Assembly (NCBI GenBank): GCA_003224085.1
Contig: QHYK01000095.1
Coordinates: forward strand, 1-64,000
Source: Acidobacteriota bacterium
GTDB lineage: Bacteria > Acidobacteriota > Terriglobia > Acidiferrales > UBA7541
Reading direction: 5' to 3'
DNA: 64,000 nt
A program made the translations under genes and the position numbers. Below, one piece after another: positions 1-64,000 of the stretch. The notes beneath the pieces are model-generated. The model worked only from the letters and a program-made list of their open reading frames with translations, did no database searches and was not told the origin of the DNA. Every line of letters begins with the position of its first letter. Position 1 is the first letter of the stretch.

Positions 1-239
1 TGAACATAGCTGAGGCCTTCATCGGGCGTGGTGGCGGGGCCGTTCGAGGCTTTTGTGGTCGAAGAAAACCACCGCTCGTTGATCCCGCCTCGGTGCGCGC
101 CGAAGGCGTACAGATCGTCAGGATGAAGTTTTAGCCGGCGTCCGGGAATCATGAAACTACGCGGCACCCAGCACGGCTCCAACCGGAGCACACCCTTGCC
201 TGCGTTGACAGCTCCCTGAACAGTCGTTCGATTCAGCAT
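1..239 (-). CDS. 5' part of an unidentified protein, cut by the window edge
   Basis: An open frame runs from ATG at 239 off the left edge, giving the first 79 residues. GGAG lies about 12 bases upstream of the ATG as a possible ribosome binding site. The protein begins MLNRTTVQGAVNAGKGVL, then a Trp/Pro/Arg-rich stretch, PGRRLKLHPDDLYAFGAHRG and a WFSSTT element. There is no signal peptide, so it is probably cytoplasmic. The conserved-looking HPDDLYAFGAHRGG and GGINERW segments suggest a real enzyme, but I cannot name the family from this much. A sugar-phosphate isomerase or cupin-type protein is possible and not supported by any catalytic motif seen here. Confidence 0.6.
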   Translation of the reverse strand, partial: MLNRTTVQGAVNAGKGVLRLEPCWVPRSFMIPGRRLKLHPDDLYAFGAHRGGINERWFSSTTKASNGPATTPDEGLSYV

Positions 240-306
240 TCTCGGTAATCTCCTAGCCGCTCATTTTGCGGTGTGGCAAAACGTTAGCCTGCAGCGATTC
301 GGCTCC

Positions 307-1887
307 TCAGTGCTCTAATCCGATCCCAAAGGAATAGAGGACGTTATCGTGATCCGTAAAAAACGCGTGACTGTCGCCTACGGAAACACCGGACAGATCC
401 GCGTAGCTAGGGATCTCATCCTTGCTGGAATAGAGTTCCGCCCCGGTCGCGGCATTCAGTACAAACAGCTTGGCGTGAGTTGAGGGGTTGCCGCCGGACA
501 GAGCGATCACAACGCCATTGGCGATCCGTGGCGGCGCTGGATTCACCATGTCCTCGGAGACCCATACGGGGTTGAGAGCGAACTTGCCATCGATTTCGGC
601 GATTTTGAATGCCACGACCCCACCGTGCGTAGTGGGACCATTCAGCTTGACGGCGCTGTCATTCAGGGTGATGCCGGTAGAGATAGAGGCGAATGCCCAG
701 AATGTGCCTTCCTTATCCTGCCAAATTGCGAACCCATCCCAGTCGTGCTTTTCGCCAGCCTTGGCGACGGGAGGCGTTTCGAACAGCGGGGTGTGGTGAT
801 CCGCGCCGCCCAGCGACGCGGCGTCCAGAAGGGCTAGACTCCCATCTTTTCCGGGGGCCACCACCAACTGCTTTTCCTTGTACGTGAAAGTCGCTGGAGA
901 AACGCTCTCGTAGCTGGCCATTCCGCCGGCGGGAGTGTACCAGTCCGCAATTTTCATGTCTTTAGCGACCGAGACCACGCTGCCGGCATAGACGCCGGAA
1001 TTTGAATCCGAGGTTCCGGCGCCGGTGACGACAATCGAGTTGCCGTCGGGTGTGATTGCCGGACCGGTGAGCGCGAGAGGACGGACCTGCCGGGATGGAT
1101 AGCTCGCGACCGTGTAGTCGGGTGAAGCCAAGTTGATCGCCCACAGACCGTTGGGCACGCCGCCACAGCCGTGGCCGGTTGCGGTGTAGATCATTTTGTC
1201 TTCGAAGTTCAAGCCGAACGGGCTTGCGTCCGCGGCCGGGAGAAATTTCACGGGAGGCGCGAAATCAGCGCCGGTGGTCATCACCTGCTCGTGGAGCATA
1301 CCGTCCGGGGTCAACACGTAGATGCCCTTCAACCTGAAGTATCCTCCTCCCGGCGCGACGCCGAGGCGGCGCTCATTGGGCGCCGCCGGGGGTGCCTCAG
1401 GTGGCCTCGCAGTACCTGGAACGCGCCGCCGCCGGGCGTTGAAATTGATTACCATCGGCGGCTCCATCAGTATCGGCAGGCTGGAGACGGCGCATCCCGG
1501 CGCAGGCCTGGAGGATGACTTGAACTCCTTCGTCCAAACCATCGAACCCAACTCCGAGTCCACGGCGTAGAGGGTGTCCGCGGAACTCCAATACACGATG
1601 TCTTTGAAGCCCTGAGCATTGATCAGGCGGCCTGCCAGTAGCGGCTCGCTGAAGGACCGCGCCTCCTTCGACGGTTGCCCGAGCTTGATCTTCCACAGGA
1701 ATTTGAACTTGGCGCCGGTGTTCTCCGGGGTGAGGTCTATTTCGCCCTTTTGCCAGCCAGTCTGTCCCGCGTCTGCACCGGTCAATCTCCAGTCGCCGCT
1801 CTGTTCCTGAGCAACGGCCGCAGCGGCAAAAAGAAAGCCCCCGGCACAACACGCCCCGATTGTCCACCCTAAGATTTTTTTCTTCAC
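307..1887 (-). CDS. Secreted PQQ-like beta-propeller protein, paralogue 1
   Basis: This predicts a 526-residue exported protein. A Sec signal (VKKKILGW, then a Gly/Ala-rich hydrophobic core ending AVAQ) is followed by repeats typical of PQQ-dependent dehydrogenase-like propellers: DTLYAVDSELGSMVWTKEF near the N-terminus, GGVPNGLWAINL in the middle and LFVLNAATGAELYSS near the end. I place the start at GTG 1887, which begins the signal peptide and has GGGG upstream; TTG 1902 and GTG 1893 are alternatives. It lies just downstream of a paralogue of almost the same length on the same strand, so the two are probably co-transcribed. Quinone binding is not shown by the sequence; many relatives are only structural propellers. 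A periplasmic or surface oxidoreductase or scaffold role is inferred. Confidence 0.82.
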   Translation of the reverse strand: MKKKILGWTIGACCAGGFLFAAAAVAQEQSGDWRLTGADAGQTGWQKGEIDLTPENTGAKFKFLWKIKLGQPSKEARSFSEPLLAGRLINAQGFKDIVYWSSADTLYAVDSELGSMVWTKEFKSSSRPAPGCAVSSLPILMEPPMVINFNARRRRVPGTARPPEAPPAAPNERRLGVAPGGGYFRLKGIYVLTPDGMLHEQVMTTGADFAPPVKFLPAADASPFGLNFEDKMIYTATGHGCGGVPNGLWAINLASPDYTVASYPSRQVRPLALTGPAITPDGNSIVVTGAGTSDSNSGVYAGSVVSVAKDMKIADWYTPAGGMASYESVSPATFTYKEKQLVVAPGKDGSLALLDAASLGGADHHTPLFETPPVAKAGEKHDWDGFAIWQDKEGTFWAFASISTGITLNDSAVKLNGPTTHGGVVAFKIAEIDGKFALNPVWVSEDMVNPAPPRIANGVVIALSGGNPSTHAKLFVLNAATGAELYSSKDEIPSYADLSGVSVGDSHAFFTDHDNVLYSFGIGLEH

Positions 1888-1941
1888 GTCCACAATCCCC
1901 AATCCGTTTCCGCTAAACCGCCAGACGAACGCATGCTGAAT

Positions 1942-3531
1942 CTATTTCAGTCCGAAGCAATAGATCGTTCCGTCGAATGTGCCGAACATGACCTTGTCGT
2001 CGGCGACAGATGGGCCCGCCTGGTGAAGGAACGACGTGACCTGCTCGCCACTCGAGTAGAGTTCCTTGCCGGTCATGGCATCCAGCGCATACAGCTTCGC
2101 GGGAACGGAGTGATTGACCCGTTCCTCCGCGCTGAACAGTCCGCCCACCGCATCGTTGGCCTGCATGGTGTATTCGCCGGCCGCCAGGACGAACACTACG
2201 CCGTTGACAATAATGGGAGGCTCGGAAGTGAGCATGTCTCGCGATTGCCAGGCTGGAACGAGTTGCGTCCTGCCGTCCTTTTCCTCCAGCTTGAAGGCAA
2301 CGACTCCGCCGTTCGGCGTTGATCCGTAGGACTTCGGAAATTTCACCGCAGTTTCACCACCGGTCGGACCCAGTACCCAACGTGTGCCCTTTTTGTCTTC
2401 CCAACTGGCGAGGCTCCCCCAGGTACCTTCCTTCTGAAAATTCACGTTCTTGTTGGAGATGAGTTCGCTGCGGAATAAGGGTGTCAGGTGATCGGCGCCG
2501 CCCAAGGACTCGCTGTCGAGGACGAAATAGCGGCCTTCCTTGCCGGAAGCGACGATGAGCTCCCGCCCTTTGTAGGGAAAAACCACGGGTGTGACGTTCA
2601 TGTCCAGGTCTCGCCGCGAGAGCCAGACGTGATTACTGGGTGAGTAATAGTCCTTGAGGGTTAACTGGTCATTCGAAAATGTGAACGCCTCGACGCTCGT
2701 GGAGAGCTTTCCGGCGGCGGCATCGTAGGGACCATCGCCGGACTCAAAGTAGATCGTTCCATCCGAGCCTACCGCGGGTCCGGCCGTGCCCCACAAGCCC
2801 GCCTGGGGCGGGGTGGACACGGTAACCTTCCGGTTGTCGAGATTGACAGCGTAGAGGGCATTGGGCACGCCGCCGCAACCCTGACCGGTGACCGTGTAGA
2901 GCACGTTCTTGACCAGGTTCAGTCCGTAAGGTTTGCCGTAGGGCAAGGGAAGGACCTGAATCGGCGGGTCGGTATCGCTGCCGGTGGACAGGTCCATGAT
3001 GCGCAGGTAACCATCGCTGGTGAGCACATATAAGCGCCTGGCAGGCGCGTCCATCGGAGAGACCACCGGAGTGGCAGTCAGTGCGTTGGTGCAGATAAAG
3101 CCGGCGCCTTCGCCTGGCTCCTGCGGCTTCTCGGATGACCACTTCAGCTTGGTCTGCCAGATTACTTTCCCGGTTTCCGCATCAAGGGCGAAAACGTCGT
3201 TCGACGCTCCCGCGAGAATGGCGACGGTTCGGGCGCCGTCCGCAGTCTTTACGCCGGAAACGATCAATGGTTCCCGGAACGACTGCATCCCCATTGTTTT
3301 GCTCTCAACTCTTGTTTTCCAGAGCAGTTGCAGCTTGCGCGCGTTTTTCGTGGTGATCTTCGACTCGCCGCGCTGCCAGGCGTCACGCGCCGCGTCCGCG
3401 CTGCTGGTGAGCCACTCGGCAGTAGATTGGCCGTACGCCGGGCTTAGCACCACTAGCGCACATCCGACAAGACAAATCGCCCGCAAGACCCTCAAGCCGT
3501 GCGTGCTGCTCAAACCGCTATGGAGAGACAT
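1942..3531 (-). CDS. Secreted PQQ-like beta-propeller protein, paralogue 2
   Basis: This 529-residue paralogue of the downstream propeller shares the element order: a WLTSSADAARDAWQRGES start after the signal peptide, DVFALDAETGKVIWQTKLKW, GYLRIMDLSTGSDT, a GQGCGGVPNALYAVNL segment, VLDSESLGGADHLTPLF, and ALDAMTGKELYSSGEQ near the C-terminus. The leader (VLRAICLVGCALVVLSPAYGQ) is a Sec signal. The start is ATG 3531. No strong ribosome binding site is visible. The gap to paralogue 1 is about 50 bases, consistent with an operon made by tandem duplication. Ligand and reaction cannot be read from the sequence; PQQ or other quinone binding is a family-level possibility only. Confidence 0.85.
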   Translation of the reverse strand: MSLHSGLSSTHGLRVLRAICLVGCALVVLSPAYGQSTAEWLTSSADAARDAWQRGESKITTKNARKLQLLWKTRVESKTMGMQSFREPLIVSGVKTADGARTVAILAGASNDVFALDAETGKVIWQTKLKWSSEKPQEPGEGAGFICTNALTATPVVSPMDAPARRLYVLTSDGYLRIMDLSTGSDTDPPIQVLPLPYGKPYGLNLVKNVLYTVTGQGCGGVPNALYAVNLDNRKVTVSTPPQAGLWGTAGPAVGSDGTIYFESGDGPYDAAAGKLSTSVEAFTFSNDQLTLKDYYSPSNHVWLSRRDLDMNVTPVVFPYKGRELIVASGKEGRYFVLDSESLGGADHLTPLFRSELISNKNVNFQKEGTWGSLASWEDKKGTRWVLGPTGGETAVKFPKSYGSTPNGGVVAFKLEEKDGRTQLVPAWQSRDMLTSEPPIIVNGVVFVLAAGEYTMQANDAVGGLFSAEERVNHSVPAKLYALDAMTGKELYSSGEQVTSFLHQAGPSVADDKVMFGTFDGTIYCFGLK

Positions 3532-3824
3532 GAAGCTGACACCCTCCGGTAGAAGACTGCGCTCTCTGAAATCCGGGAGTGGCTCCCGCTTGCTGACTCA
3601 AACGAGAGTGGCGCTCACCTGCCACCGCCTGGTAAGGATGTGCTCCTCAGAATCGGGGAATGAGACGGCTCATTCGCGAGCAGAATACTAGTCGCCGCGT
3701 TCGACATCTGTCAATGAAATGCGGCCCGGATTTCGAGAGGTTTATGTTCCTTGGGAGTGATACTCGGAAGTATGATCACCCAAGAAATCTGCTCGCTCAG
3801 GACAGCAGGAAGAGACTTGCTTCT

Positions 3825-4621
3825 ATGCCGTGTTTGCCCGTTTCGTTTCTGTGCTGCCTGCTCTTTTTGATGGCGATCGCCACAGGCTGTTCCCCAAATT
3901 CCAGGAAAAACTGCGCCGCCGGAGCAAGTGCAAGAGGCTGCCGCTCCCGCGTATCAGGTTGATCCGCTCACGGCCGGATCTATCTCGGGAATATTCGGGA
4001 ATGATTCGCTATATCGGCAAAAGGCCCTTGCCGAAGAAAATTGACATGAGCGGAGATCCCGCGTGCGTCGAAGCCCATCACGGAAACGCGTTGGATGAGT
4101 CTTTGGTTGTGTCATCCAGGGGCGGGTTGGCTAACGCCTTCGTATATGTGAAATCCGGGCTGGAGGGAAAAACCTTTGCGACGCCCTCAACGCCGGTTGC
4201 GATTGATCAGAATGGGTGCTGGTTCAGGCCGCGCGTTCTTGGTATTCAGACGAACCAGGCCCTGCAGATTTACGAAATCCGATCCGGTCACGCACAGTAT
4301 TCACCCATGGCGCAGATCAACCGGGAGTGGAACCATAATCAGGGAGCGGGAGAGCCGCCGCTTGCCCGAAAGTTCGCCGGCCGGAGGTCATGATCCACGT
4401 GAAGTGCAATATTCATAGCTGGATGCGGGCTTTCATCGGTGTCGTGGATAATCCTTGTTTCGCCGTGTCCGGCGAAGACGGCTGCTGCCGCATCGGAAAC
4501 CTGCCGCCCGGCACCTACACCGTCGCGATATGCAAGAAAAACTGGGAATGCAGGAGCACCAGGTAACGGTGGCTCCGCATCGAACACGCAGGCGGACGTT
4601 AAGTTCAAGGGGACGAATTGA
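3825..4621 (+). pseudogene. Cupredoxin-like lipoprotein broken by about seven frameshifts
   Basis: No frame is open across the region, yet consecutive protein segments can be followed by changing frame. A lipoprotein leader starts at ATG 3825 (LLFLMAIATGC). The frame shifts near 3900 to PGKTAPPEQVQEAAAPAYQV, near 4000 to RYIGKRPLPKKIDMSGDPAC and GGLANAFVYVKSGLEGKTF, near 4270 to TKSDPVTHSIHP, near 4303 to MAQINREWNHNQGAG, near 4385 to VMIHVKCNIHSWMRAF and GNLPPGTYTVAI, near 4540 to QEKLGMQEHQVTVAPH, and near 4575 to NTQADVKFKGTN and a stop at 4619-4621. THSIHP plus CNIHSWM fit a type 1 copper site with the short C-x2-H-x2-M loop known from amicyanin. The stop shares one base with the next start (TGATG). 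Either recent decay or sequencing or assembly error could explain it; both neighbours are intact. Confidence 0.8.
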
Positions 4622-5688
4622 TGCGCAAGAGATTTTTCATATTGCTGGTATTTGGTGTTTGCCTGGCTCTGGCAGGCTGCAACTCCGCGAAACCGCCGGC
4701 CAGCCCTGCTCCGGAGACCGCTGCCGAATCTTCGGCTCCTCGGATTTACGTGACCAACGAAGTGTCGGGCGATCTCAGCGTGATTGACTCCGGCACCCGC
4801 AAGGTCATCGCTACGGTTCCGCTGGGTAAACGCCCGCGTGGGATTCACGCCAGCCCCGACCAAAAGACTTTGTACGTTGCGTTGAGCGGTTCGCCGATGG
4901 CTGGCCCTGATGTGGACGAAAGCACGCTGCCGCCGCCCGACAAGAGCGCAGACGGTATCGGAGTTTTCAGTGTGGCGCAGAACAAGATGATTCGCGTTCT
5001 GCCCGGAGGGTCAGATCCGGAGAACTTTGATGTCAGCAAAGACGGCAAACAGCTTTTAATTTCGAATGAAGACACGTCGGCGGTGAGCATCGTTGACATC
5101 GCCTCGGGGACGGTGCTGAAGACGATCAAGATAGGCGGTCAGCCCGAAGGAGTTCGGGTCGCCCCGGATGGAAAGCGGGTGTTTATTACGTCTGAAGAGG
5201 ATGGCACCATCGCCGTGCTCGATCTCGCGGCGGGCCACATTATCTCCACCTTCAAGGTTGGGCATCGTCCGCGCTCGATCGCATTCATGCCTGACGGTTC
5301 TCGTGCCTACGTCAACGCCGAAAATGACGGGACGGTCGTTCTGGTGGACGCCGTGAAGTTCAAGACGTTGAAGACGATCCCTCTCGGTAAACCCGGCGTG
5401 ATCAAACCGATGGCTGTGCTGCTTTCACCCGACGCGACCAGGCTGTATGTCAGCACGGGCCGCGGGCAGCAGGTCTTCACGGTTGACACGGCGACTCAGA
5501 CCGTTCTCGGTTCGGTGACAGTGGGTAAGCGTCCGTGGGGCATCGCTCTCTCGCCGGACGCGAAGACTCTCTACTCGGCCAACGGGCCGTCGAATAACAT
5601 TTCGGTAGTGAATCTTGCCGACAACACAGTGGCCGCAACGATTCCAGCCGGGACTGGGCCATGGGGCGTAATTGTTTTGCCGCGATAG
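4621..5688 (+). CDS. YVTN-family beta-propeller lipoprotein
   Basis: This is a 355-residue protein with a lipoprotein signal (LVFGVCLALAGC lipobox, mature Cys about residue 20) followed by at least six YVTN-type repeats: IYVTNEVSGDLSVIDSGTRK, LLISNEDTSAVSIVDIASG, VFITSEEDGTIAVLDLAAG, AYVNAENDGTVVLVDAVKF, LYVSTGRGQQVFTVDTATQ and LYSANGPSNNISVVNLADN. These form a circular propeller that usually acts as a cell-surface or periplasmic binding scaffold. The ATG at 4621 overlaps the stop of the broken cupredoxin gene by one base, so translation was probably coupled to it. Loss of that partner may lower expression. No enzymatic residues are recognised. Confidence 0.88.
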   Translation: MRKRFFILLVFGVCLALAGCNSAKPPASPAPETAAESSAPRIYVTNEVSGDLSVIDSGTRKVIATVPLGKRPRGIHASPDQKTLYVALSGSPMAGPDVDESTLPPPDKSADGIGVFSVAQNKMIRVLPGGSDPENFDVSKDGKQLLISNEDTSAVSIVDIASGTVLKTIKIGGQPEGVRVAPDGKRVFITSEEDGTIAVLDLAAGHIISTFKVGHRPRSIAFMPDGSRAYVNAENDGTVVLVDAVKFKTLKTIPLGKPGVIKPMAVLLSPDATRLYVSTGRGQQVFTVDTATQTVLGSVTVGKRPWGIALSPDAKTLYSANGPSNNISVVNLADNTVAATIPAGTGPWGVIVLPR

Positions 5689-5712
5689 CCATTGCGGCAA
5701 CCGACATGAAAA

Positions 5713-5726
5713 TTGAGACGTCTCAA
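5713..5726. promoter_or_regulatory. 14-bp perfect palindrome, candidate operator
   Basis: TTGAGACGTCTCAA reads the same on both strands. It lies between the propeller gene and the large haem protein gene, 95 bases before the latter's ATG. About 15 bases further on, GGAACT and AGTTCC form a second small inverted repeat around 5740-5765 that includes TATATA. The core AGACGTCT recurs at 10322-10329, beyond the far end of the same large gene. A dimeric repressor or activator site is the likeliest reading, but no regulator gene is adjacent. Confidence 0.35.
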
Positions 5727-5820
5727 AAAGTTGTGCCTGCGGGAACTCCGATCGGTATATAGTTCCTGACGGCCTTGAGATCACATTCGGCCCCCCAAAG
5801 GCCACACCCGAGGTTGAATC

Positions 5821-8800
5821 ATGGAGAGCGCACCCAGAAGTCAACGAATCGCGAGCTGGGCCGTCGTTCCGCTTGCCATCCTTGCATGCACCATCGGTGC
5901 AATCGTCCACGCCGGTCAAACCGCCCCAGCCTCGGCACGGAATATCAAATTGCCCAACGCGCACCCGGGAAGCCTATACGCCCTAACCCTGGCGGTGAAG
6001 GACCTCACGCAACTACAGGGGACCGACTCCGTCAAAGTCACGGTGAACGACGCGCAGGGAGAAGTCACGTCCAAGTGGTTGCACCCCGCAGACCTCGATT
6101 TCTATCTGACGCTGCAGCCGCGGGCCGCGGGACCGGTGACGGTCAACCTGACCTCAGCTTCCGGAACGCAGACTCCGGAGATTAGCGCGACCCTCAGCAA
6201 GATTCTCCAGGGTACAGCTGCCCTGCCACGCGGTGTAGCTGACTTTAAGCGGGGCCTCATCGCTGCGGCGCCCAACGGTTCGTGGCAAAACGCCCAGCCG
6301 TTCGAACTGGGCCAGACCATATTCGGCAGCGATGACGAGCGCCCCTACGCTCCATCGAAGAGTGAAGATGGATACGCAGCGATGGTTAAGGGGTTCCAGT
6401 GGTTCCGGTTCACCTTCCACGAGGCGCAACCGCGGCTGGTTTACTTCTTGTTGAATGTGACGGATCGCGACGTGCCTTTCGACGTCGACATCTTCCGGGC
6501 GGGCCAGGACGCCGACGGACAGGCGGATGTGGTCCCATTCAACGACGGACAGTTTGTTTATCAGGTCGAGGCGACCCAGAATTATCCCGGCCTCTACAAG
6601 TTCCGCACCCGCATTCTTCAGCCGGGGCAGGAATATTACGTGCGGGTGGCGGCGAATCACCCGGCTTATCAGTTGCACACGTATCAATATCCCGTGCCGC
6701 CGAATAAAGATCCACACGATGCGGTGCGCGCAGGCATGGACTTCCTGGTCAACATGGGCGACTCCTGGCTCTCCAATACACCCCGCCGGGGAGCGATCGC
6801 CCTGCGCACTAGCATGCAGCACTCCGAAACCCAGCTCTGCATCGCCTGCCATCCGTCGCAGTTCACAACACGAGGCTATTTGAAAGCAGTGGAGAAGGGA
6901 TACGCCCCGACGCAGCGCGCAAGTCTCGAGTTTTTAACCGATCGCATCTACAACAACGCCCGACCCTTATACGGAGAACCCAACACCAACTGGGTGCGTA
7001 TCATCTACAGCGCCCGCACCGTATCGAGCCGTCTGCCCCTCATCGCTCATGCTTTTGAGCAGAACGTCACTCACGACAAACCGCGAAAGAACTTCGATCT
7101 GCCGTACGCGGAGTTTTTGAAGATCCACTACAAGGGCGTGACTGTCATGCCGGGCGACGAAGCCGACGGCTGCGAACCTGATGTGAGCCCATTCGAGATT
7201 GCGCAACAGAGCTGGCATACCTTCGACCTCGAGTACAACGAGACCCACAACCAGGAGTGGCTCGCCGAGCGCGATCATGTGGAGCAACTGGCGTTGCCCT
7301 ACGAACCGAAGAATATGATCGATCTGAATTGGAAGATCATGTTTCTTTCGGAAGTCAACCGCGAAAAATATGCCGCGCAGATTAACACCCTGATTGACAA
7401 GCTTTACGAGTATGAGACGCCCGAAGGTGGATGGCCGTATCCGTTCGACAAGACAGCCAAGACGGCAGACTTTATCTCATACAACGCGGTATTGGCCTTA
7501 GCTGAAGCCGGGCACAGACCCGAAACCGACGAACACCTCGACCGTGCGGTGAAAGCGCTGCTGGCGGCGCAACGGCCGGAGGGCAGTTGGGAAGGTGATC
7601 CGGTCTACCAGGGCTTCAACACGCCATTTAGGGCCACGCAGTTTGCTGTGATGGCGCTGTCAACCTTGTACCCCGGCACCACCAAGGCAAAAAACTGGGA
7701 TGCCGCGTACCCCCCGCCTCCCACGACTCTCGCCAAGAATGACCTGCCACTGCTTCTGCAACAGCTCGACCAGTTCTGGGATCTGGCGCCGGAGCCGGTG
7801 TTGGTCCAGATTCGCAACGTGCTGGCGGAAAGCGATCAACCGTTAGCCCGCGAAGCTGCGGCGCGCGCGCTGGGACACATGGCTGATCCGGGTGCTATGC
7901 AGGTGCTGATCAAGGGCCTCGGCGATCCCACCAAGATGGTGCAGACCAGTTCGGCGTATGCGCTTCGCATGGTGCTCTCGCGCCGGCAGGAGGCTGCGCC
8001 GGCAGGACGCAAACTGCTGGCTGCGGCGCTGGCTTCGCCCAACGCGCGCACTCGTTGGGGAGCTGCCCGACTCTTCAATCAGCATTTCCGGGATTTGACG
8101 AGCGATCCGGAGCTTCTGGCCGCCCTGGAGCGGGATCTCAACGATCCGGTGCCCTACGTTCGTTTCGAGGCCGCTGGAGGAGTATGGCGCTGGTACTACT
8201 GGCAGGTGGACCAGCAATCGGTGCGCCGCGGAACGCTGGAAGCACTCGCCACTCGATTGAACACGGAGACCGATCCGATGGTCCGCCGCGGGTTGCAGGA
8301 GAGCGTGTACAACCTGCTGGATGAAAACACCGGGTACCTCTCCGCCTGGGTGCGGGCGAGTTCCAAGGACGAAGACAAAGACCGCATCAACGCTGGCTAT
8401 GAAGCGGCGGTGCGCGACCAGGCGCAAGTACTGGCTAGAGTGCTGCGCGAGGGGACGCCTCTCGGGCGTGAGGGAATCCTGAACGCGTTGTGGGACTTCC
8501 ATATTCGTCACTACGCGCTGCCGGAACTGAAGGCAGATACAGTCTCGATCGGCCTGCCGGCGGTTCTGACCAAGTACGTGACAGGAGTGCCCGACCTGCA
8601 CCGCCCAGGCTACGAGTATCCGCCGTATCGCGAGACCGTTGACTTCAAGTACGACGTGCGTAACGGCTTCTTTCAAACGCGCATCGGCAACGACAGCGAT
8701 CTGATTCACTTCTTCAAGAGTTCTGGGCCGGAGTTGGAAGACGCTCTGCTGGCGTGCCTCAAAGACGCCAATGACTCGATGAAGATCGAGGTTCTGAAGG

Positions 8801-10089
8801 CAGGAAGCACGCTCAGTGAAGCAGGCGACGCGCGGTTCACCCTCGCTGCACTGAATCTGTCGGAAGACTCGAACAACGAGGTGCGGCAGACCGTCCGCTA
8901 CGTGTACGAAGGCGGCCAGCGCGGAACCCTGAACCTCGACACGCCGGAAGCGCCCGATCCGCACCTGGTGAGCAAGGTGGTGGAGATCCTGCAACACGGA
9001 AGCCCTGACAGCCAGGCCGTGGTGCTTCCACTGCTCGGAGCGTTGCCGGAAAACTCCGTCTGGGAAAAGCAGACGGATGTGCAGGACGCTTTGCGGTCAA
9101 TGCTCGAAGCGAAGCCGCGGCCGGCAAACTACGCGCAGGTGCTGGAAGCCGCTTCTTCGTTCAAGAGCCTGATGCACGAACCGGGTCTCCAGGAACAGGT
9201 ACTGGCGGGGCTGCATTCCTTCAACGCCGATGTGCGGCGTGCTGCTGTACGCGTTTCGTTCGAACATTTTCTCGGAGACCCCCAAACCGAGTCAGCTGTG
9301 AAAACCGCGTTTGCAGGTCTAAACGCTTCGGCTCTCGCCATTCTTTTGGAGGAGGCAGGCAATCCGCAATTCTTGAAGAGGCGTCTTGGAGTTGCAGGAG
9401 GGGCAGTCTCGCAGGACCAGGACTACCTAAACCGGCATACCGCCGCTTTGAAGATCAAGGAACCGCTGGAATATCCGCTGGTGGTGGACACGGTGATGGC
9501 CGCCCTGTTGAACCCCGACGCCAACATCAGCGCCGCGGCGCTGGATACGCTGCGTAAAGTGAAGGGCGTGGAGCAGAGACCCGATTTCCGTGCCGCGATG
9601 GAGAAGCTGAAGACTTCCAGCAATCCGCGTCTCAAGCTCATCTGCACCAGCGTGCTGCAAGGAAAGCACCTGAGCGAAGCGTTGAAGGACGTGCAACCCG
9701 GCTCCGTGCTCGACTTCCGCTACTTTGTCACCAAGATCGAACCCATCCTGGCCAAACCCGGCGCGGACGGCAAAGCCTGCGTGTTCTGCCATGCCAGCCA
9801 CGTGATCTTCAAGCTGGCGCCACCCAATGCCGAGGGCGTCTTCTCGGATCAGGACAGCAAAGAAAATTACCGCTACGCGATGCGCGTGGTGGACATCACC
9901 AACCCGGACCAGAGTCTGATGCTGATCAAACCCACCCGGCCTACCGACAGCGCCGGCAACGTAGGTGATTACCTGGCGACGCACAACGGCGGCCAGCGCT
10001 GGCACGGAAACGAATCCAGCGACCAATACCGGACCATTCTCGAGTGGATCCGCGGTGGCCGCCTGGAAGACGCGAGTCTGCAAAAATAG
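5821..10089 (+). CDS. Large exported two-haem protein with cyclase-like and HEAT-repeat body
   Basis: This 1422-residue protein has an N-terminal hydrophobic segment (WAVVPLAILACTIGAIVHAG), so it is exported or anchored. A beta-rich N-terminal region of about 300 residues follows. A CIACH haem c motif sits at residues 340-344, inside a helical region to about 640 that resembles squalene-cyclase/prenyltransferase toroids (TPEGGWPYPF, RPEGSWEG). Residues about 640-1290 hold many HEAT/armadillo-type helical repeats, beginning with PLAREAAARALGHMADPGAM. A second haem motif, CVFCH, is at 1320-1324, followed by a C-terminal domain of the kind seen in planctomycete-type cytochromes. The start ATG 5821 has GAGG upstream with seven bases spacing. 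The neighbouring propellers and cupredoxin remnant suggest a periplasmic electron-transfer complex. The substrate is unknown, and the cyclase-like body need not be catalytic. Confidence 0.8.
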   Translation: MESAPRSQRIASWAVVPLAILACTIGAIVHAGQTAPASARNIKLPNAHPGSLYALTLAVKDLTQLQGTDSVKVTVNDAQGEVTSKWLHPADLDFYLTLQPRAAGPVTVNLTSASGTQTPEISATLSKILQGTAALPRGVADFKRGLIAAAPNGSWQNAQPFELGQTIFGSDDERPYAPSKSEDGYAAMVKGFQWFRFTFHEAQPRLVYFLLNVTDRDVPFDVDIFRAGQDADGQADVVPFNDGQFVYQVEATQNYPGLYKFRTRILQPGQEYYVRVAANHPAYQLHTYQYPVPPNKDPHDAVRAGMDFLVNMGDSWLSNTPRRGAIALRTSMQHSETQLCIACHPSQFTTRGYLKAVEKGYAPTQRASLEFLTDRIYNNARPLYGEPNTNWVRIIYSARTVSSRLPLIAHAFEQNVTHDKPRKNFDLPYAEFLKIHYKGVTVMPGDEADGCEPDVSPFEIAQQSWHTFDLEYNETHNQEWLAERDHVEQLALPYEPKNMIDLNWKIMFLSEVNREKYAAQINTLIDKLYEYETPEGGWPYPFDKTAKTADFISYNAVLALAEAGHRPETDEHLDRAVKALLAAQRPEGSWEGDPVYQGFNTPFRATQFAVMALSTLYPGTTKAKNWDAAYPPPPTTLAKNDLPLLLQQLDQFWDLAPEPVLVQIRNVLAESDQPLAREAAARALGHMADPGAMQVLIKGLGDPTKMVQTSSAYALRMVLSRRQEAAPAGRKLLAAALASPNARTRWGAARLFNQHFRDLTSDPELLAALERDLNDPVPYVRFEAAGGVWRWYYWQVDQQSVRRGTLEALATRLNTETDPMVRRGLQESVYNLLDENTGYLSAWVRASSKDEDKDRINAGYEAAVRDQAQVLARVLREGTPLGREGILNALWDFHIRHYALPELKADTVSIGLPAVLTKYVTGVPDLHRPGYEYPPYRETVDFKYDVRNGFFQTRIGNDSDLIHFFKSSGPELEDALLACLKDANDSMKIEVLKAGSTLSEAGDARFTLAALNLSEDSNNEVRQTVRYVYEGGQRGTLNLDTPEAPDPHLVSKVVEILQHGSPDSQAVVLPLLGALPENSVWEKQTDVQDALRSMLEAKPRPANYAQVLEAASSFKSLMHEPGLQEQVLAGLHSFNADVRRAAVRVSFEHFLGDPQTESAVKTAFAGLNASALAILLEEAGNPQFLKRRLGVAGGAVSQDQDYLNRHTAALKIKEPLEYPLVVDTVMAALLNPDANISAAALDTLRKVKGVEQRPDFRAAMEKLKTSSNPRLKLICTSVLQGKHLSEALKDVQPGSVLDFRYFVTKIEPILAKPGADGKACVFCHASHVIFKLAPPNAEGVFSDQDSKENYRYAMRVVDITNPDQSLMLIKPTRPTDSAGNVGDYLATHNGGQRWHGNESSDQYRTILEWIRGGRLEDASLQK

Positions 10090-10106
10090 AAAATCGTTGA
10101 GCCGCA

Positions 10107-10256
10107 TCAACCCTGGTGTTCGCGATGAGTGCGTTCTGGAAAGGCAGGGATTGCTGGGGCAGCGTCCATGTGGCACGCCACCGCGGCCTGGAGCACGTTC
10201 ACCTTGGGTGATAGCGCGGTCAGCGCGACTAATTTGAGCAACTCTCTTCTTTCCAT
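10107..10256 (-). pseudogene. Truncated gene: exported-protein leader only
   Basis: A strong ribosome binding site (GAGGAG) precedes ATG 10256 and the frame begins MERRELLKLVALTALSPKV, a twin-arginine-like leader of the sort found on Tat-exported redox enzyme subunits. The frame ends after 49 residues at a stop at 10107-10109, with no recognisable mature domain; the tail is Pro/Arg/His-rich and looks non-coding. The likeliest explanation is a gene cut off just after its leader. Gluconate 2-dehydrogenase subunit 3-like proteins start in this style, but nothing in the remnant proves that identity. Confidence 0.45.
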
Positions 10257-10672
10257 ATTTCTCCTCGGACCCTTAAACGCAGCGTCGTCCGTGCGACTCT
10301 GCGAACATACTCATCTCGTCGAGACGTCTTACGAGGTCTTTAAAGCCCTCCTCTTCTTCGGTGGTTGTAGCACGGGCTGTAAACATGATCGGTGGCGCCA
10401 TCCTGGTTAAAAGGCTTCTTCCCCTGGAGTTCATCCAGAGACATACTCACCGAATTTCCCAGGTGACCGTGCAGATAGTGGCCGACCGCGCCGCTGGCCC
10501 CCGTCACGAGCGGCATTCTCGCCGAGACCGGTGCCGGCGTTGGCGGTGTCACCAAAAACCTGAAGCGCCACACAGAGAAAGCGGAGTAGAGTCGCGGCCG
10601 GCGCCGGTACAATAACGCGGCATACGGGTCCTGTCGGGCTTTTCTTGAGGGAAGTGAGGGAAGTGGAATTTC
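10257..10672. other. Intergenic region with no convincing gene
   Basis: Short open frames on both strands have no recognisable product. A GAGACGTCTT element at 10321-10330 shares the AGACGTCT core of the palindrome at 5713-5726. I see no terminator with a U-tract. Confidence 0.5.
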
Positions 10673-10700
10673 TTGACAGCAAACTTGGGAGGGCTATATG
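10673..10700 (+). promoter_or_regulatory. Candidate sigma-70-type promoter for the first receptor gene
   Basis: TTGACA at 10673-10678 and TATATG at 10695-10700 are separated by 16 bases. The -35 hexamer is a perfect consensus; the -10 matches four of six. Transcription would start about 35 bases before the ATG at 10742, giving a short leader that contains the GGGAG ribosome binding site. Confidence 0.5.
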
Positions 10701-10741
10701 CTGCGCCACCAGTCGAGGTCAGGGAGGCTGTTGGGAGTCAA

Positions 10742-13700
10742 ATGATGAAGCGCAACGCAATATGGAGATGGGGGCTCGCGAGCGCTCTGTTTGTCTGGAT
10801 GGGCCAAACGCACATAGCCTACTCGCAAGCCATCACGGGCGATATTCTGGGTACAGTGAAGGACACCACAGGAGCCGTGATCCCGGGAGCAAACGTCACG
10901 CTGACGCAAGTGGGGACGGGTCTTACTTTACGCTCTGCGACGACGGACTCGAGTGGCGACTACCTCTTGGCGCAGTTGAAGCCGGGCCATTATCGCATTG
11001 ACGCTTCGAAGCAGGGCTTCCGAAGCACCACGGTTTCGGATATTGAGCTTCTGGTGGGTCAGAGGCCGCGGGTTGACATTACACTGAACCTCGGCTCGAT
11101 CGCTCAGGCCGTAGAGGTGCACGCGGGTGGCGTGCAGTTGCTGGAGACGCAGACGTCCTCGATGGGGCAAGTCGTGAGTGAGACAGCGGTAGAAAATTTG
11201 CCGCTCATCGATCGCAATTTCATGAACTTAGTGACGTTGGCGGCCGGCGTTGCGCCGATTGGCACAGGCAATTCGCCAGCCTCGTTCTGGACAGGGGCGG
11301 GCAGCGGTCAAGTCACGACGAGCGTGGCAGGGACGAGAGAGTCAAATGAGAGCTTTATCGTTGACGGCATCGAATCGCGCAATGCGCGATTTGGCAGTGC
11401 CAACCTGCGCCCGTCTCTCGATGCCGTTCAGGAAGTCAAGGTGCAGACCAATAGCTTCTCGGCTGAATATGGCCGCTCCTCGGCGGTAATCAACACGACG
11501 CTCCGATCAGGGACAAACAGTTTGCACGGGAGCGTTTATGAATTACTTCAGAATACCGTGCTCAACGCCAACGACTTCTTCTCCAATCTGACTCACCAGC
11601 CGCGGCCTGCATTTCAACATAACGATTTCGGCTTCAGCGTTGGCGGTCCGATTGTTTTGCCGGTCCTTTATAACGGCCACGACAAGACGTTCTTTTTCTT
11701 TAACTACGAGGGCATCCGGGAGCGTTCCGGTGGGAATTTCACCGCCCTTGTTCCGAGCCGCGCCCAGCTAGCAGGCAATCTGGCCGACAATTCGGCGGGG
11801 ACGGGAATTTTCCCCACGTCCTCGTCTTTCTGCCAGGCTAACCCAACATCGATAAGTTGCGCGAATGCCATTGACCCAACGACCGGCCAGCCTTTCTCCG
11901 GAAATGTTATCCCTGCCAGTCGCCTGGACCTCGTCGCTCAGAAATGGCTTCAGTTTATCCCCGCGCCCAATCTTCCGAGCCCACCCCTTTCGACGACCAC
12001 GGGTCGGGCCCTATTTAACTACTCGGTTTTCAAAAAAGGCTATAACGACATGAATCAAGTCAACGTCCGGATCGATCATTCGTTGACTTCCAAGGATCAG
12101 ATTTGGGGCAGCTTTACGCACGATGACCGGCCCCGCTTCAATCCCTCGGCAATGCCCTTGCAAGGGACAATATTTCCCTTGAACGATTATCTCGGGACCA
12201 TCACCGAGACACACACCTTTTCGCCCACAGTGGTGAATGAAGCGCGCTTCGGCTACAACCGGGGTAGGACATTCCTGGTGTCGGAAGGGGCTTTGGGATC
12301 CAACTACGCCCTGAGTGTCTTCGGGTTCCAGAATACGTCTTCCAACCCGTTCGATTTCGGTGTTCCAGACGCAGGCATTGCGGGGTTCAAATCCCCGGGT
12401 TCGTTTTCGGAGTCTATCGGGGCACTCGACGAAGATTTCCAATGGGTGGATAACCTCAGCGTCATGCGCGGAAACCACGGCATTAAATTGGGAATTAACT
12501 ATATCCATGAGAAATTTTTTCAAATTACTGACTTTTCCGGTATCCCAAGCTTTAGCTTTAGCGGCCGCTTTACACAGATTCCCTTCGGCTTGGGGGATTT
12601 TCTGTTGGGCGATCCTCAGTCTGCCACCGCTTCCGTAGGGGACTCTTCGCAGCATTTGCGGTCGAATTACTATGCCGGCTTCCTGGAAGACGATTGGCGC
12701 GTCCGGCCCAACCTGACGCTGAATCTGGGACTGCGATATGAGTACGGACAACCCCCTTATGACATCCAAAACAAAACGGCGTGGTTCGATCCCGCTGTGC
12801 AGCAGGTTGTTTATTCGCGCAGCGGCCAAGTGCGGAACGGCATCGTCGATCCGGACTGGAACAACGTCGCTCCGCGCTTCGGCCTCGCTTACACGCCCTC
12901 TTTTTCCAAGAACACGGTCATTCGGGGTGCGTTTGGCATCTTCTATGCCACAGACAATTGGAACGAGCTGCAGTTCCTGGTGATTGCCCCAGACTTCTTC
13001 AAGACCCAAACGCTGAATTCCAATCCAACGACCCCCACTATTTCCCTCGGGAATGTCTTTCCTGCCGGCACGCTCGGTGGCGGAACAACAGTTCCCTTTA
13101 GCGTTGATAAACGGAATCGCACGCCCTACGTGCAGGAGTGGAACTTCGACGTCCAGCATACCTTTGCCCATGACTGGGTCCTGGACGTCGGCTACATCGG
13201 CGATGTAGGTCAAAAGCTTCCTCAGCGACGCAATGAAGACCCGCCAAGCTTCGATCCCACAGGCACCATCCCCATTAGCCAGCGTGTACCTTATCCGCAA
13301 TTCAGTTGGATACTTTTGACTTACAATGGCGGCTGGTCAAGTTACAACGGGCTGACAACGCGCGTTGAAAAGCGCATTTCAAATGGGTTTTACTTTCTCG
13401 GTTCCTATACGTACAGTCGCGCAATCGACCTCGGTGGCACGGACGACTTTTCAGCATCTCAGTGCTGTTTCAAGGTGCTCGACAAGGGCAATTCCGACTA
13501 CGATGTTCGCCACCGCGCGGTGTCCAGCTACGTCTATGAGTTGCCCTTTGGCCATGGCAAACGATTCCTTGGCAACGCCTCGGCACCACTAAACAAACTC
13601 ATCGGAGGATGGCAAGCGAACGGCATCACGACGTTCTCCACGGGGCAGTACAAGACGCCCACACTTCCGCAGGACTGGCAGAACTTCGGAGCCTTCAGTA

Positions 13701-14074
13701 CGTCGCGGCCCAATAAGGTCGGCAACCCCTACCCGAGCAACCAAGCTTATACGAACTGGCTTAACATCAACGCCTACGTTTTCCCCGGGTGCCCTAGTTT
13801 CCAACCGTGCGCACCGGGACTTCACCTCCAGGGCAATGCGGGGCGGAACAGCCTAGAGATGCCCGGCATCAATAACTGGGACATCGGCCTTCTGAAGGAC
13901 ACATCCATTACTGAGCGGCTGAAAACACAGTTTCGCGCGGAGTTCTTCAATGCCTGGAACCATACCCAGTTTGGCGACGCAGCTACCTCGCTTTCCCCGG
14001 GTTCCTTCGGCGTGATCAGCAGTCTCCGAGTGCCCGCAAGACGGATGCAGTTCGCCGTTAGAATTCTTTGGTAA
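10742..14074 (+). CDS. Oar-type TonB-dependent receptor 1
   Basis: This 1110-residue outer-membrane protein has a signal peptide (WGLASALFVWMGQTHIAYSQA). A carboxypeptidase-regulatory-like beta-sandwich follows (GDILGTVKDTTGAVIPGANV ... GDYLLAQLKPGHYRI), then a plug (residues about 120-240, ending in the Ser/Gly-rich VINTTLRSGTNSLHGSVYE element) and a long beta-barrel ending in a membrane-insertion signal with terminal aromatic residue (RMQFAVRILW). ATG 10742 is chosen over the upstream TTG because GGGAG sits five bases before it and the signal peptide begins at once. The substrate cannot be deduced. It stands alone on its strand, unlike receptors 2 to 4, with its own promoter candidate. Confidence 0.9.
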   Translation: MMKRNAIWRWGLASALFVWMGQTHIAYSQAITGDILGTVKDTTGAVIPGANVTLTQVGTGLTLRSATTDSSGDYLLAQLKPGHYRIDASKQGFRSTTVSDIELLVGQRPRVDITLNLGSIAQAVEVHAGGVQLLETQTSSMGQVVSETAVENLPLIDRNFMNLVTLAAGVAPIGTGNSPASFWTGAGSGQVTTSVAGTRESNESFIVDGIESRNARFGSANLRPSLDAVQEVKVQTNSFSAEYGRSSAVINTTLRSGTNSLHGSVYELLQNTVLNANDFFSNLTHQPRPAFQHNDFGFSVGGPIVLPVLYNGHDKTFFFFNYEGIRERSGGNFTALVPSRAQLAGNLADNSAGTGIFPTSSSFCQANPTSISCANAIDPTTGQPFSGNVIPASRLDLVAQKWLQFIPAPNLPSPPLSTTTGRALFNYSVFKKGYNDMNQVNVRIDHSLTSKDQIWGSFTHDDRPRFNPSAMPLQGTIFPLNDYLGTITETHTFSPTVVNEARFGYNRGRTFLVSEGALGSNYALSVFGFQNTSSNPFDFGVPDAGIAGFKSPGSFSESIGALDEDFQWVDNLSVMRGNHGIKLGINYIHEKFFQITDFSGIPSFSFSGRFTQIPFGLGDFLLGDPQSATASVGDSSQHLRSNYYAGFLEDDWRVRPNLTLNLGLRYEYGQPPYDIQNKTAWFDPAVQQVVYSRSGQVRNGIVDPDWNNVAPRFGLAYTPSFSKNTVIRGAFGIFYATDNWNELQFLVIAPDFFKTQTLNSNPTTPTISLGNVFPAGTLGGGTTVPFSVDKRNRTPYVQEWNFDVQHTFAHDWVLDVGYIGDVGQKLPQRRNEDPPSFDPTGTIPISQRVPYPQFSWILLTYNGGWSSYNGLTTRVEKRISNGFYFLGSYTYSRAIDLGGTDDFSASQCCFKVLDKGNSDYDVRHRAVSSYVYELPFGHGKRFLGNASAPLNKLIGGWQANGITTFSTGQYKTPTLPQDWQNFGAFSTSRPNKVGNPYPSNQAYTNWLNINAYVFPGCPSFQPCAPGLHLQGNAGRNSLEMPGINNWDIGLLKDTSITERLKTQFRAEFFNAWNHTQFGDAATSLSPGSFGVISSLRVPARRMQFAVRILW

Positions 14075-14616
14075 CACTCCTCGAGCTGGTTTCACGGAAG
14101 GCGACGCCGGACATTGCGAACTTGACTTTCGATTTTCAAGGCCCCGGGGTGCCGAACATCATCAAGGCATAATTCCAAGGGGGCGTTCGTCAGCGCGGCT
14201 TTCACCACTCGACGGAAACACACGGTACAACCAAGAGGAATATGCGCGGTGCGGTGCGCGTTCCCTTCCACGAAGAGTTCGCCTGATGCTTCAGTGTGCT
14301 CATACGGCCCCCTTCTGGCGGGAGGCAGACGGTGGATCGCAGAACGTTCCTGGAGGGAGAGCACTCGTGTCGCAGCGCGCTTTCGCACGCGAGGACAGGG
14401 TCATAGAACGTCCTGGAACTCCCAAAGTTTGCCCAGGATTAGGCAAAGATTTTAATCTTTGTGGAAGTATTGGCCAGCATCTCTTGCTCATTTACCGGAA
14501 CTATCAGCAGCCAGAACAAGCGGGATATTTGCTGACTCCCAAGTGAAACGTTCAGGCTCGTCAGGCGATCGCCGCTCCTCAGGGAAAGACATGTCGAAGG
14601 TGGCCAGAGGCGTGCC
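14075..14616. other. Intergenic region containing a dispersed repeat
   Basis: The segment holds copy 1 of a 114-bp repeat (14356-14469). A minus-strand frame at about 14092-14300 contains a protein-like stretch (LGCTVCFRRVVKAALTNAPL), but it starts inside the repeat and has no ribosome binding site, so I do not call it a gene. Confidence 0.5.
14356..14469. repeat. Dispersed 114-bp repeat, copy 1
   Basis: This stretch matches 46922-47035 along its full 114 bases without gaps. About ten substitutions are spread over all three codon positions, so it does not behave like a coding sequence. Both copies lie in intergenic DNA. It has no terminal inverted repeats and no target duplication that I can see. 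Confidence 0.85.
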
Positions 14617-15777
14617 TCAGCTCAATTCAGATATCGCCAGGGCCCGAAATCCATTGACGATGGGAAAGCTGTTCGGCGTTCGAGAAACAACCGCTCCACC
14701 GATGACGCTCGCTTTGCCCAGTGTCTTTCGCATGAAATCTAGATTCACGACGTCGCTTTCGGCGGGCAATTCGGTCCACTTCGCTTCAAAGAGTTCCAAT
14801 CGCCCGCCGACATCGACTACGAAGTCCACTTCACGCGTACGATCACGCCAAAAGAACAAACTTCCTGCGCGTCCCGCTCGGCGTTCGCGGCTACGCAACT
14901 GGGCGAAGACAAATGTTTCCCAGATCGCGCCCACCGCCGGTGATTGGTGAAGGGCATCTTCAGAACCAATATTCAACAAAGCACAGAGCAGTCCGGTGTC
15001 GGCCAGATAGAGCTTCGGACTCTTCACGATGGACTTTGTGCGGTTCGAGAACCACGGCTCGAGTAGCACTACCTGCCCCGAGGCCTCCAGGGTCGACAGC
15101 CAATGATTCGCTGTGGAAGGGGCAATACCCACATCACGTGCCAGATCAGCCTTGTTCAGCAAGTTGGCAGAGCGCAGGGCGCAGGCACGCAAAAACCGCT
15201 CAAAGTCCCTGAGATTGCCGACGTTGGCCAATGATCGAACGTCGCGCTGGAGATAGGTTGCAAGATAGGAGTTGTAAAAGGTCGTGTGGTCGATGTCTGC
15301 GTTGGCGTGTAGTTCCGGAAAACCGCCGCGAACGATGGCCGCCTCTAGCTTCGTTTGCGGCAGGGCGGCCCGAATCTCGGCCAGCGAAAGGGTCTCTAGT
15401 TCAAGGATGTCCGCCCGTCCAGCCAAGGATTCCGAGACGCTCTTCATTAAGGTGAATTTTTGTGAGCCTGTGAGCAGGAACTGCCCGTTGCTTGCGCGGC
15501 TGGCGTCCACGGCTACTTTGAGATGCCGGAATAAGCCTGGTGCGTATTGCACCTCATCAATGATTGCCGGGGCGGGATGGCGGCGAAGAAAATTATCGGG
15601 TTCCTTCTCGGCCTGTTCCGCTTCGGTCGGGAGATCCAGCGAGACAAACGCGTAATTAGGAAACAGCCGCAGAAGGGTAGAGGTCTTTCCGGTCTGACGA
15701 GCCCCTGTGAGCACTATGACCGGACGCGTTCGTGCCGATCGCTGCAGTTTGGGCTCTACATCGCGTGTAATCCACAT
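14617..15777 (-). CDS. AAA ATPase with DUF4143 domain
   Basis: This 386-residue protein starts at ATG 15777; longer in-frame starts add only a stretch outside the family pattern. An AAA_14-type N-terminal ATPase has Walker A GARQTGKT at residues 25-32 and a Walker B-like PAIIDEVQ. LTGSQKF follows as a sensor-like element. The C-terminal DUF4143 half includes a winged-helix-like part (ADLARDVGIAPSTANHWL) and a nuclease-like FFWRDRTREVDFVV. Members of this family are widespread, often accessory, and of poorly known function; some are thought to act in defence or toxin-like roles. It is monocistronic. A palindromic element overlaps its promoter region (15789-15810). No strong ribosome binding site is visible. 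Confidence 0.9.
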   Translation of the reverse strand: MWITRDVEPKLQRSARTRPVIVLTGARQTGKTSTLLRLFPNYAFVSLDLPTEAEQAEKEPDNFLRRHPAPAIIDEVQYAPGLFRHLKVAVDASRASNGQFLLTGSQKFTLMKSVSESLAGRADILELETLSLAEIRAALPQTKLEAAIVRGGFPELHANADIDHTTFYNSYLATYLQRDVRSLANVGNLRDFERFLRACALRSANLLNKADLARDVGIAPSTANHWLSTLEASGQVVLLEPWFSNRTKSIVKSPKLYLADTGLLCALLNIGSEDALHQSPAVGAIWETFVFAQLRSRERRAGRAGSLFFWRDRTREVDFVVDVGGRLELFEAKWTELPAESDVVNLDFMRKTLGKASVIGGAVVSRTPNSFPIVNGFRALAISELS

Positions 15778-15788
15778 GGTTATAAAAT

Positions 15789-15810
15789 GCGATAAAATCG
15801 AATATATCGC
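15789..15810 (-). promoter_or_regulatory. Inverted repeat upstream of the AAA/DUF4143 gene
   Basis: GCGATA at 15789-15794 and TATCGC at 15805-15810 are exact reverse complements separated by ten A/T-rich bases, twelve bases upstream of the gene's ATG. The position suits an autoregulatory operator or a small hairpin at the 5' end of the message. The C-terminal half of the ATPase contains a winged-helix-like segment, so self-binding is conceivable but unproven. Confidence 0.4.
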
Positions 15811-15918
15811 AAGCCCAGTGAGAAGAGCCATTGCCGGAAAGGTGGGTCCTGGTTAAAGACCGATGCACCAGTGCGTTTAGTCCGTGGGTTACATTCGCGA
15901 CTTACAGGATTCACCTGA

Positions 15919-15948
15919 TTGACGGCTTACTCCGCAACCTATTATAGG
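15919..15948 (+). promoter_or_regulatory. Candidate promoter for receptor 2
   Basis: TTGACG at 15919-15924 is followed 15 to 18 bases later by TATTAT (15940-15945) or TATAGG (15943-15948). It would leave a leader of about 160 bases before ATG 16113. The match is reasonable but the -10 choice is ambiguous. Confidence 0.35.
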
Positions 15949-16112
15949 GGCTGCGGTGTGTTGGTTTGTTCCTCCGTCAGGCTGTCGAGGCGGCTTGAGC
16001 GTAAGTAGCGATCGCCTAGCCGATGAGGTTAATGCTGGGCTGGGCTTAGCCTTTTGTTTCGAGCGTGGTGTTTGGGGTCACGGATTTTAAGTGCTACAAA
16101 AGCGAGGTCGCC

Positions 16113-19100
16113 ATGAAAAAACGGACCTTGACGTTCCTCCTACTCACTCTGCTCTCCTCCCCCGTAGTCTTCGCCCAAAGTTATCGGGGCCAGATTCAGG
16201 GTCAGGTCACAGACCAAAGCGGTGCTGTCGTTGCGGGCGCGAATGTAACGCTGCGCAACGTCAACACCGGCATACAGACCACGCGGCCTTCGAGCAGTGC
16301 CGGAGTGTATCTCTTCGAGTTGCTCGATCCCGGCGTTTACACCATTACGATCGAGGCGGCAGGATTCCGCAAATTCATCCAAGAAAACATTATTCTTCAG
16401 GCCAGCAACACCATCACGGTGAATGCGACCCTTCGGCCCGGTGAAGTGCAGCAAAGCATCACGGTGACGGAAACTCCAGCGACTGTTCAGCTCACCACCA
16501 GCAGTCAGAACATCACTCTAAATTCCACCCTCGCAACCGAAACACCTCGCTACGACCGCAACCCGTTCAAGCTGACGCTGCTCGCTCCCGAGGCCATCAA
16601 TACGCGCGGCGAAATGTTGCCCTTCCTCTCGTGGTCTGCCAACAGCGTGGATTTGGGCGGAGGAACGAACCTGAAGAACGATATTCAGGTTGACGGCAGC
16701 CCGGTGGGGCTGGGCCACAAGTTTAGCTACCCTCCCAACATGGACGCTGTAGAGTCGGTGAACGTTTCCCAGAACAGTACGGACGCTGAATTTGGCCACA
16801 GCGCCGGTGGCGAGATTACCTTGACGACCAAGTCTGGCAGCAATGCGTGGCACGGCTCGACGTATTACTTGGGACGCTATCCCTGGCTGAACGCGATCGC
16901 CAACAGGACCACACTAGGCACCAATTCGACGCGCCAAAACATGATCGGGGGCACGCTGGGCAACCCCATCTTCAAAAACAAACTCTTCAACTTCGTGTCC
17001 ATCGAATATTGGAAAGTAGGAGTGCCAGGAAGCTTTGTGACGACTGTGCCCACGGCTGCAGAACGAAGCGGCGACTTCTCCCACACCTACAACGTCGATG
17101 GGAGCCTAAGGACGGTATACGACCCGTGGACCACCACCACGGATCCAAACACCGGTACCGTCACGCGCCAACCTTTTTCCGGGAACATTATTCCGGCCAA
17201 TCGCCTCGACCCCCTTGCCGTCCAGCTGATGAACGCGATGTGGGCCCCGAACAATCCTGGGGACAACATTACCGGCGTGAATAATTTTAAGAAGAGCTAC
17301 ACGGATGCCTGGAACTACTGGAACTGGTCTGACCGCGTGGATTACAACATCACTGATAAGTGGAAGTTATGGGGCCGTGCCAGCGGTTACCATACGACCG
17401 ACATCTATTCGAACCCGACGCCGAATAATTCCGACCTGTACGTGCCCACTGGCACCTACCGCACAGCGCAACAATATGCGGGGGATGTCGTTTGGACGGT
17501 GAATCCAAAAACGATCGTGGACTTTCAAGCCAGTTACCACAACGTGGTAGACGCCTATGTTTCCACTCCCATGCCAGCGCCGGGCTGGGCCTCGCTCTGG
17601 CCCAATAATTCTTGGTACGTGCCCTATCAGCAGGCTTCAACTTTCGTGCCCATCTACTTTCCGGATTTCAGTGTTGGCGGTAACACTTTCGGGGGACGCG
17701 GTTTCTACTGGAACCAGAGGCCTGAGGGCGAGGATTTTAGCGCCAAGTATTCTCATCAGTTGGGCTCGAGCTTCCTGAAGGCCGGTCTCCAGTGGCACCA
17801 TGCTTATGGCCCCGTCTACGTGTCAAACACCTCCGTTTTCAATTTTCCCTCGGACACCACCGCAAATTCGTACATAAGTCCAGATACCAAACATACTGGA
17901 GACCCGTTCGGCACCTTCCTGCTAGGCGCGCTCGACGGTTCTTCTGAGATGATCGGAGGGCCAGCTCCGGACCCGCACACCACCAGTTACGGCTTCTGGG
18001 TTCAGTACGATTGGCGAGTGAACAACAGGCTCACCCTGAACTTCGGTTTACGCGACGAGTACGAAAAACCCTGGTCTGATCCGAACCACACGCTTTCTCG
18101 CGGCCTAGACTTGTCTCAGCCTACGCCCGCAATGCAAGCGAACCCGCCGCAGATGCCCGCGCAGGCCCTGCAATTTGTGGGTAACAATTTCTATCGCTGG
18201 TACGGGATGTGGCAGTGGACCGACAACAACCATCCGGGAATGTGGGATCCGCCCCTCTTTGCGCTGGCGCCGCGTGCAGGTTTGGCCTTGCGCATCAATG
18301 ACAAAACGGCTTTCCGCTTCGGGTATGCGCGTTTTGTCATCCCGACCGAGTTCAATTTCACAGCGGCTCCGCTGCTTGGCTTCGAGGATATCAACTTCCT
18401 GGAACCTCCCTTCTACGGCATGACGAGTTATCAAAATACTGCGCCGCTGCTTCAGGGGGTGCCGCAGGAGACCATCTCGAATCCCTATCCGGCTAGCAAT
18501 CCCCTCGTGCCCATCTCAGGTACAGCCGCTGGACCGGACGTGGGACGAGGCAATCCGAGCGGCCTCCTTTGGTACCCGCACAATTTTCAGAAGGCCTGGA
18601 ATGACCGCTTCAATTTCAATTTCCAGCGCCAGTTGCCTGGGCAGATTCTGGCTTCCGCTACTTGGTTCATGAACCTTGGTCGTCAACACTACACGAGGGA
18701 ATTGAACGCCATTGACCCGCGCTTGCAAGAGCAGTATCAAACTGCGCTCAGCGTGACGGTTCCCAATCCTTTTCACAATTATCTAAATCCCATTGTATTC
18801 CCGGGGCCTTTGCGGAACCAACCCACCGTGTCTTTGGGCTCGCTGCTGGTACCCTATCCGCAGTACGGCCCGCTCTTCGAGATCGGCGATTGTTGCGCAC
18901 TCGAGCATTACAACCAAATCCAGATTCAGTTGCAGAAGCCTTTCAGCCGCGGGCTTAACTTCCTTTTTGGCTATGTCTATACGCGGGAGCGCCAGCAGAT
19001 TAACAACTTCAACGATGCCACTTACTATTTCAACCAATTCCAATGGCAGGACAGCAACCAGCCGCACCACCGCCTCAGCGCGGCAGGTACTTATGAATTT

Positions 19101-19607
19101 CCCTTTGGGCGAGGTCACCGCTTTCTGAACTCCTCTAGGGCCGATGCCATCGCGGGCGGATGGAGATTCACGCCTGTATGGCAATACATCTCCGGCGACT
19201 TTCCCCGGTTTGGGAATATGATCGTGTCCGGCAACCCTTGCATTTCAAACCCCACGCCGCAGCATTGGTTCAATACGGCCGTATTTCAACAGATACCTAA
19301 AGACACATACGTGCTGCGCCAGAATCCTTTGCAATTCTCGTGTTTGACCGGCCCCCATTTCTGGAATCTGGACGCCAGTTTGGCAAAAGAATTCCACATC
19401 ACCGAGCGATTCAACGGCCAGCTCAAGGTGACCGCTTACAATGCTCTCAACAATCTCAACCGAGGCGACCCCGACACGAATGTTAACTCCTCGACGTTCG
19501 GCGAAGCCCTGTATCAAGGCTCGCCAGGAGGCGCTTTCGGCGGGCAGGGGGCCTACGAATACGTCAGCGGCCGTCAGGTCGAGTTAGGATTCAAGATCTT
19601 TTGGTAA
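16113..19607 (+). CDS. Oar-type TonB-dependent receptor 2
   Basis: This 1164-residue receptor has a Sec signal (MKKRTLTFLLLTLLSSPVVF AQ), a carboxypeptidase-regulatory-like domain (QIQGQVTDQSGAVVAGANVT ... GVYLFELLDPGVYTITIEAA), a plug with FGHSAGGEITLTTKSGSNAW, and a barrel ending ELGFKIFW. The start ATG 16113 has GAGG six bases upstream; the frame is open 16 codons further up but without signal-peptide character. It is followed about 100 bases later by a CRTAC1-type propeller gene and an overlapping TPR gene, forming a three-gene unit. In Bacteroidota such receptors pair with SusD-like proteins; none is present here, so the CRTAC1 and TPR proteins could fill an accessory role. That is inference. 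Confidence 0.9.
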   Translation: MKKRTLTFLLLTLLSSPVVFAQSYRGQIQGQVTDQSGAVVAGANVTLRNVNTGIQTTRPSSSAGVYLFELLDPGVYTITIEAAGFRKFIQENIILQASNTITVNATLRPGEVQQSITVTETPATVQLTTSSQNITLNSTLATETPRYDRNPFKLTLLAPEAINTRGEMLPFLSWSANSVDLGGGTNLKNDIQVDGSPVGLGHKFSYPPNMDAVESVNVSQNSTDAEFGHSAGGEITLTTKSGSNAWHGSTYYLGRYPWLNAIANRTTLGTNSTRQNMIGGTLGNPIFKNKLFNFVSIEYWKVGVPGSFVTTVPTAAERSGDFSHTYNVDGSLRTVYDPWTTTTDPNTGTVTRQPFSGNIIPANRLDPLAVQLMNAMWAPNNPGDNITGVNNFKKSYTDAWNYWNWSDRVDYNITDKWKLWGRASGYHTTDIYSNPTPNNSDLYVPTGTYRTAQQYAGDVVWTVNPKTIVDFQASYHNVVDAYVSTPMPAPGWASLWPNNSWYVPYQQASTFVPIYFPDFSVGGNTFGGRGFYWNQRPEGEDFSAKYSHQLGSSFLKAGLQWHHAYGPVYVSNTSVFNFPSDTTANSYISPDTKHTGDPFGTFLLGALDGSSEMIGGPAPDPHTTSYGFWVQYDWRVNNRLTLNFGLRDEYEKPWSDPNHTLSRGLDLSQPTPAMQANPPQMPAQALQFVGNNFYRWYGMWQWTDNNHPGMWDPPLFALAPRAGLALRINDKTAFRFGYARFVIPTEFNFTAAPLLGFEDINFLEPPFYGMTSYQNTAPLLQGVPQETISNPYPASNPLVPISGTAAGPDVGRGNPSGLLWYPHNFQKAWNDRFNFNFQRQLPGQILASATWFMNLGRQHYTRELNAIDPRLQEQYQTALSVTVPNPFHNYLNPIVFPGPLRNQPTVSLGSLLVPYPQYGPLFEIGDCCALEHYNQIQIQLQKPFSRGLNFLFGYVYTRERQQINNFNDATYYFNQFQWQDSNQPHHRLSAAGTYEFPFGRGHRFLNSSRADAIAGGWRFTPVWQYISGDFPRFGNMIVSGNPCISNPTPQHWFNTAVFQQIPKDTYVLRQNPLQFSCLTGPHFWNLDASLAKEFHITERFNGQLKVTAYNALNNLNRGDPDTNVNSSTFGEALYQGSPGGAFGGQGAYEYVSGRQVELGFKIFW

Positions 19608-19706
19608 GCCCGCAGCGCCGTCGCCGTTTGCCCACGACATGAAAAATCGTCTGCTTTTTGTGTGAGAATCAATCTAGCAAGACGCCCAGCTCACGAGCAG
19701 TTACGG

Positions 19707-21461
19707 ATGGACAGTGTGGACAGGCGCAGCTTTTTGGGCTTGTTGGCTTGGCCAGTCCTTGGCGTTAGCGGTCAGCAAAGGGCGACGAGCAGCCAGGGAA
19801 TGTCATCTCGCGGCGTCCCACCGAGCCCCCGCGGTAAGCCTTCGGGGATTCCCTTCCATGCCCGCTTTACGGACATAGCCGATCGGGCCGGATTGAAAGA
19901 ACCTGTGGTGAGCGGCCACACGAACCGTGCCGATTACATCATTGAGTCCATGACCGGCGGCGCCGCGTTTTTCGACTACGACAACGATGGATGGCTCGAT
20001 GCTCTGATACTTTCAGGGTCCCGGCAAGACGATCCGCCGGCAACAGCAACATATCGCCTCTACAAGAATAACCGAGACGGCACTTTTTCCGATGTCACAG
20101 AAAAAGCAGGACTGTTCCACACAGGGTTCGCCTACGGCGTCACGGTGGGAGACTATAACAACGATGGCTTCGAAGACTTGTTCATCACTTATTGGGGCCA
20201 GAACGCGCTCTATCGCAACAACGGAAATGGAACTTTCACGGATGTCACGAAGGAAGCCGGGCTGCTCAGCGCCCAGCCGCGCTTCGGAACCGGCTGCGCG
20301 TTTCTTGATTACGACCGGGATGGCCACCTCGACCTTTTTGTATCAAACTACGTGAAATTCGACATTTCAGTGCCTCGTCCCGGGGAACCGGGCAGTTGCC
20401 ACTACCAAGGTGTCCCTGTGTTTTGTGGACCACGCGGACTGCCTTACGGGCACCACAGTCTCTATCACAACAATGGCGACGGCACCTTCACGGATGTCAC
20501 TGCTTCATCCGGCATCGGCAAAGCGGAGGGAGGCTACGGCCTGACGGTAGTCTCCGCCGATTTTGACAATGACGGTTGGCCCGATATCTATGTGGCCTGC
20601 GATTCCACGCCGAGTTTGCTGTTCCGCAACAATCATGATGGAACGTTCAGCGAACAGGGTCTCGAGCGGGGCGTGGCTCTCAGCAACGACGGGATGGAGC
20701 AGGCTGGCATGGGCGTGGCGGTCGGCGATTTCATGCTGAATGGTTGCCTCGACATCATCAAGACGCACTTTTCGGAAGATACATTGGGCGTATATCGGAA
20801 TGATGGCAGCGGTATCTTCTGGGACGTCTCGCGCAACGCGGGGTTAGCCGTCGAAACCCGCTACGTCGAATGGGGCGTCGGTCTCGTGGACCTCGACAAC
20901 GATGGCAAACCCGATATTTTCGCCGTTACGGGCGGCGTCTACCCCGAACTACGCGACGGCTACAAGACGCCTCGCGTCATTTTTCGCAACCTGGGCAAGG
21001 GGCAATTCGAGCAGGTGCTCGGCCAGGGGCCGGCTGTGGATGCCCCGCATGCCAGTCGTGGCTGTGCTTTCGGCGACTTCGATAACGACGGCGACGTGGA
21101 CATCCTCATTGTGAATCAGAATGAGCCGCCCTCGCTGCTTCGCAACGACGTGACGGGTGGCAACCACTGGATCAAAATCAAATTGGTCGGTACCAAGTCA
21201 AATCGCAGCGCCATTGGCGCTTGCGTTATAGCGAGGTACGGAGACAATGTACAAGCACAGGAGGTCTTGAGCCAGTCGTCGTACCTCTCCGCGAACGATA
21301 GCCGGCTGCACTTCGGGCTCGGCCCGGCGACCACAGTAAACCTCGAGATTCGCTGGCCGTCGGGGCAAAGCGAAAAATTGACCGCGGTCGCGGCCGATCA
21401 ACTCGTTTTCGTGACGGAGGGTTCGGGAATTACGGAAAAGCGGAAGCTGGCGGCATCATGA
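19707..21461 (+). CDS. Exported CRTAC1-family propeller (VCBS/FG-GAP, ASPIC/UnbV)
   Basis: This 584-residue protein starts at ATG 19707 with a twin-arginine leader (DRRSFLGLLAWPVLGVSG). At least seven FG-GAP/VCBS repeats follow, with calcium-binding-type loops such as [61 protein letters not shown] and FGDFDNDGDVDILIV, each paired with an [18 protein letters not shown] strand. The C-terminal 90 residues are an ASPIC/UnbV domain (GNHWIKIKLVG ... NLEIRWPSGQSEKL). Tat export implies folding in the cytoplasm before secretion. Its last bases overlap the TPR gene start (ATGA), so the two are translationally coupled. The role is probably ligand or surface binding; no catalytic site is visible. Confidence 0.9.
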   Translation: MDSVDRRSFLGLLAWPVLGVSGQQRATSSQGMSSRGVPPSPRGKPSGIPFHARFTDIADRAGLKEPVVSGHTNRADYIIESMTGGAAFFDYDNDGWLDALILSGSRQDDPPATATYRLYKNNRDGTFSDVTEKAGLFHTGFAYGVTVGDYNNDGFEDLFITYWGQNALYRNNGNGTFTDVTKEAGLLSAQPRFGTGCAFLDYDRDGHLDLFVSNYVKFDISVPRPGEPGSCHYQGVPVFCGPRGLPYGHHSLYHNNGDGTFTDVTASSGIGKAEGGYGLTVVSADFDNDGWPDIYVACDSTPSLLFRNNHDGTFSEQGLERGVALSNDGMEQAGMGVAVGDFMLNGCLDIIKTHFSEDTLGVYRNDGSGIFWDVSRNAGLAVETRYVEWGVGLVDLDNDGKPDIFAVTGGVYPELRDGYKTPRVIFRNLGKGQFEQVLGQGPAVDAPHASRGCAFGDFDNDGDVDILIVNQNEPPSLLRNDVTGGNHWIKIKLVGTKSNRSAIGACVIARYGDNVQAQEVLSQSSYLSANDSRLHFGLGPATTVNLEIRWPSGQSEKLTAVAADQLVFVTEGSGITEKRKLAAS

Positions 21462-22642
21462 TGCTGCGGGTCCTATCTTCACTGTTTTGCTCCTCGCTGC
21501 TTTGCGCTTCTCTGCTGTTTGCGCAGCAACCTCGGTTGGAACATGCCTGGGACTTGCTGGCTAAGGGCCAGCGCTCGGAAGCCGTTCATTTCCTGCACGA
21601 CTTGATCAAGGCCAATCCCCGCGATGCCAACGCGCATCTGCTGTTGGGAAGCGTGCTCATGGAGCAGGGAGAACGTTCCGAATCGATTGCCCAACTCACC
21701 GAGGCTGTTCGATTGCTTCCGAATTCCGCGCGGGCGCAGAATGCGCTCGGCGAGGCCTTCAGCAAGTTTGGTGATTTGGACGCCGCGCGCAAAGCGTTCG
21801 AAAAGGCTGCGGAGCTTGACCCGCGCTACGCGCCCGCGCAAGTGAACCTCGGCCGAGCGCTCGTCGAGTCCGGCCAGTTCTCGCAAGCGTCCCCCCACCT
21901 TGATCGTGCCATCCAGCTCCTGGGACAGCGCCCGGACGCGGCTTATCCGCACTATCTTCGCGCGAAAATATATAGCGAGGGCCGTCAAGTCGAAAGGGCC
22001 GCCGCGGAATTGCGGCGGGCCATATCGTTGCAGCCTGACTTCGCTGAGGCGTGGTCCGATCTCGGAAGCGCGCGAAAGATTTTGTTGGACGACGCCGGGG
22101 CGCTCGCGGCTTTTGAAAAAGCTGTGCGCTTTGCGCCCAATGACCCCGTTGCCCGAGAGCGCCTCGGTTCGGAACTTCTCAGCCAAGGGAACGCGCAAGA
22201 GGCCGTACCACATTTAGAAGAAGCTGTGCGTCTCGATGGGCAAAACCAAACGGCGCTGTATAACCTGCAACGCGCCCTCCTCATTGACGGTCATTCCGAA
22301 GAAGCCGCAACTATAAAGATGAAACTCACCGCATTGTTACGCGAAAAAGATCAAGCCGATCAGCGCGCCGTGTTGGCCATCCAACTGAACAATCAAGGCG
22401 CCGCCCTCGAGAAAGCCGGCAAACTGCCGGAGGCTCTTGAAAAGTATCAGACGGCGACGCAACTCGACCCGGATCACATTGGGATACGCTTAAACCTTGC
22501 GGCCGCCCTGCTTCGACTCGGTCAATGGAGCCAAGGCATCGCCGAATTGCGCGAGGTCTTGCGCCGCGACCCCGAGAACCCGGACGCAAAGAAAGCTCTA
22601 GATCAAGCCCTCGCCCAAGGGCCTTCCAAAGCTCCTTGGTAG
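21458..22642 (+). CDS. Exported TPR-repeat protein
   Basis: This 394-residue protein has a Sec signal (LRVLSSLFCSSLLCASLLF AQ) and then about ten tetratricopeptide repeats, with the W/L-G-Y-A-F-A-P pattern clear in AHLLLGSVLMEQGERSES, ARAQNALGEAFSKFGDLDAA and AQVNLGRALVESGQFSQA. A final repeat block near 300-390 follows a short charged linker. TPR proteins are scaffolds for protein assembly; here a periplasmic location is implied. The ATG at 21458 overlaps the CRTAC1 stop by four bases. Co-translation with the CRTAC1 propeller and proximity to the receptor suggest it helps assemble or hold that complex. Confidence 0.9.
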   Translation: MMLRVLSSLFCSSLLCASLLFAQQPRLEHAWDLLAKGQRSEAVHFLHDLIKANPRDANAHLLLGSVLMEQGERSESIAQLTEAVRLLPNSARAQNALGEAFSKFGDLDAARKAFEKAAELDPRYAPAQVNLGRALVESGQFSQASPHLDRAIQLLGQRPDAAYPHYLRAKIYSEGRQVERAAAELRRAISLQPDFAEAWSDLGSARKILLDDAGALAAFEKAVRFAPNDPVARERLGSELLSQGNAQEAVPHLEEAVRLDGQNQTALYNLQRALLIDGHSEEAATIKMKLTALLREKDQADQRAVLAIQLNNQGAALEKAGKLPEALEKYQTATQLDPDHIGIRLNLAAALLRLGQWSQGIAELREVLRRDPENPDAKKALDQALAQGPSKAPW

Positions 22643-23014
22643 ACGGCGCTAATCACTATAGAGAAAGAGCGGTGGCTTGCGCTGGTCGCAATAAGGACGG
22701 ATCGGGCATTCTTATAGGTGCGGTTCTTGTTCCACCAAATGCCACCGCTGCAACTGCTGTCCCAGCCGGTGGTCATGTCCGCAAAGATCCGTTCCGCCAT
22801 GTTCAGGTACTGAGCACTGTTCGTTTCGTCGTAGGCCGCGATCCAAGCGAGCGCCCACCAGCCCTCATCGTCGTAATAGTTGTTGAGGAATCCTCCGCCG
22901 CCGCCCCTTCTGCAACAAGAGCTCGAACTCTGTCGAGACACGAGCGCGCCGAAACTCATAGGGAAAAGCCGGCGGGCCCCTCACTCACAAGGGAGCGTCC
23001 GCGGCTCCACTGCT
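22643..23014. other. Intergenic region carrying only a glycosidase fragment
   Basis: Apart from the GH76-like remnant at 22705-22890 on the minus strand, I see no gene, promoter or repeat. Confidence 0.5.
22705..22890 (-). pseudogene. Fragment of a GH76-type alpha-1,6-mannanase
   Basis: Sixty-two codons read FLNNYYDDEGWWALAWIAAY, then LNMAERIFADMTTGWDSSC, GGIWWNKNRTYKNA. This matches the central motif region of glycoside hydrolase family 76 endo-alpha-1,6-mannanases, including the neighbouring acidic pair (YYDDEGWW) that is catalytic in that family. Coding resemblance stops abruptly on both sides: upstream is a Ser/Cys/Gly-rich non-homologous stretch and downstream the expected continuation is lost. 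It is a remnant of roughly one sixth of a normal gene, and shows that the lineage once had a mannanase here. Confidence 0.75.
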
Positions 23015-23422
23015 TCAGAGTGGATGTGGTGGCGCATGAATTGGAATCACCTCCCGCCGATTCCGCCGATAGAAGCGAAAGTCGCTGTCCACGGTGATAA
23101 CAACGTGCCGGGGATAGAGTTCGCTCATTCGTATCAAACAGAGATCGGCCAGATCTGGACTGCGGTCACCGTAGCGCCGGGCGAGTTCTGCCAGCGGCGG
23201 GATGTTGCGATTGCAGTCAAAGGCCAAGCGCAGCATCTCATCCTGCAGCAGAGCGAGGACGTAGGAACTGGATTCAAGTTGAAAGGCAGCTTCAGCCAAA
23301 ACCGCTTCGCATGTCAGCAAGGGTTCGGTGATTCGCTTTGCCACATCGACGGCCCAAACATGGTGCTGGTCGTTCCGTCTGGCGAATGCCACGATGAACC
23401 CGGTATCTGCAATGCCTCTCAT
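23015..23422 (-). CDS. VapC-type PIN-domain toxin
   Basis: This 135-residue PIN-domain protein has the four acidic positions expected of the RNase active site: Asp6 (RGIADTGF), a Glu in CEAVLAEAAF, Asp in SPDLADLCLIRMSE and Asp in ITVDSDFRFY. VapC toxins are Mg-dependent ribonucleases that usually cut tRNA or rRNA. ATG 23422 overlaps the stop of the ribbon-helix-helix gene by four bases, the usual antitoxin-first layout. The C-terminus ends REVIPIHAPPHPL, of normal length. The active site looks intact. Confidence 0.88.
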   Translation of the reverse strand: MRGIADTGFIVAFARRNDQHHVWAVDVAKRITEPLLTCEAVLAEAAFQLESSSYVLALLQDEMLRLAFDCNRNIPPLAELARRYGDRSPDLADLCLIRMSELYPRHVVITVDSDFRFYRRNRREVIPIHAPPHPL

Positions 23423-23634
23423 GAGCGGGAAAATCCCTTGCGAGAAGAAACATCCGGCGGCCCGCCGGTGATCGCTCCCGCATGGCGAAGGAAAGGCTGT
23501 TTTCCTCCCTTGGCCTTGGCAGTTTCCAGTTGCTCACGAATGAGGCGCCCGACGGGGATACCCGTGCGGCGCGAAGTCTCTTTCAGCCAATCAACAAGCT
23601 CATCTGTAAGACGAATTGTGAGTGTATGACTCAT
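23419..23634 (-). CDS. Ribbon-helix-helix antitoxin partner of the PIN toxin
   Basis: The protein has 71 residues from ATG 23634 (MSHTLTIRLTDELVDWLKE); a TTG start at 23661 would add nine residues and is less likely. The N-terminal strand-helix-helix pattern TLTIRLTDELVDWLKETSRR, followed by GIPVGRLIREQLETAKAK, is a CopG/Arc-type DNA-binding fold. The C-terminal tail (GGKQPFLRHAGAITGGPPDV) is the disordered part that would occupy the toxin active site. It probably represses its own promoter together with the toxin. TACAAT lies about ten bases upstream of the ATG and could be a -10 box giving a very short leader. Confidence 0.85.
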   Translation of the reverse strand: MSHTLTIRLTDELVDWLKETSRRTGIPVGRLIREQLETAKAKGGKQPFLRHAGAITGGPPDVSSRKGFSRS

Positions 23635-23722
23635 ATGTGAGGATTGTAACACGTGCGACAAAATTTGAAAAAGAGCTGCTCTGGTTCAAACTGTTTGGTC
23701 GGCCCGGTTGACTCTTTTCTCG

Positions 23723-23865
23723 GGGTTATCTGCCATCATGTTCCTACTGTTGCTGGTTCTCTTCTGGGAGCACAATCAGTCCGCCTACAAGCGTCGGTAT
23801 TCTCAGTGGGAAGGCTCGTTCCTCTGCCAACGCTGTGGCACTTTAACGGAGCAGGAATTTTAGCG
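23723..23865 (+). repeat. Dispersed gene-tail repeat, copy 1
   Basis: This is one of three copies (others at 25166-25287 and 40961-41110). All keep one frame: a hydrophobic stretch (MFLLLLVLFW in this copy, from ATG 23738), then HNQSAYKRRYSQWEGSFLCQ, RCGTLTEQEF and a TAG stop (23861-23863). That is the C-terminal tail of a small membrane protein with a CxxC zinc-ribbon half. Copies 1 and 3 differ by several synonymous third-position changes, so they derive from real genes. No ribosome binding site or plausible full N-terminus is present, so I treat it as a repeat and not as a functional gene. Similarity ends just after the stop codon. Confidence 0.8.
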
Positions 23866-24058
23866 CTCCGAAATCAGCAACCTGGGCAAGCCTCATTACT
23901 ACCGCTCGGTGGACGTCAATTTATCGTGGCGCCCTCGATTACGTTATCCGAGCCCGAAGAGGAATCCAGCCCACGACCTGCGCCGCCCCACTCGCGATAT
24001 CTCCATTTCCTCGATCACCGGATGGCAGCCCCTCGATCTAATCAGTCCCTGTTTGCGC

Positions 24059-24094
24059 TTGATCGGGGCGAGGGTGTTGTATATAATTGTTATA
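24059..24094 (+). promoter_or_regulatory. Promoter and overlapping operator of the BrnTA module
   Basis: TTGATC at 24059-24064 and a perfect TATAAT at 24082-24087 are separated by 17 bases, which is optimal. The -10 box is also the left arm of the inverted repeat TATAATTGTTATA (24082-24094). The toxin ATG is at 24098, so the message would be leaderless or nearly so. A palindrome over the -10 box suits autorepression by the BrnA antitoxin, as known for BrnTA systems. Confidence 0.65.
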
Positions 24095-24097
24095 CAC

Positions 24098-24412
24098 ATG
24101 AAAGCCTGGATGGAATGCACCGGGTTTGAATGGGACGACGGCAACAGCGCTAAGAACTGGGAAAAACATGGAGTTGCAGATTTTGAGGCTGAAGAGATTT
24201 TCTTCAATCGCCCATTCATCGTGCGGCACGATGCCGCCCATTCGTCGGACGAGGAAAACCGCTGGCGTGCTTTCGGTCGGACCGACAAGGGCCGGTACTT
24301 ATTCGTTGCCTTCACCGTACGACGCACGCTAATCCGAGTGATCTCAGCGCGCGTGATGACACGCCGAGAGCGGAGGTTTTATGAGAGCTACGAAAAGAGT
24401 GAAGAAGCTTAA
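24098..24412 (+). CDS. brnT: BrnT-type ribonuclease toxin
   Basis: This 104-residue protein carries the BrnT pattern: FEWDDGNSAKNWEKHGVADF at the N-terminus, EAEEIFFNRPFIV, then ENRWRAFGRTDKGRYLFVAF, RTLIRVISARVMTRRERRFY. BrnT is a RelE-fold ribonuclease toxin; the conserved basic and aromatic residues of the C-terminal strand are present. The longer in-frame upstream extension has no coding character; ATG 24098 directly follows the promoter. The gene overlaps the antitoxin gene by 32 bases. Toxin-first order is normal for this family. Confidence 0.9.
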   Translation: MKAWMECTGFEWDDGNSAKNWEKHGVADFEAEEIFFNRPFIVRHDAAHSSDEENRWRAFGRTDKGRYLFVAFTVRRTLIRVISARVMTRRERRFYESYEKSEEA

Positions 24413-24668
24413 ACCGCTTCCGGTTTTCAAGTCGGAGGAAGAAGAAAGAGAGTTTTGGGCTACCCATGATTCCATGGACTATGTCGATTGGTCGAAGGCC
24501 GAACGTGTTGTATTTCCTAACCTAAAGCCCACCGCTAGAACGATTTCGTTGCGGCTGCCGGAGACTATGATTGGAAATTTGAAACTGCTTGCCAACAAAC
24601 GCGATGTTCCGTACCAATCGCTCCTCAAGACATTTCTCGCCGACCGGCTAAAACAGGAAATGCGTTGA
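24381..24668 (+). CDS. brnA: BrnA-type antitoxin
   Basis: This 95-residue protein has an N-terminal toxin-binding part (VKKLKPLPVFKSEEEEREFW, THDSMDYVDW) and a C-terminal ribbon-helix-helix-type segment (RTISLRLPETMIGNLKLLAN, VPYQSLLKTFLADRL). ATG 24381 has GGAGG four to five bases upstream, inside the toxin gene. BrnA neutralises BrnT and represses the shared promoter; the 24082-24094 palindrome is a good candidate target. Confidence 0.88.
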   Translation: MRATKRVKKLKPLPVFKSEEEEREFWATHDSMDYVDWSKAERVVFPNLKPTARTISLRLPETMIGNLKLLANKRDVPYQSLLKTFLADRLKQEMR

Positions 24669-25165
24669 CGTAGTCCTCGACGACCCACGATTGAGCTATG
24701 GCGCGAACCACCGTTCGTCGCCGAGATGCCCGCGGAAATGGCAGACGTAGAGTACTTTAAGTCTAGTTTTCCGAAGAGCACTTCTGGCTGGCCTTCTCCG
24801 ATGGCTTCCGATTGGGTGGCGAGTTCTCTCGGCCCCGATGCTCGTGGGATAGGATACATGCTGCGCGTAGGAAACTTGAGTATCCCACTCGTGAGCGGTT
24901 TGCTCGGCGCTTTCTTACGTTGCTGAAACAGATGCCTTAACCGAGGAAGAGGATTTTCAAGGCATGGGGCTATTCGTCCGATGTGTATTCTTGGGGTTAC
25001 CGGTTGGAAGAGGCAGCGCGAGAGACGCCGAACGCTGCCAGGTTTCGCGCTCCCCCCAGCCTGTCCGTGCGGATGAGGCCAATCTCCCAACCTGGAGGTG
25101 GATAGTTCCCTCTTAATTAAAGCGCAGCTGTTCGAATTTCTACGTTTTTCAAGTGCGTGGTGACA
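24669..25165. other. Intergenic region with no recognised gene
   Basis: Short frames on both strands, including one at 24726-24926, show no recognisable domain or ribosome binding site. The next repeat copy follows at 25166. The stretch may be decayed coding sequence. Confidence 0.4.
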
Positions 25166-25287
25166 CTATTGCTGCTGGTTCTCTTCCAGAACCACAATCA
25201 GTCCGCCTACAAGCGTCGGTATTCTCAGTGGGAAGGCTCGTTCCTCTGCCAACGCTGTGGCACTTTAACGGAACAAGAATTTTAGCG
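25166..25287 (+). repeat. Dispersed gene-tail repeat, copy 2
   Basis: From CTATTGCTGCTGG to the TAG at 25283-25285 this copy is nearly identical to copy 1 at 23723-23865, with two silent changes in the last codons (GAACAAGAA against GAGCAGGAA) and a changed FQNHNQ in place of FWEHNQ. It starts later than the other copies, lacking about 15 codons of the hydrophobic part and any ATG. The close identity suggests recent duplication within this island. Confidence 0.8.
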
Positions 25288-25441
25288 CCCCAGCTTCTCT
25301 CCAAAAAAACAGCCATCCTGCAGCTCCCCGCATATATGGATCTGAACATCAAGAACAAACTCAGTGTTGTAATACAAATCGGCCGTTTCGGGCTATATGA
25401 CGATTTAGCCTGCGAGCCACTAGCCACCAGCTACTCGTCAC

Positions 25442-25501
25442 TTAAAACTGAAGTTTGTGTGCCAGCTGAAACGTCCGCGCTCCTCCAATGACCGAGCCAT
25501 G
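25442..25501 (-). pseudogene. 3' scrap of a TonB-dependent receptor gene
   Basis: On the minus strand the codons read GSVIGGARTFQLAHKLQF then TAA at 25444-25442. The pattern Ala-Arg-x-x-Gln-x-Ala-x-x-Leu-x-Phe is the terminal strand of Oar-type receptors (compare RMQFAVRILW and RQAQFALKLMF elsewhere in this window). Nothing recognisable remains upstream. It is a short remnant, so the call rests on one motif. Confidence 0.45.
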
Positions 25502-25510
25502 GCACTCCCG

Positions 25511-25519
25511 TGCTATACT
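25511..25519 (+). promoter_or_regulatory. Extended -10 element ahead of the DUF433 gene
   Basis: TGCTATACT combines a TG extension with a TATACT hexamer (25514-25519), about 22 bases before ATG 25541. No good -35 is seen, as is common for extended -10 promoters. Confidence 0.35.
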
Positions 25520-25540
25520 CGCTCCAGATGGAGACTAAGC

Positions 25541-25760
25541 ATGGCTTCGGTCGGTGATGTCATCGTCAAGAACCCGAATATCCTTCACGGCACACCCGTA
25601 TTCCGGGGCACGCGGGTCCCCTTTCAGGCTCTCCTGGACTACCTCAAAGCAGGAGACTCTCTGGACGAAATTCCTCGAGGATTTTCCCTCGGTCAGCCGC
25701 CAAGACGCCATCACCGCGCTTGAGGACGCCAAGGCCGCACTTGTCGGCCAGCTTGGATGA
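25541..25760 (+). pseudogene. DUF433 antitoxin gene with one frameshift
   Basis: ATG 25541 has GGAG seven bases upstream. The frame reads MASVGDVIVKNPNILHGTPV, FRGTRVPFQALLDYLKAGDS, LDE, a DUF433 antitoxin core (winged-helix, HGxPxFxGTRVP signature). It then goes out of frame and the expected remainder, FLEDFPSVSRQDAITALEDA, continues in the adjacent frame to the stop at 25758-25760. One extra A in GAAATTC at about 25668-25673 explains it. The shifted frame overlaps the next start by four bases, as in intact pairs. A single sequencing error could also cause this. Confidence 0.8.
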
Positions 25761-25972
25761 AGATCCTTCTTGACGAATGTGTTCCCCAGCGTCTGCGGAA
25801 TCACTTGCCCGGTCATGAGTGCCAATCCGCTCGATACGCTGGTTTCGGAGGACTCGAGAACGGCGATCTCCTGACAGCCGCAGAAGCCGCCAAATTCGAT
25901 GTGTTGCTCACTGTGGATCGCGGCTTTGAATACGAGCAGAATTTAGGCGGGCGACAAATCGCTATCCTTATT
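25757..25972 (+). pseudogene. DUF5615 PIN-like toxin, C-terminus lost
   Basis: From ATG 25757 the protein reads MKILLDECVPQRLRNHLPGH, a PIN-like N-terminus with Asp7 and Glu8, then GLENGDLLTAAEAAKFDVLL, TVDRGFEYEQNLGGRQIAIL. After about residue 72 family resemblance stops, and the frame runs on to 26461 through unrelated sequence antisense to the DUF4185 gene. Intact members are about 110-120 residues. The missing C-terminal strands would normally complete the fold, so the toxin is probably inactive, matching the frameshift in its antitoxin. Confidence 0.75.
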
Positions 25973-26123
25973 GGATGTAGCGCCTACACCCAGCCTGCTT
26001 CCCTGCGACAACCCGGAACAACCGCTCAGCAACAGAAACAAAGTGGGCGGGAGCCCTGCTCATCGCCATGCCGGATCCCGAGTCGGTTTCGATCACATAC
26101 AGGTTGGGGCTGCCTCGGATGGT

Positions 26124-27302
26124 TCATTTCGGCAGGTCCAGAATCACCACGCGCGGGCGATAAATATTCATATTGGCAATGGTTTTCGCGAGAACCATCG
26201 AATTGCACGCATAAGTCAATGCGATCTTGCTTTCCGAGAATTCGGTGTGTTCCTTTACCGCATAACAAAAGGTGTCTTTGTCGTAGCCCGAGCGGTCGCG
26301 CTTCATTTCTGGGAACTCGTAGATCGTGCGCGGCGCGGACCATGGCCCGACCGGAGAGTCCGCGGTCCTCGCAACTGCGCGCGGCGAAGGAAATTCAGGA
26401 CCGGTTGAAATCGCCAACCACTTCTTCATCGGAGGGTGGTAGCGAACCGACATTTCGCTGATGGGTTGGTCGATCACCTTCTTGGCGTCCGGGCCCGCCA
26501 GTCCCACCGTCCAGCGATTGTCGTTTCTGAGATACTCCCAGCTGCCAGACGGGTTGGCCATCTTGCCTTGTGGCGTTCGCATGACGGCCATAAATCCCTT
26601 GCCTTCTCCCTCACTGACTTGCGTATACCAGATCAGGTATTTTCCTTCAGGCACGAGCGAAACACCGGCCCAAAGCCGCGCGTCGGTAAGGTCCTGGACG
26701 GCGATCTCCCAACTGTCGGGTGATGCCTGGGCGTTGCCGATTGTCGCTAGCTTCGTACCAACAATTTCGAATCCGAAGGCGTCGCCGGGGCCCGCTCCGG
26801 GCTTATTGCGCACTGCCAGCAGACAAATAGAAAGCCTTGCATCCTGCAGGAATCCATCGAGCGGCCAGTACCATAGCTCGTCTGTCCCCGTGTCAAAAAA
26901 CGAGCGCGGCTTGAGATCGGTTGCCTTCTGCCAGAAGTACTGCATCTCGCAAGGTGAACCCGTTTTGCACCGGGAAAGGCCGATGCTGTTCCGAACCATG
27001 GTTTTCGATTCGCTGCGCAGTTTCGTTCCACGATCTCCCACGAATGTGTCACCAAAAAACCAAAGGCTTGTCGTGGGCGTAAGCGGGAGCGAATACGCAT
27101 CGTCGGCGCCCAACCAGCCGTCGGTGTAGCTGAATTCAGGCAGAGGGCGAAGTAAACCGGCATCGTGGGCAGCTGTCTTGGAAGACGAAGCTGGCATCCA
27201 GCCCAAAAGTACCGACAGGGAGATAAGCAGAAGTGTGAACTGTTTCACGGCATAGGCATTTCGCGCCGTACGTTCACTCGGGCACATTCGCCAGGAGCTC
27301 AT
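26124..27302 (-). CDS. Exported DUF4185-domain protein
   Basis: This predicts up to 392 residues with a Sec signal (VKQFTLLLISLSVLLGWMPA). GTG 27248 starts that signal directly and would give 374 residues; ATG 27302 adds a charged lead. The body has the DUF4185 features LGADDAYSLPLTPTTSLWFF, GDTFVG near the N-terminus, DELWYWPLDGF, AGVSLVPEGKYLIWYTQV, and a late WLAISTGPEFPSPRAVARTA. DUF4185 proteins are five-bladed-propeller-like and are found near carbohydrate-active enzymes; a glycan-binding or hydrolase role is inferred. It is divergent from the glycosidase gene, so the intervening region may control both. Confidence 0.8.
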   Translation of the reverse strand: MSSWRMCPSERTARNAYAVKQFTLLLISLSVLLGWMPASSSKTAAHDAGLLRPLPEFSYTDGWLGADDAYSLPLTPTTSLWFFGDTFVGDRGTKLRSESKTMVRNSIGLSRCKTGSPCEMQYFWQKATDLKPRSFFDTGTDELWYWPLDGFLQDARLSICLLAVRNKPGAGPGDAFGFEIVGTKLATIGNAQASPDSWEIAVQDLTDARLWAGVSLVPEGKYLIWYTQVSEGEGKGFMAVMRTPQGKMANPSGSWEYLRNDNRWTVGLAGPDAKKVIDQPISEMSVRYHPPMKKWLAISTGPEFPSPRAVARTADSPVGPWSAPRTIYEFPEMKRDRSGYDKDTFCYAVKEHTEFSESKIALTYACNSMVLAKTIANMNIYRPRVVILDLPK

Positions 27303-27332
27303 TTCAGTCCGGCAATCTTCACTCGAATGAAT

Positions 27333-27485
27333 TTAGGTGTCCGCGTAAGAATCCGGTGTGCCGGTTCCGGCAGTGACGGTACGGGTTTGGGCCGTCAACC
27401 CAGCCGGAGCATACACGACGAACGTGCAGGTCAGGAGAAACCCGAGCGAGACGCGGTAGAGCGGCATGAAGTGGGTCTTTCTCAT
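27333..27485 (-). CDS. Small secreted peptide or truncated leader
   Basis: ATG 27485 follows a strong ribosome binding site (AGGAGGGG). The 50-residue product begins MRKTHFMPLYRVSLGFLLTC and continues to a predicted cleavage after APAGLTAQ. The mature part is only about 18 residues, Thr/Gly-rich (TVTAGTGTPDSYADT). Either it is a genuine short secreted peptide ahead of the DUF4185 gene, or a gene cut after its signal. The stop at 27333-27335 lies about 30 bases before the DUF4185 ATG, so the two would share a message. Confidence 0.5.
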   Translation of the reverse strand: MRKTHFMPLYRVSLGFLLTCTFVVYAPAGLTAQTRTVTAGTGTPDSYADT

Positions 27486-27594
27486 GGCCCCTCCTGTAAA
27501 TGCCATCCAGGCCTTCGCGAGAACTGACCGGTCGGAACGAAAGGCTACCAACGCTCCAGATCATAGGTCAAGCCAACCATGATTGTTTACCTAA

Positions 27595-27651
27595 GATTAG
27601 ATCATAATCGGGATAGAAGAGGAGCTAAGCGACCAGAATTATGATCTAATC
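27595..27651. promoter_or_regulatory. Perfect 14-bp inverted repeat, candidate operator
   Basis: GATTAGATCATAAT at 27595-27608 and its exact reverse complement at 27638-27651 are separated by 29 bases. The pair lies between the divergent DUF4185 and glycosidase genes. Centre-to-centre spacing is 43 bases, about four helical turns, so two dimers or a looped dimer could bind on one face. A third partial match, AGATCATAGG, occurs near 27558. A regulator controlling both directions is the simplest reading; a 14-bp RNA stem in the glycosidase leader is the alternative. Confidence 0.6.
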
Positions 27652-27693
27652 AGGTCACGTTGTTCGCGGCCTGTTAATCCGTTGGGGGCAGCT

Positions 27694-29940
27694 GTGAGAG
27701 AGGAAGGCGTTTCATCACAAAAGGCGTGGAGTCGCAGGTCTTTTTTGAAGGTTGGTGCGGTCGCCGGTGTCGTTCCCAGGCTAATGCATTTTCCTACGAC
27801 CGCGGCCGGCCCTCCATCCCCTAGGCGCCTGCCTCCGGTCCCGGTCGTGGAGGACCTTCGCGGAGACCGGCTCGTTCATAAGCTCAGAGACCTCTATTGT
27901 TCGCCCGCCGCGCAAAACGAATTTGGATATGTCCAGGCGGCAAAATCGGTGTCGGGAATTACAGCCCTTTCCTTGCCACCATTCGGATGTTGTGGAGTAC
28001 CGGACACGCCCTGGAGCCCGGGATTTCTCCTTTCGTGCGAACTATTCGTGAATGGCCGAATCCTTCTCTCGTATCCCGATGGCGGTGATGAGATCGCTTT
28101 CACCTGGTATCCGCACCGGATCGTGCGTGAGACCCAAGCGGATGGTCTGAAGTTCTCCACCGAGACGTTCATGCCCGCGAAAAGGCGGGCGGCTGCGGAG
28201 GTCATTCGAATCACAAATCTGGGCGGTACAGCGCGAACGATCTCCTTGGGTTTTGATATGCGCGCCGCCGTCGCTAAGAAGACGACCTCGTGGCTCACCT
28301 ATTCGCCCGGTGAGGCGGACAATCGCATTCACTGGGATGCTTCCCGCCGGTGTCTGATCTTTGAGGCTCAGCACAGTCAAGCCATTTCCGTGCAAGGCAT
28401 TCTCCCTAAGGCCAACCGCCTCGATTCAGGGCGGATGCTGGTTCTCGAAGTGTCGCTTGGTCCTCGAGAAACGAAGGAAGTGACCTACGTGAACGCGGTC
28501 GACGCCGAACAGCAAGCGGCACTTGCGACGTATGACCATCTGCAGGCGAATTTTGCGCAGGTCCTCGAAGAGAATGCTCAGGCGTTCAATAGCTTGCTGC
28601 GCTCCGCCGTTACTCCCGGCAATGCGGATTTTTCGGGCCATCTTCCACAACTGGAAACCGATGATGAATCCCTTTGGAAACTTTATCAGGCGGGATTCAG
28701 AAACCTGATCTTCGCACGCCGAGCTTCTCCGGATTCGAGGTATGGGACTACCTACCTCACCCTGGGCGGCCGCGTGTTGCCTACTCTGAGCTTTCCCTGG
28801 GATACCTCTTTGACTTCCCTGAGCCTGGCCTTGCTTGATCCGGAAGCACTGCGCCGGCTCGTTGAGGCCTGGTTCCTCGAGGACATGCACCATCATCTCG
28901 CCACAGACTATGTCACCGGAGAGGGAGTCGGACCGTGGTATGCCGTCAATGACATGGCCATCGTGCGCTGCGCACAGAACTATCTGCGTGTGACCGGCGA
29001 TTTCGCTTGGCTCGATAAGCGCATCGATAATAAAACGGCGCTCGATTATCTCGTATTTCACGCAACGTATTGGAAACAACTCGACAGCGCTTCTCATGGC
29101 CTGGGCGACTACGGCAAACTCGAGAATCTCTTGGAAGTTGTCAGCACGTATCTACACGAGGTCGCCGGCATGAACGCCGGCAATGTTTCTTCGATGCGCT
29201 TCGTCGCGGACTTGCTCGAGCGGCGCGGTGATTCCTTTCAGGCATCCCGGCTTCGCGTCGAGGCGAACGAGCTGGCTAAACGAATCAACCAGAAACTCTA
29301 CGTTGCCGGAAAAGGCTGGTGGAAGTGCGGGCAGCCAGAGGGCTCCTTTGTCGAAGTCCGACACTGTTATGATTTCCTTTCCGTGCTAGACAATATGTTT
29401 GAAGATCTGAGCGATACCCAGAAGGAAGAAATGAGCCGGTTCTTCTGGAGAGAACTCCACAGTGATTGTTGGATGCGAGCACTTTCACCGGATGACGTGG
29501 ACGCGACCTGGAATATCCGTCCAGACCACAGCTGGCTGGGAGCCTATTCCGCGTGGCCGCCAGTCACAGCGAAAGGGCTTTACAAAACGGATTCTTCCGC
29601 GCGCGTGTCGGTTTGGGTGAAAAACCTGGCCGCGGCGGGGAACCAAGGTCCCATCGGACAGGCCCATTTTGTTGAAACAGCCTTCCCGCCAGAACAGGGA
29701 GCCGCCTACAAATGTCCGACCGATGCACCCTACCTCAATGATTGGTGCTGCATCTCGGGAGGAGGATTCACGGACCTTGTGATCGATACGCTCTTCGGGG
29801 CGGAGTTGACCTTGTTTGAGGGAATTAAAGTGCACTCGCGGCTTGCGGACTTTGATCCACGGGCGCGCCTTGTCAACCTGCGCCATCAAGCGAAGAACTA
29901 TGTGATTTCGTCGAACGAAGCAAGGCTTTCTGGAAACTGA
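27694..29940 (+). CDS. Tat-exported six-hairpin glycosidase-like enzyme
   Basis: This is a protein of about 748 residues from GTG 27694 (GGGGG upstream); TTG 27682 is an alternative. The leader carries SRRSFLKVGAVAGVVPRL, a twin-arginine signal. An N-terminal beta-sandwich (to about residue 270) precedes an (alpha/alpha)6 barrel with LSFPWDTSLTSLSLALLDPE, a substrate-contact type Trp-Asp, GEGVGPWYAVNDMAIVRCAQ, a W-K-Q linker and WNIRPDHSWLGAYSAWPPVT. The layout is like GH63/GH37-type or glycogen-debranching-type glycosidases. The specificity is unknown. The ROK kinase gene follows 12 bases downstream, so the released sugar is probably phosphorylated after import. Confidence 0.8.
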   Translation: MREEGVSSQKAWSRRSFLKVGAVAGVVPRLMHFPTTAAGPPSPRRLPPVPVVEDLRGDRLVHKLRDLYCSPAAQNEFGYVQAAKSVSGITALSLPPFGCCGVPDTPWSPGFLLSCELFVNGRILLSYPDGGDEIAFTWYPHRIVRETQADGLKFSTETFMPAKRRAAAEVIRITNLGGTARTISLGFDMRAAVAKKTTSWLTYSPGEADNRIHWDASRRCLIFEAQHSQAISVQGILPKANRLDSGRMLVLEVSLGPRETKEVTYVNAVDAEQQAALATYDHLQANFAQVLEENAQAFNSLLRSAVTPGNADFSGHLPQLETDDESLWKLYQAGFRNLIFARRASPDSRYGTTYLTLGGRVLPTLSFPWDTSLTSLSLALLDPEALRRLVEAWFLEDMHHHLATDYVTGEGVGPWYAVNDMAIVRCAQNYLRVTGDFAWLDKRIDNKTALDYLVFHATYWKQLDSASHGLGDYGKLENLLEVVSTYLHEVAGMNAGNVSSMRFVADLLERRGDSFQASRLRVEANELAKRINQKLYVAGKGWWKCGQPEGSFVEVRHCYDFLSVLDNMFEDLSDTQKEEMSRFFWRELHSDCWMRALSPDDVDATWNIRPDHSWLGAYSAWPPVTAKGLYKTDSSARVSVWVKNLAAAGNQGPIGQAHFVETAFPPEQGAAYKCPTDAPYLNDWCCISGGGFTDLVIDTLFGAELTLFEGIKVHSRLADFDPRARLVNLRHQAKNYVISSNEARLSGN

Positions 29941-29952
29941 GGAGAAAGCACG

Positions 29953-30897
29953 TTGAGGGCTTTGGCGATTGATCTGGGCGGCACCCACGCCACGTGCGGC
30001 ATCGTCGAAGACCGGACGATCTTGGCGCAAGAAGCCATTGCTGCGGATTGTGTCGAAGGCCTCGCGGCGTTGCTGCCCTCTATCCAGGATACTTTGCGCA
30101 AGCTTGCAAAAGAAAACGGGCTCTCCCTCAAGAGCTGCGAGGGTGTGGTCGCGGGATTCCCTGGGCTTGTGGATACCCGCGCGGCACGAGTGCTCTCGAC
30201 AAACGCAAAGTATGAGGATGCTCCAGGACTCGATCTCGCCGCTTGGGGGCGCCAGGCTCTCGGTCTCCCGCTCACGATTGAGAACGACGCGCGCATGGCA
30301 TTGCTCGGGGAAACCTACGCCGGAGCCGCCCGGGGTTTCACCGAGGTCGTCATGATAACGCTGGGCACGGGTATAGGCGGCGTGGCGATGATCGAAGGAA
30401 AACTGCTTCGGGGAAAGCACGCGCAGGCTGGCTGTTTAGGAGGCCATATCCCTGTTCTCTTTACTGGACGCCGCTGCACCTGCGGTGCGATTGGATGCGC
30501 GGAAGCGGAAGCGGCAGGCTGGTCGCTTCCGCTGATTCTAAAAGAATGGCCGGGGGCCTCCAGGAGCGCGCTGTCGAAATACCAAAAAGTCGGATTCAAG
30601 GAGCTGTTTAAAGAGGCGGCAGCCGGTGATTCCGTGGCGCTGGCGGTTCGAGATCGATGCCTAGGCGTCTGGTGTGCTGCTGCGATCGCCCTCGTGCATG
30701 CCTACGACCCCGAGATCATTGTGCTTGGAGGAGGAGTGATGAAAAGCGCCCTGAGTATTATCCCGATCCTCCAATCTCATGTTGAAAAATACGCGTGGAC
30801 ACCCTGGGGCAAAGTGCAAGTCCGGGCTGCTGAACTGGGTAACAACGCAGCTCTTTTAGGGGCCGTCCCGTTGCTCTCGGAAAAGCGGCGCAGCTAA
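29953..30897 (+). CDS. ROK-family sugar kinase
   Basis: This 314-residue protein starts at TTG 29953, with GAGGAGA about seven bases upstream. The N-terminal phosphate loop is AIDLGGTHATCG; the sugar and catalytic region contains IENDARMALLGE; the second ATP motif is MITLGTGIGGVAM; and the ROK zinc site is complete (GCLGGHI His plus CTCGAIGCAE cysteines). A C-terminal IIVLGGGVMKS closes the nucleotide site. ROK kinases phosphorylate glucose, mannose, fructose, N-acetylglucosamine or related sugars. A glucokinase- or mannokinase-like role is likely because mannose- and glucose-phosphate isomerases follow in the locus. It is cytoplasmic. Confidence 0.9.
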   Translation: MRALAIDLGGTHATCGIVEDRTILAQEAIAADCVEGLAALLPSIQDTLRKLAKENGLSLKSCEGVVAGFPGLVDTRAARVLSTNAKYEDAPGLDLAAWGRQALGLPLTIENDARMALLGETYAGAARGFTEVVMITLGTGIGGVAMIEGKLLRGKHAQAGCLGGHIPVLFTGRRCTCGAIGCAEAEAAGWSLPLILKEWPGASRSALSKYQKVGFKELFKEAAAGDSVALAVRDRCLGVWCAAAIALVHAYDPEIIVLGGGVMKSALSIIPILQSHVEKYAWTPWGKVQVRAAELGNNAALLGAVPLLSEKRRS

Positions 30898-30944
30898 CTT
30901 GGACCATTCTTTGGTCCGATCGGTCGAGAGCGGCGCTCTCCTCA

Positions 30945-31757
30945 TCAGACACGCATGACCTGTATTTGCGCTGCTTCGAAAGGGGCAGTCATCTCGTCGG
31001 TTGCGCCCGAATCAGTAATCAGAATGTCGAGGTCGGAAGTGGGACAAATGCGCCAACCTGCAACGATGCCGAACTTGCTGTGATCGACGACGGCGATTTT
31101 CCTTTTAGCGTGCCTGACCATCGCTGAATTGAGCTGCGCTTCGTCAGGATTGTAGCAACTGACCCCCCATTCCGCGTCGATGCCATCCGCGCCGATAAAA
31201 AGCGTGTGGATTTGCAGCCGGCCGAGGCTCTGGGCAGCTGTGGATCCCACCAGCGAAAACCATTCTCCGCGCAAGTGTCCTCCCGTGACGAATACCTCCA
31301 AATCCTTGCGTTTGGAAAGCTCCATGGCCACGTTGACCGTGCTTGTCACCACAGTAATTTTCTGATTGAGGGGCAGCCCGCGAATGACTTCCGTGGTGGT
31401 GGTCCCGGGAGTCAAGGCGATGACTTCTCCCTCCTTGATTAGCCCGGCTGCCGCCCTTCCAATCCTGCGCTTTTCCTCCGCGTATCTCTTGACCTGCGCT
31501 TGAAACGAATGGTCGTTGCGAAATGGCTCGTAGAACAAGGGCTCGATCGAGACAGCGCCGCCGTGCGTGCGGCGGAGCAAGCCTTGTCCTTCCAGGGTGT
31601 CCAAATCGCGGCGAATCGTGACAAGCGAAACGTCCAGCTCCTTGCTCAAGCCTTCCACTGATACGGAGCCGGTTTTTTGCAGGGCTTTGAGAATAGCCGC
31701 AAGCCGAACCTGCTGCTTATCCGGGCTTTCGGCCTCCCGGTCAACCGAGACGCCCAT
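30945..31757 (-). CDS. DeoR/GlpR-family transcriptional regulator
   Basis: This 270-residue protein starts at ATG 31757 (AGGG close upstream); TTG 31802 would add 15 residues. The N-terminal winged helix-turn-helix is VSVEGLSKELDVSLVTIRRD, LDTLEGQGLLRRTHGGA. The C-terminal DeoR sensor domain has the sugar-phosphate binding pattern ALTPGTTTTEVIRGL, VFVTGGHLRGEWFSLVGSTA and FIGADGIDAEWGVSCYNPDE. Such regulators repress sugar operons until a phosphorylated sugar binds. It is divergent from the isomerase and porter genes. The AAACGAAA/TTTCGTTT repeat at 32099-32124 resembles sites known for this family (for example AgaR). Confidence 0.92.
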   Translation of the reverse strand: MGVSVDREAESPDKQQVRLAAILKALQKTGSVSVEGLSKELDVSLVTIRRDLDTLEGQGLLRRTHGGAVSIEPLFYEPFRNDHSFQAQVKRYAEEKRRIGRAAAGLIKEGEVIALTPGTTTTEVIRGLPLNQKITVVTSTVNVAMELSKRKDLEVFVTGGHLRGEWFSLVGSTAAQSLGRLQIHTLFIGADGIDAEWGVSCYNPDEAQLNSAMVRHAKRKIAVVDHSKFGIVAGWRICPTSDLDILITDSGATDEMTAPFEAAQIQVMRV

Positions 31758-32050
31758 GTTCCCTAACCCCCTGTCGATCCGGCTTCGTTTGTTCAACTTC
31801 AAGTCTCCTCGAGAATGGACGGGCCGTCACAGCCAGAAAACGTTCGCGAATTGCATAGCGTTATATCGCGAATCCCAGAGAAATTCCAAACGCTTCACGC
31901 TCGCATTTCAAGACCGAGACAGCTTCGGACAGCAAGAGTCCGCATGTGGAAACGGTTTCCGCGACTACCTCGGGCAGAGTCTGATCGAAAAGTCGCCGGA
32001 TTTTGGCTCACGGCAAAAACGCGGTTAGAGCCGGTGAAAATGAGAAGGCC

Positions 32051-32079
32051 TTGACATGATTAGCCATTCCAGATACTTT
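32051..32079 (+). promoter_or_regulatory. Candidate promoter of the isomerase/porter unit
   Basis: TTGACA at 32051-32056 is a perfect -35. TACTTT at 32074-32079, 17 bases on, is a weak -10. The operator-like repeat begins about 20 bases downstream, so bound repressor would block elongation or open-complex escape. Confidence 0.4.
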
Positions 32080-32098
32080 TCACTTACGATTGTGGCAT

Positions 32099-32124
32099 AA
32101 ACGAAACTTTTTGCGCTTTCGTTT
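32099..32124. promoter_or_regulatory. DeoR-type operator candidate
   Basis: AAACGAAA (32099-32106) and TTTCGTTT (32117-32124) form a perfect 8-bp inverted repeat with ten bases between. TTTCGTTT half-sites are typical of DeoR/AgaR-type operators, and the DeoR gene is divergent and adjacent. Binding by that regulator is an inference. Confidence 0.6.
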
Positions 32125-32381
32125 GATTATATTGGAGCGACTGCGAGTCGCGTATCGAAGGAAAAGGGGCACTTTGCGTGATCGAGCATGGTGCTCGCCA
32201 ATTTCTTGAAGCTGATGAAAGAGGAAACCTATGTGTTTTATCAAGATACCGTATCTTCCGCTGCAAGCCAGGTGGCCCTCTTGTTTCCGCAGCCGAACGC
32301 TACCCAGTTAAACCGCCTGGGGCATCGCTCGGGCAGTTAATGTATCGTTGGCCAGCCTGTGGCGGCCATTGAAAAAGACTC

Positions 32382-34130
32382 ATGCCCAGGAACTCCAATT
32401 ACGACAAGCATCCTTGCATTCCCATTCATGGGTGCGGCTCAGAGTGCTCGATGGGTTGGCGGGACATTATCTCAAGGCTCCAGGGGACGTTAAGGGAGAA
32501 CCGCTCCGTCCTCTGCGTAGAGTGCTATCCGGGCGCTTTCGAGAACTCGATCAGAGAGCCGTTAGAAAAAGGGTTGCGACCGGATCGAGTCATCTATTCC
32601 CCGGATCTGCTCAAACCCGCCTCCGAGGTCGATAGAATGCTCGAGAACGTGTTGGGCGACGACCCGGTGTTTGGCCGTATGAGTGATGTCACCTTGGAGA
32701 ATTTCTTCGATGAAGCAAGTCTCGGTTCAGCACGAGCGACGGTTGAAGCGTGGCACAGGGGCTTGCTCCTCGTAGTTGGTGTCGGCGCAGCGCTCGTTTG
32801 TCCGAATGCAGACATTCTAGTGTATGCAGACATGGCGCGCTGGGAGATCCAAGGGCGCCAGCGGCGCAATGAGATCTCCAACCTCGGAGCTGACAACCTC
32901 ACCGAGAGTCCCAGCCTGAAATACAAGCGGGCCTTCTTTGTGGATTGGCGCGCCGCGGACAGGCTAAAAAAAGACCTTCTACCGAAAGCGGATTTTTTGC
33001 TGGATACAAATGCCGCGATTCCGAAGTTGGTTAGTGGAAGGGCGGGGCGGGCAGCTTTGAGAACAGTGGCGAAACGTCCCTTCCGTGTAGTCCCCTACTT
33101 CGACCCCGGTCCGTGGGGCGGGCACTGGATGGAGGAGGTCTGTGACTTGCCCAACGATGCACCGAATCACGCCTGGTGCTTTGATTGTGTTCCCGAAGAA
33201 AACAGTCTGCTGCTTGGCTTTGGCGATGTCCGGATGGAGTTGCCGGCTAGCGACCTCACGTTTTTGCAGCCTCGGGAGCTCCTTGGGGACTTCATCTATT
33301 CTCGCTTCGGGACCGAGTTTCCCATCCGTTTCGATTTTCTCGACACCATGGATGGCGGAAATCTATCCTTGCAAGTACACCCGCGCACAGAGTACATCCG
33401 CCGGCAATTCGGAATGAACTACACACAGGACGAGAGCTATTACCTGCTGGATGCTGCAGCAGATGGTTGCGTCTATCTCGGCCTCAAGACCGGTATGGAC
33501 CGCCAGGCCATGATGCGTGAGCTGCGGGCGGCGCAGGAAGGAGGACCACCGTTCCGCGCAGAAGACTACATCAACCGATTTCCCGCCCGGAAGCATGATC
33601 ACTTTCTCATTCCTGCCGGCACGGTCCATTGCTCGGGCAGGAACAGCATGGTTCTCGAAATCAGCGCGACACCTTACATATTCACATTCAAGCTGTGGGA
33701 CTGGGGTCGGCTCGGTTTGAATGGCCAGCCGCGACCGATTCATATTGACCACGGAGAAGCAAACATTGCATGGGAAAGAAACACGGAGTGGGTCCGGCGG
33801 AGTCTAGTTAACCGCGTAGAGCCGAGGTCAGCCGGCCAAGGGTGGAAGGAAGAACGCACCGGACTTCACGAACTCGAGTTCATCGAGACCCGCAGATGCT
33901 GGTTTACCGACGTAGCTCCTCACGATACTCGCGGCACAGTAAACGTACTGAACTTGGTCCAAGGCAGAGAAGCAACTGTTGAAAGTCCAACAGGAGATTT
34001 TGACCCATTTGTGGTCCATTACGCGGAGACGTTTATCGTCCCTGCGGCTGTTGGCAGCTACACCATTCGGCCCAGCGGAGAATCGCGCGGATCAAAATGC
34101 GCAACCATCAAGGCCTTTGTCCGAGCTTGA
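32382..34130 (+). CDS. Class I mannose-6-phosphate isomerase with N-terminal extension
   Basis: This 582-residue protein is about twice the length of a minimal isomerase. The first 230 residues form a nucleotide-kinase-like domain with no canonical Walker A loop but a recognisable GLLLVVGVGAALVCPNADIL, VYADMARWEIQGRQRR. The C-terminal isomerase has the zinc-binding LSLQVHP (Gln and His), the Glu near ESYYLLDA, and LIPAGTVHCSG (His). It interconverts mannose-6-phosphate and fructose-6-phosphate, linking mannose to glycolysis. Long forms with this fusion are known in several phyla. ATG 32382 is used, although its ribosome binding site is weak. The porter gene follows. Confidence 0.88.
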   Translation: MPRNSNYDKHPCIPIHGCGSECSMGWRDIISRLQGTLRENRSVLCVECYPGAFENSIREPLEKGLRPDRVIYSPDLLKPASEVDRMLENVLGDDPVFGRMSDVTLENFFDEASLGSARATVEAWHRGLLLVVGVGAALVCPNADILVYADMARWEIQGRQRRNEISNLGADNLTESPSLKYKRAFFVDWRAADRLKKDLLPKADFLLDTNAAIPKLVSGRAGRAALRTVAKRPFRVVPYFDPGPWGGHWMEEVCDLPNDAPNHAWCFDCVPEENSLLLGFGDVRMELPASDLTFLQPRELLGDFIYSRFGTEFPIRFDFLDTMDGGNLSLQVHPRTEYIRRQFGMNYTQDESYYLLDAAADGCVYLGLKTGMDRQAMMRELRAAQEGGPPFRAEDYINRFPARKHDHFLIPAGTVHCSGRNSMVLEISATPYIFTFKLWDWGRLGLNGQPRPIHIDHGEANIAWERNTEWVRRSLVNRVEPRSAGQGWKEERTGLHELEFIETRRCWFTDVAPHDTRGTVNVLNLVQGREATVESPTGDFDPFVVHYAETFIVPAAVGSYTIRPSGESRGSKCATIKAFVRA

Positions 34131-34241
34131 ATGAGATCGCGTCCGGTGCGCTTGGCGGCATTGAAGCTGTTCAAGGTGGTCTGGCGAAAAGAAAAAGCTC
34201 GCCTGTCGACGTCGGCCAGGGATGTTCCCATTGGAGGAGCC

Positions 34242-35621
34242 ATGCATTTACCCCTCTCGGGCACGGGGTCAAACACCTTTACCTCAAAATCGCAATCTTT
34301 GGGCTACGTCACACTGTTGGCAGCCATCACCGCTATCTCCGGCTTTCTTTTTGGATTCGACACCGCGGTGATTAACGGAGTCCTGCTGCTTCTCCGGCGC
34401 CAGTTCGCGCTTTCTAATTTTCAAACAGAAGCTGCGGCCAGTTCCTTGTTGTTAGGGTGTCTGCTGGGAGCGGCTGGCGCGAGCATGATCGGAGACCGTT
34501 ATGGGCGCAAGAAGTCACTCATTTTCTCCGCGGTTCTGTTTGCCGTTTCTTCTCTGGGAGCTGCCGTAGCCAACACCGTTACGGCGTTCTCCGCGGCGCG
34601 GCTTGTCGGGGGCCTTGCTATAGGCCTCGCGTCTGTGCTTACCCCGGTTTACATTGCCGAAATCTCCCCGTCCAAGAACCGCGGAACCCTGGTGTCGCTG
34701 AACCAACTCGCGATTGTGATCGGTATTCTGTCGGCTTATCTCGTCAACTGGCGACTCTTGAGGCTGGGCGACGCCAGTTGGAGATGGATGTTGGCTGTGG
34801 CGGCTGTCCCTTCTCTTGCATTTCTTGTGGGACTCCTGGCAATTCCCGAGAGCCCCCGCTGGCTAATCAGCAGCGGCCGACTTAGGGAAGGAGGAGGGGT
34901 TCTGGCACGAATCTTCGGCGAACAGGTGGCACAAGAACAAATAACAGCGATAAACAAAGCTATTTCCAGCGAAGAAGGCTCCTGGCGCGAGGTGTTCTCG
35001 CTAAAAATGCGCAAGCGGCTGGCTGTCGGAATTGCCCTAGCTCTGTTCTCCCAGATCACCGGCATTAATACCGTGCTCTATTACGGCTCCATCATCGCGA
35101 GCGAGCACTTTCCAGGGCAGTCCCCGGGTAGGGCATTGGCGGTGAACGTGATCATCGGCGCGGTGAATCTTATCTTCACGATTTTCGCGATGGTCTTTCT
35201 TGATCGATGGGGACGTCGAACCATCTTGATGACGGCGAGTGGCGGAATGGGATTCGCCCTGGGCGTGCTGGTTATTGGTTTGAACATCCGCAACGCCCCA
35301 GCGGCTCTGATGCTGGCGAGCATCCTTCTGTACGTCGCCTTTTTTGCCCTAGGAATGGGACCCGGCCCCTGGTTGATCATCTCAGAGATCTATCCCACGA
35401 AAGTAAGGAGCCGTGCCGCTTCGATTGCCACGTCGACTCTTTGGTCGGGAACACTGCTAGTGACGTTCACTTTTCTGACGCTCGTGAACAAGCTGAGGCT
35501 TTGGGGAACGTTCGCGATTTATGGGGTGCTCTCGCTCATTTGCTTCCTATACGTTTGGAGAGTGGTTCCGGAAACGAAAGGCCGGACGCTTGAGCAAATT
35601 CAAGAAGCGTGGGGCAAGTAG
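34242..35621 (+). CDS. MFS sugar porter
   Basis: This 459-residue protein has about 12 membrane segments. ATG 34242 has GGAGGAG directly upstream; the open frame from 34131 lacks one. Family signatures are complete: SGFLFGFDTAVINGVLLLLR in helix 1, GDRYGRKKS in loop 2-3, PESPRWL in the central loop, a second-half LDRWGRRT, and PETKGRTLEQIQ after helix 12. These mark the sugar-porter (XylE/GLUT-like) branch, generally proton-coupled hexose or pentose importers. Co-localisation with mannose and glucose isomerases suggests hexose uptake across the inner membrane. Confidence 0.93.
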   Translation: MHLPLSGTGSNTFTSKSQSLGYVTLLAAITAISGFLFGFDTAVINGVLLLLRRQFALSNFQTEAAASSLLLGCLLGAAGASMIGDRYGRKKSLIFSAVLFAVSSLGAAVANTVTAFSAARLVGGLAIGLASVLTPVYIAEISPSKNRGTLVSLNQLAIVIGILSAYLVNWRLLRLGDASWRWMLAVAAVPSLAFLVGLLAIPESPRWLISSGRLREGGGVLARIFGEQVAQEQITAINKAISSEEGSWREVFSLKMRKRLAVGIALALFSQITGINTVLYYGSIIASEHFPGQSPGRALAVNVIIGAVNLIFTIFAMVFLDRWGRRTILMTASGGMGFALGVLVIGLNIRNAPAALMLASILLYVAFFALGMGPGPWLIISEIYPTKVRSRAASIATSTLWSGTLLVTFTFLTLVNKLRLWGTFAIYGVLSLICFLYVWRVVPETKGRTLEQIQEAWGK

Positions 35622-35622
35622 G

Positions 35623-35720
35623 ATGATGGACCGATTCCGTCGCAGGAGGTTCTTGAGAGAACATTAGCGGTTTCCGGTGCCGCTGCTGCGACAGCTGCCA
35701 AGCAGGCACAAGCTAAGGGG
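35623..35720 (+). pseudogene. Tat leader remnant with a frameshift
   Basis: ATG 35623 follows the porter stop by one base. The frame reads MMDRFRRRRFLREH and hits TAG at 35665-35667. The neighbouring frame continues with VSGAAAATAAKQAQAKG, so the joined product is a classical twin-arginine leader ending Ala-x-Ala. Past 35720 the frame stays open to 35894 but has no family resemblance. It probably was a Tat-exported enzyme of the sugar operon. Confidence 0.55.
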
Positions 35721-36100
35721 CTTTCAAGAACCCCCGAATCTCCAACCGGGAATACACGCAGAAAGGATGCGGATTTTCGATATGCGCCGCGCGTTTCACA
35801 GGGGCACTCTGGGGTTAGGCGTGTCTTCCTTGCCGCGCGGCGGAACTCGCGTCATTCGGAACCTCTTGTAACCTCCTATGCCGCAAGGATTTAACATCCG
35901 TGAAGCGCCTTGCCGTCGACAGGGAACTCCCCAAAACGAAGGGCGCTTTGGCGGCAAAAGAAACGAAATGATGATTGTTACTGCCGGAAACGCTCATGAA
36001 TATGTTGACTTGGGTCTCAGAAGGACGTTAACATGCACGCAATTTTCGGGTGCTGGCTATCGCGATTTTGGTTGTCGAATAGGTGCAGGCAGGAGTCACG
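35721..36100. other. Intergenic region before receptor 3
   Basis: There is no recognised gene, only decayed coding sequence after the Tat leader. I found no convincing promoter pair, although the receptor must be transcribed from here or from the porter message. Confidence 0.4.
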
Positions 36101-39100
36101 ATGACAGGAACTGCGAATCTCGGTGGCCCCAGGCGCACAGGGATTGAACCTTTGCTCCAGGTCGCGATTTTCTTAGCCACGTGCTTCCCGCTCGTGCGGC
36201 CGGTCTCGGCGCAAGTATTCGATACCGGCACAATCGCTGGTCTGGTGACCGACCCATCTGGCGCGGTGGTTCCTCACGCGACAATTACCATCACCAATGT
36301 TGGGACTTCCATCGAAAGAATGCTCGAGACCGATCACGGTGGAAATTTCGTTTCGTCCGCTCTTCCTTCTGGAAACTATGTGGTTTCCGCTACCGCGGTC
36401 GGCTTCGGAAAAGCCACCAGCCAAACCATCGTTCTCAACGTGGGGGCAACGGTACAGGTGAATTTGGCACTAACGGTGACGGGCGCCTCGGAGAGGATCG
36501 TTATTACCGGCACGTCCACGACCGTCGATACCTCGTCAACCGCAACGGGCACGACGCTGGACTCCAATCAGATCGCCAACCTTCCGGTCAACGGCAGGGA
36601 CGTGAGTGACTTTCTTGAGATTGCTCCCGGGTCGATCAACTCGACGGGATTTTTCCAGGGTAGTGTCAACGGACTTGAGAACGTCTTTACCGGACTGAAT
36701 ATCAAAATCGACGGACAGAACGCGTCTCGCGGCGATATCAACGGCTTCCTGGAAACGGAAGGCCAAGAACAAGCCCGAGTTACCCGTGCGAGCGTAGATA
36801 GTATCCAGGAAATCGATTTCACTAATAACGGGTACAACGGGGAAAGCGGTTTTTCGCTTGGCCCGCAGATGAACATCGTCACCAAATCAGGAACCAATGA
36901 GTACCACGGCACGGTGTTTGATTTCTTCCGCAATGACGCCCTGGATGCCAAGGATTTCTTCGAGAACGCCACAACCGGCCTGCCGAAACAACCTTTACGA
37001 ATGAATCAGTTCGGCGGTAATCTCGCAGGCCCGATCGTCAACAACAAGCTTTTTTTCTTTACCAACTACGAGGGTGTTCGTCAGCGCATCACCAATATCA
37101 ACGCGCTCAATGAGACTTTGAGCGCGTACGCTCGATCGCAGTTCAATGCGGCCATGCAGCCCGTTTTAGCGCAGATGGCGCCCTTGCCGGCCGGCTGCAC
37201 TACCATTCCGGCGCCTGTCTCGTGCGCGGTTCCGAACACGGATGCGGGAAACGGTCACGGAGCAAACCTCGTCTTTGATCCGGCTGCTCTTCCTTTATCC
37301 CTGCGTGAGGATACCGGGTCTGTCCGCATGGACTATCAAATTTCGGATATGGACCGCTTGACGGGCCGGTACAACATCAGTGACTCGCTGACCAACGACA
37401 CCATAGGCCTTAACCAGGGCCAATTGTCACCGCAAGCGCTGAGGACTCAATTCGGGAAACTCGACGAGGCCCACACCTTCAGTCCCACCCTTGTCAATGA
37501 GTTTAGTGTGGCCCTCAACCGTTTCTATTCCGACACCAATTCCAACACACCCAAGCCGCTCGTTGGGTTCGCCGGTTTCTTTACCAATCTAGGCTCTCTG
37601 CCCGGACCGAATACCTTCAACCAGATCACCCCATTCGCGGTCTTCGAAGTGTTTGACAGCGTGAGCAAAACGGCTGGGAAGCATACGATAAAGTTTGGCG
37701 CGCAAATCCGGGTCAACAGGCTGAATGAGTGGCTGCGCCCGCAACAAACCTACTATTTCGGCAGTTTTTCTGATCTCGAAAACGACAACCCTTTTGTCCT
37801 ACAGAAAATTGGATTCCCGGGGTTTGTCGGCATTCGCAATTCCAACTGGGACTTCTATGGACAGGACGATTGGAAGATTACCCGCAAACTCACCTTTAGC
37901 GTGGCGCTTCGCTACGAATACAACACGGCGTGGACGGAGGGCCACGGCCGGTTCGAGAATTTCGACGTCGCCACCCAATCGTTTCTTCCCGCCGGCCAAA
38001 CGTATAACGCACCGAAAACCGATTTTGCGCCCCGGATTGGATTTTCCTGGGATCCGCTTGGCAAGGGAAAAACAGTCGTCCATGGATACGGCGGAATTTT
38101 CTACATGCCCATGCAGTTTGGCTTCGGGCTGGTCACCAACATACCGGCACTTTCGAATTACAACGTAAACGTCTTTCAAGCCATCTTTGCGAACCCGCCG
38201 TTTTCGATCGCCTACCCATCACCCAATCCGCCGCTGCCGGCAGGGACACAAAACGTGAACGCCTTCCCGAAGAATCCTAAAGATCCGTATTCCACGAACT
38301 GGTTGTTTGGTGTTCAGCAGGCAGTGGCGCAAAACACAGTTCTGACCATAAATTACACGGGAAACAAAACTCAGCACATGCAAGCTGGCGTCAGCTTTGC
38401 CGCTCCCAACGCCAATCCCGCCAACGCCGTCACGTTTGCTCGTCAATTTTCCGGCTTTGCCAACGAAAACCTCAATTACGACACGCTGTCCTCGAATTAC
38501 AACGCGCTGCAAGTGCAACTCCGGCGCAATGCCGGGCGGCTCACGCTCGAAACGAACTATACCTGGTCGCACGAAATCGATGACTTGGTGAACGTCTTCG
38601 GCGGTTGGTCGGATCCCTTGAACCCCAGCATTGATCGCGGCAGCGGCGACTGGGACGTGCGGCACAATCTGACGGCCAGCGCAGTTTATAACCTGCCGGA
38701 ATTCAAGAACTCCGGTTTGCTAGTACGGAATGCGTTCGGCGGATGGCAAACATCCTCCATACTTCAAACGCGCTCAGGGCTTCCAGCAAACGTCCAACTC
38801 ATAAGCGGCTTCTTTGGACTGCCCATGCGGCCGGACTATGTGTCCGGTCAGAGCGTGTACTTTTCCAACGTCCATTGGCCGGATTCAAGCTATAACATCA
38901 ACGCGTTCGCCATCGAACCAACCTACAACGGGCAATGGGGCCAGGTGATCGGAACCGTGGGGCGCAACGCCGTTCGGGGCCCCGCATTCTTCCAATGGGA
39001 CTGGTCCTTGATGAAGAATTTTCCGGTCACAGAAAGGTTGAAGCTGCAATTCCGCGCGGACCTCTTCAATCTTTTGAACCATCCTAATTTCGGTGGCCCG

Positions 39101-39271
39101 GACGCCGGCATTTGCACAGCGGTTGCAGCGGCGACGACCACGTCTCCAGCCTCCTGCACGGCGAACCCCAATTTTGGCCGCGTTGGTGGAACCATCGCCG
39201 ACGTGAACGGAAGTCAGATTGGCACAGGCACAGCGCGCCAGGCGCAATTTGCCCTGAAGCTGATGTTCTGA
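36101..39271 (+). CDS. Oar-type TonB-dependent receptor 3, in the sugar locus
   Basis: This 1056-residue receptor starts at ATG 36101 with AGGAG six bases upstream. The signal peptide has an unusually long polar lead before LLQVAIFLATCFPLVRPVSA Q. The regulatory-like domain (TIAGLVTDPSGAVVPHATIT) is followed by a plug containing SLGPQMNIVTKSGTNEYHGT, and a barrel that ends RQAQFALKLMF. It is flanked by the porter and phosphoglucose isomerase genes, so the ligand is probably the oligosaccharide handled by the locus. Unlike receptors 2 and 4 it has no CRTAC1 partner. Confidence 0.9.
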   Translation: MTGTANLGGPRRTGIEPLLQVAIFLATCFPLVRPVSAQVFDTGTIAGLVTDPSGAVVPHATITITNVGTSIERMLETDHGGNFVSSALPSGNYVVSATAVGFGKATSQTIVLNVGATVQVNLALTVTGASERIVITGTSTTVDTSSTATGTTLDSNQIANLPVNGRDVSDFLEIAPGSINSTGFFQGSVNGLENVFTGLNIKIDGQNASRGDINGFLETEGQEQARVTRASVDSIQEIDFTNNGYNGESGFSLGPQMNIVTKSGTNEYHGTVFDFFRNDALDAKDFFENATTGLPKQPLRMNQFGGNLAGPIVNNKLFFFTNYEGVRQRITNINALNETLSAYARSQFNAAMQPVLAQMAPLPAGCTTIPAPVSCAVPNTDAGNGHGANLVFDPAALPLSLREDTGSVRMDYQISDMDRLTGRYNISDSLTNDTIGLNQGQLSPQALRTQFGKLDEAHTFSPTLVNEFSVALNRFYSDTNSNTPKPLVGFAGFFTNLGSLPGPNTFNQITPFAVFEVFDSVSKTAGKHTIKFGAQIRVNRLNEWLRPQQTYYFGSFSDLENDNPFVLQKIGFPGFVGIRNSNWDFYGQDDWKITRKLTFSVALRYEYNTAWTEGHGRFENFDVATQSFLPAGQTYNAPKTDFAPRIGFSWDPLGKGKTVVHGYGGIFYMPMQFGFGLVTNIPALSNYNVNVFQAIFANPPFSIAYPSPNPPLPAGTQNVNAFPKNPKDPYSTNWLFGVQQAVAQNTVLTINYTGNKTQHMQAGVSFAAPNANPANAVTFARQFSGFANENLNYDTLSSNYNALQVQLRRNAGRLTLETNYTWSHEIDDLVNVFGGWSDPLNPSIDRGSGDWDVRHNLTASAVYNLPEFKNSGLLVRNAFGGWQTSSILQTRSGLPANVQLISGFFGLPMRPDYVSGQSVYFSNVHWPDSSYNINAFAIEPTYNGQWGQVIGTVGRNAVRGPAFFQWDWSLMKNFPVTERLKLQFRADLFNLLNHPNFGGPDAGICTAVAAATTTSPASCTANPNFGRVGGTIADVNGSQIGTGTARQAQFALKLMF

Positions 39272-39388
39272 GACGCAACCGGCTGCTTCGATGGTCCTTC
39301 GTGCCGATGCCTATAGCGACTCGCCGTAGTGACTCGGTCGCTGCCAGGTACTTGGAGTACAGTAGACAGCGAAGACGAGATTCTGCCG

Positions 39389-40051
39389 ATGCGCAGGCTG
39401 CCCGAATCCCTCAACGTGCGTAAAACGGTGCGAGAAAAACTCGCGATGAGAACGCCTTGCATATCCGAGGAAGGGCGCGGTCGTTATCGGAGTCAACACA
39501 TGATGCAAATGGACTGGGCCAAGGGGCTGTTGCGCCCTGACGTGGAAGTCCGCGAAAGTGTTAAGACGCTTGGGCAACTGAGCGGAATCTTCGCAAACAC
39601 AAAAGCCTTGCGCGAAATGGATCCAACTACAGTCGTGTACCGGGTTCAGGCTTGGTGTCCTATTCCCGAGGGTACGGAAGGAGGGCTGTTCTGGGGAACC
39701 ACTGTCGTCGAACCGGGGCTGGTTGACTCTGAGTACTTCATGACGCACGGACACTTTCACCTGAAGCGCGATCGCACGGAGTACTACGGGACCATCGAAG
39801 GGGAAGGCGCGCTGGTGCTGATGGATGAAACCCGAGCGACGTGGATGGAGCCAATGGCCGCTGGAACTGTTCATTTCATACGCCCGAGGGTCGCCCACCG
39901 GGTCGCAAACATTGGCAAGAGCCCACTCCGATTCGTTGCCTGCTGGCCAAGTGACGCAGGGCATGATTACGAATCGATTCGCACATATGGGTTCGGTGCG
40001 CGGCTTCTCAATGTCAGGGGTAGCGCGATGCTCGTCAAAAGCGATGCGTGA
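39389..40051 (+). CDS. Cupin-type phosphoglucose isomerase 1
   Basis: This 220-residue protein begins at ATG 39389; GTG 39329 and ATG 39449 are alternatives. The archaeal-type cupin isomerase motif is complete: FMTHGHFHLKRDRTEYYGTI followed by EGEG, with His/His/Glu metal ligands, and a distal His in GTVHFIRPRVAHRVANIG. It interconverts glucose-6-phosphate and fructose-6-phosphate. It is unrelated to the standard two-domain enzyme. It overlaps a second cupin isomerase by eight bases, so they may act as a pair or in different oligomers. Confidence 0.85.
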   Translation: MRRLPESLNVRKTVREKLAMRTPCISEEGRGRYRSQHMMQMDWAKGLLRPDVEVRESVKTLGQLSGIFANTKALREMDPTTVVYRVQAWCPIPEGTEGGLFWGTTVVEPGLVDSEYFMTHGHFHLKRDRTEYYGTIEGEGALVLMDETRATWMEPMAAGTVHFIRPRVAHRVANIGKSPLRFVACWPSDAGHDYESIRTYGFGARLLNVRGSAMLVKSDA

Positions 40052-40865
40052 TTTCGCCCAGTCGCTCAAGGTTTTCATGTCTGAGCAAGAATTTGATCCA
40101 GGCATCGACGTCCGCTTCTTGAAAGCCGGCATGAACTTCGAGTACGGGCCCGGAGTCTATGGACCCAGGCCGGAATACCGTTCGCTAGATGCGATTCGGG
40201 GTAGCCTCCGAGATCCGAACTGCACCGGACCTGACCCGGTATATGCAATTGCTATGGACGTCGGCCGAGTCGATGACCGCGATGAGCTGGTCAGGCGAAT
40301 GTTGCTCTTTGGCATCGTCATGTACGCCAAAGGAAGGTTGGGAGATGGTCCCGTTCAGAGTCAGGGCCACGTTCACGCTGTGTCGCCGCATTGTGGATGG
40401 TCCACCCCAGAGTTGTTTGAGATCTGGGAAGGCCGCGCCATTGTCTATGGCCAAGAGAACTCAGAAGATAATCCCGGCCGATGTGTCGCGATCGAAGCAG
40501 AGCCGGGCGACCGCGTCGTCATGCCTCCCCGTTGGGCTCATTTCGTGGCAAATGCCGATTCGCAATCGGTCCTGATCTTCGGGGCCTGGTGCGACCGTCA
40601 ATATGGCTTTGACTATGCGCAAGTGCGCGCCCACGGCGGGCTTGCGTGGTTCCCCTTGATGCCGGACGGCGGCACAATCAATTGGATACCGAATTCAACA
40701 TATTCAGTGTCGAAACTGGATTGCAGGAAAGCGCGGACCTATCCGGAACTGGGCATTCACCGAGGGATGCCCATCTACAATCACCTTCAAAGTGATCCGG
40801 AGTCTATTCAGTGGATTTCCAATCCCGCCAGGTTCGCCAAATTGTGGCAGCGGTTCCAACCCTAA
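40044..40865 (+). CDS. Cupin-type phosphoglucose isomerase-like protein 2
   Basis: This 273-residue protein starts at ATG 40044, inside the last codons of the upstream isomerase gene. The cupin core is VQSQGHVHAVSPHCGWSTPE, LFEIWEGRAIVYGQE, then MPPRWAHFVANADSQSVLIF. It keeps His-x-His, a Glu after Pro and a distal His, the expected metal ligands. It carries longer N- and C-terminal regions than its neighbour (YNHLQSDPESIQWISNPARF near the end). It is probably a second sugar-phosphate isomerase or a regulatory subunit; substrate differences cannot be read from the sequence. Confidence 0.78.
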   Translation: MRDFAQSLKVFMSEQEFDPGIDVRFLKAGMNFEYGPGVYGPRPEYRSLDAIRGSLRDPNCTGPDPVYAIAMDVGRVDDRDELVRRMLLFGIVMYAKGRLGDGPVQSQGHVHAVSPHCGWSTPELFEIWEGRAIVYGQENSEDNPGRCVAIEAEPGDRVVMPPRWAHFVANADSQSVLIFGAWCDRQYGFDYAQVRAHGGLAWFPLMPDGGTINWIPNSTYSVSKLDCRKARTYPELGIHRGMPIYNHLQSDPESIQWISNPARFAKLWQRFQP

Positions 40866-41337
40866 TTGTCCGTAGGTTTGAATTGCACTGAATAGGTATA
40901 GAAGATCTGAAGTTCTTCTTCTGTTCTGTCGTCTCCGTTGGTTCTAAGCGTTCTTTGCTTGGGATTATCTGGCATCACTTTCCTACTGTTGCTGGTTCTC
41001 TTCTGGAGACACAATCAGTCCGCCTACAACTACAAGCGCCGTTATTCCAAGTGGGAACGCTCGTTCGTCTGCCAACGCTGTGGCACTTTAACGGAGCAGG
41101 AATTTTAGCACTACCCTCGGGTGCTTCGGGGTAACGGCTAGAAGGCGTGCAGTTCCACCCCGAATCCGTCCTCACCGACTCGGGCTCCTCCAGAATTTTC
41201 TTTCTCTTTGACCGATTCTGTCAGCCCTTCCGGGAGTGCTTGCCACGGAGAAAATCACGGAGTGGGTCGCGATTTTCGCACGTTCGACTCTCACTCGAGA
41301 AACAGTTAGCCTGGTCCTGCGCGCCTTAGCGTCCTAT
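40866..41337. other. Intergenic region with a repeat copy
   Basis: It holds gene-tail repeat copy 3 (40961-41110). After it there is no recognisable gene up to the end of the SpoIID gene on the minus strand at 41338, and no U-tract terminator. Confidence 0.5.
40961..41110 (+). repeat. Dispersed gene-tail repeat, copy 3
   Basis: This is the most divergent of the three copies. It reads GLSGITFLLLLVLFWRHNQS, AYNYKRRYSKWERSFVCQRC, GTLTEQEF and TAG (41106-41108). Compared with copy 1 it has a two-codon insertion (Asn-Tyr), several silent changes and a few conservative replacements. The hydrophobic segment can be traced further upstream than in copy 2. It sits 15-17 kb from the other copies. Confidence 0.78.
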
Positions 41338-43110
41338 CTACTGGGGTTTTTCGAGTGGCGGCTTGTCTGCTCGGTTGTGGGGCGTGAGAGCGGGGATTCC
41401 GGCGGAGCTACGGAAGAGGTCGGCGGGCAAGCCGTCGCTTAACCAACCAAGCACTGCCTGTTTCCCGTTGCGCTGTACAAAATCGGCGACGATTCGATGC
41501 GCACAGATGTACGCTTTCTCCGTGTTTTCGCGGGTATCTCCATGTTTCAAGATCTGCTCCATCTGTTCGACGGTCAGCAACGACGGCTGAGCGCCGGGAA
41601 CCGTTGGGCTTGATAGATAGAGAGTCAGGCCCTCGCGGAACCAGAGCGGAGCTTTTCTCGCCGCGCGGGCTTCCACTAAAAGGCGATAGAACTCGTGCCG
41701 CAGCGTGGATTCGAGGATCGATCGGCGGCGCAACTCCGCTAGAGGCTGCAATCGAATCGTCTGGCCGCGCGTCGAGGCAGCCACCCATCCCGGCTGTCCG
41801 GTCCCATTGCGATAGCTGTCGAGCGTTGAAAAAACCTGCAGCCTGACCCGGAACGGCACGTGCCAGCCGACGATGTTCTCGGCTTCACTGAGAATGTGTT
41901 CTGCCACGGGAAAAACTGCGGAGTCCGCTCCCGGGTCAACACTGATCAAATCAAAACGTTCGTCCGAGCGCTTCTGCCAGGTTTCACTCTCAGACGTCAC
42001 CACCTGCGTTCCGGGATAATAAAAGCTGAGGATTTCCTTATAAGTCTTGCCCTCCCGCGCCATTTCTTCTGCGCCAGCCTGGCAAAGCCCCACGCCGTGT
42101 CCCGAGCCCCGGCCCGAAAACACTACGCTCCCGCCGGAGTCTCGCAATGCGTACAAGTCGCTTCGAATCTTGTTCCGCCCGAGCATGCGATCCACTGCGA
42201 ATCGCAGAGAAGATCCCGAAAAACCGAAACTTGCGGGATTTCCGCCGAACAGGTTCAGCATGCGCACCCGGCCGCTGCTGCTGAGCGAGGTGATTTCGAG
42301 GGCTTGCCAATTCTGCGGGGGTTCGAGGGCGGCCGCGCGCAGCGCTTTATCGATTTGCTCGTGCGTCAGAGTCGTTTTCCAATGGAAGCCGCCCGTGGTC
42401 AAACAAAATGGGTCGGGATGGACCGAGAGATATGGTTCCGGAACCTGCGCCCAGGTTTCGCTTGCGGCCGCGGTGGTTCCTCCGCAATTCTGGTGATAGA
42501 AAGTCGCTGCCGCCTTTCCCTGATAGGAAAGGTACTCTCCCCGTGTCGCTTCGGTAGCGACTCGAATCCGCTCCGTGACGCTCCTCCAGTAAAAAACCTG
42601 GCAATGCGTCGTATCGCAAAAATCAAATCCTTCCCGGGAATGCTGGCCGGTGAACTTGTTTGCGTAACTTCTGGCCGCGACGGCCATAGCTTTCAGCGCT
42701 TCCGGGTTCTGGAAGATGCCGCTCTCGGCCATCAGCACGTGCTGCACGTACTGCTCCGTGGGCATGGCGACAATGACAATCAGGCCGCCCGGGGGAGTTT
42801 CGATGCGCAATGGAAAAGGAGATGAGAAGGTCGGCCCGTCCGGGGGCCGCAATTGATAAATTCCAGTGATCAGGAATTCGGTCGGCCTGGCCTTGGCTGA
42901 AGCGCTGGCTGTCGCCGACTCCACCGATAATTGTTGTCCGGTTTGCTCCTGGCACGTGGGGCAGGATTTCCAATGCAGTTGTCCTTCAATCGCAGTGACG
43001 TCAAGAGAACTGGGAGGATGCGCGGCGTAGATTCGTACTTGGACATCTTGCGCAAGCAAGACGGTAGGGAACCAGAGCAACAAAAAATGAAATGGGGCCC
43101 GGGTTCTCAC
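41338..43110 (-). CDS. SpoIID/LytB-domain protein with degenerate peptidase-MA-like tail
   Basis: This 590-residue exported protein starts at GTG 43110, with AAGGGG eight bases upstream; GTG 43155 is an alternative. After a Sec signal (FHFLLLWFPTVLLAQ) the SpoIID/LytB domain includes VAMPTEQYVQHVLMAESGIF, ALKAMAVAARSYANKF, and GRGSGHGVGLCQAGAEEMAR. This family includes lytic transglycosylases and amidase enhancers acting on peptidoglycan. The C-terminal part (about residues 400-560) resembles a gluzincin peptidase of the MA type, with RHEFYRLLVEARAARKAPLW then FREGL. The second zinc His of HExxH is replaced (HEFYR), so it is probably non-catalytic and may bind cell-wall peptide. Confidence 0.85.
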   Translation of the reverse strand: MRTRAPFHFLLLWFPTVLLAQDVQVRIYAAHPPSSLDVTAIEGQLHWKSCPTCQEQTGQQLSVESATASASAKARPTEFLITGIYQLRPPDGPTFSSPFPLRIETPPGGLIVIVAMPTEQYVQHVLMAESGIFQNPEALKAMAVAARSYANKFTGQHSREGFDFCDTTHCQVFYWRSVTERIRVATEATRGEYLSYQGKAAATFYHQNCGGTTAAASETWAQVPEPYLSVHPDPFCLTTGGFHWKTTLTHEQIDKALRAAALEPPQNWQALEITSLSSSGRVRMLNLFGGNPASFGFSGSSLRFAVDRMLGRNKIRSDLYALRDSGGSVVFSGRGSGHGVGLCQAGAEEMAREGKTYKEILSFYYPGTQVVTSESETWQKRSDERFDLISVDPGADSAVFPVAEHILSEAENIVGWHVPFRVRLQVFSTLDSYRNGTGQPGWVAASTRGQTIRLQPLAELRRRSILESTLRHEFYRLLVEARAARKAPLWFREGLTLYLSSPTVPGAQPSLLTVEQMEQILKHGDTRENTEKAYICAHRIVADFVQRNGKQAVLGWLSDGLPADLFRSSAGIPALTPHNRADKPPLEKPQ

Positions 43111-43671
43111 GGCTTTTTCCCCTTCCGATATTCTTCCAGCCGAGTGTGAGACCACGCTTCAAGTCTTAGGATAACCGTCGCAGGCGTTTTCAATGGGCTC
43201 CTTGAAAGGTCGATGCCTGGTGAGTAACGGGAACGGTACAATTTGACGACTCCCCCGCGTTTAGGCGTGGGGAGTCGTCAAGTAGTCGCCATTTCTTTTT
43301 TCAACGTATTCCAGCAACTTCTAAGACCTCTGCTCGATTGTGATGTTGCCACAGGCATGCTGGACTACGTGAACGCTCAGCATTTTCAGCATTTTCAGCG
43401 CTTTCAGGGATCATTGTACGGCCTGGCTTAATGGATAAGTTCGAGCGGGCGCGGCGGTTCACGGAGCCCTTCAACGTTTCCGCCTCGTTGACCCGCGATC
43501 TCTCCTGGCTTCTCGCGTATCAGGGGCGGAGCGCCGCCGGCTATTAAGTATGGTAAAAGTCGTAATGGAGTGATTGACAGTGTGTTTGGCGGTCACTATA
43601 TTACGGCCTTCACCTTGGCCGAGAAGCAGAGTGCCCTTCCCGGGTTAGGCAACCGATTGCTGGAGGATCAA
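43111..43671. other. Divergent intergenic region with a long hairpin
   Basis: Apart from the hairpin at 43243-43281, a short frame downstream of it ends in a His/Phe/Gln-repeat (HFQHFQRFQG near 43390) that has no recognised homologue. No transposase gene remains. Confidence 0.45.
43243..43281. repeat. Long hairpin, possible end of a lost IS200/IS605-type element
   Basis: TTGACGACTCCCC (43243-43255) pairs perfectly with GGGGAGTCGTCAA (43269-43281), 13 bp, around a 13-base loop that can itself pair CGC with GCG. No U-tract follows and the flanking genes are divergent, so it is not an obvious terminator. Subterminal hairpins of this GC-rich kind occur at the ends of IS200/IS605 elements and in REP sequences. 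No tnpA or tnpB remains. Confidence 0.5.
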
Positions 43672-45021
43672 ATGAAGACCAAAAGTCTATCGCTTCTAGG
43701 TTTTTGTGTGGTCGTATGGTGTCCTGTGGTGTTCGCGCAAAGCGAGACGGCTCCGGGGAATTTCCGCGGCAGAACGGCGATCACATGGGCGAAGCCACGT
43801 GGGCTGAAGGGCGCAAAACCGCCGGCAGCGGCACCGGTGCAGACGACCATACATGCCAACGACAGCGAAGCCCGTTCGCTGAAAATTTCGACGAACTCTT
43901 ATCCGCCAGACGTGTACAGTCCGCTGAAGTCTCTGCCTTTGTGGACGTTTGATGTAAAGGCCTCGCGGGACGGGCATCATCACCTGGGAACCATGGTGGG
44001 GCATGATCCATTCAAAAATCCAGGGACGGACAACATTCCGACGTACATTGTTCCGGTCATTTTCCGGACGCACACGGTGGCGACAGCCTGGGATCCGACG
44101 ACGGGCGTATTCACAACGGAACCGGGCGAGACAACGACCGATCCGACAAAGCCCGACAACTCGTGCATGGCTGGGCCGAACAATATAGCGTTGAAAGTGA
44201 CGGAACAGTCGCCGGTGTTTGTGCCAGCCCACTTTGTGTTTGGGGGAACGGACGTGGGAACGACACAGTACCTGGACGCGTTCCAACGCGCCAACTTCTG
44301 GCAGGTGCTGAGCAAGAACATGGGGTCAAACGAGTACCACGTGCTGCTGAATCCCGTGGAGACGGTAGAACCAATATTCCTGGACGTGCCGGCGAATGAA
44401 GGGTTGGCAATAAGAGACCCGAACTTTTTTCTTGCCTCACTTGGTTTTACGTTTTGTGCCCCCTTATTGATCATAGACATAAACTGGTATGACTCATACC
44501 TAAACGGAACAGCGATTCCGAAGCTTGGACAGGCGGGAGTGGACGCCAGCACATTTCCGATTTTCCAGAACTATAACGCGGCGTTTTCATCGCCAGTGAC
44601 GAACCTCTTTTTCTGCTGTGCGATTGGCTACCACAGCTTCACTGGATATCCCATCACCACACAAACCTACGCAGTAGTTGATTTCGATTCCACGGGATTC
44701 TTTGGCGGACCACCAACGGGTTTGCAAACGCTGGTTCTTTCTCACGAGGTGGGGGAATGGGTAAACGACCCGCATCTGGTCAACAATACGGTGTCATGGG
44801 GAAATGCGGGCCAGGTTTCTGGTTGCTCAGAATCCTTGGAGGTGGGCGACCCGCTGACGGGCTTGGCTCTGCCGCCGGTGGTCATGCCGAACGGGTATGG
44901 CTATGTACTGCAGGAGTTGGCGTTTTTCTCATGGTTCTCGGGAGCGCCGGCCGTGGGAGCGAATGGGTGGTTCTCGAACAACGGAACGTTTAAGACCGAC
45001 GCGGGTCGGGTTTGTCCCTGA
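43672..45021 (+). CDS. Secreted putative metalloprotein with HEVGEW motif
   Basis: This 449-residue protein starts at ATG 43672 with TGGAGG upstream. A Sec signal (KSLSLLGFCVVVWCPVVFAQ) is followed by a Pro/Ala-rich linker. The body contains TYIVPVIFRTHTVATAWDPT near residue 125 and, near residue 355, LVLSHEVGEWVNDPHLVNNT. His-Glu-x-x-Glu followed by Asn-Asp-Pro recalls the zinc sites of secreted metallopeptidases but is not the canonical HExxH. I recognise no named family. It is probably extracellular; protease activity is an inference from that motif. Confidence 0.75.
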   Translation: MKTKSLSLLGFCVVVWCPVVFAQSETAPGNFRGRTAITWAKPRGLKGAKPPAAAPVQTTIHANDSEARSLKISTNSYPPDVYSPLKSLPLWTFDVKASRDGHHHLGTMVGHDPFKNPGTDNIPTYIVPVIFRTHTVATAWDPTTGVFTTEPGETTTDPTKPDNSCMAGPNNIALKVTEQSPVFVPAHFVFGGTDVGTTQYLDAFQRANFWQVLSKNMGSNEYHVLLNPVETVEPIFLDVPANEGLAIRDPNFFLASLGFTFCAPLLIIDINWYDSYLNGTAIPKLGQAGVDASTFPIFQNYNAAFSSPVTNLFFCCAIGYHSFTGYPITTQTYAVVDFDSTGFFGGPPTGLQTLVLSHEVGEWVNDPHLVNNTVSWGNAGQVSGCSESLEVGDPLTGLALPPVVMPNGYGYVLQELAFFSWFSGAPAVGANGWFSNNGTFKTDAGRVCP

Positions 45022-45064
45022 ATTTTTAGAAAAGACAGAACTTACAGGAGGACAGATCGGCCCA

Positions 45065-45091
45065 GCCGTCAGACAATAGCCGCCTGATGGC
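45065..45091. terminator. Weak hairpin between convergent genes
   Basis: GCCGTCAG and CTGATGGC form an 8-bp stem with one G-U pair around an 11-base loop. It sits 44 bases after the secreted metalloprotein stop and 70 bases before the end of the convergent YjbR-like gene. There is no clear U-run, so termination is uncertain. Confidence 0.3.
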
Positions 45092-45161
45092 AAGGGCTTT
45101 CCGCGGTGGTTAAAGTTAAACCGTTCGCCGTTTCCGTTCCTGCCGGGAGTCTTGTTGCCAG

Positions 45162-45545
45162 TCACAGTCTGCCGCGCTTCACGAATTCCCGTGCTTCCTT
45201 GGCAAGTTTCACCCAGTCATGACTGTCTTTTGAGAGGACAACCCACTCCTTCATGAGTCTGCCAGGCATCGGTTCGAACCGTTTGCCTTTGCCAGAGGTT
45301 AGCAGTTCGTCGGCGCGAAGCTTCGGTAGTTTCACTACAAACTCGCCTCTCGACGACACCATGGCGAAGATCTTGCCATTGACCTTGAGCGTGCCTGACC
45401 CAAAACCCTTTCCCTCGCCGGCTGTAACGTCGGGGTGGTGGGATAAGGCTCTGACGACGTGCGCGAATCTGGTTCTCGCCCCGCTGTGATCCGCCTCCAT
45501 CGTGGGCGAAAGGTGTGTTCTTCGTTTCGTGCTTGTGCGTTTCAT
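45162..45545 (-). CDS. MmcQ/YjbR or TfoX N-terminal-like small protein
   Basis: This 127-residue protein has the pattern GKGFGSGTLKVNGKIFAMVS, EFVVKLPKLRADELLTSGKG, KRFEPMPGRLMKEWVVL, typical of MmcQ/YjbR-type and TfoX N-terminal domains (a GTL-KVNGKIFA strand and a KEWV motif). These are cytoplasmic proteins with a proposed DNA-binding fold; their function is poorly known. The start is ATG 45545; ATG 45500 would remove a basic lead (MKRTSTKRRTHLSPT) and is a reasonable alternative. It stands alone. Confidence 0.75.
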   Translation of the reverse strand: MKRTSTKRRTHLSPTMEADHSGARTRFAHVVRALSHHPDVTAGEGKGFGSGTLKVNGKIFAMVSSRGEFVVKLPKLRADELLTSGKGKRFEPMPGRLMKEWVVLSKDSHDWVKLAKEAREFVKRGRL

Positions 45546-45753
45546 GGAGCCCGTCCCAGCGCTCGGAATGCCCCTGCTGGGGCAGCCGGATGGTGGCTAG
45601 CAAATTCTGGTCAGCAAATGGAAATGAGATTGTGTGTCAGGCGCGTGTTTTGGCATACGCCGCCCTATGTCCGGTTTTGGCGCCATTGTGAGAGAGGCGA
45701 CAGACTGGACCGCTGATGGAGACCGCACCGGCAAGGCCTTTGCAGCCTTTCGA

Positions 45754-46398
45754 TCAAAGTGCGGTTGTAGGTCGCTGCATCGAATCCATTACCATAGCCG
45801 CCCGAGAGCCGCGCCAATTACGCATCATGACGTGCCGCCTGCCATCCTCGCGAGTCGCATGCGGGAGCTCGCAGCAAAGACCGTCCTTGTGCAATGCCCT
45901 CTTGTGAACTGTTGCTGGGAGTTTAAGTGCTTCGAGCATCAGGTCCACCCGGTTGGAGACGTGATACTTCTCCAGCAAAGCCGAGACGTGAAACTTCACC
46001 GTGCGTTCGGAAATGTTCAGCTTTGCTGCGATCTCCTTGTTGCACAGATTTTGTGCAATGTAGGCAAGCACTTCGTTCTGGCGTTGGCTCAGGGCCAGCG
46101 AGGGCTCCGGGCTGGAACAAGTGCGGATGAGCTCCATGGCTCGGCCCGCCAGGCCTTGCACTAGGTCCTCGCCGGCTGCGACCATGACACTGAAATCTTT
46201 GGGTGTCTGTTGTCGGGCCACGCAGTGCATGGCCAGCAGGCTGACTGCCTGCTCCTGCGGCAAACGGCCGTCTTCGCTGGCCTTGACTTCGAAGCGCCTG
46301 GTGCCGGTGCTCTTGTCAAAGAAAACGAAAACTTTTGGATGCACCCAGAAGCGGCCGGCTCGCTCATGACTGGACTCCAACTTCCTTCGATGATCCAT
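45754..46398 (-). CDS. LuxR-type HTH transcriptional regulator
   Basis: This 214-residue protein starts at ATG 46398 with AAGGAGG six bases upstream. The first 100 residues have no receiver signature and no recognised sensor domain. A LuxR/GerE helix-turn-helix follows at about residues 105-165: LALSQRQNEVLAYIAQNLCN, KEIAAKLNISERTVKFHVSA, LLEKYHVSNRVDLMLEA. The C-terminal 50 residues are basic and unrelated to the family; the stop may have been displaced. With no kinase or receiver nearby it looks like an orphan regulator. The target is unknown. Confidence 0.85.
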   Translation of the reverse strand: MDHRRKLESSHERAGRFWVHPKVFVFFDKSTGTRRFEVKASEDGRLPQEQAVSLLAMHCVARQQTPKDFSVMVAAGEDLVQGLAGRAMELIRTCSSPEPSLALSQRQNEVLAYIAQNLCNKEIAAKLNISERTVKFHVSALLEKYHVSNRVDLMLEALKLPATVHKRALHKDGLCCELPHATREDGRRHVMMRNWRGSRAAMVMDSMQRPTTAL

Positions 46399-47366
46399 TT
46401 GTGCCTCCTTGCTCCAAGACATAAGCCTTGTTTGAGCGGGAATGGATTTTTGCCAACGCTAGGTTCGCGTCGAGGTAGAGTGAGATGCAGTAAATCGTGT
46501 TCCCGCAGGTACGGTAGACCCGGGAGCAAGAAATCGTGCCTTGACGCCGTGCTACGCTAGCTTGATTATCGAGACCCCATGCTCATGGGCAAGAGGCGTA
46601 CCAAAGGTACCAAGAGCTAACAGCGAACTGCAGGAAGAGAAAGATTAGTTGCGAGGAGCTTCGCCCCTGCTACTTGGATTGACAGGCAGGGCCTTTCCAA
46701 TCCCGGAAATCCAGAGATGGACCGGCTAATCCTACTCCGCAAAAGGTAGCACATTTCAATGCTTGCATCTAAGGCCGTAATATTTCAACGTGTTAGCGCG
46801 GCCAATCTTCTCTCGCTGCGCGTACTCTCACCGCTAGAATAAGAGCAAAGGATGGTCTCTAACCGCGACTGGATTTTTTCAGGCGTGACCGTGGGGGACA
46901 GCGCGGAAACTTACCTCGTTTGGAGAGCACTCGTGTCGCAGCGCGCTTTCGCACGGGAGGATAGGGGCATAGTACGTACTGGTACTCCAAAAGTTTGCCC
47001 AGAATTAGGCAAAGTTTTTCATCTTTGTGGAAGTACCAGAATCTCCGCGGACTCATTCAGGCGTGGCTTGTGGAAAGCGCTCGTTGCGCAGCCTGCGGCA
47101 TCGGTTGCAGCGCTCCGTTCCAGTAATCCCAGGTGTGCCCGCCCGGGGTCTCGTGATACTCATAGGCTATCCTTCGGGATGCGACGGTTCTGGCAGATCA
47201 GGTCAAGCGACAAGCGAATGATATTGGCGGACGAAGTGGCGGAACTGCCTGCCAAGATTCGGGCGCCAACAGGTTAATGCTCCTTAAAAAACCGCAGCTT
47301 CATCCGCGGACACCAACTCAGCGGCGAATGGTTGCCTTGCACGATCGCAGCGGCGATGGAAGTGGT
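46399..47366. other. Long intergenic region with a repeat copy
   Basis: It contains copy 2 of the 114-bp repeat (46922-47035). The rest shows no gene-like frame with a ribosome binding site. Confidence 0.5.
46922..47035. repeat. Dispersed 114-bp repeat, copy 2
   Basis: This is collinear with 14356-14469 over the same 114 bases and without gaps. The shared core includes GCACTCGTGTCGCAGCGCGC and AAAGTTTGCCCA. The two copies are in the same orientation, 32.6 kb apart, both in intergenic DNA. Confidence 0.85.
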
Positions 47367-48170
47367 ATGCGTGAAGAAGAGTCGATAAAACATTATACGG
47401 ATGCGGAGTGCCAGACTCTGTTTGCGTCTCTGTTTCCCGCCGGTTTCGCGGGAAAAGATGTTCTCAACGAGATGGCGCCCGAAGGATGGCCAGATTCCAC
47501 GCTCCATTTCATATTCCACCCGACCCTTGAGCAGCTCCATTGGGAACGCGTCCAGCTTCATCACAACCTTCAGAATTGGCCATGGATTTCAAAAGACCGG
47601 TTGGATGAGCCCGAGCCCACACTCGAGGAAACTCGCGCAGACTACCAGGACAGCCCGATTGACACCACACGCGAAGTGCGAGAACTGGTTGCTATGTGCC
47701 TGTGGGACGTGTTCTCGAACGAAAACGACGTCGTCGACCCGGATGGCCGGCTGGTGCACATTGGTTCCTGGCGTGGCGCCGCAGGATTCCTAGCCGAACA
47801 GCTGAATCGCGAGACCGCGGAGCGGGAGTATGACTATATGCATTTCTACATGGGAAGTTTCTGGGTCTCCGAGCGCGCCGACTTGACGCCCGTGTATGAA
47901 ATGATCTTCCGCCGATTGAAGGATAGGTTGTTGGATTGGCGGTATCGTCTTCCGCGAATGCACTTGATCGAGTTTCCTTCCGATAGACCGGACGGTCGAA
48001 GGAGTTATGAGCTCGAAAAAATGAGAGCTGAACTCGAACAGGCGCACCGCGAGGCCATGGACGATTTAAAGCACAAGCCTGTGCCTGCGATCGTGATTGC
48101 GTACAACAATATTTACGGCGTCTTTCCCCGTGGTTGGCCGCCATGGGAGTTCAACGAGCGTGACGATTGA
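47367..48170 (+). CDS. Protein of unknown function
   Basis: This predicts a soluble 267-residue protein from ATG 47367 (GGAAG just upstream). ATG 47277 would add 30 residues of non-coding character. It is rich in acidic and aromatic residues, without signal peptide or membrane segment. Notable stretches are LNEMAPEGWPDSTLHFIFHP, REVRELVAMCLWDVFSNEND, VHIGSWRGAAGFLAEQLNRE, YDYMHFYMGSFWVSERADLT and PAIVIAYNNIYGVFPRGWPP. The regular amphipathic pattern and full-length open frame make it a real gene. I do not recognise the family. The neighbours give no functional hint. Confidence 0.7.
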   Translation: MREEESIKHYTDAECQTLFASLFPAGFAGKDVLNEMAPEGWPDSTLHFIFHPTLEQLHWERVQLHHNLQNWPWISKDRLDEPEPTLEETRADYQDSPIDTTREVRELVAMCLWDVFSNENDVVDPDGRLVHIGSWRGAAGFLAEQLNRETAEREYDYMHFYMGSFWVSERADLTPVYEMIFRRLKDRLLDWRYRLPRMHLIEFPSDRPDGRRSYELEKMRAELEQAHREAMDDLKHKPVPAIVIAYNNIYGVFPRGWPPWEFNERDD

Positions 48171-48656
48171 GCTCCTGGCCCCATGCGTCGGGGATCGGGC
48201 ACCCAAAATTTCTTAATCTCAATTATGATAGAGAATGGAAGAGTTGATTTTAACTCGCACAGGTCTTCGAGACTATATAGCATAGCAATCGACAGAACCG
48301 AGGGGACGAAAAGCAGAACCTTCGCACAGGGCACCTCGGCGGTCTTTCAAAGGGTTCTCAACACAACATTAGACCACGGGACGTGGTGTTGGTATCAGAT
48401 TCGCATGTCGTTTTTCGGGCCCCAGGACCAAGTCGGAGACGAGAGCGGCCCACCCAGTCGACAAAGGGAGGACACCGGGTCAGGGCCCAGCGGACCAGGT
48501 GAAGCAACAGAGGGGAACAGGCGCTTTCTGAATAGCACTTTACGCTGAGACTTCTGAGTAATCTCTCCTTCAAAATTTGTCGTCCTGGGTCTCTATTGAC
48601 AGAGAATGTCTCCGGTGACAACGCTGGGGCGTAGGGATAGTGGCATCGATGGCCTA
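48171..48656. other. Intergenic region with nothing recognised
   Basis: Frames on either strand, including one at 48183-48548, have low-complexity Gly/Ser/Pro-rich or non-homologous content and no ribosome binding site. Confidence 0.45.
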
Positions 48657-49082
48657 TCAGGTGGCCACGGTGAATCGGTACTGTCGGCCGTGCCTTGCGC
48701 CAAAACGCGCAATGCGCTCATCGTAAGTGACAAAAGGACAGGCGAGCTCTATTGCGGTGGCAATCAGAAGCCGATCAGCCGGATCGCGGTGCTCGAGATG
48801 ATGCAACCGGTAGCTGCGGGAGGCCGCCTGGTGGCCCAGTGGCACCGCTTCGATGCCGGGACGCTCGAGGAAGCGGTTGATCCATGCCTCAACGGGGATG
48901 TCGAGATCGATCCGGCCGGTGTCTACAAGTAGTGCAATCTCCCAGGCCGTAACGGCGCTGAGGAAGATGGCGCCATCGTTCTGCCAGCAGCTATCGATCA
49001 ACAGGCGAGTCGATGCGCGCAGACGCTCGTCCCCGCCGTCGAGCCAGAGGGCGACATGGGTGTCGAGCAGAAGACGCTTCGT
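48657..49082 (-). CDS. VapC-type PIN toxin with an apparent ACG start
   Basis: The frame is open from ACG at 49082-49080 and reads TKRLLLDTHVALWLDGGDER, continuing into AVTAWEIALLVDTGRID and HHLEHRDPADRLLIATAIEL, PFVTYDERIARFG. All PIN acidic residues are present: Asp in LLLDTH, Glu in AWEI, Asp in DPADR and Asp in TYDER. No ATG, GTG or TTG occurs in frame before TTG 49001, which would remove the first catalytic Asp. The ACG overlaps the antitoxin stop as TGACG, exactly where TGATG is usual. Either the start codon has mutated, silencing the toxin, or translation starts at ACG by coupling. From ACG the protein is 141 residues, normal for the family. Confidence 0.75.
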   Translation of the reverse strand, partial: TKRLLLDTHVALWLDGGDERLRASTRLLIDSCWQNDGAIFLSAVTAWEIALLVDTGRIDLDIPVEAWINRFLERPGIEAVPLGHQAASRSYRLHHLEHRDPADRLLIATAIELACPFVTYDERIARFGARHGRQYRFTVAT

Positions 49083-49336
49083 CAGCGCTCGACCTCTTGG
49101 CCGGTTTCGGCGTCTGGCTGAACGTCAAGCGCGGGCGCTATCAGGTCGACACCTTCACGGATCCGCACTGAGCCGCGATGCGCCCCGAAAAGAGAGCCTT
49201 CGCGGGCTTGTTGCTCCAACAGGCGCCGCATGGCCAAAGCGACCGCTTCGGTTTTGTTGCCGTGCGTTAACCTCTTAGCGGCTTCTTCGATAAGGGCCAC
49301 GACTTCCGGGCGGTTGATGGTGACAACGTTGGCCAC
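49082..49336 (-). CDS. VapB-type antitoxin
   Basis: This 84-residue protein starts at GTG 49336, with GAGGTGG upstream. The N-terminal ANVVTINRPEVVALIEEAAK, RLTHGNKTEAVALAMRRLLE is the typical strand-helix-helix DNA-binding part of the VapB (PSK operon) family. The C-terminal tail, through RIREGVDLIAPALDV, would wrap the PIN toxin. Its stop overlaps the toxin's ACG. It probably represses its own transcription at the palindrome at 49359-49370. Confidence 0.88.
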   Translation of the reverse strand: MANVVTINRPEVVALIEEAAKRLTHGNKTEAVALAMRRLLEQQAREGSLFGAHRGSVRIREGVDLIAPALDVQPDAETGQEVER

Positions 49337-49358
49337 AGTCCACCTCTAAAATCATTAC

Positions 49359-49370
49359 ATAAGTACTTAT
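49359..49370. promoter_or_regulatory. Perfect 12-bp palindrome upstream of vapBC
   Basis: ATAAGTACTTAT sits 23 bases upstream of the antitoxin start and is flanked by direct ATCATT copies (49351-49356 and 49371-49376). It is a good candidate for the autoregulatory site. Its TAAGTACT core also occurs in the hipBA control region near 49715. Confidence 0.55.
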
Positions 49371-49378
49371 ATCATTAT

Positions 49379-49639
49379 TCAGTTCGAAAATACACTCGGT
49401 TTCTTCCAAGACGCTCTGTGCGAAGCGAACCGGGGGACAAGACGGGAACGCGCTTGTTGGGCTATGAAACCTGGAACAATCGCGAGAAGGAAAATCAGTA
49501 GACCCGCGACATCGAGAAGGAACTTTTTGTAGCGCTCGTCCTTAATCTTTGCTTGACTCTTTTCCCTTGCTGCCGTTCTGGGCTGGTTTTCGCCCCAAGG
49601 ACTCAGTGGAGGCAGCAAAGATGACCGTATTCGCGCCAA
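49379..49639 (-). pseudogene. Possible fragment of a DUF6338-like membrane protein
   Basis: An 86-codon frame contains one clear membrane segment and motif, KKFLLDVAGLLIFLLAIVPG, FIAQQARSRLVPR. A hydrophobic helix with PGFIA and a following basic VPR is seen at the start of DUF6338-type proteins. The first 30 codons look non-coding and there is no ribosome binding site. The frame ends soon after the motif. It is at best a remnant lying between two toxin-antitoxin modules. Confidence 0.3.
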
Positions 49640-49699
49640 TCAGGCTGACGGTTCCTCATTTCTATAATTATAAGGGTCGACCATCATTGACTTAAGGTT

Positions 49700-49743
49700 T
49701 CTTATAGTTTACCGTAAGTACTGTAAGATGTCTTATAGTTTAC
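49700..49743 (+). promoter_or_regulatory. Direct-repeat operator region of hipBA
   Basis: TCTTATAGTTTAC occurs twice, at 49700-49712 and 49731-49743, 31 bases apart (three helical turns, so the same face). TAAG elements between them (CGTAAGTACTGTAAG) could be opposite half-sites. They lie just before the TTG start of the HipB-like gene, where HipB is known to bind in other bacteria. TATAG inside the repeats could also serve as the -10. Confidence 0.55.
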
Positions 49744-49763
49744 TTTAACTGGGGGAGGCCGAT

Positions 49764-50090
49764 TTGCTGACATTGCCTATACCGGTGGCCCGCACATTGC
49801 GAAAGCTCGGACACGACATAAAGGATGCGCGGCGCCGGCGGCGTATTCCGATGGAGATTGCGGCGCAGCGGGCATCGATCAGCAAGCCGACGCTTATCAG
49901 GGTGGAGCGGGGCGACCCCGCCGTCTCGATTGGCAGTTATGCGACTGTCTTGTTTGTGCTGGGCATGGCCGAGCGCCTGGCGGACCTTGTTGCCCCCCAA
50001 AACGATCCGGTCGGGCTGCAGCTCGAAGAGGAAAATCTGCCGCAACGGATTCGCGGCGCGCGGCGCAAGAAACGCCCGAAGGGTGAATGA
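49764..50090 (+). CDS. hipB: HipB-type XRE antitoxin
   Basis: This 108-residue protein starts at TTG 49764 with GGGGGAGG upstream. The helix-turn-helix is ARTLRKLGHDIKDARRRRRI, PMEIAAQRASISKPTLIRVE, RGDPAVSIGSYATVLFVLG, a clear XRE fold. The C-terminus is strongly basic (RGARRKKRPKGE). Its TGA stop is within the hipA start (ATGATG). It should bind the direct repeats at 49700-49743 and restrain HipA. Confidence 0.88.
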   Translation: MLTLPIPVARTLRKLGHDIKDARRRRRIPMEIAAQRASISKPTLIRVERGDPAVSIGSYATVLFVLGMAERLADLVAPQNDPVGLQLEEENLPQRIRGARRKKRPKGE

Positions 50091-51343
50091 TGGACAGAGA
50101 GGTTCTTGTTTACGTTGATCTCGACGGCACTCCGCACCTCGCGGGGCGGCTGTGGGGCCGCATGCGCAAGGACAACGAAAGCGCGACGTTCGAGTATGAC
50201 GAGGAATGGCTGAAAAACCCTGCCAAATTCTCGTTTGAGCCAGCACTCCAACTTGGTCCCGGTCCCTTTCATACGCCGGCGGACACGCCGATGTTCGGCG
50301 CGATAGGAGATTCGGCACCTGACAGGTGGGGACGCGCACTGATGCGCCGAATGGAAAGAAGGCGCGCTGACGCTGCAGGCACCGCGCCGCGCACATTGCG
50401 CGAAATCGACTTCCTGCTGCTCGTCGACGACGAGGCGCGCCTCGGCGCGCTGCGCTTCGCTGAAAAAGAAGGCGGCCCGTTTCTGCGGGAGGAGGGAGTC
50501 AAGCGTATTCCGCCGCTCGTCGAACTCCCGAGACTTCTCGCGGCGGCCGAACACGTGATGGAAGAAAAAGATACGGAGGAAGACCTGAAACTGTTGTTCG
50601 GGCCGGGCTCCTCTCTAGGCGGCGCGCGGCCGAAGGCGTCGGTTATCGAAAAAGACGGCCATCTCGCGATCGCAAAGTTTCCGCGCAAGGAAGATGAAAT
50701 CAACACGGTCGCGTGGGAGGCGGTCGCGCTGACACTGGCGAAGAAAGGTGGCATCAACGTGGCGGATGGCCGCGTCGAAACCATCAGCAATAAACCCGTG
50801 CTCCTGCTGCGCCGCTTCGACCGGGACGGCGGCAAGCGAATTCCGTTTCTCTCCGCCATGAGCATGTTGGGATCGAAGGACAACGAAACCAGAAGCTACA
50901 TGGAAATCGTCGACGCGCTGCGCCTACACGGCGCGGCCCCCAAGGACGACATGGAAGCGCTGTGGCGGCGGGTGGTGTTCAGTATCCTGATTTCGAACAC
51001 TGACGACCACATGCGCAATCACGGGTTTCTTTACGACGGCCCCAACGGCTGGCGCCTGTCACCGGCGTACGACCTCAACCCGGTGCCGACCGATATCAAG
51101 CCGCGCGTTCTCAGCACGGCGATTAACGAGGCTGACAACACGGCCTCGCTCGCCGTGGCCATGGCCGTCGCGGGGTATTTCGAGGTTGATGACAAAAAAG
51201 CGCGCGCTATCGCCGCACAGGTCGGCGAGGCCGTCGCAACCTGGCGCGACGAGGCGGCAAAGCATGGCATCAGGAAAGCGGAAATTGATCGCATGGCATC
51301 AGCGTTTGAGCATGACGATCTGAAAATGGCGCGTCGCGAGTGA
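50087..51343 (+). CDS. hipA: HipA-type serine/threonine kinase toxin
   Basis: This 418-residue protein starts at ATG 50087 or 50090. An N-terminal HipA-N region (RWGRALMRRMERRRAD) precedes the kinase core. That core has the Gly-rich GSSLGGARPKASVI, the Lys in LAIAKFPRKEDE, LLLRRFDRDGG, the catalytic loop SNTDDHMRNHGF and metal-binding LSPAYDLNPVP. HipA-family kinases phosphorylate glutamyl-tRNA synthetase in E. coli, causing dormancy; other members have other targets. All catalytic motifs are intact. Base use is more GC-rich than in the surrounding intergenic DNA, which fits transfer as a module. Confidence 0.93.
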   Translation: MMDREVLVYVDLDGTPHLAGRLWGRMRKDNESATFEYDEEWLKNPAKFSFEPALQLGPGPFHTPADTPMFGAIGDSAPDRWGRALMRRMERRRADAAGTAPRTLREIDFLLLVDDEARLGALRFAEKEGGPFLREEGVKRIPPLVELPRLLAAAEHVMEEKDTEEDLKLLFGPGSSLGGARPKASVIEKDGHLAIAKFPRKEDEINTVAWEAVALTLAKKGGINVADGRVETISNKPVLLLRRFDRDGGKRIPFLSAMSMLGSKDNETRSYMEIVDALRLHGAAPKDDMEALWRRVVFSILISNTDDHMRNHGFLYDGPNGWRLSPAYDLNPVPTDIKPRVLSTAINEADNTASLAVAMAVAGYFEVDDKKARAIAAQVGEAVATWRDEAAKHGIRKAEIDRMASAFEHDDLKMARRE

Positions 51344-51959
51344 ACTCGGGCCCGAGAAAAAATTTGAGGCTGACGCGGGCAAGGACAAGGTTTGTGGGAA
51401 ACAAAGTCAGAACGAAAAAGACAACGAAGCCGAAAGCGTCGGCGGCGATGAGAACAGTTCGCAGGTGTCGGTTCATCTCGTCGGGCGAAATCACGAGGCA
51501 AGGGCGTGTTTTTCGCATTTCTGACCCTTGAGTGGGTCCAGGGAAACCAACCAAATCTCATCCCGGAGAGGTGAGCCCCTTACCGAGGGGCTCGTCCAGC
51601 CCTAGGTCCGCTTCATGCTCCAGGAAATTCCCCCCTACAGAGTACAGAAAAGACCGGATGGCAAATGTTCAGGTTTAGCTGTAGCAGAAAAGGCCGACGC
51701 AAGAGTTGGATGTGAGATGACCAACACCTACTTTGGTGCGACGCGGGCCTCGCTTGTTTGTTCCGCACGAAGTCTTCTCGGTGGTACCCGTGTCGCCGAT
51801 CAGGCGGTAGGCTATGGCCCTGTTCACCGAATTAGTTGAGAGCGATCACCCGCCTTACAAGCTCGGCGTTTACGGGAGCATGACCTTAGAGGAACTCAAA
51901 CAGCGACTCGGACGCAAGGCCGTCCGCTCGGTCGAAGATTGTCAGAAAAGGAGCACTCC
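51344..51959. other. Intergenic region with a hairpin and no recognised gene
   Basis: It contains a hairpin at 51573-51593. A short frame starting at 51814 (MALFTELVESDHPPYKLGVY) runs into the next gene in another frame and lacks a ribosome binding site; it may be a scrap. Confidence 0.45.
51573..51593. terminator. Hairpin downstream of hipBA
   Basis: GAGCCCC and GGGGCTC form a perfect 7-bp GC-rich stem with a 7-base loop, about 230 bases after the hipA stop. No U-tract follows, so it may be a processing or pausing element instead of an intrinsic terminator. Confidence 0.35.
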
Positions 51960-54113
51960 ATGTTCCACAGAATCCGTTTCGTGCGGCTCTCCGTTTTGGC
52001 CGGGCGGGTTGCCCCTGCCATCGCCCTGTTCATCGTAAGCGCCGCGATGCTTTATCGCGTGCCCGTGAGGGCTGGCTCCAGGACCCTCGGCTTCGGGCGA
52101 CCGGTTATTGTTGACCAGCAGCGTGTCACTGGCGAGCCCAGCATCGCAATCGACTCGCAGGACCGTATCTACGTCTCCGCCCCCTTTGGGTTCTCAACCA
52201 CCGCCAGCTATGTCTGGCGTTCGACAGATCACGGTGGGAGCTTTCACCTTGTCCCCGGGAATCTGTCACCTTATGGAAAGCCCAACGTCACTTGCGTGGG
52301 CGGCGGTGACTCTAGTCTGGCTGTTGACACCGCCAACCGTCTCTACTTTGTTGACCTGCAGGGACTAACTGATGTCAGCAACAGCGTCAGCTCGGACCAG
52401 GGGGCGACTTGGCTTAGCACCTGCAACGCCGCGAATAACGCGGGTGTGGATCGGCCGTGGATTACCGCCTTTGGCGACCCGCAAAACGGCGGCGCGTTGT
52501 ATCAAACCGTGGACCAGGTCGGCCAGTGCATCGGCGCGTGCGCGCAGAACTTGGGCCAGGTGGGAAGCAACATCGTCGAAATCACGCGATCCCAGGATGG
52601 GGTGACATTCACGCCTTTGCCGGCCCAGCAGATCGAGCCAGACGGTATCGTCTCCGGCATAGTGACCGACTCCACCGGCGGAGTCTACATTGCCCACACC
52701 GGGCTGGTGGACGCATCCGGCAACCTGATTGGCGGGAGCGACGCGAATGGTAACGACAATGCCGTCGTGGTCGTGCGCTTTCCTAACGGCTACTCGAGCG
52801 TGACCGCGACTCCGCTGCTGAGCGGCAAGACGCTCTGTCAGGCGCAGCCCTCCACGTGTACCACCTCGATTGTTTATCGCGCCCCACTCGACACCAATGG
52901 CAACAGCACCGTCACCGTAGGACAAGATTTCAGCCCGATCGCCATTGACCGGGATGGCAATTTGTATTTGACCTGGTCGCAAGCGGCGGTCGACTCGACC
53001 GGAAACGTCAGCAGTTCCAGCCAGATCTATATGGCCGTTTCCGCCGACCACGGCGTGCATTGGGGACCGCCAGTACAGGTGACCGCCGCGACGCCAACCC
53101 TGGAGACCAACGTCTTCCCGTGGATCACCGCAGGTGACGCCGGCCGAATTGACATCGTTTGGTACGGAACGCCGACACTTGGCTCCTGTCCTGGCCAACC
53201 CTGCGGTTCAAGTGCCATTCAGGCGCACTGGTTTGTGATGATGGCACAGAGCTTGAATGCGATTGTGAAGGGTTTACCGAACCCCTCGCCCAGTTTCACG
53301 ACCACGCCGGTCTCCGAGATCTCTAACCATGATGGCGCAATCTGCACCATGGGAATTGGATGCTCGACAGGTGGCGACCGCGGGTTGCTCGATTTCCTGA
53401 GTGTCACCGCCGGGCTTCAAGGCGAGGCCAATGTGGTCTGGGCTGATGCGGTCAATCGGAACGTCGTCGACGGTACCTCGTCCGCCCTGATTGCCTTCAA
53501 TCGCCAAACCGCTGGCGCGAGCCTGTACGCGAGTGTCGGCCAAGTGAGCGGTCTGGCGCCCGCCAGCGGCAGCGCATCTGGGTCGCCGGACGCGTTCTAC
53601 TCTGCCGACGGCACCACAACAGCGGCATCGACGAACTTGGTCATTCAATCGGCCTCGGTCACTATGCCCGATTCAAAGCATTATCGTTTCAGCATTACTG
53701 TCCAGGATCTCAGCACGCTCGCCGCGTCGGCCACACTGGGCGGAACAGACGCGGTTTGGCTGCTGCGCTGGGAAGTGCCGGACCCCAACGGCGCAGGCCA
53801 CACCTATTTCGCAGCCATGGAGTCGGACGGTGGTGCAGCCCCTAGTTTTTTCGACGGCGAGACTTCGTCAATCAACACGACGCATGGCAAGTTCCTGACC
53901 TACCCGCCGGCTCACACAATCCAGGGCAGCTACCTGGCTACCAGTCCGGGCACGATCACGCTCACCGTCCCTGTTGCCGACGTGGGCGGCAACTCCAAGG
54001 CCACGCTGTACTCGATCACGGGTCTGACTGTTACCCAAGGCACGGCGTCGTCAACCGGCGACACGATCTTCAACCAAATCGACGCGACTAGACCATTCGA
54101 TTTCACGCCGTGA
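51960..54113 (+). CDS. Secreted sialidase/BNR-like propeller protein
   Basis: This 717-residue protein starts at ATG 51960 with AGGAG seven bases upstream. A long signal (VAPAIALFIVSAAMLYRVPV RA) is followed by repeats with the Ser-x-Asp-x-Gly-x-x-Trp (Asp-box) signature: RSTDHGGSFH, SSDQGATWLS, RSQDGVTFT, VSADHGVHWG. These mark sialidase/BNR-type propellers. The C-terminal 200 residues form a beta-rich domain. Asp boxes are structural, and the arginine triad of true sialidases is not evident, so a carbohydrate-binding or structural surface role is as likely as hydrolysis. Confidence 0.78.
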   Translation: MFHRIRFVRLSVLAGRVAPAIALFIVSAAMLYRVPVRAGSRTLGFGRPVIVDQQRVTGEPSIAIDSQDRIYVSAPFGFSTTASYVWRSTDHGGSFHLVPGNLSPYGKPNVTCVGGGDSSLAVDTANRLYFVDLQGLTDVSNSVSSDQGATWLSTCNAANNAGVDRPWITAFGDPQNGGALYQTVDQVGQCIGACAQNLGQVGSNIVEITRSQDGVTFTPLPAQQIEPDGIVSGIVTDSTGGVYIAHTGLVDASGNLIGGSDANGNDNAVVVVRFPNGYSSVTATPLLSGKTLCQAQPSTCTTSIVYRAPLDTNGNSTVTVGQDFSPIAIDRDGNLYLTWSQAAVDSTGNVSSSSQIYMAVSADHGVHWGPPVQVTAATPTLETNVFPWITAGDAGRIDIVWYGTPTLGSCPGQPCGSSAIQAHWFVMMAQSLNAIVKGLPNPSPSFTTTPVSEISNHDGAICTMGIGCSTGGDRGLLDFLSVTAGLQGEANVVWADAVNRNVVDGTSSALIAFNRQTAGASLYASVGQVSGLAPASGSASGSPDAFYSADGTTTAASTNLVIQSASVTMPDSKHYRFSITVQDLSTLAASATLGGTDAVWLLRWEVPDPNGAGHTYFAAMESDGGAAPSFFDGETSSINTTHGKFLTYPPAHTIQGSYLATSPGTITLTVPVADVGGNSKATLYSITGLTVTQGTASSTGDTIFNQIDATRPFDFTP

Positions 54114-54169
54114 CGAACCATCTCCTCAGATGTCTGAAGGCCGCTACCAACTAGCCAGGAGCTCCGTCT

Positions 54170-54628
54170 TTAGCGAAGCGGGAAGAAAAAGCGCCGGCCG
54201 GCTCCGCTCGGAATGACGGTGTTTCGGGCTGCCGTGTCGGGTCGGATCTGGATTAGAGAGGGAGTGTGCGAGACGTGGAGCATGGGTAGCGGACGGAGTT
54301 CGCGCTTCATGGGATCGAGCATCATACCGAGGGCCTCGAGAGACACAGTGCCGAGCAAGACGCTGTCTTGCTTTTCGCCAAAGATGACCGGAGCGGCACC
54401 TTGGCGGCCATTGAACCGGAACGATACGTCGCCGATTTTGCGCGTGATTTCGGACCCATCCGCGAGAGTGAAGGTGCGTTTCGAGTGCGGCCGGACACCG
54501 AGTTTTCGGAGCAACGCCGAAGGAATGACGGAATAGACAGCTCCGGAGTCCACCAGGAAACTAAGCTCGACCGCCCGCTTCGGTCTTGCGGGGTTGGCAA
54601 TATTCAGGTTTATGTGAGTCAGGCCCAT
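54170..54628 (-). CDS. Retropepsin-like aspartic protease
   Basis: This 152-residue protein is given from ATG 54628; ATG 54688 would add 20 residues. The active-site triad region is ELSFLVDSGAVYSVIPSALL (Asp-Ser-Gly), followed by RTFTLADGSEITRKIGDVSF and the second-half hydrophobic-Gly motif SVLLGTVSLEALGMMLDP. One Asp-Ser-Gly means it works as a homodimer, as in clan AA. The usual end is near LRPLPML; the last 35 residues, including TVIPSGAGRRFFFPLR, read into intergenic DNA whose GCTCCGCTCGGAATGACGG looks like an intergenic repeat, so the natural stop may be lost. Confidence 0.75.
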   Translation of the reverse strand: MGLTHINLNIANPARPKRAVELSFLVDSGAVYSVIPSALLRKLGVRPHSKRTFTLADGSEITRKIGDVSFRFNGRQGAAPVIFGEKQDSVLLGTVSLEALGMMLDPMKRELRPLPMLHVSHTPSLIQIRPDTAARNTVIPSGAGRRFFFPLR

Positions 54629-54977
54629 GAATACGCTCGCGATTCGAGTGTAGTGCGCGCAGCAGAGACCGTCAAACGGCCGCTCCATTTTGGCTATCCA
54701 CGCTCTCGGCGCGTTTTCAGGGAAAGTAAGCGTATTGGAGGGTAACGCAGTGCGAATACAAAGGGCGTGGCTTCCCTCAGCCGGGTAAAACCTTACGCAA
54801 AATGCGGGGAACCTCCCGATTGCGGGAAAACCCCTATATCACTAGCGTTTGCTCGGTCCCTGTGGAAAGCGGCCCAGCTACGCCTGTACTCGGGGGATGT
54901 CAGCTCGCCGTTTTTTCTCAGAGAACCACCCAGGACTCATCAACTTCCTGACCCATTGCCGTCGGCAGGAGGCCATT

Positions 54978-57900
54978 ATGTCGTGGCGAGCATGCTGCTC
55001 CGTGTGCGCTTTTTTCCTTGTTGCGGCCATTACTGGTGCGCAAGAATTTCGCGCAACTCTCACAGGGCGGGTCACAGATCCGCAGAATCTGACCATCGCA
55101 GAAGCAACCGTTCAAGTCCGCAACGTGAGCACGGGCGAGGTTTCGTCCGCGAACACAGACTCGCGCGGAAACTTTTCCATTCCCTTTCTTCGCCCGGCTA
55201 CTTACACGGTGACCGTCGCGCACTCCGGTTTCAGACAGTTCACTCAGCAAGGCGTCACTTTAGAGGTCGCCCAAACCGCCTTTCTTCCTATTCAACTTCA
55301 GATCGGGTCCGAGACCCAGTCGGTGATTGTTACGGCGGAAGCTCCTTTGCTGGAAACGGCAACTGCCGATCGCGGCGGCGTGGTTGACACTCAGCGAGTT
55401 TCCGAACTGCCCTTGAATGCGCGCAATCCCTTCATGCTCGGCGCCATGATGTCCGGCGTGACTTTTCGCGGCTCCGCCATTTGGCAGCGGCCCTTTGACA
55501 ACGGCGCTATCGCCGAATGGTCCATCAACGGCAGCCGCCAGCGCCAGAATGAGTTCCTATTGGACGGCGCCCCCAACAACGGTCAGGCCGGCGGCAACAA
55601 CGTGGCGTATGTGCCTATTGTGGATGCCGTTCAAGAGTTCAAGATGCAGAGCAACACCTATGACGCCCAGTATGGCCACACCGCGGGCGGCATCATGAAC
55701 GTGGTCCTGAAAAGCGGCGGCAACAAGTTTCACGGATCGGCTTGGGAGTTCATGCGTCGCACATGGCTCGATGCCAACACTTTCCAGAATAATTCCGTGG
55801 GCGCACCTAGGGCGGTGCATTACTTGGACCAATACGGAGGGCAGGTGGATGGTCCAGTTCTTCTTCCCAAACTATACAACGGGCACGACAAGACCTTCTT
55901 TCTCTTCAGCATTGAGAATTACAGAGAGGGTACGCCTTCCCCGCTGTTGCTGTCAGTCCCGGCGCCGGAATTTTTGAATGGTGACTTCAGCAAACTTGTG
56001 GACGCCAACGGCAAGCCCAAGCCGAACACCACGACCCCCAATTCGGCCTACAGCCAGTACAACCTCTCCATACCGGGCTATTTCGCAAAGGACAAGTTCT
56101 ACAACTACATTGCCAGAGTGGATGAAATCATCGGCCAGAAGCACCGCGTGTTTGGACACTACGCTCAGAACAGCCGCACCGAAGATCGCAACGACAATGG
56201 TGTTTTCAGCGGCCCTGGGCAGGGAGGCCAGCAGCCTTTCCAGCGCTTGAATTGGGCCGCCACAGTGGATTGGGTGGGGACATTCTCTCCGACCTTCATC
56301 GGCAACGTGCGGGTTTCCTTTAACCGTTTCATTGAACAGGGTTTTGGTGCGGGAGACGTTGGCTTCGACCTCACAACGCTGGGCTTCCCGGCCTCCACGA
56401 TCAGCCAACTGCCCGGGGGCAAGTTCTTTGGCCGCTATGAATTCGACGGGTACAGCTACCTGGGCCGCTATCGCGACGTGAATATCACGAACAATTACGG
56501 AATCAATCCGAATATCACCAAAATTTGGAAATCGCACTCGTTTCACACCGGCTTGGACTTTCGGCGTATCTACTACATCCTGAATAGCACAGGTAACATC
56601 TGGCGTTTCAAGGCGTGGAAGAACTACACACAGAAAACTTGGAACCAAGGCGACGCGCTTAGTGGAAGCAGCATCGCGAGCTTCTTGCTTGGTGTTCCCT
56701 CGGAAGGCGGATCGGACTACCCCCTGTTTCCTTTCTTCCGGCAGTGGTATTACGCACCCTTTGTTCAGGACGATTGGAAAGTGAGTTCGCGGCTCACCTT
56801 GAATCTCGGCTTGCGATGGGACTTTACCCTTGCTCCGGACGAGAAATATGGCAGGCTGAACTACCGCTTCGATCCCAACGCACAAGCCGATCCTTCCCAG
56901 TTTCCTGAACTCGCCAATTACAAGGGAGGCCTGACTTTTGCCGGTGTTGGCGGTAACCCGAGCAAAGCGGCAAACACGAACTACTGGAACGTTCAACCGA
57001 GAATCGGTGCTGCCTACCAGTTGAGGCGTCACTTGGTGATGCGAGGCGGCTGGGCGCGCTATTTCGCCAATCCCAGCAACGACTGGCAAAAGACAACGGG
57101 ATTCAGCACCAGCACACCGTTGGTCTCGAGTAACGACGGCGGACGGACACCCATCGCTAATCTTCTATCGAATCCCTTTCCGAACGGTATCCTGACGCCA
57201 ACTGGCTCGAACCGGGGTGCGGCCACCTTCGTGGGCCGTGATTTTTCATGGTTTAATCCAGACTTCAAAACGCCTTCGGCGGATGAGTTCTCTTTCGGTT
57301 TTCAAGTGGAGTTCTCACCCTCTTCCATGCTCGAAGCCTCCTATGTGGGCAGCCGCGGGCATAACATCCAGACCGTACGCTCGTACAATATTCCCAGCCT
57401 GGACCTCCGCCGTCAGTGCAACCTCCTGGAAGGCGGGAATCATTCGTATTGCGACGCTAGACTGCCGAATCCGTTCTATCAGCAGCCAGCGTTCCTAGGA
57501 ACTTCTTTCTATACTTCGTCGACTCTTTCCCGCTTTCAGCTCTCGCGGCCGTTTCCCCAGTTCAGCGGAGATCTGCAGGAGCAGGGTTTGAATACCGGTG
57601 CGACCTGGTATAACTCGCTGCAAGTGGATTACAACGTTCGGTTGCGCAGAGGCCTGAATCTCCTGGCCGACTATACCTTCTCAAAGCTGGTCGAGCGCTG
57701 GGGATACAACGATCCTTACCGCGGCATCATGCAGGAAGGGCTTTATTATAACGACCGGCCTCATATGCTGAAGGTGACCACTGTTTACGAACTTCCGTTC
57801 GGCAGGGGCCACTGGATTGGCGGCAACGTCCATGGATTCCTCAATCGGTTGATTGGAGGGTGGGAAACGACCACCTTCCTAACTGCGCAGTCTGGCGAAC

Positions 57901-58385
57901 CGGCTGATTTGCCGGGTAACGTGCGCATCCTGCGCGACCCCAAACTGCCCATACCCGGCTGGCATGCGCCGAAGGTCCAAGGGTGGCGCCCCTGCGTTTT
58001 GCAAATGGATCCGAATACGGGAGCTGTCTCACCGGAAGCTTACAGCATAAATTATGGCTGTGGTACGGATCCTTCCACTTATAACTTCCTGATTCTTCCG
58101 CCTTATGCGCCTCGCGAAACCGCTTACCGCAGCGGGCAAATTCGCATGTATCGCACGCTGACCATGGACGCTTCACTGGACAAGACGTTTCCTTTCAGCG
58201 AGCGCGCCAGGCTACAATTGCGCCTGGAAGCCTTCAACGTGTTGAATCACTATGCCTTTCCTCTCGAGCGCTTCAACACAAATCCCTTTGACCCCAATTT
58301 CGGCAGCTTGTTTCCGGGAAGAATTAGTACAGTGAACAGCGGCATGCCGCGCCAGCTTCAGCTCGGCGCGAAATTCTTGTGGTGA
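54978..58385 (+). CDS. Oar-type TonB-dependent receptor 4
   Basis: This 1135-residue receptor starts at ATG 54978 with AGGAGG upstream. The Sec signal (SWRACCSVCAFFLVAAITGA Q) is followed by the regulatory-like domain (ATLTGRVTDPQNLTIAEATV), a plug containing QYGHTAGGIMNVVLKSGGNK and a barrel that ends RQLQLGAKFLW. The second CRTAC1 propeller gene follows about 210 bases later on the same strand, echoing the arrangement at 16-22 kb. The ligand is unknown. Confidence 0.9.
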   Translation: MSWRACCSVCAFFLVAAITGAQEFRATLTGRVTDPQNLTIAEATVQVRNVSTGEVSSANTDSRGNFSIPFLRPATYTVTVAHSGFRQFTQQGVTLEVAQTAFLPIQLQIGSETQSVIVTAEAPLLETATADRGGVVDTQRVSELPLNARNPFMLGAMMSGVTFRGSAIWQRPFDNGAIAEWSINGSRQRQNEFLLDGAPNNGQAGGNNVAYVPIVDAVQEFKMQSNTYDAQYGHTAGGIMNVVLKSGGNKFHGSAWEFMRRTWLDANTFQNNSVGAPRAVHYLDQYGGQVDGPVLLPKLYNGHDKTFFLFSIENYREGTPSPLLLSVPAPEFLNGDFSKLVDANGKPKPNTTTPNSAYSQYNLSIPGYFAKDKFYNYIARVDEIIGQKHRVFGHYAQNSRTEDRNDNGVFSGPGQGGQQPFQRLNWAATVDWVGTFSPTFIGNVRVSFNRFIEQGFGAGDVGFDLTTLGFPASTISQLPGGKFFGRYEFDGYSYLGRYRDVNITNNYGINPNITKIWKSHSFHTGLDFRRIYYILNSTGNIWRFKAWKNYTQKTWNQGDALSGSSIASFLLGVPSEGGSDYPLFPFFRQWYYAPFVQDDWKVSSRLTLNLGLRWDFTLAPDEKYGRLNYRFDPNAQADPSQFPELANYKGGLTFAGVGGNPSKAANTNYWNVQPRIGAAYQLRRHLVMRGGWARYFANPSNDWQKTTGFSTSTPLVSSNDGGRTPIANLLSNPFPNGILTPTGSNRGAATFVGRDFSWFNPDFKTPSADEFSFGFQVEFSPSSMLEASYVGSRGHNIQTVRSYNIPSLDLRRQCNLLEGGNHSYCDARLPNPFYQQPAFLGTSFYTSSTLSRFQLSRPFPQFSGDLQEQGLNTGATWYNSLQVDYNVRLRRGLNLLADYTFSKLVERWGYNDPYRGIMQEGLYYNDRPHMLKVTTVYELPFGRGHWIGGNVHGFLNRLIGGWETTTFLTAQSGEPADLPGNVRILRDPKLPIPGWHAPKVQGWRPCVLQMDPNTGAVSPEAYSINYGCGTDPSTYNFLILPPYAPRETAYRSGQIRMYRTLTMDASLDKTFPFSERARLQLRLEAFNVLNHYAFPLERFNTNPFDPNFGSLFPGRISTVNSGMPRQLQLGAKFLW

Positions 58386-58597
58386 AGCTGAGAATTGATC
58401 CCGATTCGATGTCGCTTCGGAGTGCGCCGGGTCGCCGTTCTTTGGCATCACGAAACAATAGGCGGTGTAACGCATCTCGCTCCAGGCAAGTTTCGGCAGT
58501 GGGGGATTGCCGCTCCGCCGGCTGGATGAGGGCGTTCACACTTGACTCGAGAAATGCCATAATAATGTCGTCTTTTTGAGCACTGTCATGCAGTTGA

Positions 58598-60370
58598 ATG
58601 CTCGGAGCTGCACACCCAAGAACGCACCGATCAACGTTGATTTCACAGTGGGCTAGGCGCCAGTTCCTCACCGAATTCTCTCTCCTCGGCGGCGGTTTCG
58701 TCGCAAAGTTCCCCAATGTTTGCGCGTTGCCAGGTACTCTGTTGCGTTCCCGGCCACCAAAGAAGACGACTCACGGGCCTCTGTTTGAAGAAGTAGCTTC
58801 CACCACGAGTGGTATCAGTTGGCGCCACGTGAATGGCCGCTCTCCAGAATACTATCTGTCGGAAACCACCGGCGCAGGTTGCGCCTTTCTGGATTACGAC
58901 AACGATGGATGGATGGACATCTACCTGATCAACAGCGGGAAGTGTGATTTTTTCGCGCCGGTTCCGCCGTTGCGTAACGCGCTCTACCACAATAACCGCG
59001 ATGGAACTTTTACCGATGTAACCGAGAAAGCGGGGGTTATGGGAGGTGGTTATGGAATGGGAGTCGCTGTCGGGGACTACAATGCTGACGGATGGCCCGA
59101 TTTGTACGTCACACAGTATGCCCGCAGCATTCTCTATCACAACAATGGAAACGGCACTTTTACGGATGTGACGGATAAGGCCGGTGTGGCTGCTCCCGGT
59201 TGGGCATCCAGCGCCGTCTGGTTTGATTATGACAATGATGGCCGGCTGGATTTGTTCGTCTGCCGTTTCGTCGACTACGACAAGTCGAAAAACAAATTCT
59301 GCGGCGACGAGAAGACCGGGGAGCGTTTCTATTGTATTCCGCGTGTTTACATGCCAGCGGCGAGTTGGCTTTTCCATAACAACGGTGACGGCACGTTTAC
59401 CGACGTCAGCGCCGAATCAGGGATCGCCAAGGCACTGGGTAAAGCTTGGGGTGTCGTCGCCACGGACGTCAACAACGGCGGTTGGATGGATCTGTTTGTG
59501 GCCAACGATACGGTTGCCAACTTTCTTTTTGTCAACACGCACCATGGAAAGTTTGAAGAAAAAGCCCTCGAAGCAGGCGTAGCTTATAACCAGTCGGGGC
59601 GGGAGCGCTCGGGGATGGGTGTGGATTCGGCGGATTTCGACCAGGACGGATGGCAAGACCTCTTCGTCACAAACGTCGATCAAGAGATGTATTCGATTTA
59701 CCGCAACAACCATGACCTGACATTCGAAGACATGGCTGGACAAATGGGGCTCGGCCGCTTGACGCGGCTCATGAGCGGCTGGGGAGTGAAATTCTTCGAT
59801 TACGATAACGACGGCAACATGGATCTGTTTATAGCCAATGGCCACCCCGACGACAAAATCGAATTGCACTCTAGCCGTGTCGGCTACAAGGAGCCACTGC
59901 TCCTGTTTCGCAATACGGGGCGCACTTTGGAGAATGTCAGTGATGCTGCCGGCCCGGCCTTTGCGCAGAGCTTTGCGGCGCGCGGAATGGCCATCGGCGA
60001 CTTCAATAATGACGGCGCCGTCGACGTGTTGGTTGCCATCAACAACGGTCCGCCACTTCTTCTGAAAAACGTCGCAGCCCCTGAAAACCACTGGCTCGGA
60101 GTGCGATTGATCGGCAAGAAATCCAATCCTGATGCTATCGGCACGAAAATGACATGGCAGTCGGGCGATCTGAAACGCAACCGACTGAAGGTTGGCGGCG
60201 GGAGCTATCTTTCTTCGCATGACCCCCGCGAGGTGCTGGGCATCGGTGCGTCGAAGAAAATAGATCGCTTGGAGATTCGCTGGCCTCCGCCTAGCGAACG
60301 TGTGGAAACCTTCACCGATCTTCCAACCGACCGCTATATCACCATTGTCGAAGGCTCCGGGTGGAAGTGA
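58598..60370 (+). CDS. Exported CRTAC1-family propeller 2
   Basis: This 590-residue protein starts at ATG 58598. A twin-arginine-like leader ([20 protein letters not shown]) precedes FG-GAP/VCBS repeats with Ca-type loops: [77 protein letters not shown]-terminal ASPIC/UnbV domain contains [20 protein letters not shown] and [14 protein letters not shown]. It corresponds closely to the first CRTAC1 protein at 19.7 kb in layout but has no TPR partner. It is probably a surface or periplasmic binding protein for the adjacent receptor. Confidence 0.9.
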
Positions 60371-61011
60371 ATGCCGGCGGAGACCAAAATCTAGTAGGGA
60401 TACGGCTTGCCGGACCGGTTCTGATTCCCGGTCACGACGCTCTCCCCGTTGCGAATTCACATGGGGCAGCACCGTGTCGACAGGCACGGAGCGATTCTTT
60501 GACGTCATAGCCGCGAGTCTACTCTACAAACACAGCGATCTGAGCGGTTCGGGAAGAGTGGCCGATTATCCATCCAGATTCGGCTGAATCACAATTGCGC
60601 CTCGCATGATACACGCCGGAGACGAAAGCATGATCCCAATCGTTGCTGCCTCGAAAAAACCGTGAATCGAACCCTGGCGACATGCCGCCTCTCAATATTA
60701 GGCCCGAGTGACCGCCAACCCGAAAACAACCGCTTGCCACTGCGAGTCTGCTCGCCCTGCCTGAATCTGATTCGGTTCGAAATTAGGGCAGCTTTCTGGA
60801 TGAACACAAGGGGATTTTTTTCATGACAATATATGTGCGAATCTTTATATACTCCCCGCAACATTGTCCCGTTCTAAAAAGGTTCGTCGTGATTTCTGAA
60901 TCTGGGATAGAGCAGTTTAGAGCGCCTCTTCGCGGTTCGTCGTTTTGCCCGAAGCCGTGCGGGACGGCCAGCCGTGGAGAAGGAGCCTGCCAATCGAAAG
61001 GGAGGATCACC
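60371..61011. other. Intergenic region before the hydrolase gene
   Basis: No gene is recognised. Near the end, ATGACA at 60823-60828 and TATATA at 60846-60851 are spaced 17 bases and could be a promoter for the hydrolase. Confidence 0.4.
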
Positions 61012-61974
61012 TTGCACAGATTGCCAATCCGTTTATTGAGGTTCCTAGCGCCGGCAATATTTGTGATGAGCACCTTGCCGGTCCACGCACAACAGCCCGT
61101 CGTTCAAAGCTCCGATTTTAAGGTCGTCACCGCTGATGGTGTTTCGATTCACTTTCACCGGAAAGTTGGCCCCGCGCCCAATAAAATTCCTGTGTTGCTG
61201 ATACACGGGACTTGGGGCGACGACCGAACCTGGGATTTCCCCGATCGCAGCGTGATGGATCATCTGGCAGTGCGGGGATACAACGTTTATGCGCTCGACC
61301 TCCGCGGCATGGGCACCTCGGATCACCCCGCGAACTATTTCACTATCGACATTCTCAACCGGGTGAACGACGCGGCAGCGGTGGCCACCTACATCGTCAC
61401 AACCACCGGACGGGCCCCGGTGGTCATGGGCTGGAGCCAAGGCGGGGTAATCACAGGGTTGCTGGCCGCTTCTGCTCCGCAATTGGTTGCCGGCGTTGGA
61501 TTTTTCTCGGTTCCAGAAGACGGCTTCTTCGTGCCGCCGCCATTCGTGCCACTGCTGCAGAGCGTAGTAAACAGCGGAGTTGACCGCTTTTTGCCAACGC
61601 CAGACGAGATTTATGCCATAGCGTTTGGATTTGATCCCATAACTGGCCAGCCAACCATGTCGGCTGACGCATTCCTAACTTTCGTTTCGATTTCGGAGTC
61701 GGATAGTGTGCGCGCGCTAGGGGAGGAAGTAACGCCGGCTTTTTTTGACGCGGCCTTGGTTCCGGCGTGGCCGAAAATTCATGTCCCGGCTCTGGTCGTT
61801 GACGGCGCTTTAGATCCCCTGGTCGGTACGGACCGCGCGCAGGCGCTGTTCAACGCGTTGGGATCGACGAATAAGCAATTGGTTATTTTCCCGCGCAATT
61901 CGCACGGCTGGTTCCTGGAAGACAATCACGACGCAAACCTGCGAGTAGTCGACCGGTTTTTGACGCAGTTTTGA
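61012..61974 (+). CDS. Secreted alpha/beta hydrolase
   Basis: This 320-residue protein starts at TTG 61012 with GGGAGG six bases upstream; the open frame extends 63 codons further up but without signal character. The leader is LHRLPIRLLRFLAPAIFVMS, ending HAQ. The alpha/beta core shows the oxyanion region LLIHGTWGDDRTWDF, LRGMGTSDHP, nucleophile elbow GWSQGG (Ser142), Asp in VVDGALDPL and His in RNSHGWFL. The catalytic triad is complete. An esterase or lipase-like function is likely; the substrate is unknown. Confidence 0.85.
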   Translation: MHRLPIRLLRFLAPAIFVMSTLPVHAQQPVVQSSDFKVVTADGVSIHFHRKVGPAPNKIPVLLIHGTWGDDRTWDFPDRSVMDHLAVRGYNVYALDLRGMGTSDHPANYFTIDILNRVNDAAAVATYIVTTTGRAPVVMGWSQGGVITGLLAASAPQLVAGVGFFSVPEDGFFVPPPFVPLLQSVVNSGVDRFLPTPDEIYAIAFGFDPITGQPTMSADAFLTFVSISESDSVRALGEEVTPAFFDAALVPAWPKIHVPALVVDGALDPLVGTDRAQALFNALGSTNKQLVIFPRNSHGWFLEDNHDANLRVVDRFLTQF

Positions 61975-62288
61975 CGCTCGGTATGAGTTCGGGACGAGGC
62001 AAGCGATTGTGAAAGATTGCGCGTGTGAACTGTAAAGCCAGGTTCTTTTCGCACCGGCCCTTTGTTTGCAACGATGAACTGAAATTTCCCGTAAGGCGAC
62101 GGAAGGCCCGTTGTGGGAAGGTGGAAACCTGACGCCCATAGTTGGCGGATGACGAACCATACGGAAGTTACCCCAGTAAGCCGAACCGCACCATTACTTC
62201 CGCCTTGCGGTACCATACACCCCAGAATACGGTCTGGCGACCTCTACGGTGTTGCGGTCCCCGTATATAATGTCTGGCAGAGTCTCAA
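61975..62288. other. Intergenic region with a -10 candidate
   Basis: TATAAT at 62266-62271 lies 18 bases before the thioredoxin-fold gene and would give a leader of about ten bases. No good -35 is seen. Nothing else is recognised. Confidence 0.4.
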
Positions 62289-63527
62289 ATGCAAACGGTT
62301 GACAAAGCAACCTGGCTTGCGCGAATTCATTGCGAGTCAGGACAACAGAAAGATCACACTAAGGCAAAAATTGTTTTGCTTGGTATTCTTTCCTTACTCC
62401 TTATTGACAGACCAGCCGGATTAGCGTTTGCAGGCGAGAGTGGGCCAACTCCTTTGCCGATTGGAGCCTCCGCACCGGATTTCTGCCTGCCCGGTATCGA
62501 CGGAGAGACACACTGCCTCAAAGACTATGGGGCCAGCAAAGTTCTCGTCATAGCTTTTACATGTAATCATTGCCCGACTGCCCAACTCTATGAGGGCCGC
62601 ATCAAGCAGCTGGCCGCTGATTATCGTGAACGCGGGGTGGCGCTGGTCGCAATCCAACCGAATAATCCAAACGCTGTCAGGCTGGACGAGATGGGATACA
62701 CCGATATGGGTGACTCCTTCGAAGAGATGAAGCTGCGAGCTGCTTATCGTCATTTCAATTTTCCTTATCTCTATGACGGCGAGACCCAGAAGGTCTCCCG
62801 GGCTTATGGCCCGTCCGCGACTCCCCATCTTTTCATCTTCGATTCCGAGCGGAAGCTCCGTTATGAAGGACGCCTTGATAACAATCCGCGCGAGCCATTG
62901 GTGACCAGCCGAGACGCGCGAAACGCCATCGATGCAATTCTTGAGGATCGGCCCGTCCCCGTAGCGAAGACACCCTCCGTGGGCTGCTCCACAAAATGGC
63001 TGTATAAGGAAGAGGGGCGCAAAGAAGAGCTTGCCGAGATCGAAAGCAAGCCCATACAGCTTCAACCGGCCAACGCGGAAGAACTCAAGAATTTGCGAAG
63101 AAACTCGACTGGGAGGCTATTGCTCGTGAACTTCTGGGCGACATGGTGCGGCCCTTGTCGAGAGGAAATGCCGGATTTCCAAACGATTCATCGCATGTAC
63201 GGTCACCGAGCCTTTGAGGTTGTAACTGTAAGCATCAATTATCCGGATGAAAGGCCTGGCGTGCTTTCCGTTCTCAATAAGCTGCATGCGACCAGCAGGA
63301 ATCTTATCCTTGGTTCCACTGATATTTATCCGCTTCTGGCAGCGTTCGATGCGGATTGGAATGCTGCTGTCCCTTACACAATGTTGATCCGACCTGGCGG
63401 AGAAGTCGTCTTTAAACGTCAAGCCAAGATCAACCCACTGGAGTTGAAGAGGCTAATCATCTCCAATTTGGCCGATGATGACTACCTTGGCCATCAGGCC
63501 TACTGGCAAACGCACTCTGAACGGTGA
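62289..63527 (+). CDS. Exported protein with two thioredoxin-fold domains
   Basis: This 412-residue protein has an N-terminal hydrophobic segment (AKIVLLGILSLLLIDRPAGL) for export. Domain 1 (about residues 60-215) is peroxiredoxin/AhpC-like with PIGASAPDFCLPGIDG and active site CNHCP (Cys92, Cys95). Domain 2 (about 260-400) is TlpA/ResA-like with LLLVNFWATWCGPCREEMPD (Cys287, Cys290) and the cis-Pro loop AVPYTMLI. One domain could pass electrons to the other, as in other tandem thioredoxins. It probably reduces disulphides or peroxides in the periplasm. The start codon is ATG 62289. Confidence 0.85.
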   Translation: MQTVDKATWLARIHCESGQQKDHTKAKIVLLGILSLLLIDRPAGLAFAGESGPTPLPIGASAPDFCLPGIDGETHCLKDYGASKVLVIAFTCNHCPTAQLYEGRIKQLAADYRERGVALVAIQPNNPNAVRLDEMGYTDMGDSFEEMKLRAAYRHFNFPYLYDGETQKVSRAYGPSATPHLFIFDSERKLRYEGRLDNNPREPLVTSRDARNAIDAILEDRPVPVAKTPSVGCSTKWLYKEEGRKEELAEIESKPIQLQPANAEELKNLRRNSTGRLLLVNFWATWCGPCREEMPDFQTIHRMYGHRAFEVVTVSINYPDERPGVLSVLNKLHATSRNLILGSTDIYPLLAAFDADWNAAVPYTMLIRPGGEVVFKRQAKINPLELKRLIISNLADDDYLGHQAYWQTHSER

Positions 63528-63789
63528 AGCATCGCGGCGCTTCCTAGCCAACGGAACTAGATGATTCAAATGCTGTTGGGGCCCTTCCTCGAACATTTGA
63601 ACATTTCATTCTGCGTCAGGCTCATTGAGTCTGTAGCTTAGGGTTTTTCCCGCAAAGGATAAGTAGGAAAGTGGGCTAAAAAGAGTGTGCCGAAAAGCAC
63701 CAGCGCCCTCTTGCGGGGGAATCACCCTTGATAAATGCGAGTCTCTGGGATTAACATTCGCCCCACTAGATTCAGTTTGGAGTTTCAAC

Positions 63790-64000
63790 ATGCCGCTTAT
63801 TCATAGGTTGTTTCGGGGGCGGCTAGAAGTGTGCCCCGTTGCTTGCTTCTTTTCTATTTTACTGACACTGCTTTTTCTGGGGCCAGCTCGAGCGCAAGTT
63901 TACACAGGTTCTATCACAGGTTTAGTTCAAGATCCCTCTGACGCCGTGGTTCCCCATGCGTCTGTGGTCCTAACCGATATGGATAAGGGCGTGACGTATT
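63790..64000 (+). CDS. Oar-type TonB-dependent receptor 5, 5' part only
   Basis: The frame from ATG 63790 (GGAG seven bases upstream) runs off the right edge after 70 codons. A signal peptide (CFFSILLTLLFLGPARAQ) is followed by VYTGSITGLVQDPSDAVVPH, the start of the carboxypeptidase-regulatory-like domain of the receptors seen elsewhere in this window. It most resembles receptor 3 in this short stretch. Confidence 0.85.
   Translation, partial: MPLIHRLFRGRLEVCPVACFFSILLTLLFLGPARAQVYTGSITGLVQDPSDAVVPHASVVLTDMDKGVTY

Follow-up and report, generated by a model that had tools for sequence, protein, structure and literature searches.

Recurrent gene units of Oar-type receptor, CRTAC1-type propeller and TPR protein in an acidobacterium without SusD_RagB: a possible route for glycan uptake

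Many soils are rich in Acidobacteriota. The genome considered here, of a soil member of this phylum (contig QHYK01000095.1), has at least 65 matches to TonB-dependent receptors of the Oar type. In the window, the stretch of 64,000 nucleotides that was analysed, such a receptor is twice followed on the same strand by a CRTAC1-type propeller, once together with a TPR protein. What would these genes do together in a genome that lacks SusD_RagB? No description of a receptor-CRTAC1 linkage was found among the open-licence PMC papers listed in literature searches. Within the same phylum, an ASPIC/UnbV paralogue group has been reported in Solibacter usitatus beside TonB-plug and CnaB-type groups, although in the available text the groups are given separately and linkage is not noted (PMC3174227).

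Genes and predicted products of the two units

Simple custom scripts were used to call genes, class leaders and label receptors and TPR proteins, and the two units comprise the following genes:

16113..19607, + strand: Oar-type TonB-dependent receptor 1, with a Sec leader, CarboxypepD_reg (PF13620) and an OMP_b-brl_4 barrel (PF25183, E 3.7e-128)
19662..21461, + strand: CRTAC1-type seven-bladed propeller 1, with PF13517, C-terminal ASPIC/UnbV (PF07593) and a Tat-like leader
21458..22642, + strand: exported TPR protein, with TPR Pfam families
54978..58385, + strand: Oar-type receptor 2, with PF25183 and PF13620
58598..60370, + strand: CRTAC1 propeller 2, with PF13517, PF07593 and a Tat-like leader

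These domains bear out both the coordinates and the twofold receptor-propeller architecture described in a first-pass annotation of this DNA. The CarboxypepD_reg receptor is the defining feature of the Oar-type exporter, and PF13620 is present in both window receptors, which share with Oar the make-up of CarboxypepD_reg, plug and barrel. For Oar itself, an N-terminal extension and a plug have been described (PMC6434023). The start codon of the TPR gene (ATG) overlaps the stop of propeller 1 by 4 bases, and propeller 2 starts 212 bases after receptor 2, with no TPR gene within two genes of it. Because the propellers are 42% and the receptors 29% identical, the two units are, judged by sequence, distant paralogues and not recent copies. 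In the interval between receptor 2 and propeller 2 no RNA structure was found (z 0.38). Promoter-like sites, counted separately, numbered 3, compared with 3.1 in shuffles, and terminator-like sites 12, compared with 8.2 (sd 2.7). An apparent third receptor-propeller pair just past the window proved to be a receptor and a TPR gene, the propeller label being false.

Propeller 1, a protein of the calcium type, exceeds the Pfam cut-offs for PF13517 (170.7 bits) and PF07593 (70 bits) and contains six DxDxDG-type motifs. It may start at GTG 19662 or, more probably, at ATG 19707, which opens directly onto MDSVDRRSFLGLL; the Tat-like motif of propeller 2 is ARRQFL, and TatC is encoded in the genome. 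Neither propeller leader contains a lipobox, by motif search or by eye, and the TPR protein has a Sec-type leader with no canonical lipobox as judged by eye. The Tat leaders and the lack of a lipobox point to soluble periplasmic or secreted window propellers, and do not support the earlier suggestion that the propeller is a surface stand-in for SusD. The same annotation's reading of the Tat leader as a sign of metal loading in the cytoplasm is conjectural. The absence of SusD was upheld for the family covered, SusD_RagB (PF07980), with 0 matches in an assembly that is 97% complete and a Bacteroides control detected.

According to the structure model of propeller 1 (pLDDT 91.8), this protein has the fold of solved CRTAC1, the match to murine CRTAC1 (9etn) having Z 40.3 and rmsd 2.4 over 456 aligned residues, with the second-best match at Z 30.5. 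The shared fold spans residues 64-588 and the ASPIC/UnbV region matches as well, but identity to the vertebrate protein is 23%, and the likeness implies neither a receptor nor a TPR partner. The model of receptor 1 (pLDDT 74.5) has the plugged barrel fold of TonB-dependent receptors, with Z 31-34 (up to 33.6) to PirA, BtuB, Cir and FusA; the Pfam Plug domain did not reach the E 0.001 cut-off.

Association of propellers with receptors and TPR genes

Adjacency enrichment, whose absence the first-pass annotation had named as refuting its proposal, was seen across four genomes: for 11 of 88 ASPIC matches, fragments included, the adjacent slot is occupied by a receptor on the same strand, against 1.75 expected (P 2.4e-6). 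The count covers the matches listed, with the short fragment rows of one list omitted, and the expectation uses the largest receptor counts, that is, the candidate numbers, because in two genomes the receptors counted are a minimum, with 65 of 129 and 57 of 116 candidates having been scored. With 11 cases observed and about 1.7 expected, receptors and propellers are therefore grouped above chance. By genome, the counts are 6/31 (P 1.2e-4), 0/13, 1/17 (P 0.25) and 4/27 (P 3e-3), the second and third showing no enrichment on their own, and for 77 of the 88 matches the adjacent same-strand slot holds no scored receptor. By gene calls in the window's own genome, 8 of 31 propellers directly adjoin a receptor on one strand and 2 more are separated from it by one TPR gene. 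Receptor-first is the less common order by coordinates, with 2 of the 11 adjacent cases; gene calls in the own genome give this order for 5 of the 10 units.

Outside this genome we used the best 79 of at least 583 relatives of one propeller, which are no random sample, may lack records very close to the window's genome and include plasmids with incomplete gene tables. In these loci, receptors account for 27 of 174 genes near propellers and for 16 of 275 distant genes serving as local control, and TPR genes for 51/174 and 6/275, respectively. The TPR gene, which had been taken for an optional part, is thus the strongest neighbour of the propeller, and the receptor is a weaker and often exchanged one. 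Where an own-genome receptor has a propeller no more than two genes away, a TPR gene is there as well in 12 of 14 cases, as against 15 of 56 for the other receptors (P 9e-5). In the same genome, ASPIC and TPR are joined in one long frame in two cases (C116 and C117). Two further candidate fusions (C157 and C5) fell when a TPR-free propeller profile was used, as did four own-genome propeller labels.

The window triad is kept in the four nearest relatives fetched, with identities of 67-73% for the propeller, 53-62% for the receptor and 51-61% for the TPR protein, and in one of them the receptor lies on the opposite strand; propeller labels for this comparison and for the leader classes came from a profile that contained TPR repeats. 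Taken together, these data support receptor-CRTAC1(-TPR) as a recurrent unit.

A fixed pairing of receptor and propeller is not supported by the data. Among 13 own-genome pairs, labelled with the TPR-containing profile and with all TPR-labelled rows left out, receptor and propeller distances are uncorrelated (r -0.05, P 0.65), and this mirror-tree result leads us to reject lock-and-key co-diversification at depth. Each paralogue of propeller 2 in the same genome either adjoins a different receptor or lacks one. Receptors are retained beside related propellers hardly better than other genes in pairwise comparison (38/860 versus 98/2509), but they are better retained when any relative is counted (19/31 versus 39/99, P 0.027). 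Receptor-linked propellers do not form one clade but are scattered, with 31 changes on the propeller tree versus 39.6 in shuffles, and in the own genome alone 8 versus 9.5, 43 of 200 shuffles being as low.

Tat or Sec leaders were assigned to the acidobacterial propellers with a classable leader; 55 were left without a class, and four lipoprotein flags look false by eye. In the raw data receptor linkage is weakly associated with leader class, at 30 of 69 propellers with Tat leaders versus 9 of 43 with Sec or lipoprotein-flagged leaders (P 0.016); this comparison leaves out 34 of 146 rows that had no class and includes two assigned to Tat manually. The signal is gone in independent pairs and not significant in the own genome (P 0.19), and the Tat leader was rejected as an indicator of receptor linkage.

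Carbohydrate-related genes near the units

The proposal of Sus-like uptake was borne out in part, by a sugar-gene context at some of the loci and by CRTAC1 genes that follow SusC-SusD in two records from other phyla. In the own genome, two receptor-propeller units (C136 and C144) account for both GH127 genes and three of the five GH51 genes. Of eight clusters drawn from four arabinofuranosidase-type families, three lie no more than 9 kb from a unit (P 1.2e-3), the families and the radius having been chosen after the neighbours were seen and the GH51 seed for the neighbour search taken from the test set itself. Glycosidases are more frequent at receptor-linked propellers (14 of 176) than at lone ones (8 of 233; P 0.04); LacI alone gave a non-significant 4/176 versus 1/190 (P 0.16), and DUF2961/GH172 was rejected as a partner across the genome, with 0 of 2 genes close to a unit. 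Neighbour families were read from the matches listed in Pfam scans of 103/127, 104/156 and 110/130 proteins. An Acidisarcina locus combines GH172, receptor, CRTAC1, TPR, DUF2961, LacI, fucP and tagaturonate epimerase genes, and a Granulicella locus LacI, an alginate lyase family member, GH88, TPR, a multihaem cytochrome, receptor, CRTAC1, an esterase, GH30 and GH28. The gene order is SusC-SusD-CRTAC1 in Hymenobacter and TonB barrel-SusD-CRTAC1-CRTAC1-SusC-SusD-amylase in Gemmatirosa, and the CRTAC1 relatives in both have lipobox-like leaders.

Beside the orthologues of the window triad no glycosidase was found by seed search or by Pfam analysis of six neighbours, and at one such locus (L056) the neighbours include amidohydrolase, aminotransferase and MFS genes. 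Downstream of the triad, the window contains two genes of note:

26124..27287, - strand: DUF4185/GH183-like protein with a hydrophobic leader (PF13810, E 1.6e-14)
29953..30897, + strand: ROK-family sugar kinase or regulator (PF00480, E 1.1e-47)

No other called gene separates the former, one of two DUF4185 genes in the genome, from the triad; it lies at a distance of 3.5 kb on the opposite strand, and its product matches solved endo-D-arabinanases in phmmer (E 6.7e-5). Its link to the triad as an enzyme is only suggestive, because no relative is present in any other fetched locus, triad orthologues included. The ROK-family gene, 7 kb downstream, is possibly linked to the triad; its NCBIfam matches all fall short of the respective cut-offs.

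Competing explanations and a proposed role

With moderate confidence, we interpret the triad as a TonB-dependent uptake unit without SusD that resembles a polysaccharide utilization locus (PUL), most likely serves for a glycan fragment and has CRTAC1 and TPR proteins as accessories. The resemblance to the SusC-SusD PULs of Bacteroidota lies in a CarboxypepD_reg receptor with the TonB-receptor fold, an accessory protein in the next gene, the glycosidases and sugar regulators near several relatives of the window unit, and the position of CRTAC1 relatives after SusC-SusD in Hymenobacter and Gemmatirosa. In contrast to those PULs, the genome has no SusD_RagB, neither window propeller carries a lipobox, there is an additional TPR protein, and no glycosidase was found alongside the orthologous triads.

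A somewhat unlikely alternative is that CRTAC1-TPR acts in the periplasm as an independent module, for instance in redox or envelope assembly, and that receptors, as paralogue-rich surface genes, cluster loosely with it and do no joint work. It would account for a TPR association far stronger than that of receptors, the many ASPIC matches with no receptor neighbour, the two joint ASPIC-TPR frames and the uncorrelated distances, and it fits the multihaem cytochromes that adjoin some propellers as well as CRTAC1 genes reported among hydrazine-synthase-like genes in the available text of one study (PMC12758564). However, adjacency exceeds chance also with the local control, the triad is kept in the nearest relatives, CRTAC1 relatives follow SusC-SusD in two other phyla, and glycosidases are seen more often with receptor-linked than with lone propellers and are concentrated at the receptor-propeller units of the own genome.

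It is improbable that the receptor serves secretion of the propeller: Oar, a TonB-dependent transporter, is needed for secreting a periplasmic protein in Myxococcus, and a Tat-like leader would bring a folded protein to the periplasm, but that substrate, the protease PopC, has no signal peptide, the available text mentions no CRTAC1 or TPR gene with Oar (PMC6434023), propellers are not one-to-one with receptors and show no distance correlation with them, the gene context is uptake-like, and the SusC-SusD neighbours in other phyla are importer families. Just as doubtful is a propeller that replaces SusD by capping the receptor from outside, as the seven-bladed propeller BtuG does on the TonB-dependent transporter BtuB in Bacteroides B12 uptake (PMC10404256), a role to which the lipobox-like leaders near SusC-SusD in Hymenobacter and Gemmatirosa would be suited; BtuG is a surface lipoprotein, whereas the window propeller combines FG-GAP blades with an ASPIC/UnbV domain behind a Tat leader, the classable acidobacterial propellers have no confirmed lipoprotein among them, and receptor partners are exchanged.

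Under the uptake interpretation, the receptor would carry the ligand across the outer membrane, and the propeller, exported folded through Tat and with no lipid anchor, would bind or hold the ligand beside it, more probably on the periplasmic side than at the surface. The co-translated TPR protein may dock the propeller to a partner. Propeller and TPR would be the steadier module, recruited by different receptors and accompanied, where enzymes are present, often by arabinofuranosidases. The direction of transport, the glycan ligand of the window copy, the compartment and the binding roles are what we infer from gene context, leaders and predicted folds.

More tentatively, TonB-dependent glycan uptake might in several phyla include ASPIC/UnbV (CRTAC1) propellers as a general, hitherto overlooked part. 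In Bacteroidota and Gemmatimonadota the propeller would be a lipoprotein next to SusC-SusD; in Acidobacteriota that lack SusD it would be soluble and exported folded through Tat, with a TPR adaptor and interchangeable Oar-type receptors, often for arabinofuranosyl glycans. Such a CRTAC1-TPR accessory pair would offer a testable answer to how polymers are captured in a genome without SusD_RagB; it would also give the bacterial ASPIC/UnbV family its first role and hint at where the vertebrate CRTAC1 fold came from.

Architecture and genomic linkage of the triad

Coordinates, domains and leaders agree with the first-pass annotation of the window, which had proposed a receptor-propeller-TPR triad with an overlapping exported TPR gene and a second receptor-propeller pair; the window belongs to a draft assembly of 6.80 Mb in 159 contigs.

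Genes of the triad and the second pair
16113-19607, + strand: receptor (Sec leader, CarboxypepD_reg, OMP_b-brl_4 barrel)
19662/19707-21461, + strand: CRTAC1 propeller (Tat-like leader, FG-GAP blades, ASPIC/UnbV domain)
21458-22642, + strand: exported TPR protein, start overlapping the propeller stop
next called gene downstream of the triad: DUF4185/GH183-like
54978-60370, + strand: second receptor and propeller

The propeller model (pLDDT 91.8) matched murine CRTAC1 (Z 40.3 over 456 residues) and the receptor model (pLDDT 74.5) matched TonB-dependent receptors (Z 28-34 among the 50 entries listed); the propeller's closest relatives among the matches listed come from records whose titles name Bryobacteraceae, Bryobacterales or Acidobacteria. 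No TPR gene lies within two genes of the second pair. A simple gene-calling script left 3.5 kb behind the triad (22643-26123) without any called gene; frames at 23909 and 25757 resemble, by eye, remnants of BrnT-type and PIN-like toxins. At the far end of the same contig (C90 63979-70174, extending past the window's last base; L054 12980-19175), a further Oar-type receptor stands immediately before a TPR protein, at least 887 aa long, that reaches the contig end.

The genome holds 31 ASPIC matches and at least 65 barrel matches. Across this genome and three congeneric ones, a same-strand receptor occupies the adjacent slot of 11 of the 88 ASPIC matches listed, versus 1.75 expected from the largest receptor counts (P 2.4e-6), with the propeller preceding the receptor in 9 of the 11. 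This signal is carried by two of the four genomes (6/31 and 4/27, versus 0/13 and 1/17). A local control drew on 79 external loci, those of the best among at least 583 relatives of one propeller: receptors make up 27/174 genes directly beside propellers versus 16/275 at least 4 genes away (P 7e-4), and TPR genes 51/174 versus 6/275 (P 2e-17). In the own genome, a TPR gene lies within two genes of 12/14 receptors having a propeller in that same range and of 15/56 other receptors (P 9e-5, with the split receptor at contig C144 entered twice), or 9/11 versus 8/36 in complete neighbourhoods (P 6e-4). Thus, the adjacency exceeds random, as the first-pass annotation had proposed to check, and the triad is genuine, its tightest link being that between propeller and TPR protein. 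TPR-type proteins near propellers include a BLAST cluster of L109 11783-13000 and 29 others from 27 loci; an N-terminal motif like DDPNFTVAGVTDW is common to the members inspected, those of L109 and L033.

Conservation and proposed exchange of partners

The triad is retained in its four nearest fetched relatives (L055, L056, L058 and L059), with identities of 67-73% for the propeller, 53-62% for the receptor and 51-61% for the TPR protein; the L059 receptor is encoded on the opposite strand, behind the TPR gene, and that of L058 is truncated by the contig end. The next relative, L060, has just a distant receptor (24-30% identity). Of the second propeller's five closest kin, four are paralogues from the own genome and the fifth is external; three of the five have some receptor within two genes, and none has a nearby receptor more than 27% identical to the second receptor. 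Receptor and propeller distances are uncorrelated among 13 own-genome pairs (r -0.05, P 0.65) and 18 opposite-strand pairs (r 0.03, P 0.28), and correlate among 28 same-strand pairs pooled over all loci (r 0.16, P 0.004). Receptor-linkage labels change 31 times on the all-loci propeller tree, versus 39.6 when shuffled, and 22 versus 32.2 times on the receptor tree, with 0/200 shuffles as low in either case; the own genome alone gave no label clustering (8 versus 9.5 and 9 versus 10.4, respectively). Given these correlations and this clustering, we read the pairs as having been co-inherited for some time and later swapped.

Glycosidases and other neighbours

We compared neighbours of receptor-linked propellers (class A), lone propellers (class B) and lone receptors (class C). 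The seed search found glycosidases in 14/176, 8/233 and 2/190 neighbours, respectively (A versus C, P 0.001; A versus B, P 0.04), and an independent GH127 seed alone gave 5/176 in A versus 0/423 in B and C combined (P 0.002). Pfam scans of neighbour samples (103 proteins in A, 104 in B) found the arabinofuranosidase C-terminal domain in 4/103 and GH127 in 3/103 class A proteins; neither family is among the 25 listed for B or C, where single members are possible. The LacI-like or sugar-binding Peripla_BP_4 occurred in 7/103 versus 2/104 (A versus B, P 0.08). Class C neighbours instead include amidohydrolases, GFO/IDH/MocA and xylose-isomerase-like proteins, and propeller-free receptors perhaps serve another diet; around own-genome receptors without a propeller (L134-L176) these are the commonest, at 4-5 of 110 sampled neighbours each. 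The orthologous triad of L056 neighbours amidohydrolase, aminotransferase and MFS genes.

In the own genome, 2/2 GH127 and 3/5 GH51 genes lie at the receptor-propeller units of contigs C136 (GH51, propeller, receptor, TPR, GH51) and C144. Two tandem receptor frames of 371 and 1077 aa behind the C144 propeller (L043 9807-14273) appear to be a split or partly duplicated receptor. Passages of PMC10115798 place D-arabinan enzymes in the DUF4185/GH183 and DUF2961/GH172 families. Counted by contig, 3/8 loci of the GH51, GH127, DUF4185 and DUF2961 families (P 1.2e-3), and 2/4 of GH51 and GH127 alone (P 5e-3), have a unit no more than 9 kb away, the families as well as the radius having been picked after the data had been seen; neither of the two own-genome DUF2961 genes is near a unit.

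Comparable units occur in named organisms. Plasmid pACPOL3 of Acidisarcina polymorpha is annotated with receptor, CRTAC1 and TPR genes ordered as in the window, and GH172, DUF2961, LacI, fucP and tagaturonate epimerase genes flank them; the stretch of pACPOL4 lists TPR and CRTAC1 genes together with GH27, but no receptor. Granulicella tundricola pACIX902 carries LacI, an alginate-lyase family protein, GH88, TPR, a multihaem cytochrome, receptor, CRTAC1, esterase, GH30 and GH28, and pACIX901 a receptor, TPR and two CRTAC1 genes close to glucosidases and GH88. In Hymenobacter volaticus, a 1091 aa CRTAC1 relative follows SusC and SusD, alongside a beta-L-arabinofuranosidase gene; in Gemmatirosa kalamazoonensis (unannotated record, frames called here), two relatives sit downstream of a TonB barrel and SusD and upstream of SusC, SusD and an amylase. 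By motif, these relatives have lipobox-like leaders (upstream of the annotated start in Hymenobacter), whereas the window propellers do not. No SusC-SusD is among the genes listed beside the Spirosoma oryzicola CRTAC1 gene; thus, the SusC-SusD-CRTAC1 arrangement is not universal.

Function and alternatives

The triad probably works in TonB-dependent uptake: the receptor would import a ligand that the propeller and TPR protein would handle as accessories. We favour a periplasmic propeller because of its Tat leader and the absence of a lipid anchor. Of the Sus-like surface uptake or adhesion proposed in the first-pass annotation, uptake gains support from sugar-related neighbours at some of the loci, and a surface placement of the propeller is disfavoured. 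As described in PMC10404256, BtuB-BtuG illustrates that a propeller can partner a transporter, although BtuG is a surface lipoprotein.

The most serious alternative is a CRTAC1-TPR pair functionally independent of the receptor, as argued by the majority of ASPIC matches without an adjoining receptor and by the multihaem cytochromes accompanying some propellers. Such c-type cytochrome genes, with 5-24 CxxCH motifs, lie one to three genes from CRTAC1 propellers:

L031 11394-13145 (own genome, C157)
L039 1320-3623 (own genome, C124)
L044 2711-5572 (own genome, C119)
L066, L067, L129 and L131 (further loci)

Part of them also bear TPR repeats, and a second, redox-linked role for the propeller family is possible. 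Propeller relatives also occur on plasmids of Phaeobacter, the Gram-positive genus Streptomyces and the archaeon Halocatena marina; thus, the family extends to organisms without an outer membrane. As a less likely alternative we keep the receptor as an exit route for the propeller, for which Oar-PopC (PMC6434023) is a precedent.

Among the open-licence PMC papers listed in searches on the family or its receptor linkage, none described the receptor-CRTAC1 linkage; the portion of PMC3174227 covering Solibacter tabulates ASPIC/UnbV, TonB-plug and CnaB paralogue groups and draws no link between them. The earlier candidate for an undescribed system is narrowed: with TonB-dependent uptake as the preferred reading, the triad is a recurrent system of a known general kind, TonB-dependent and PUL-like, in an apparently undescribed variant.
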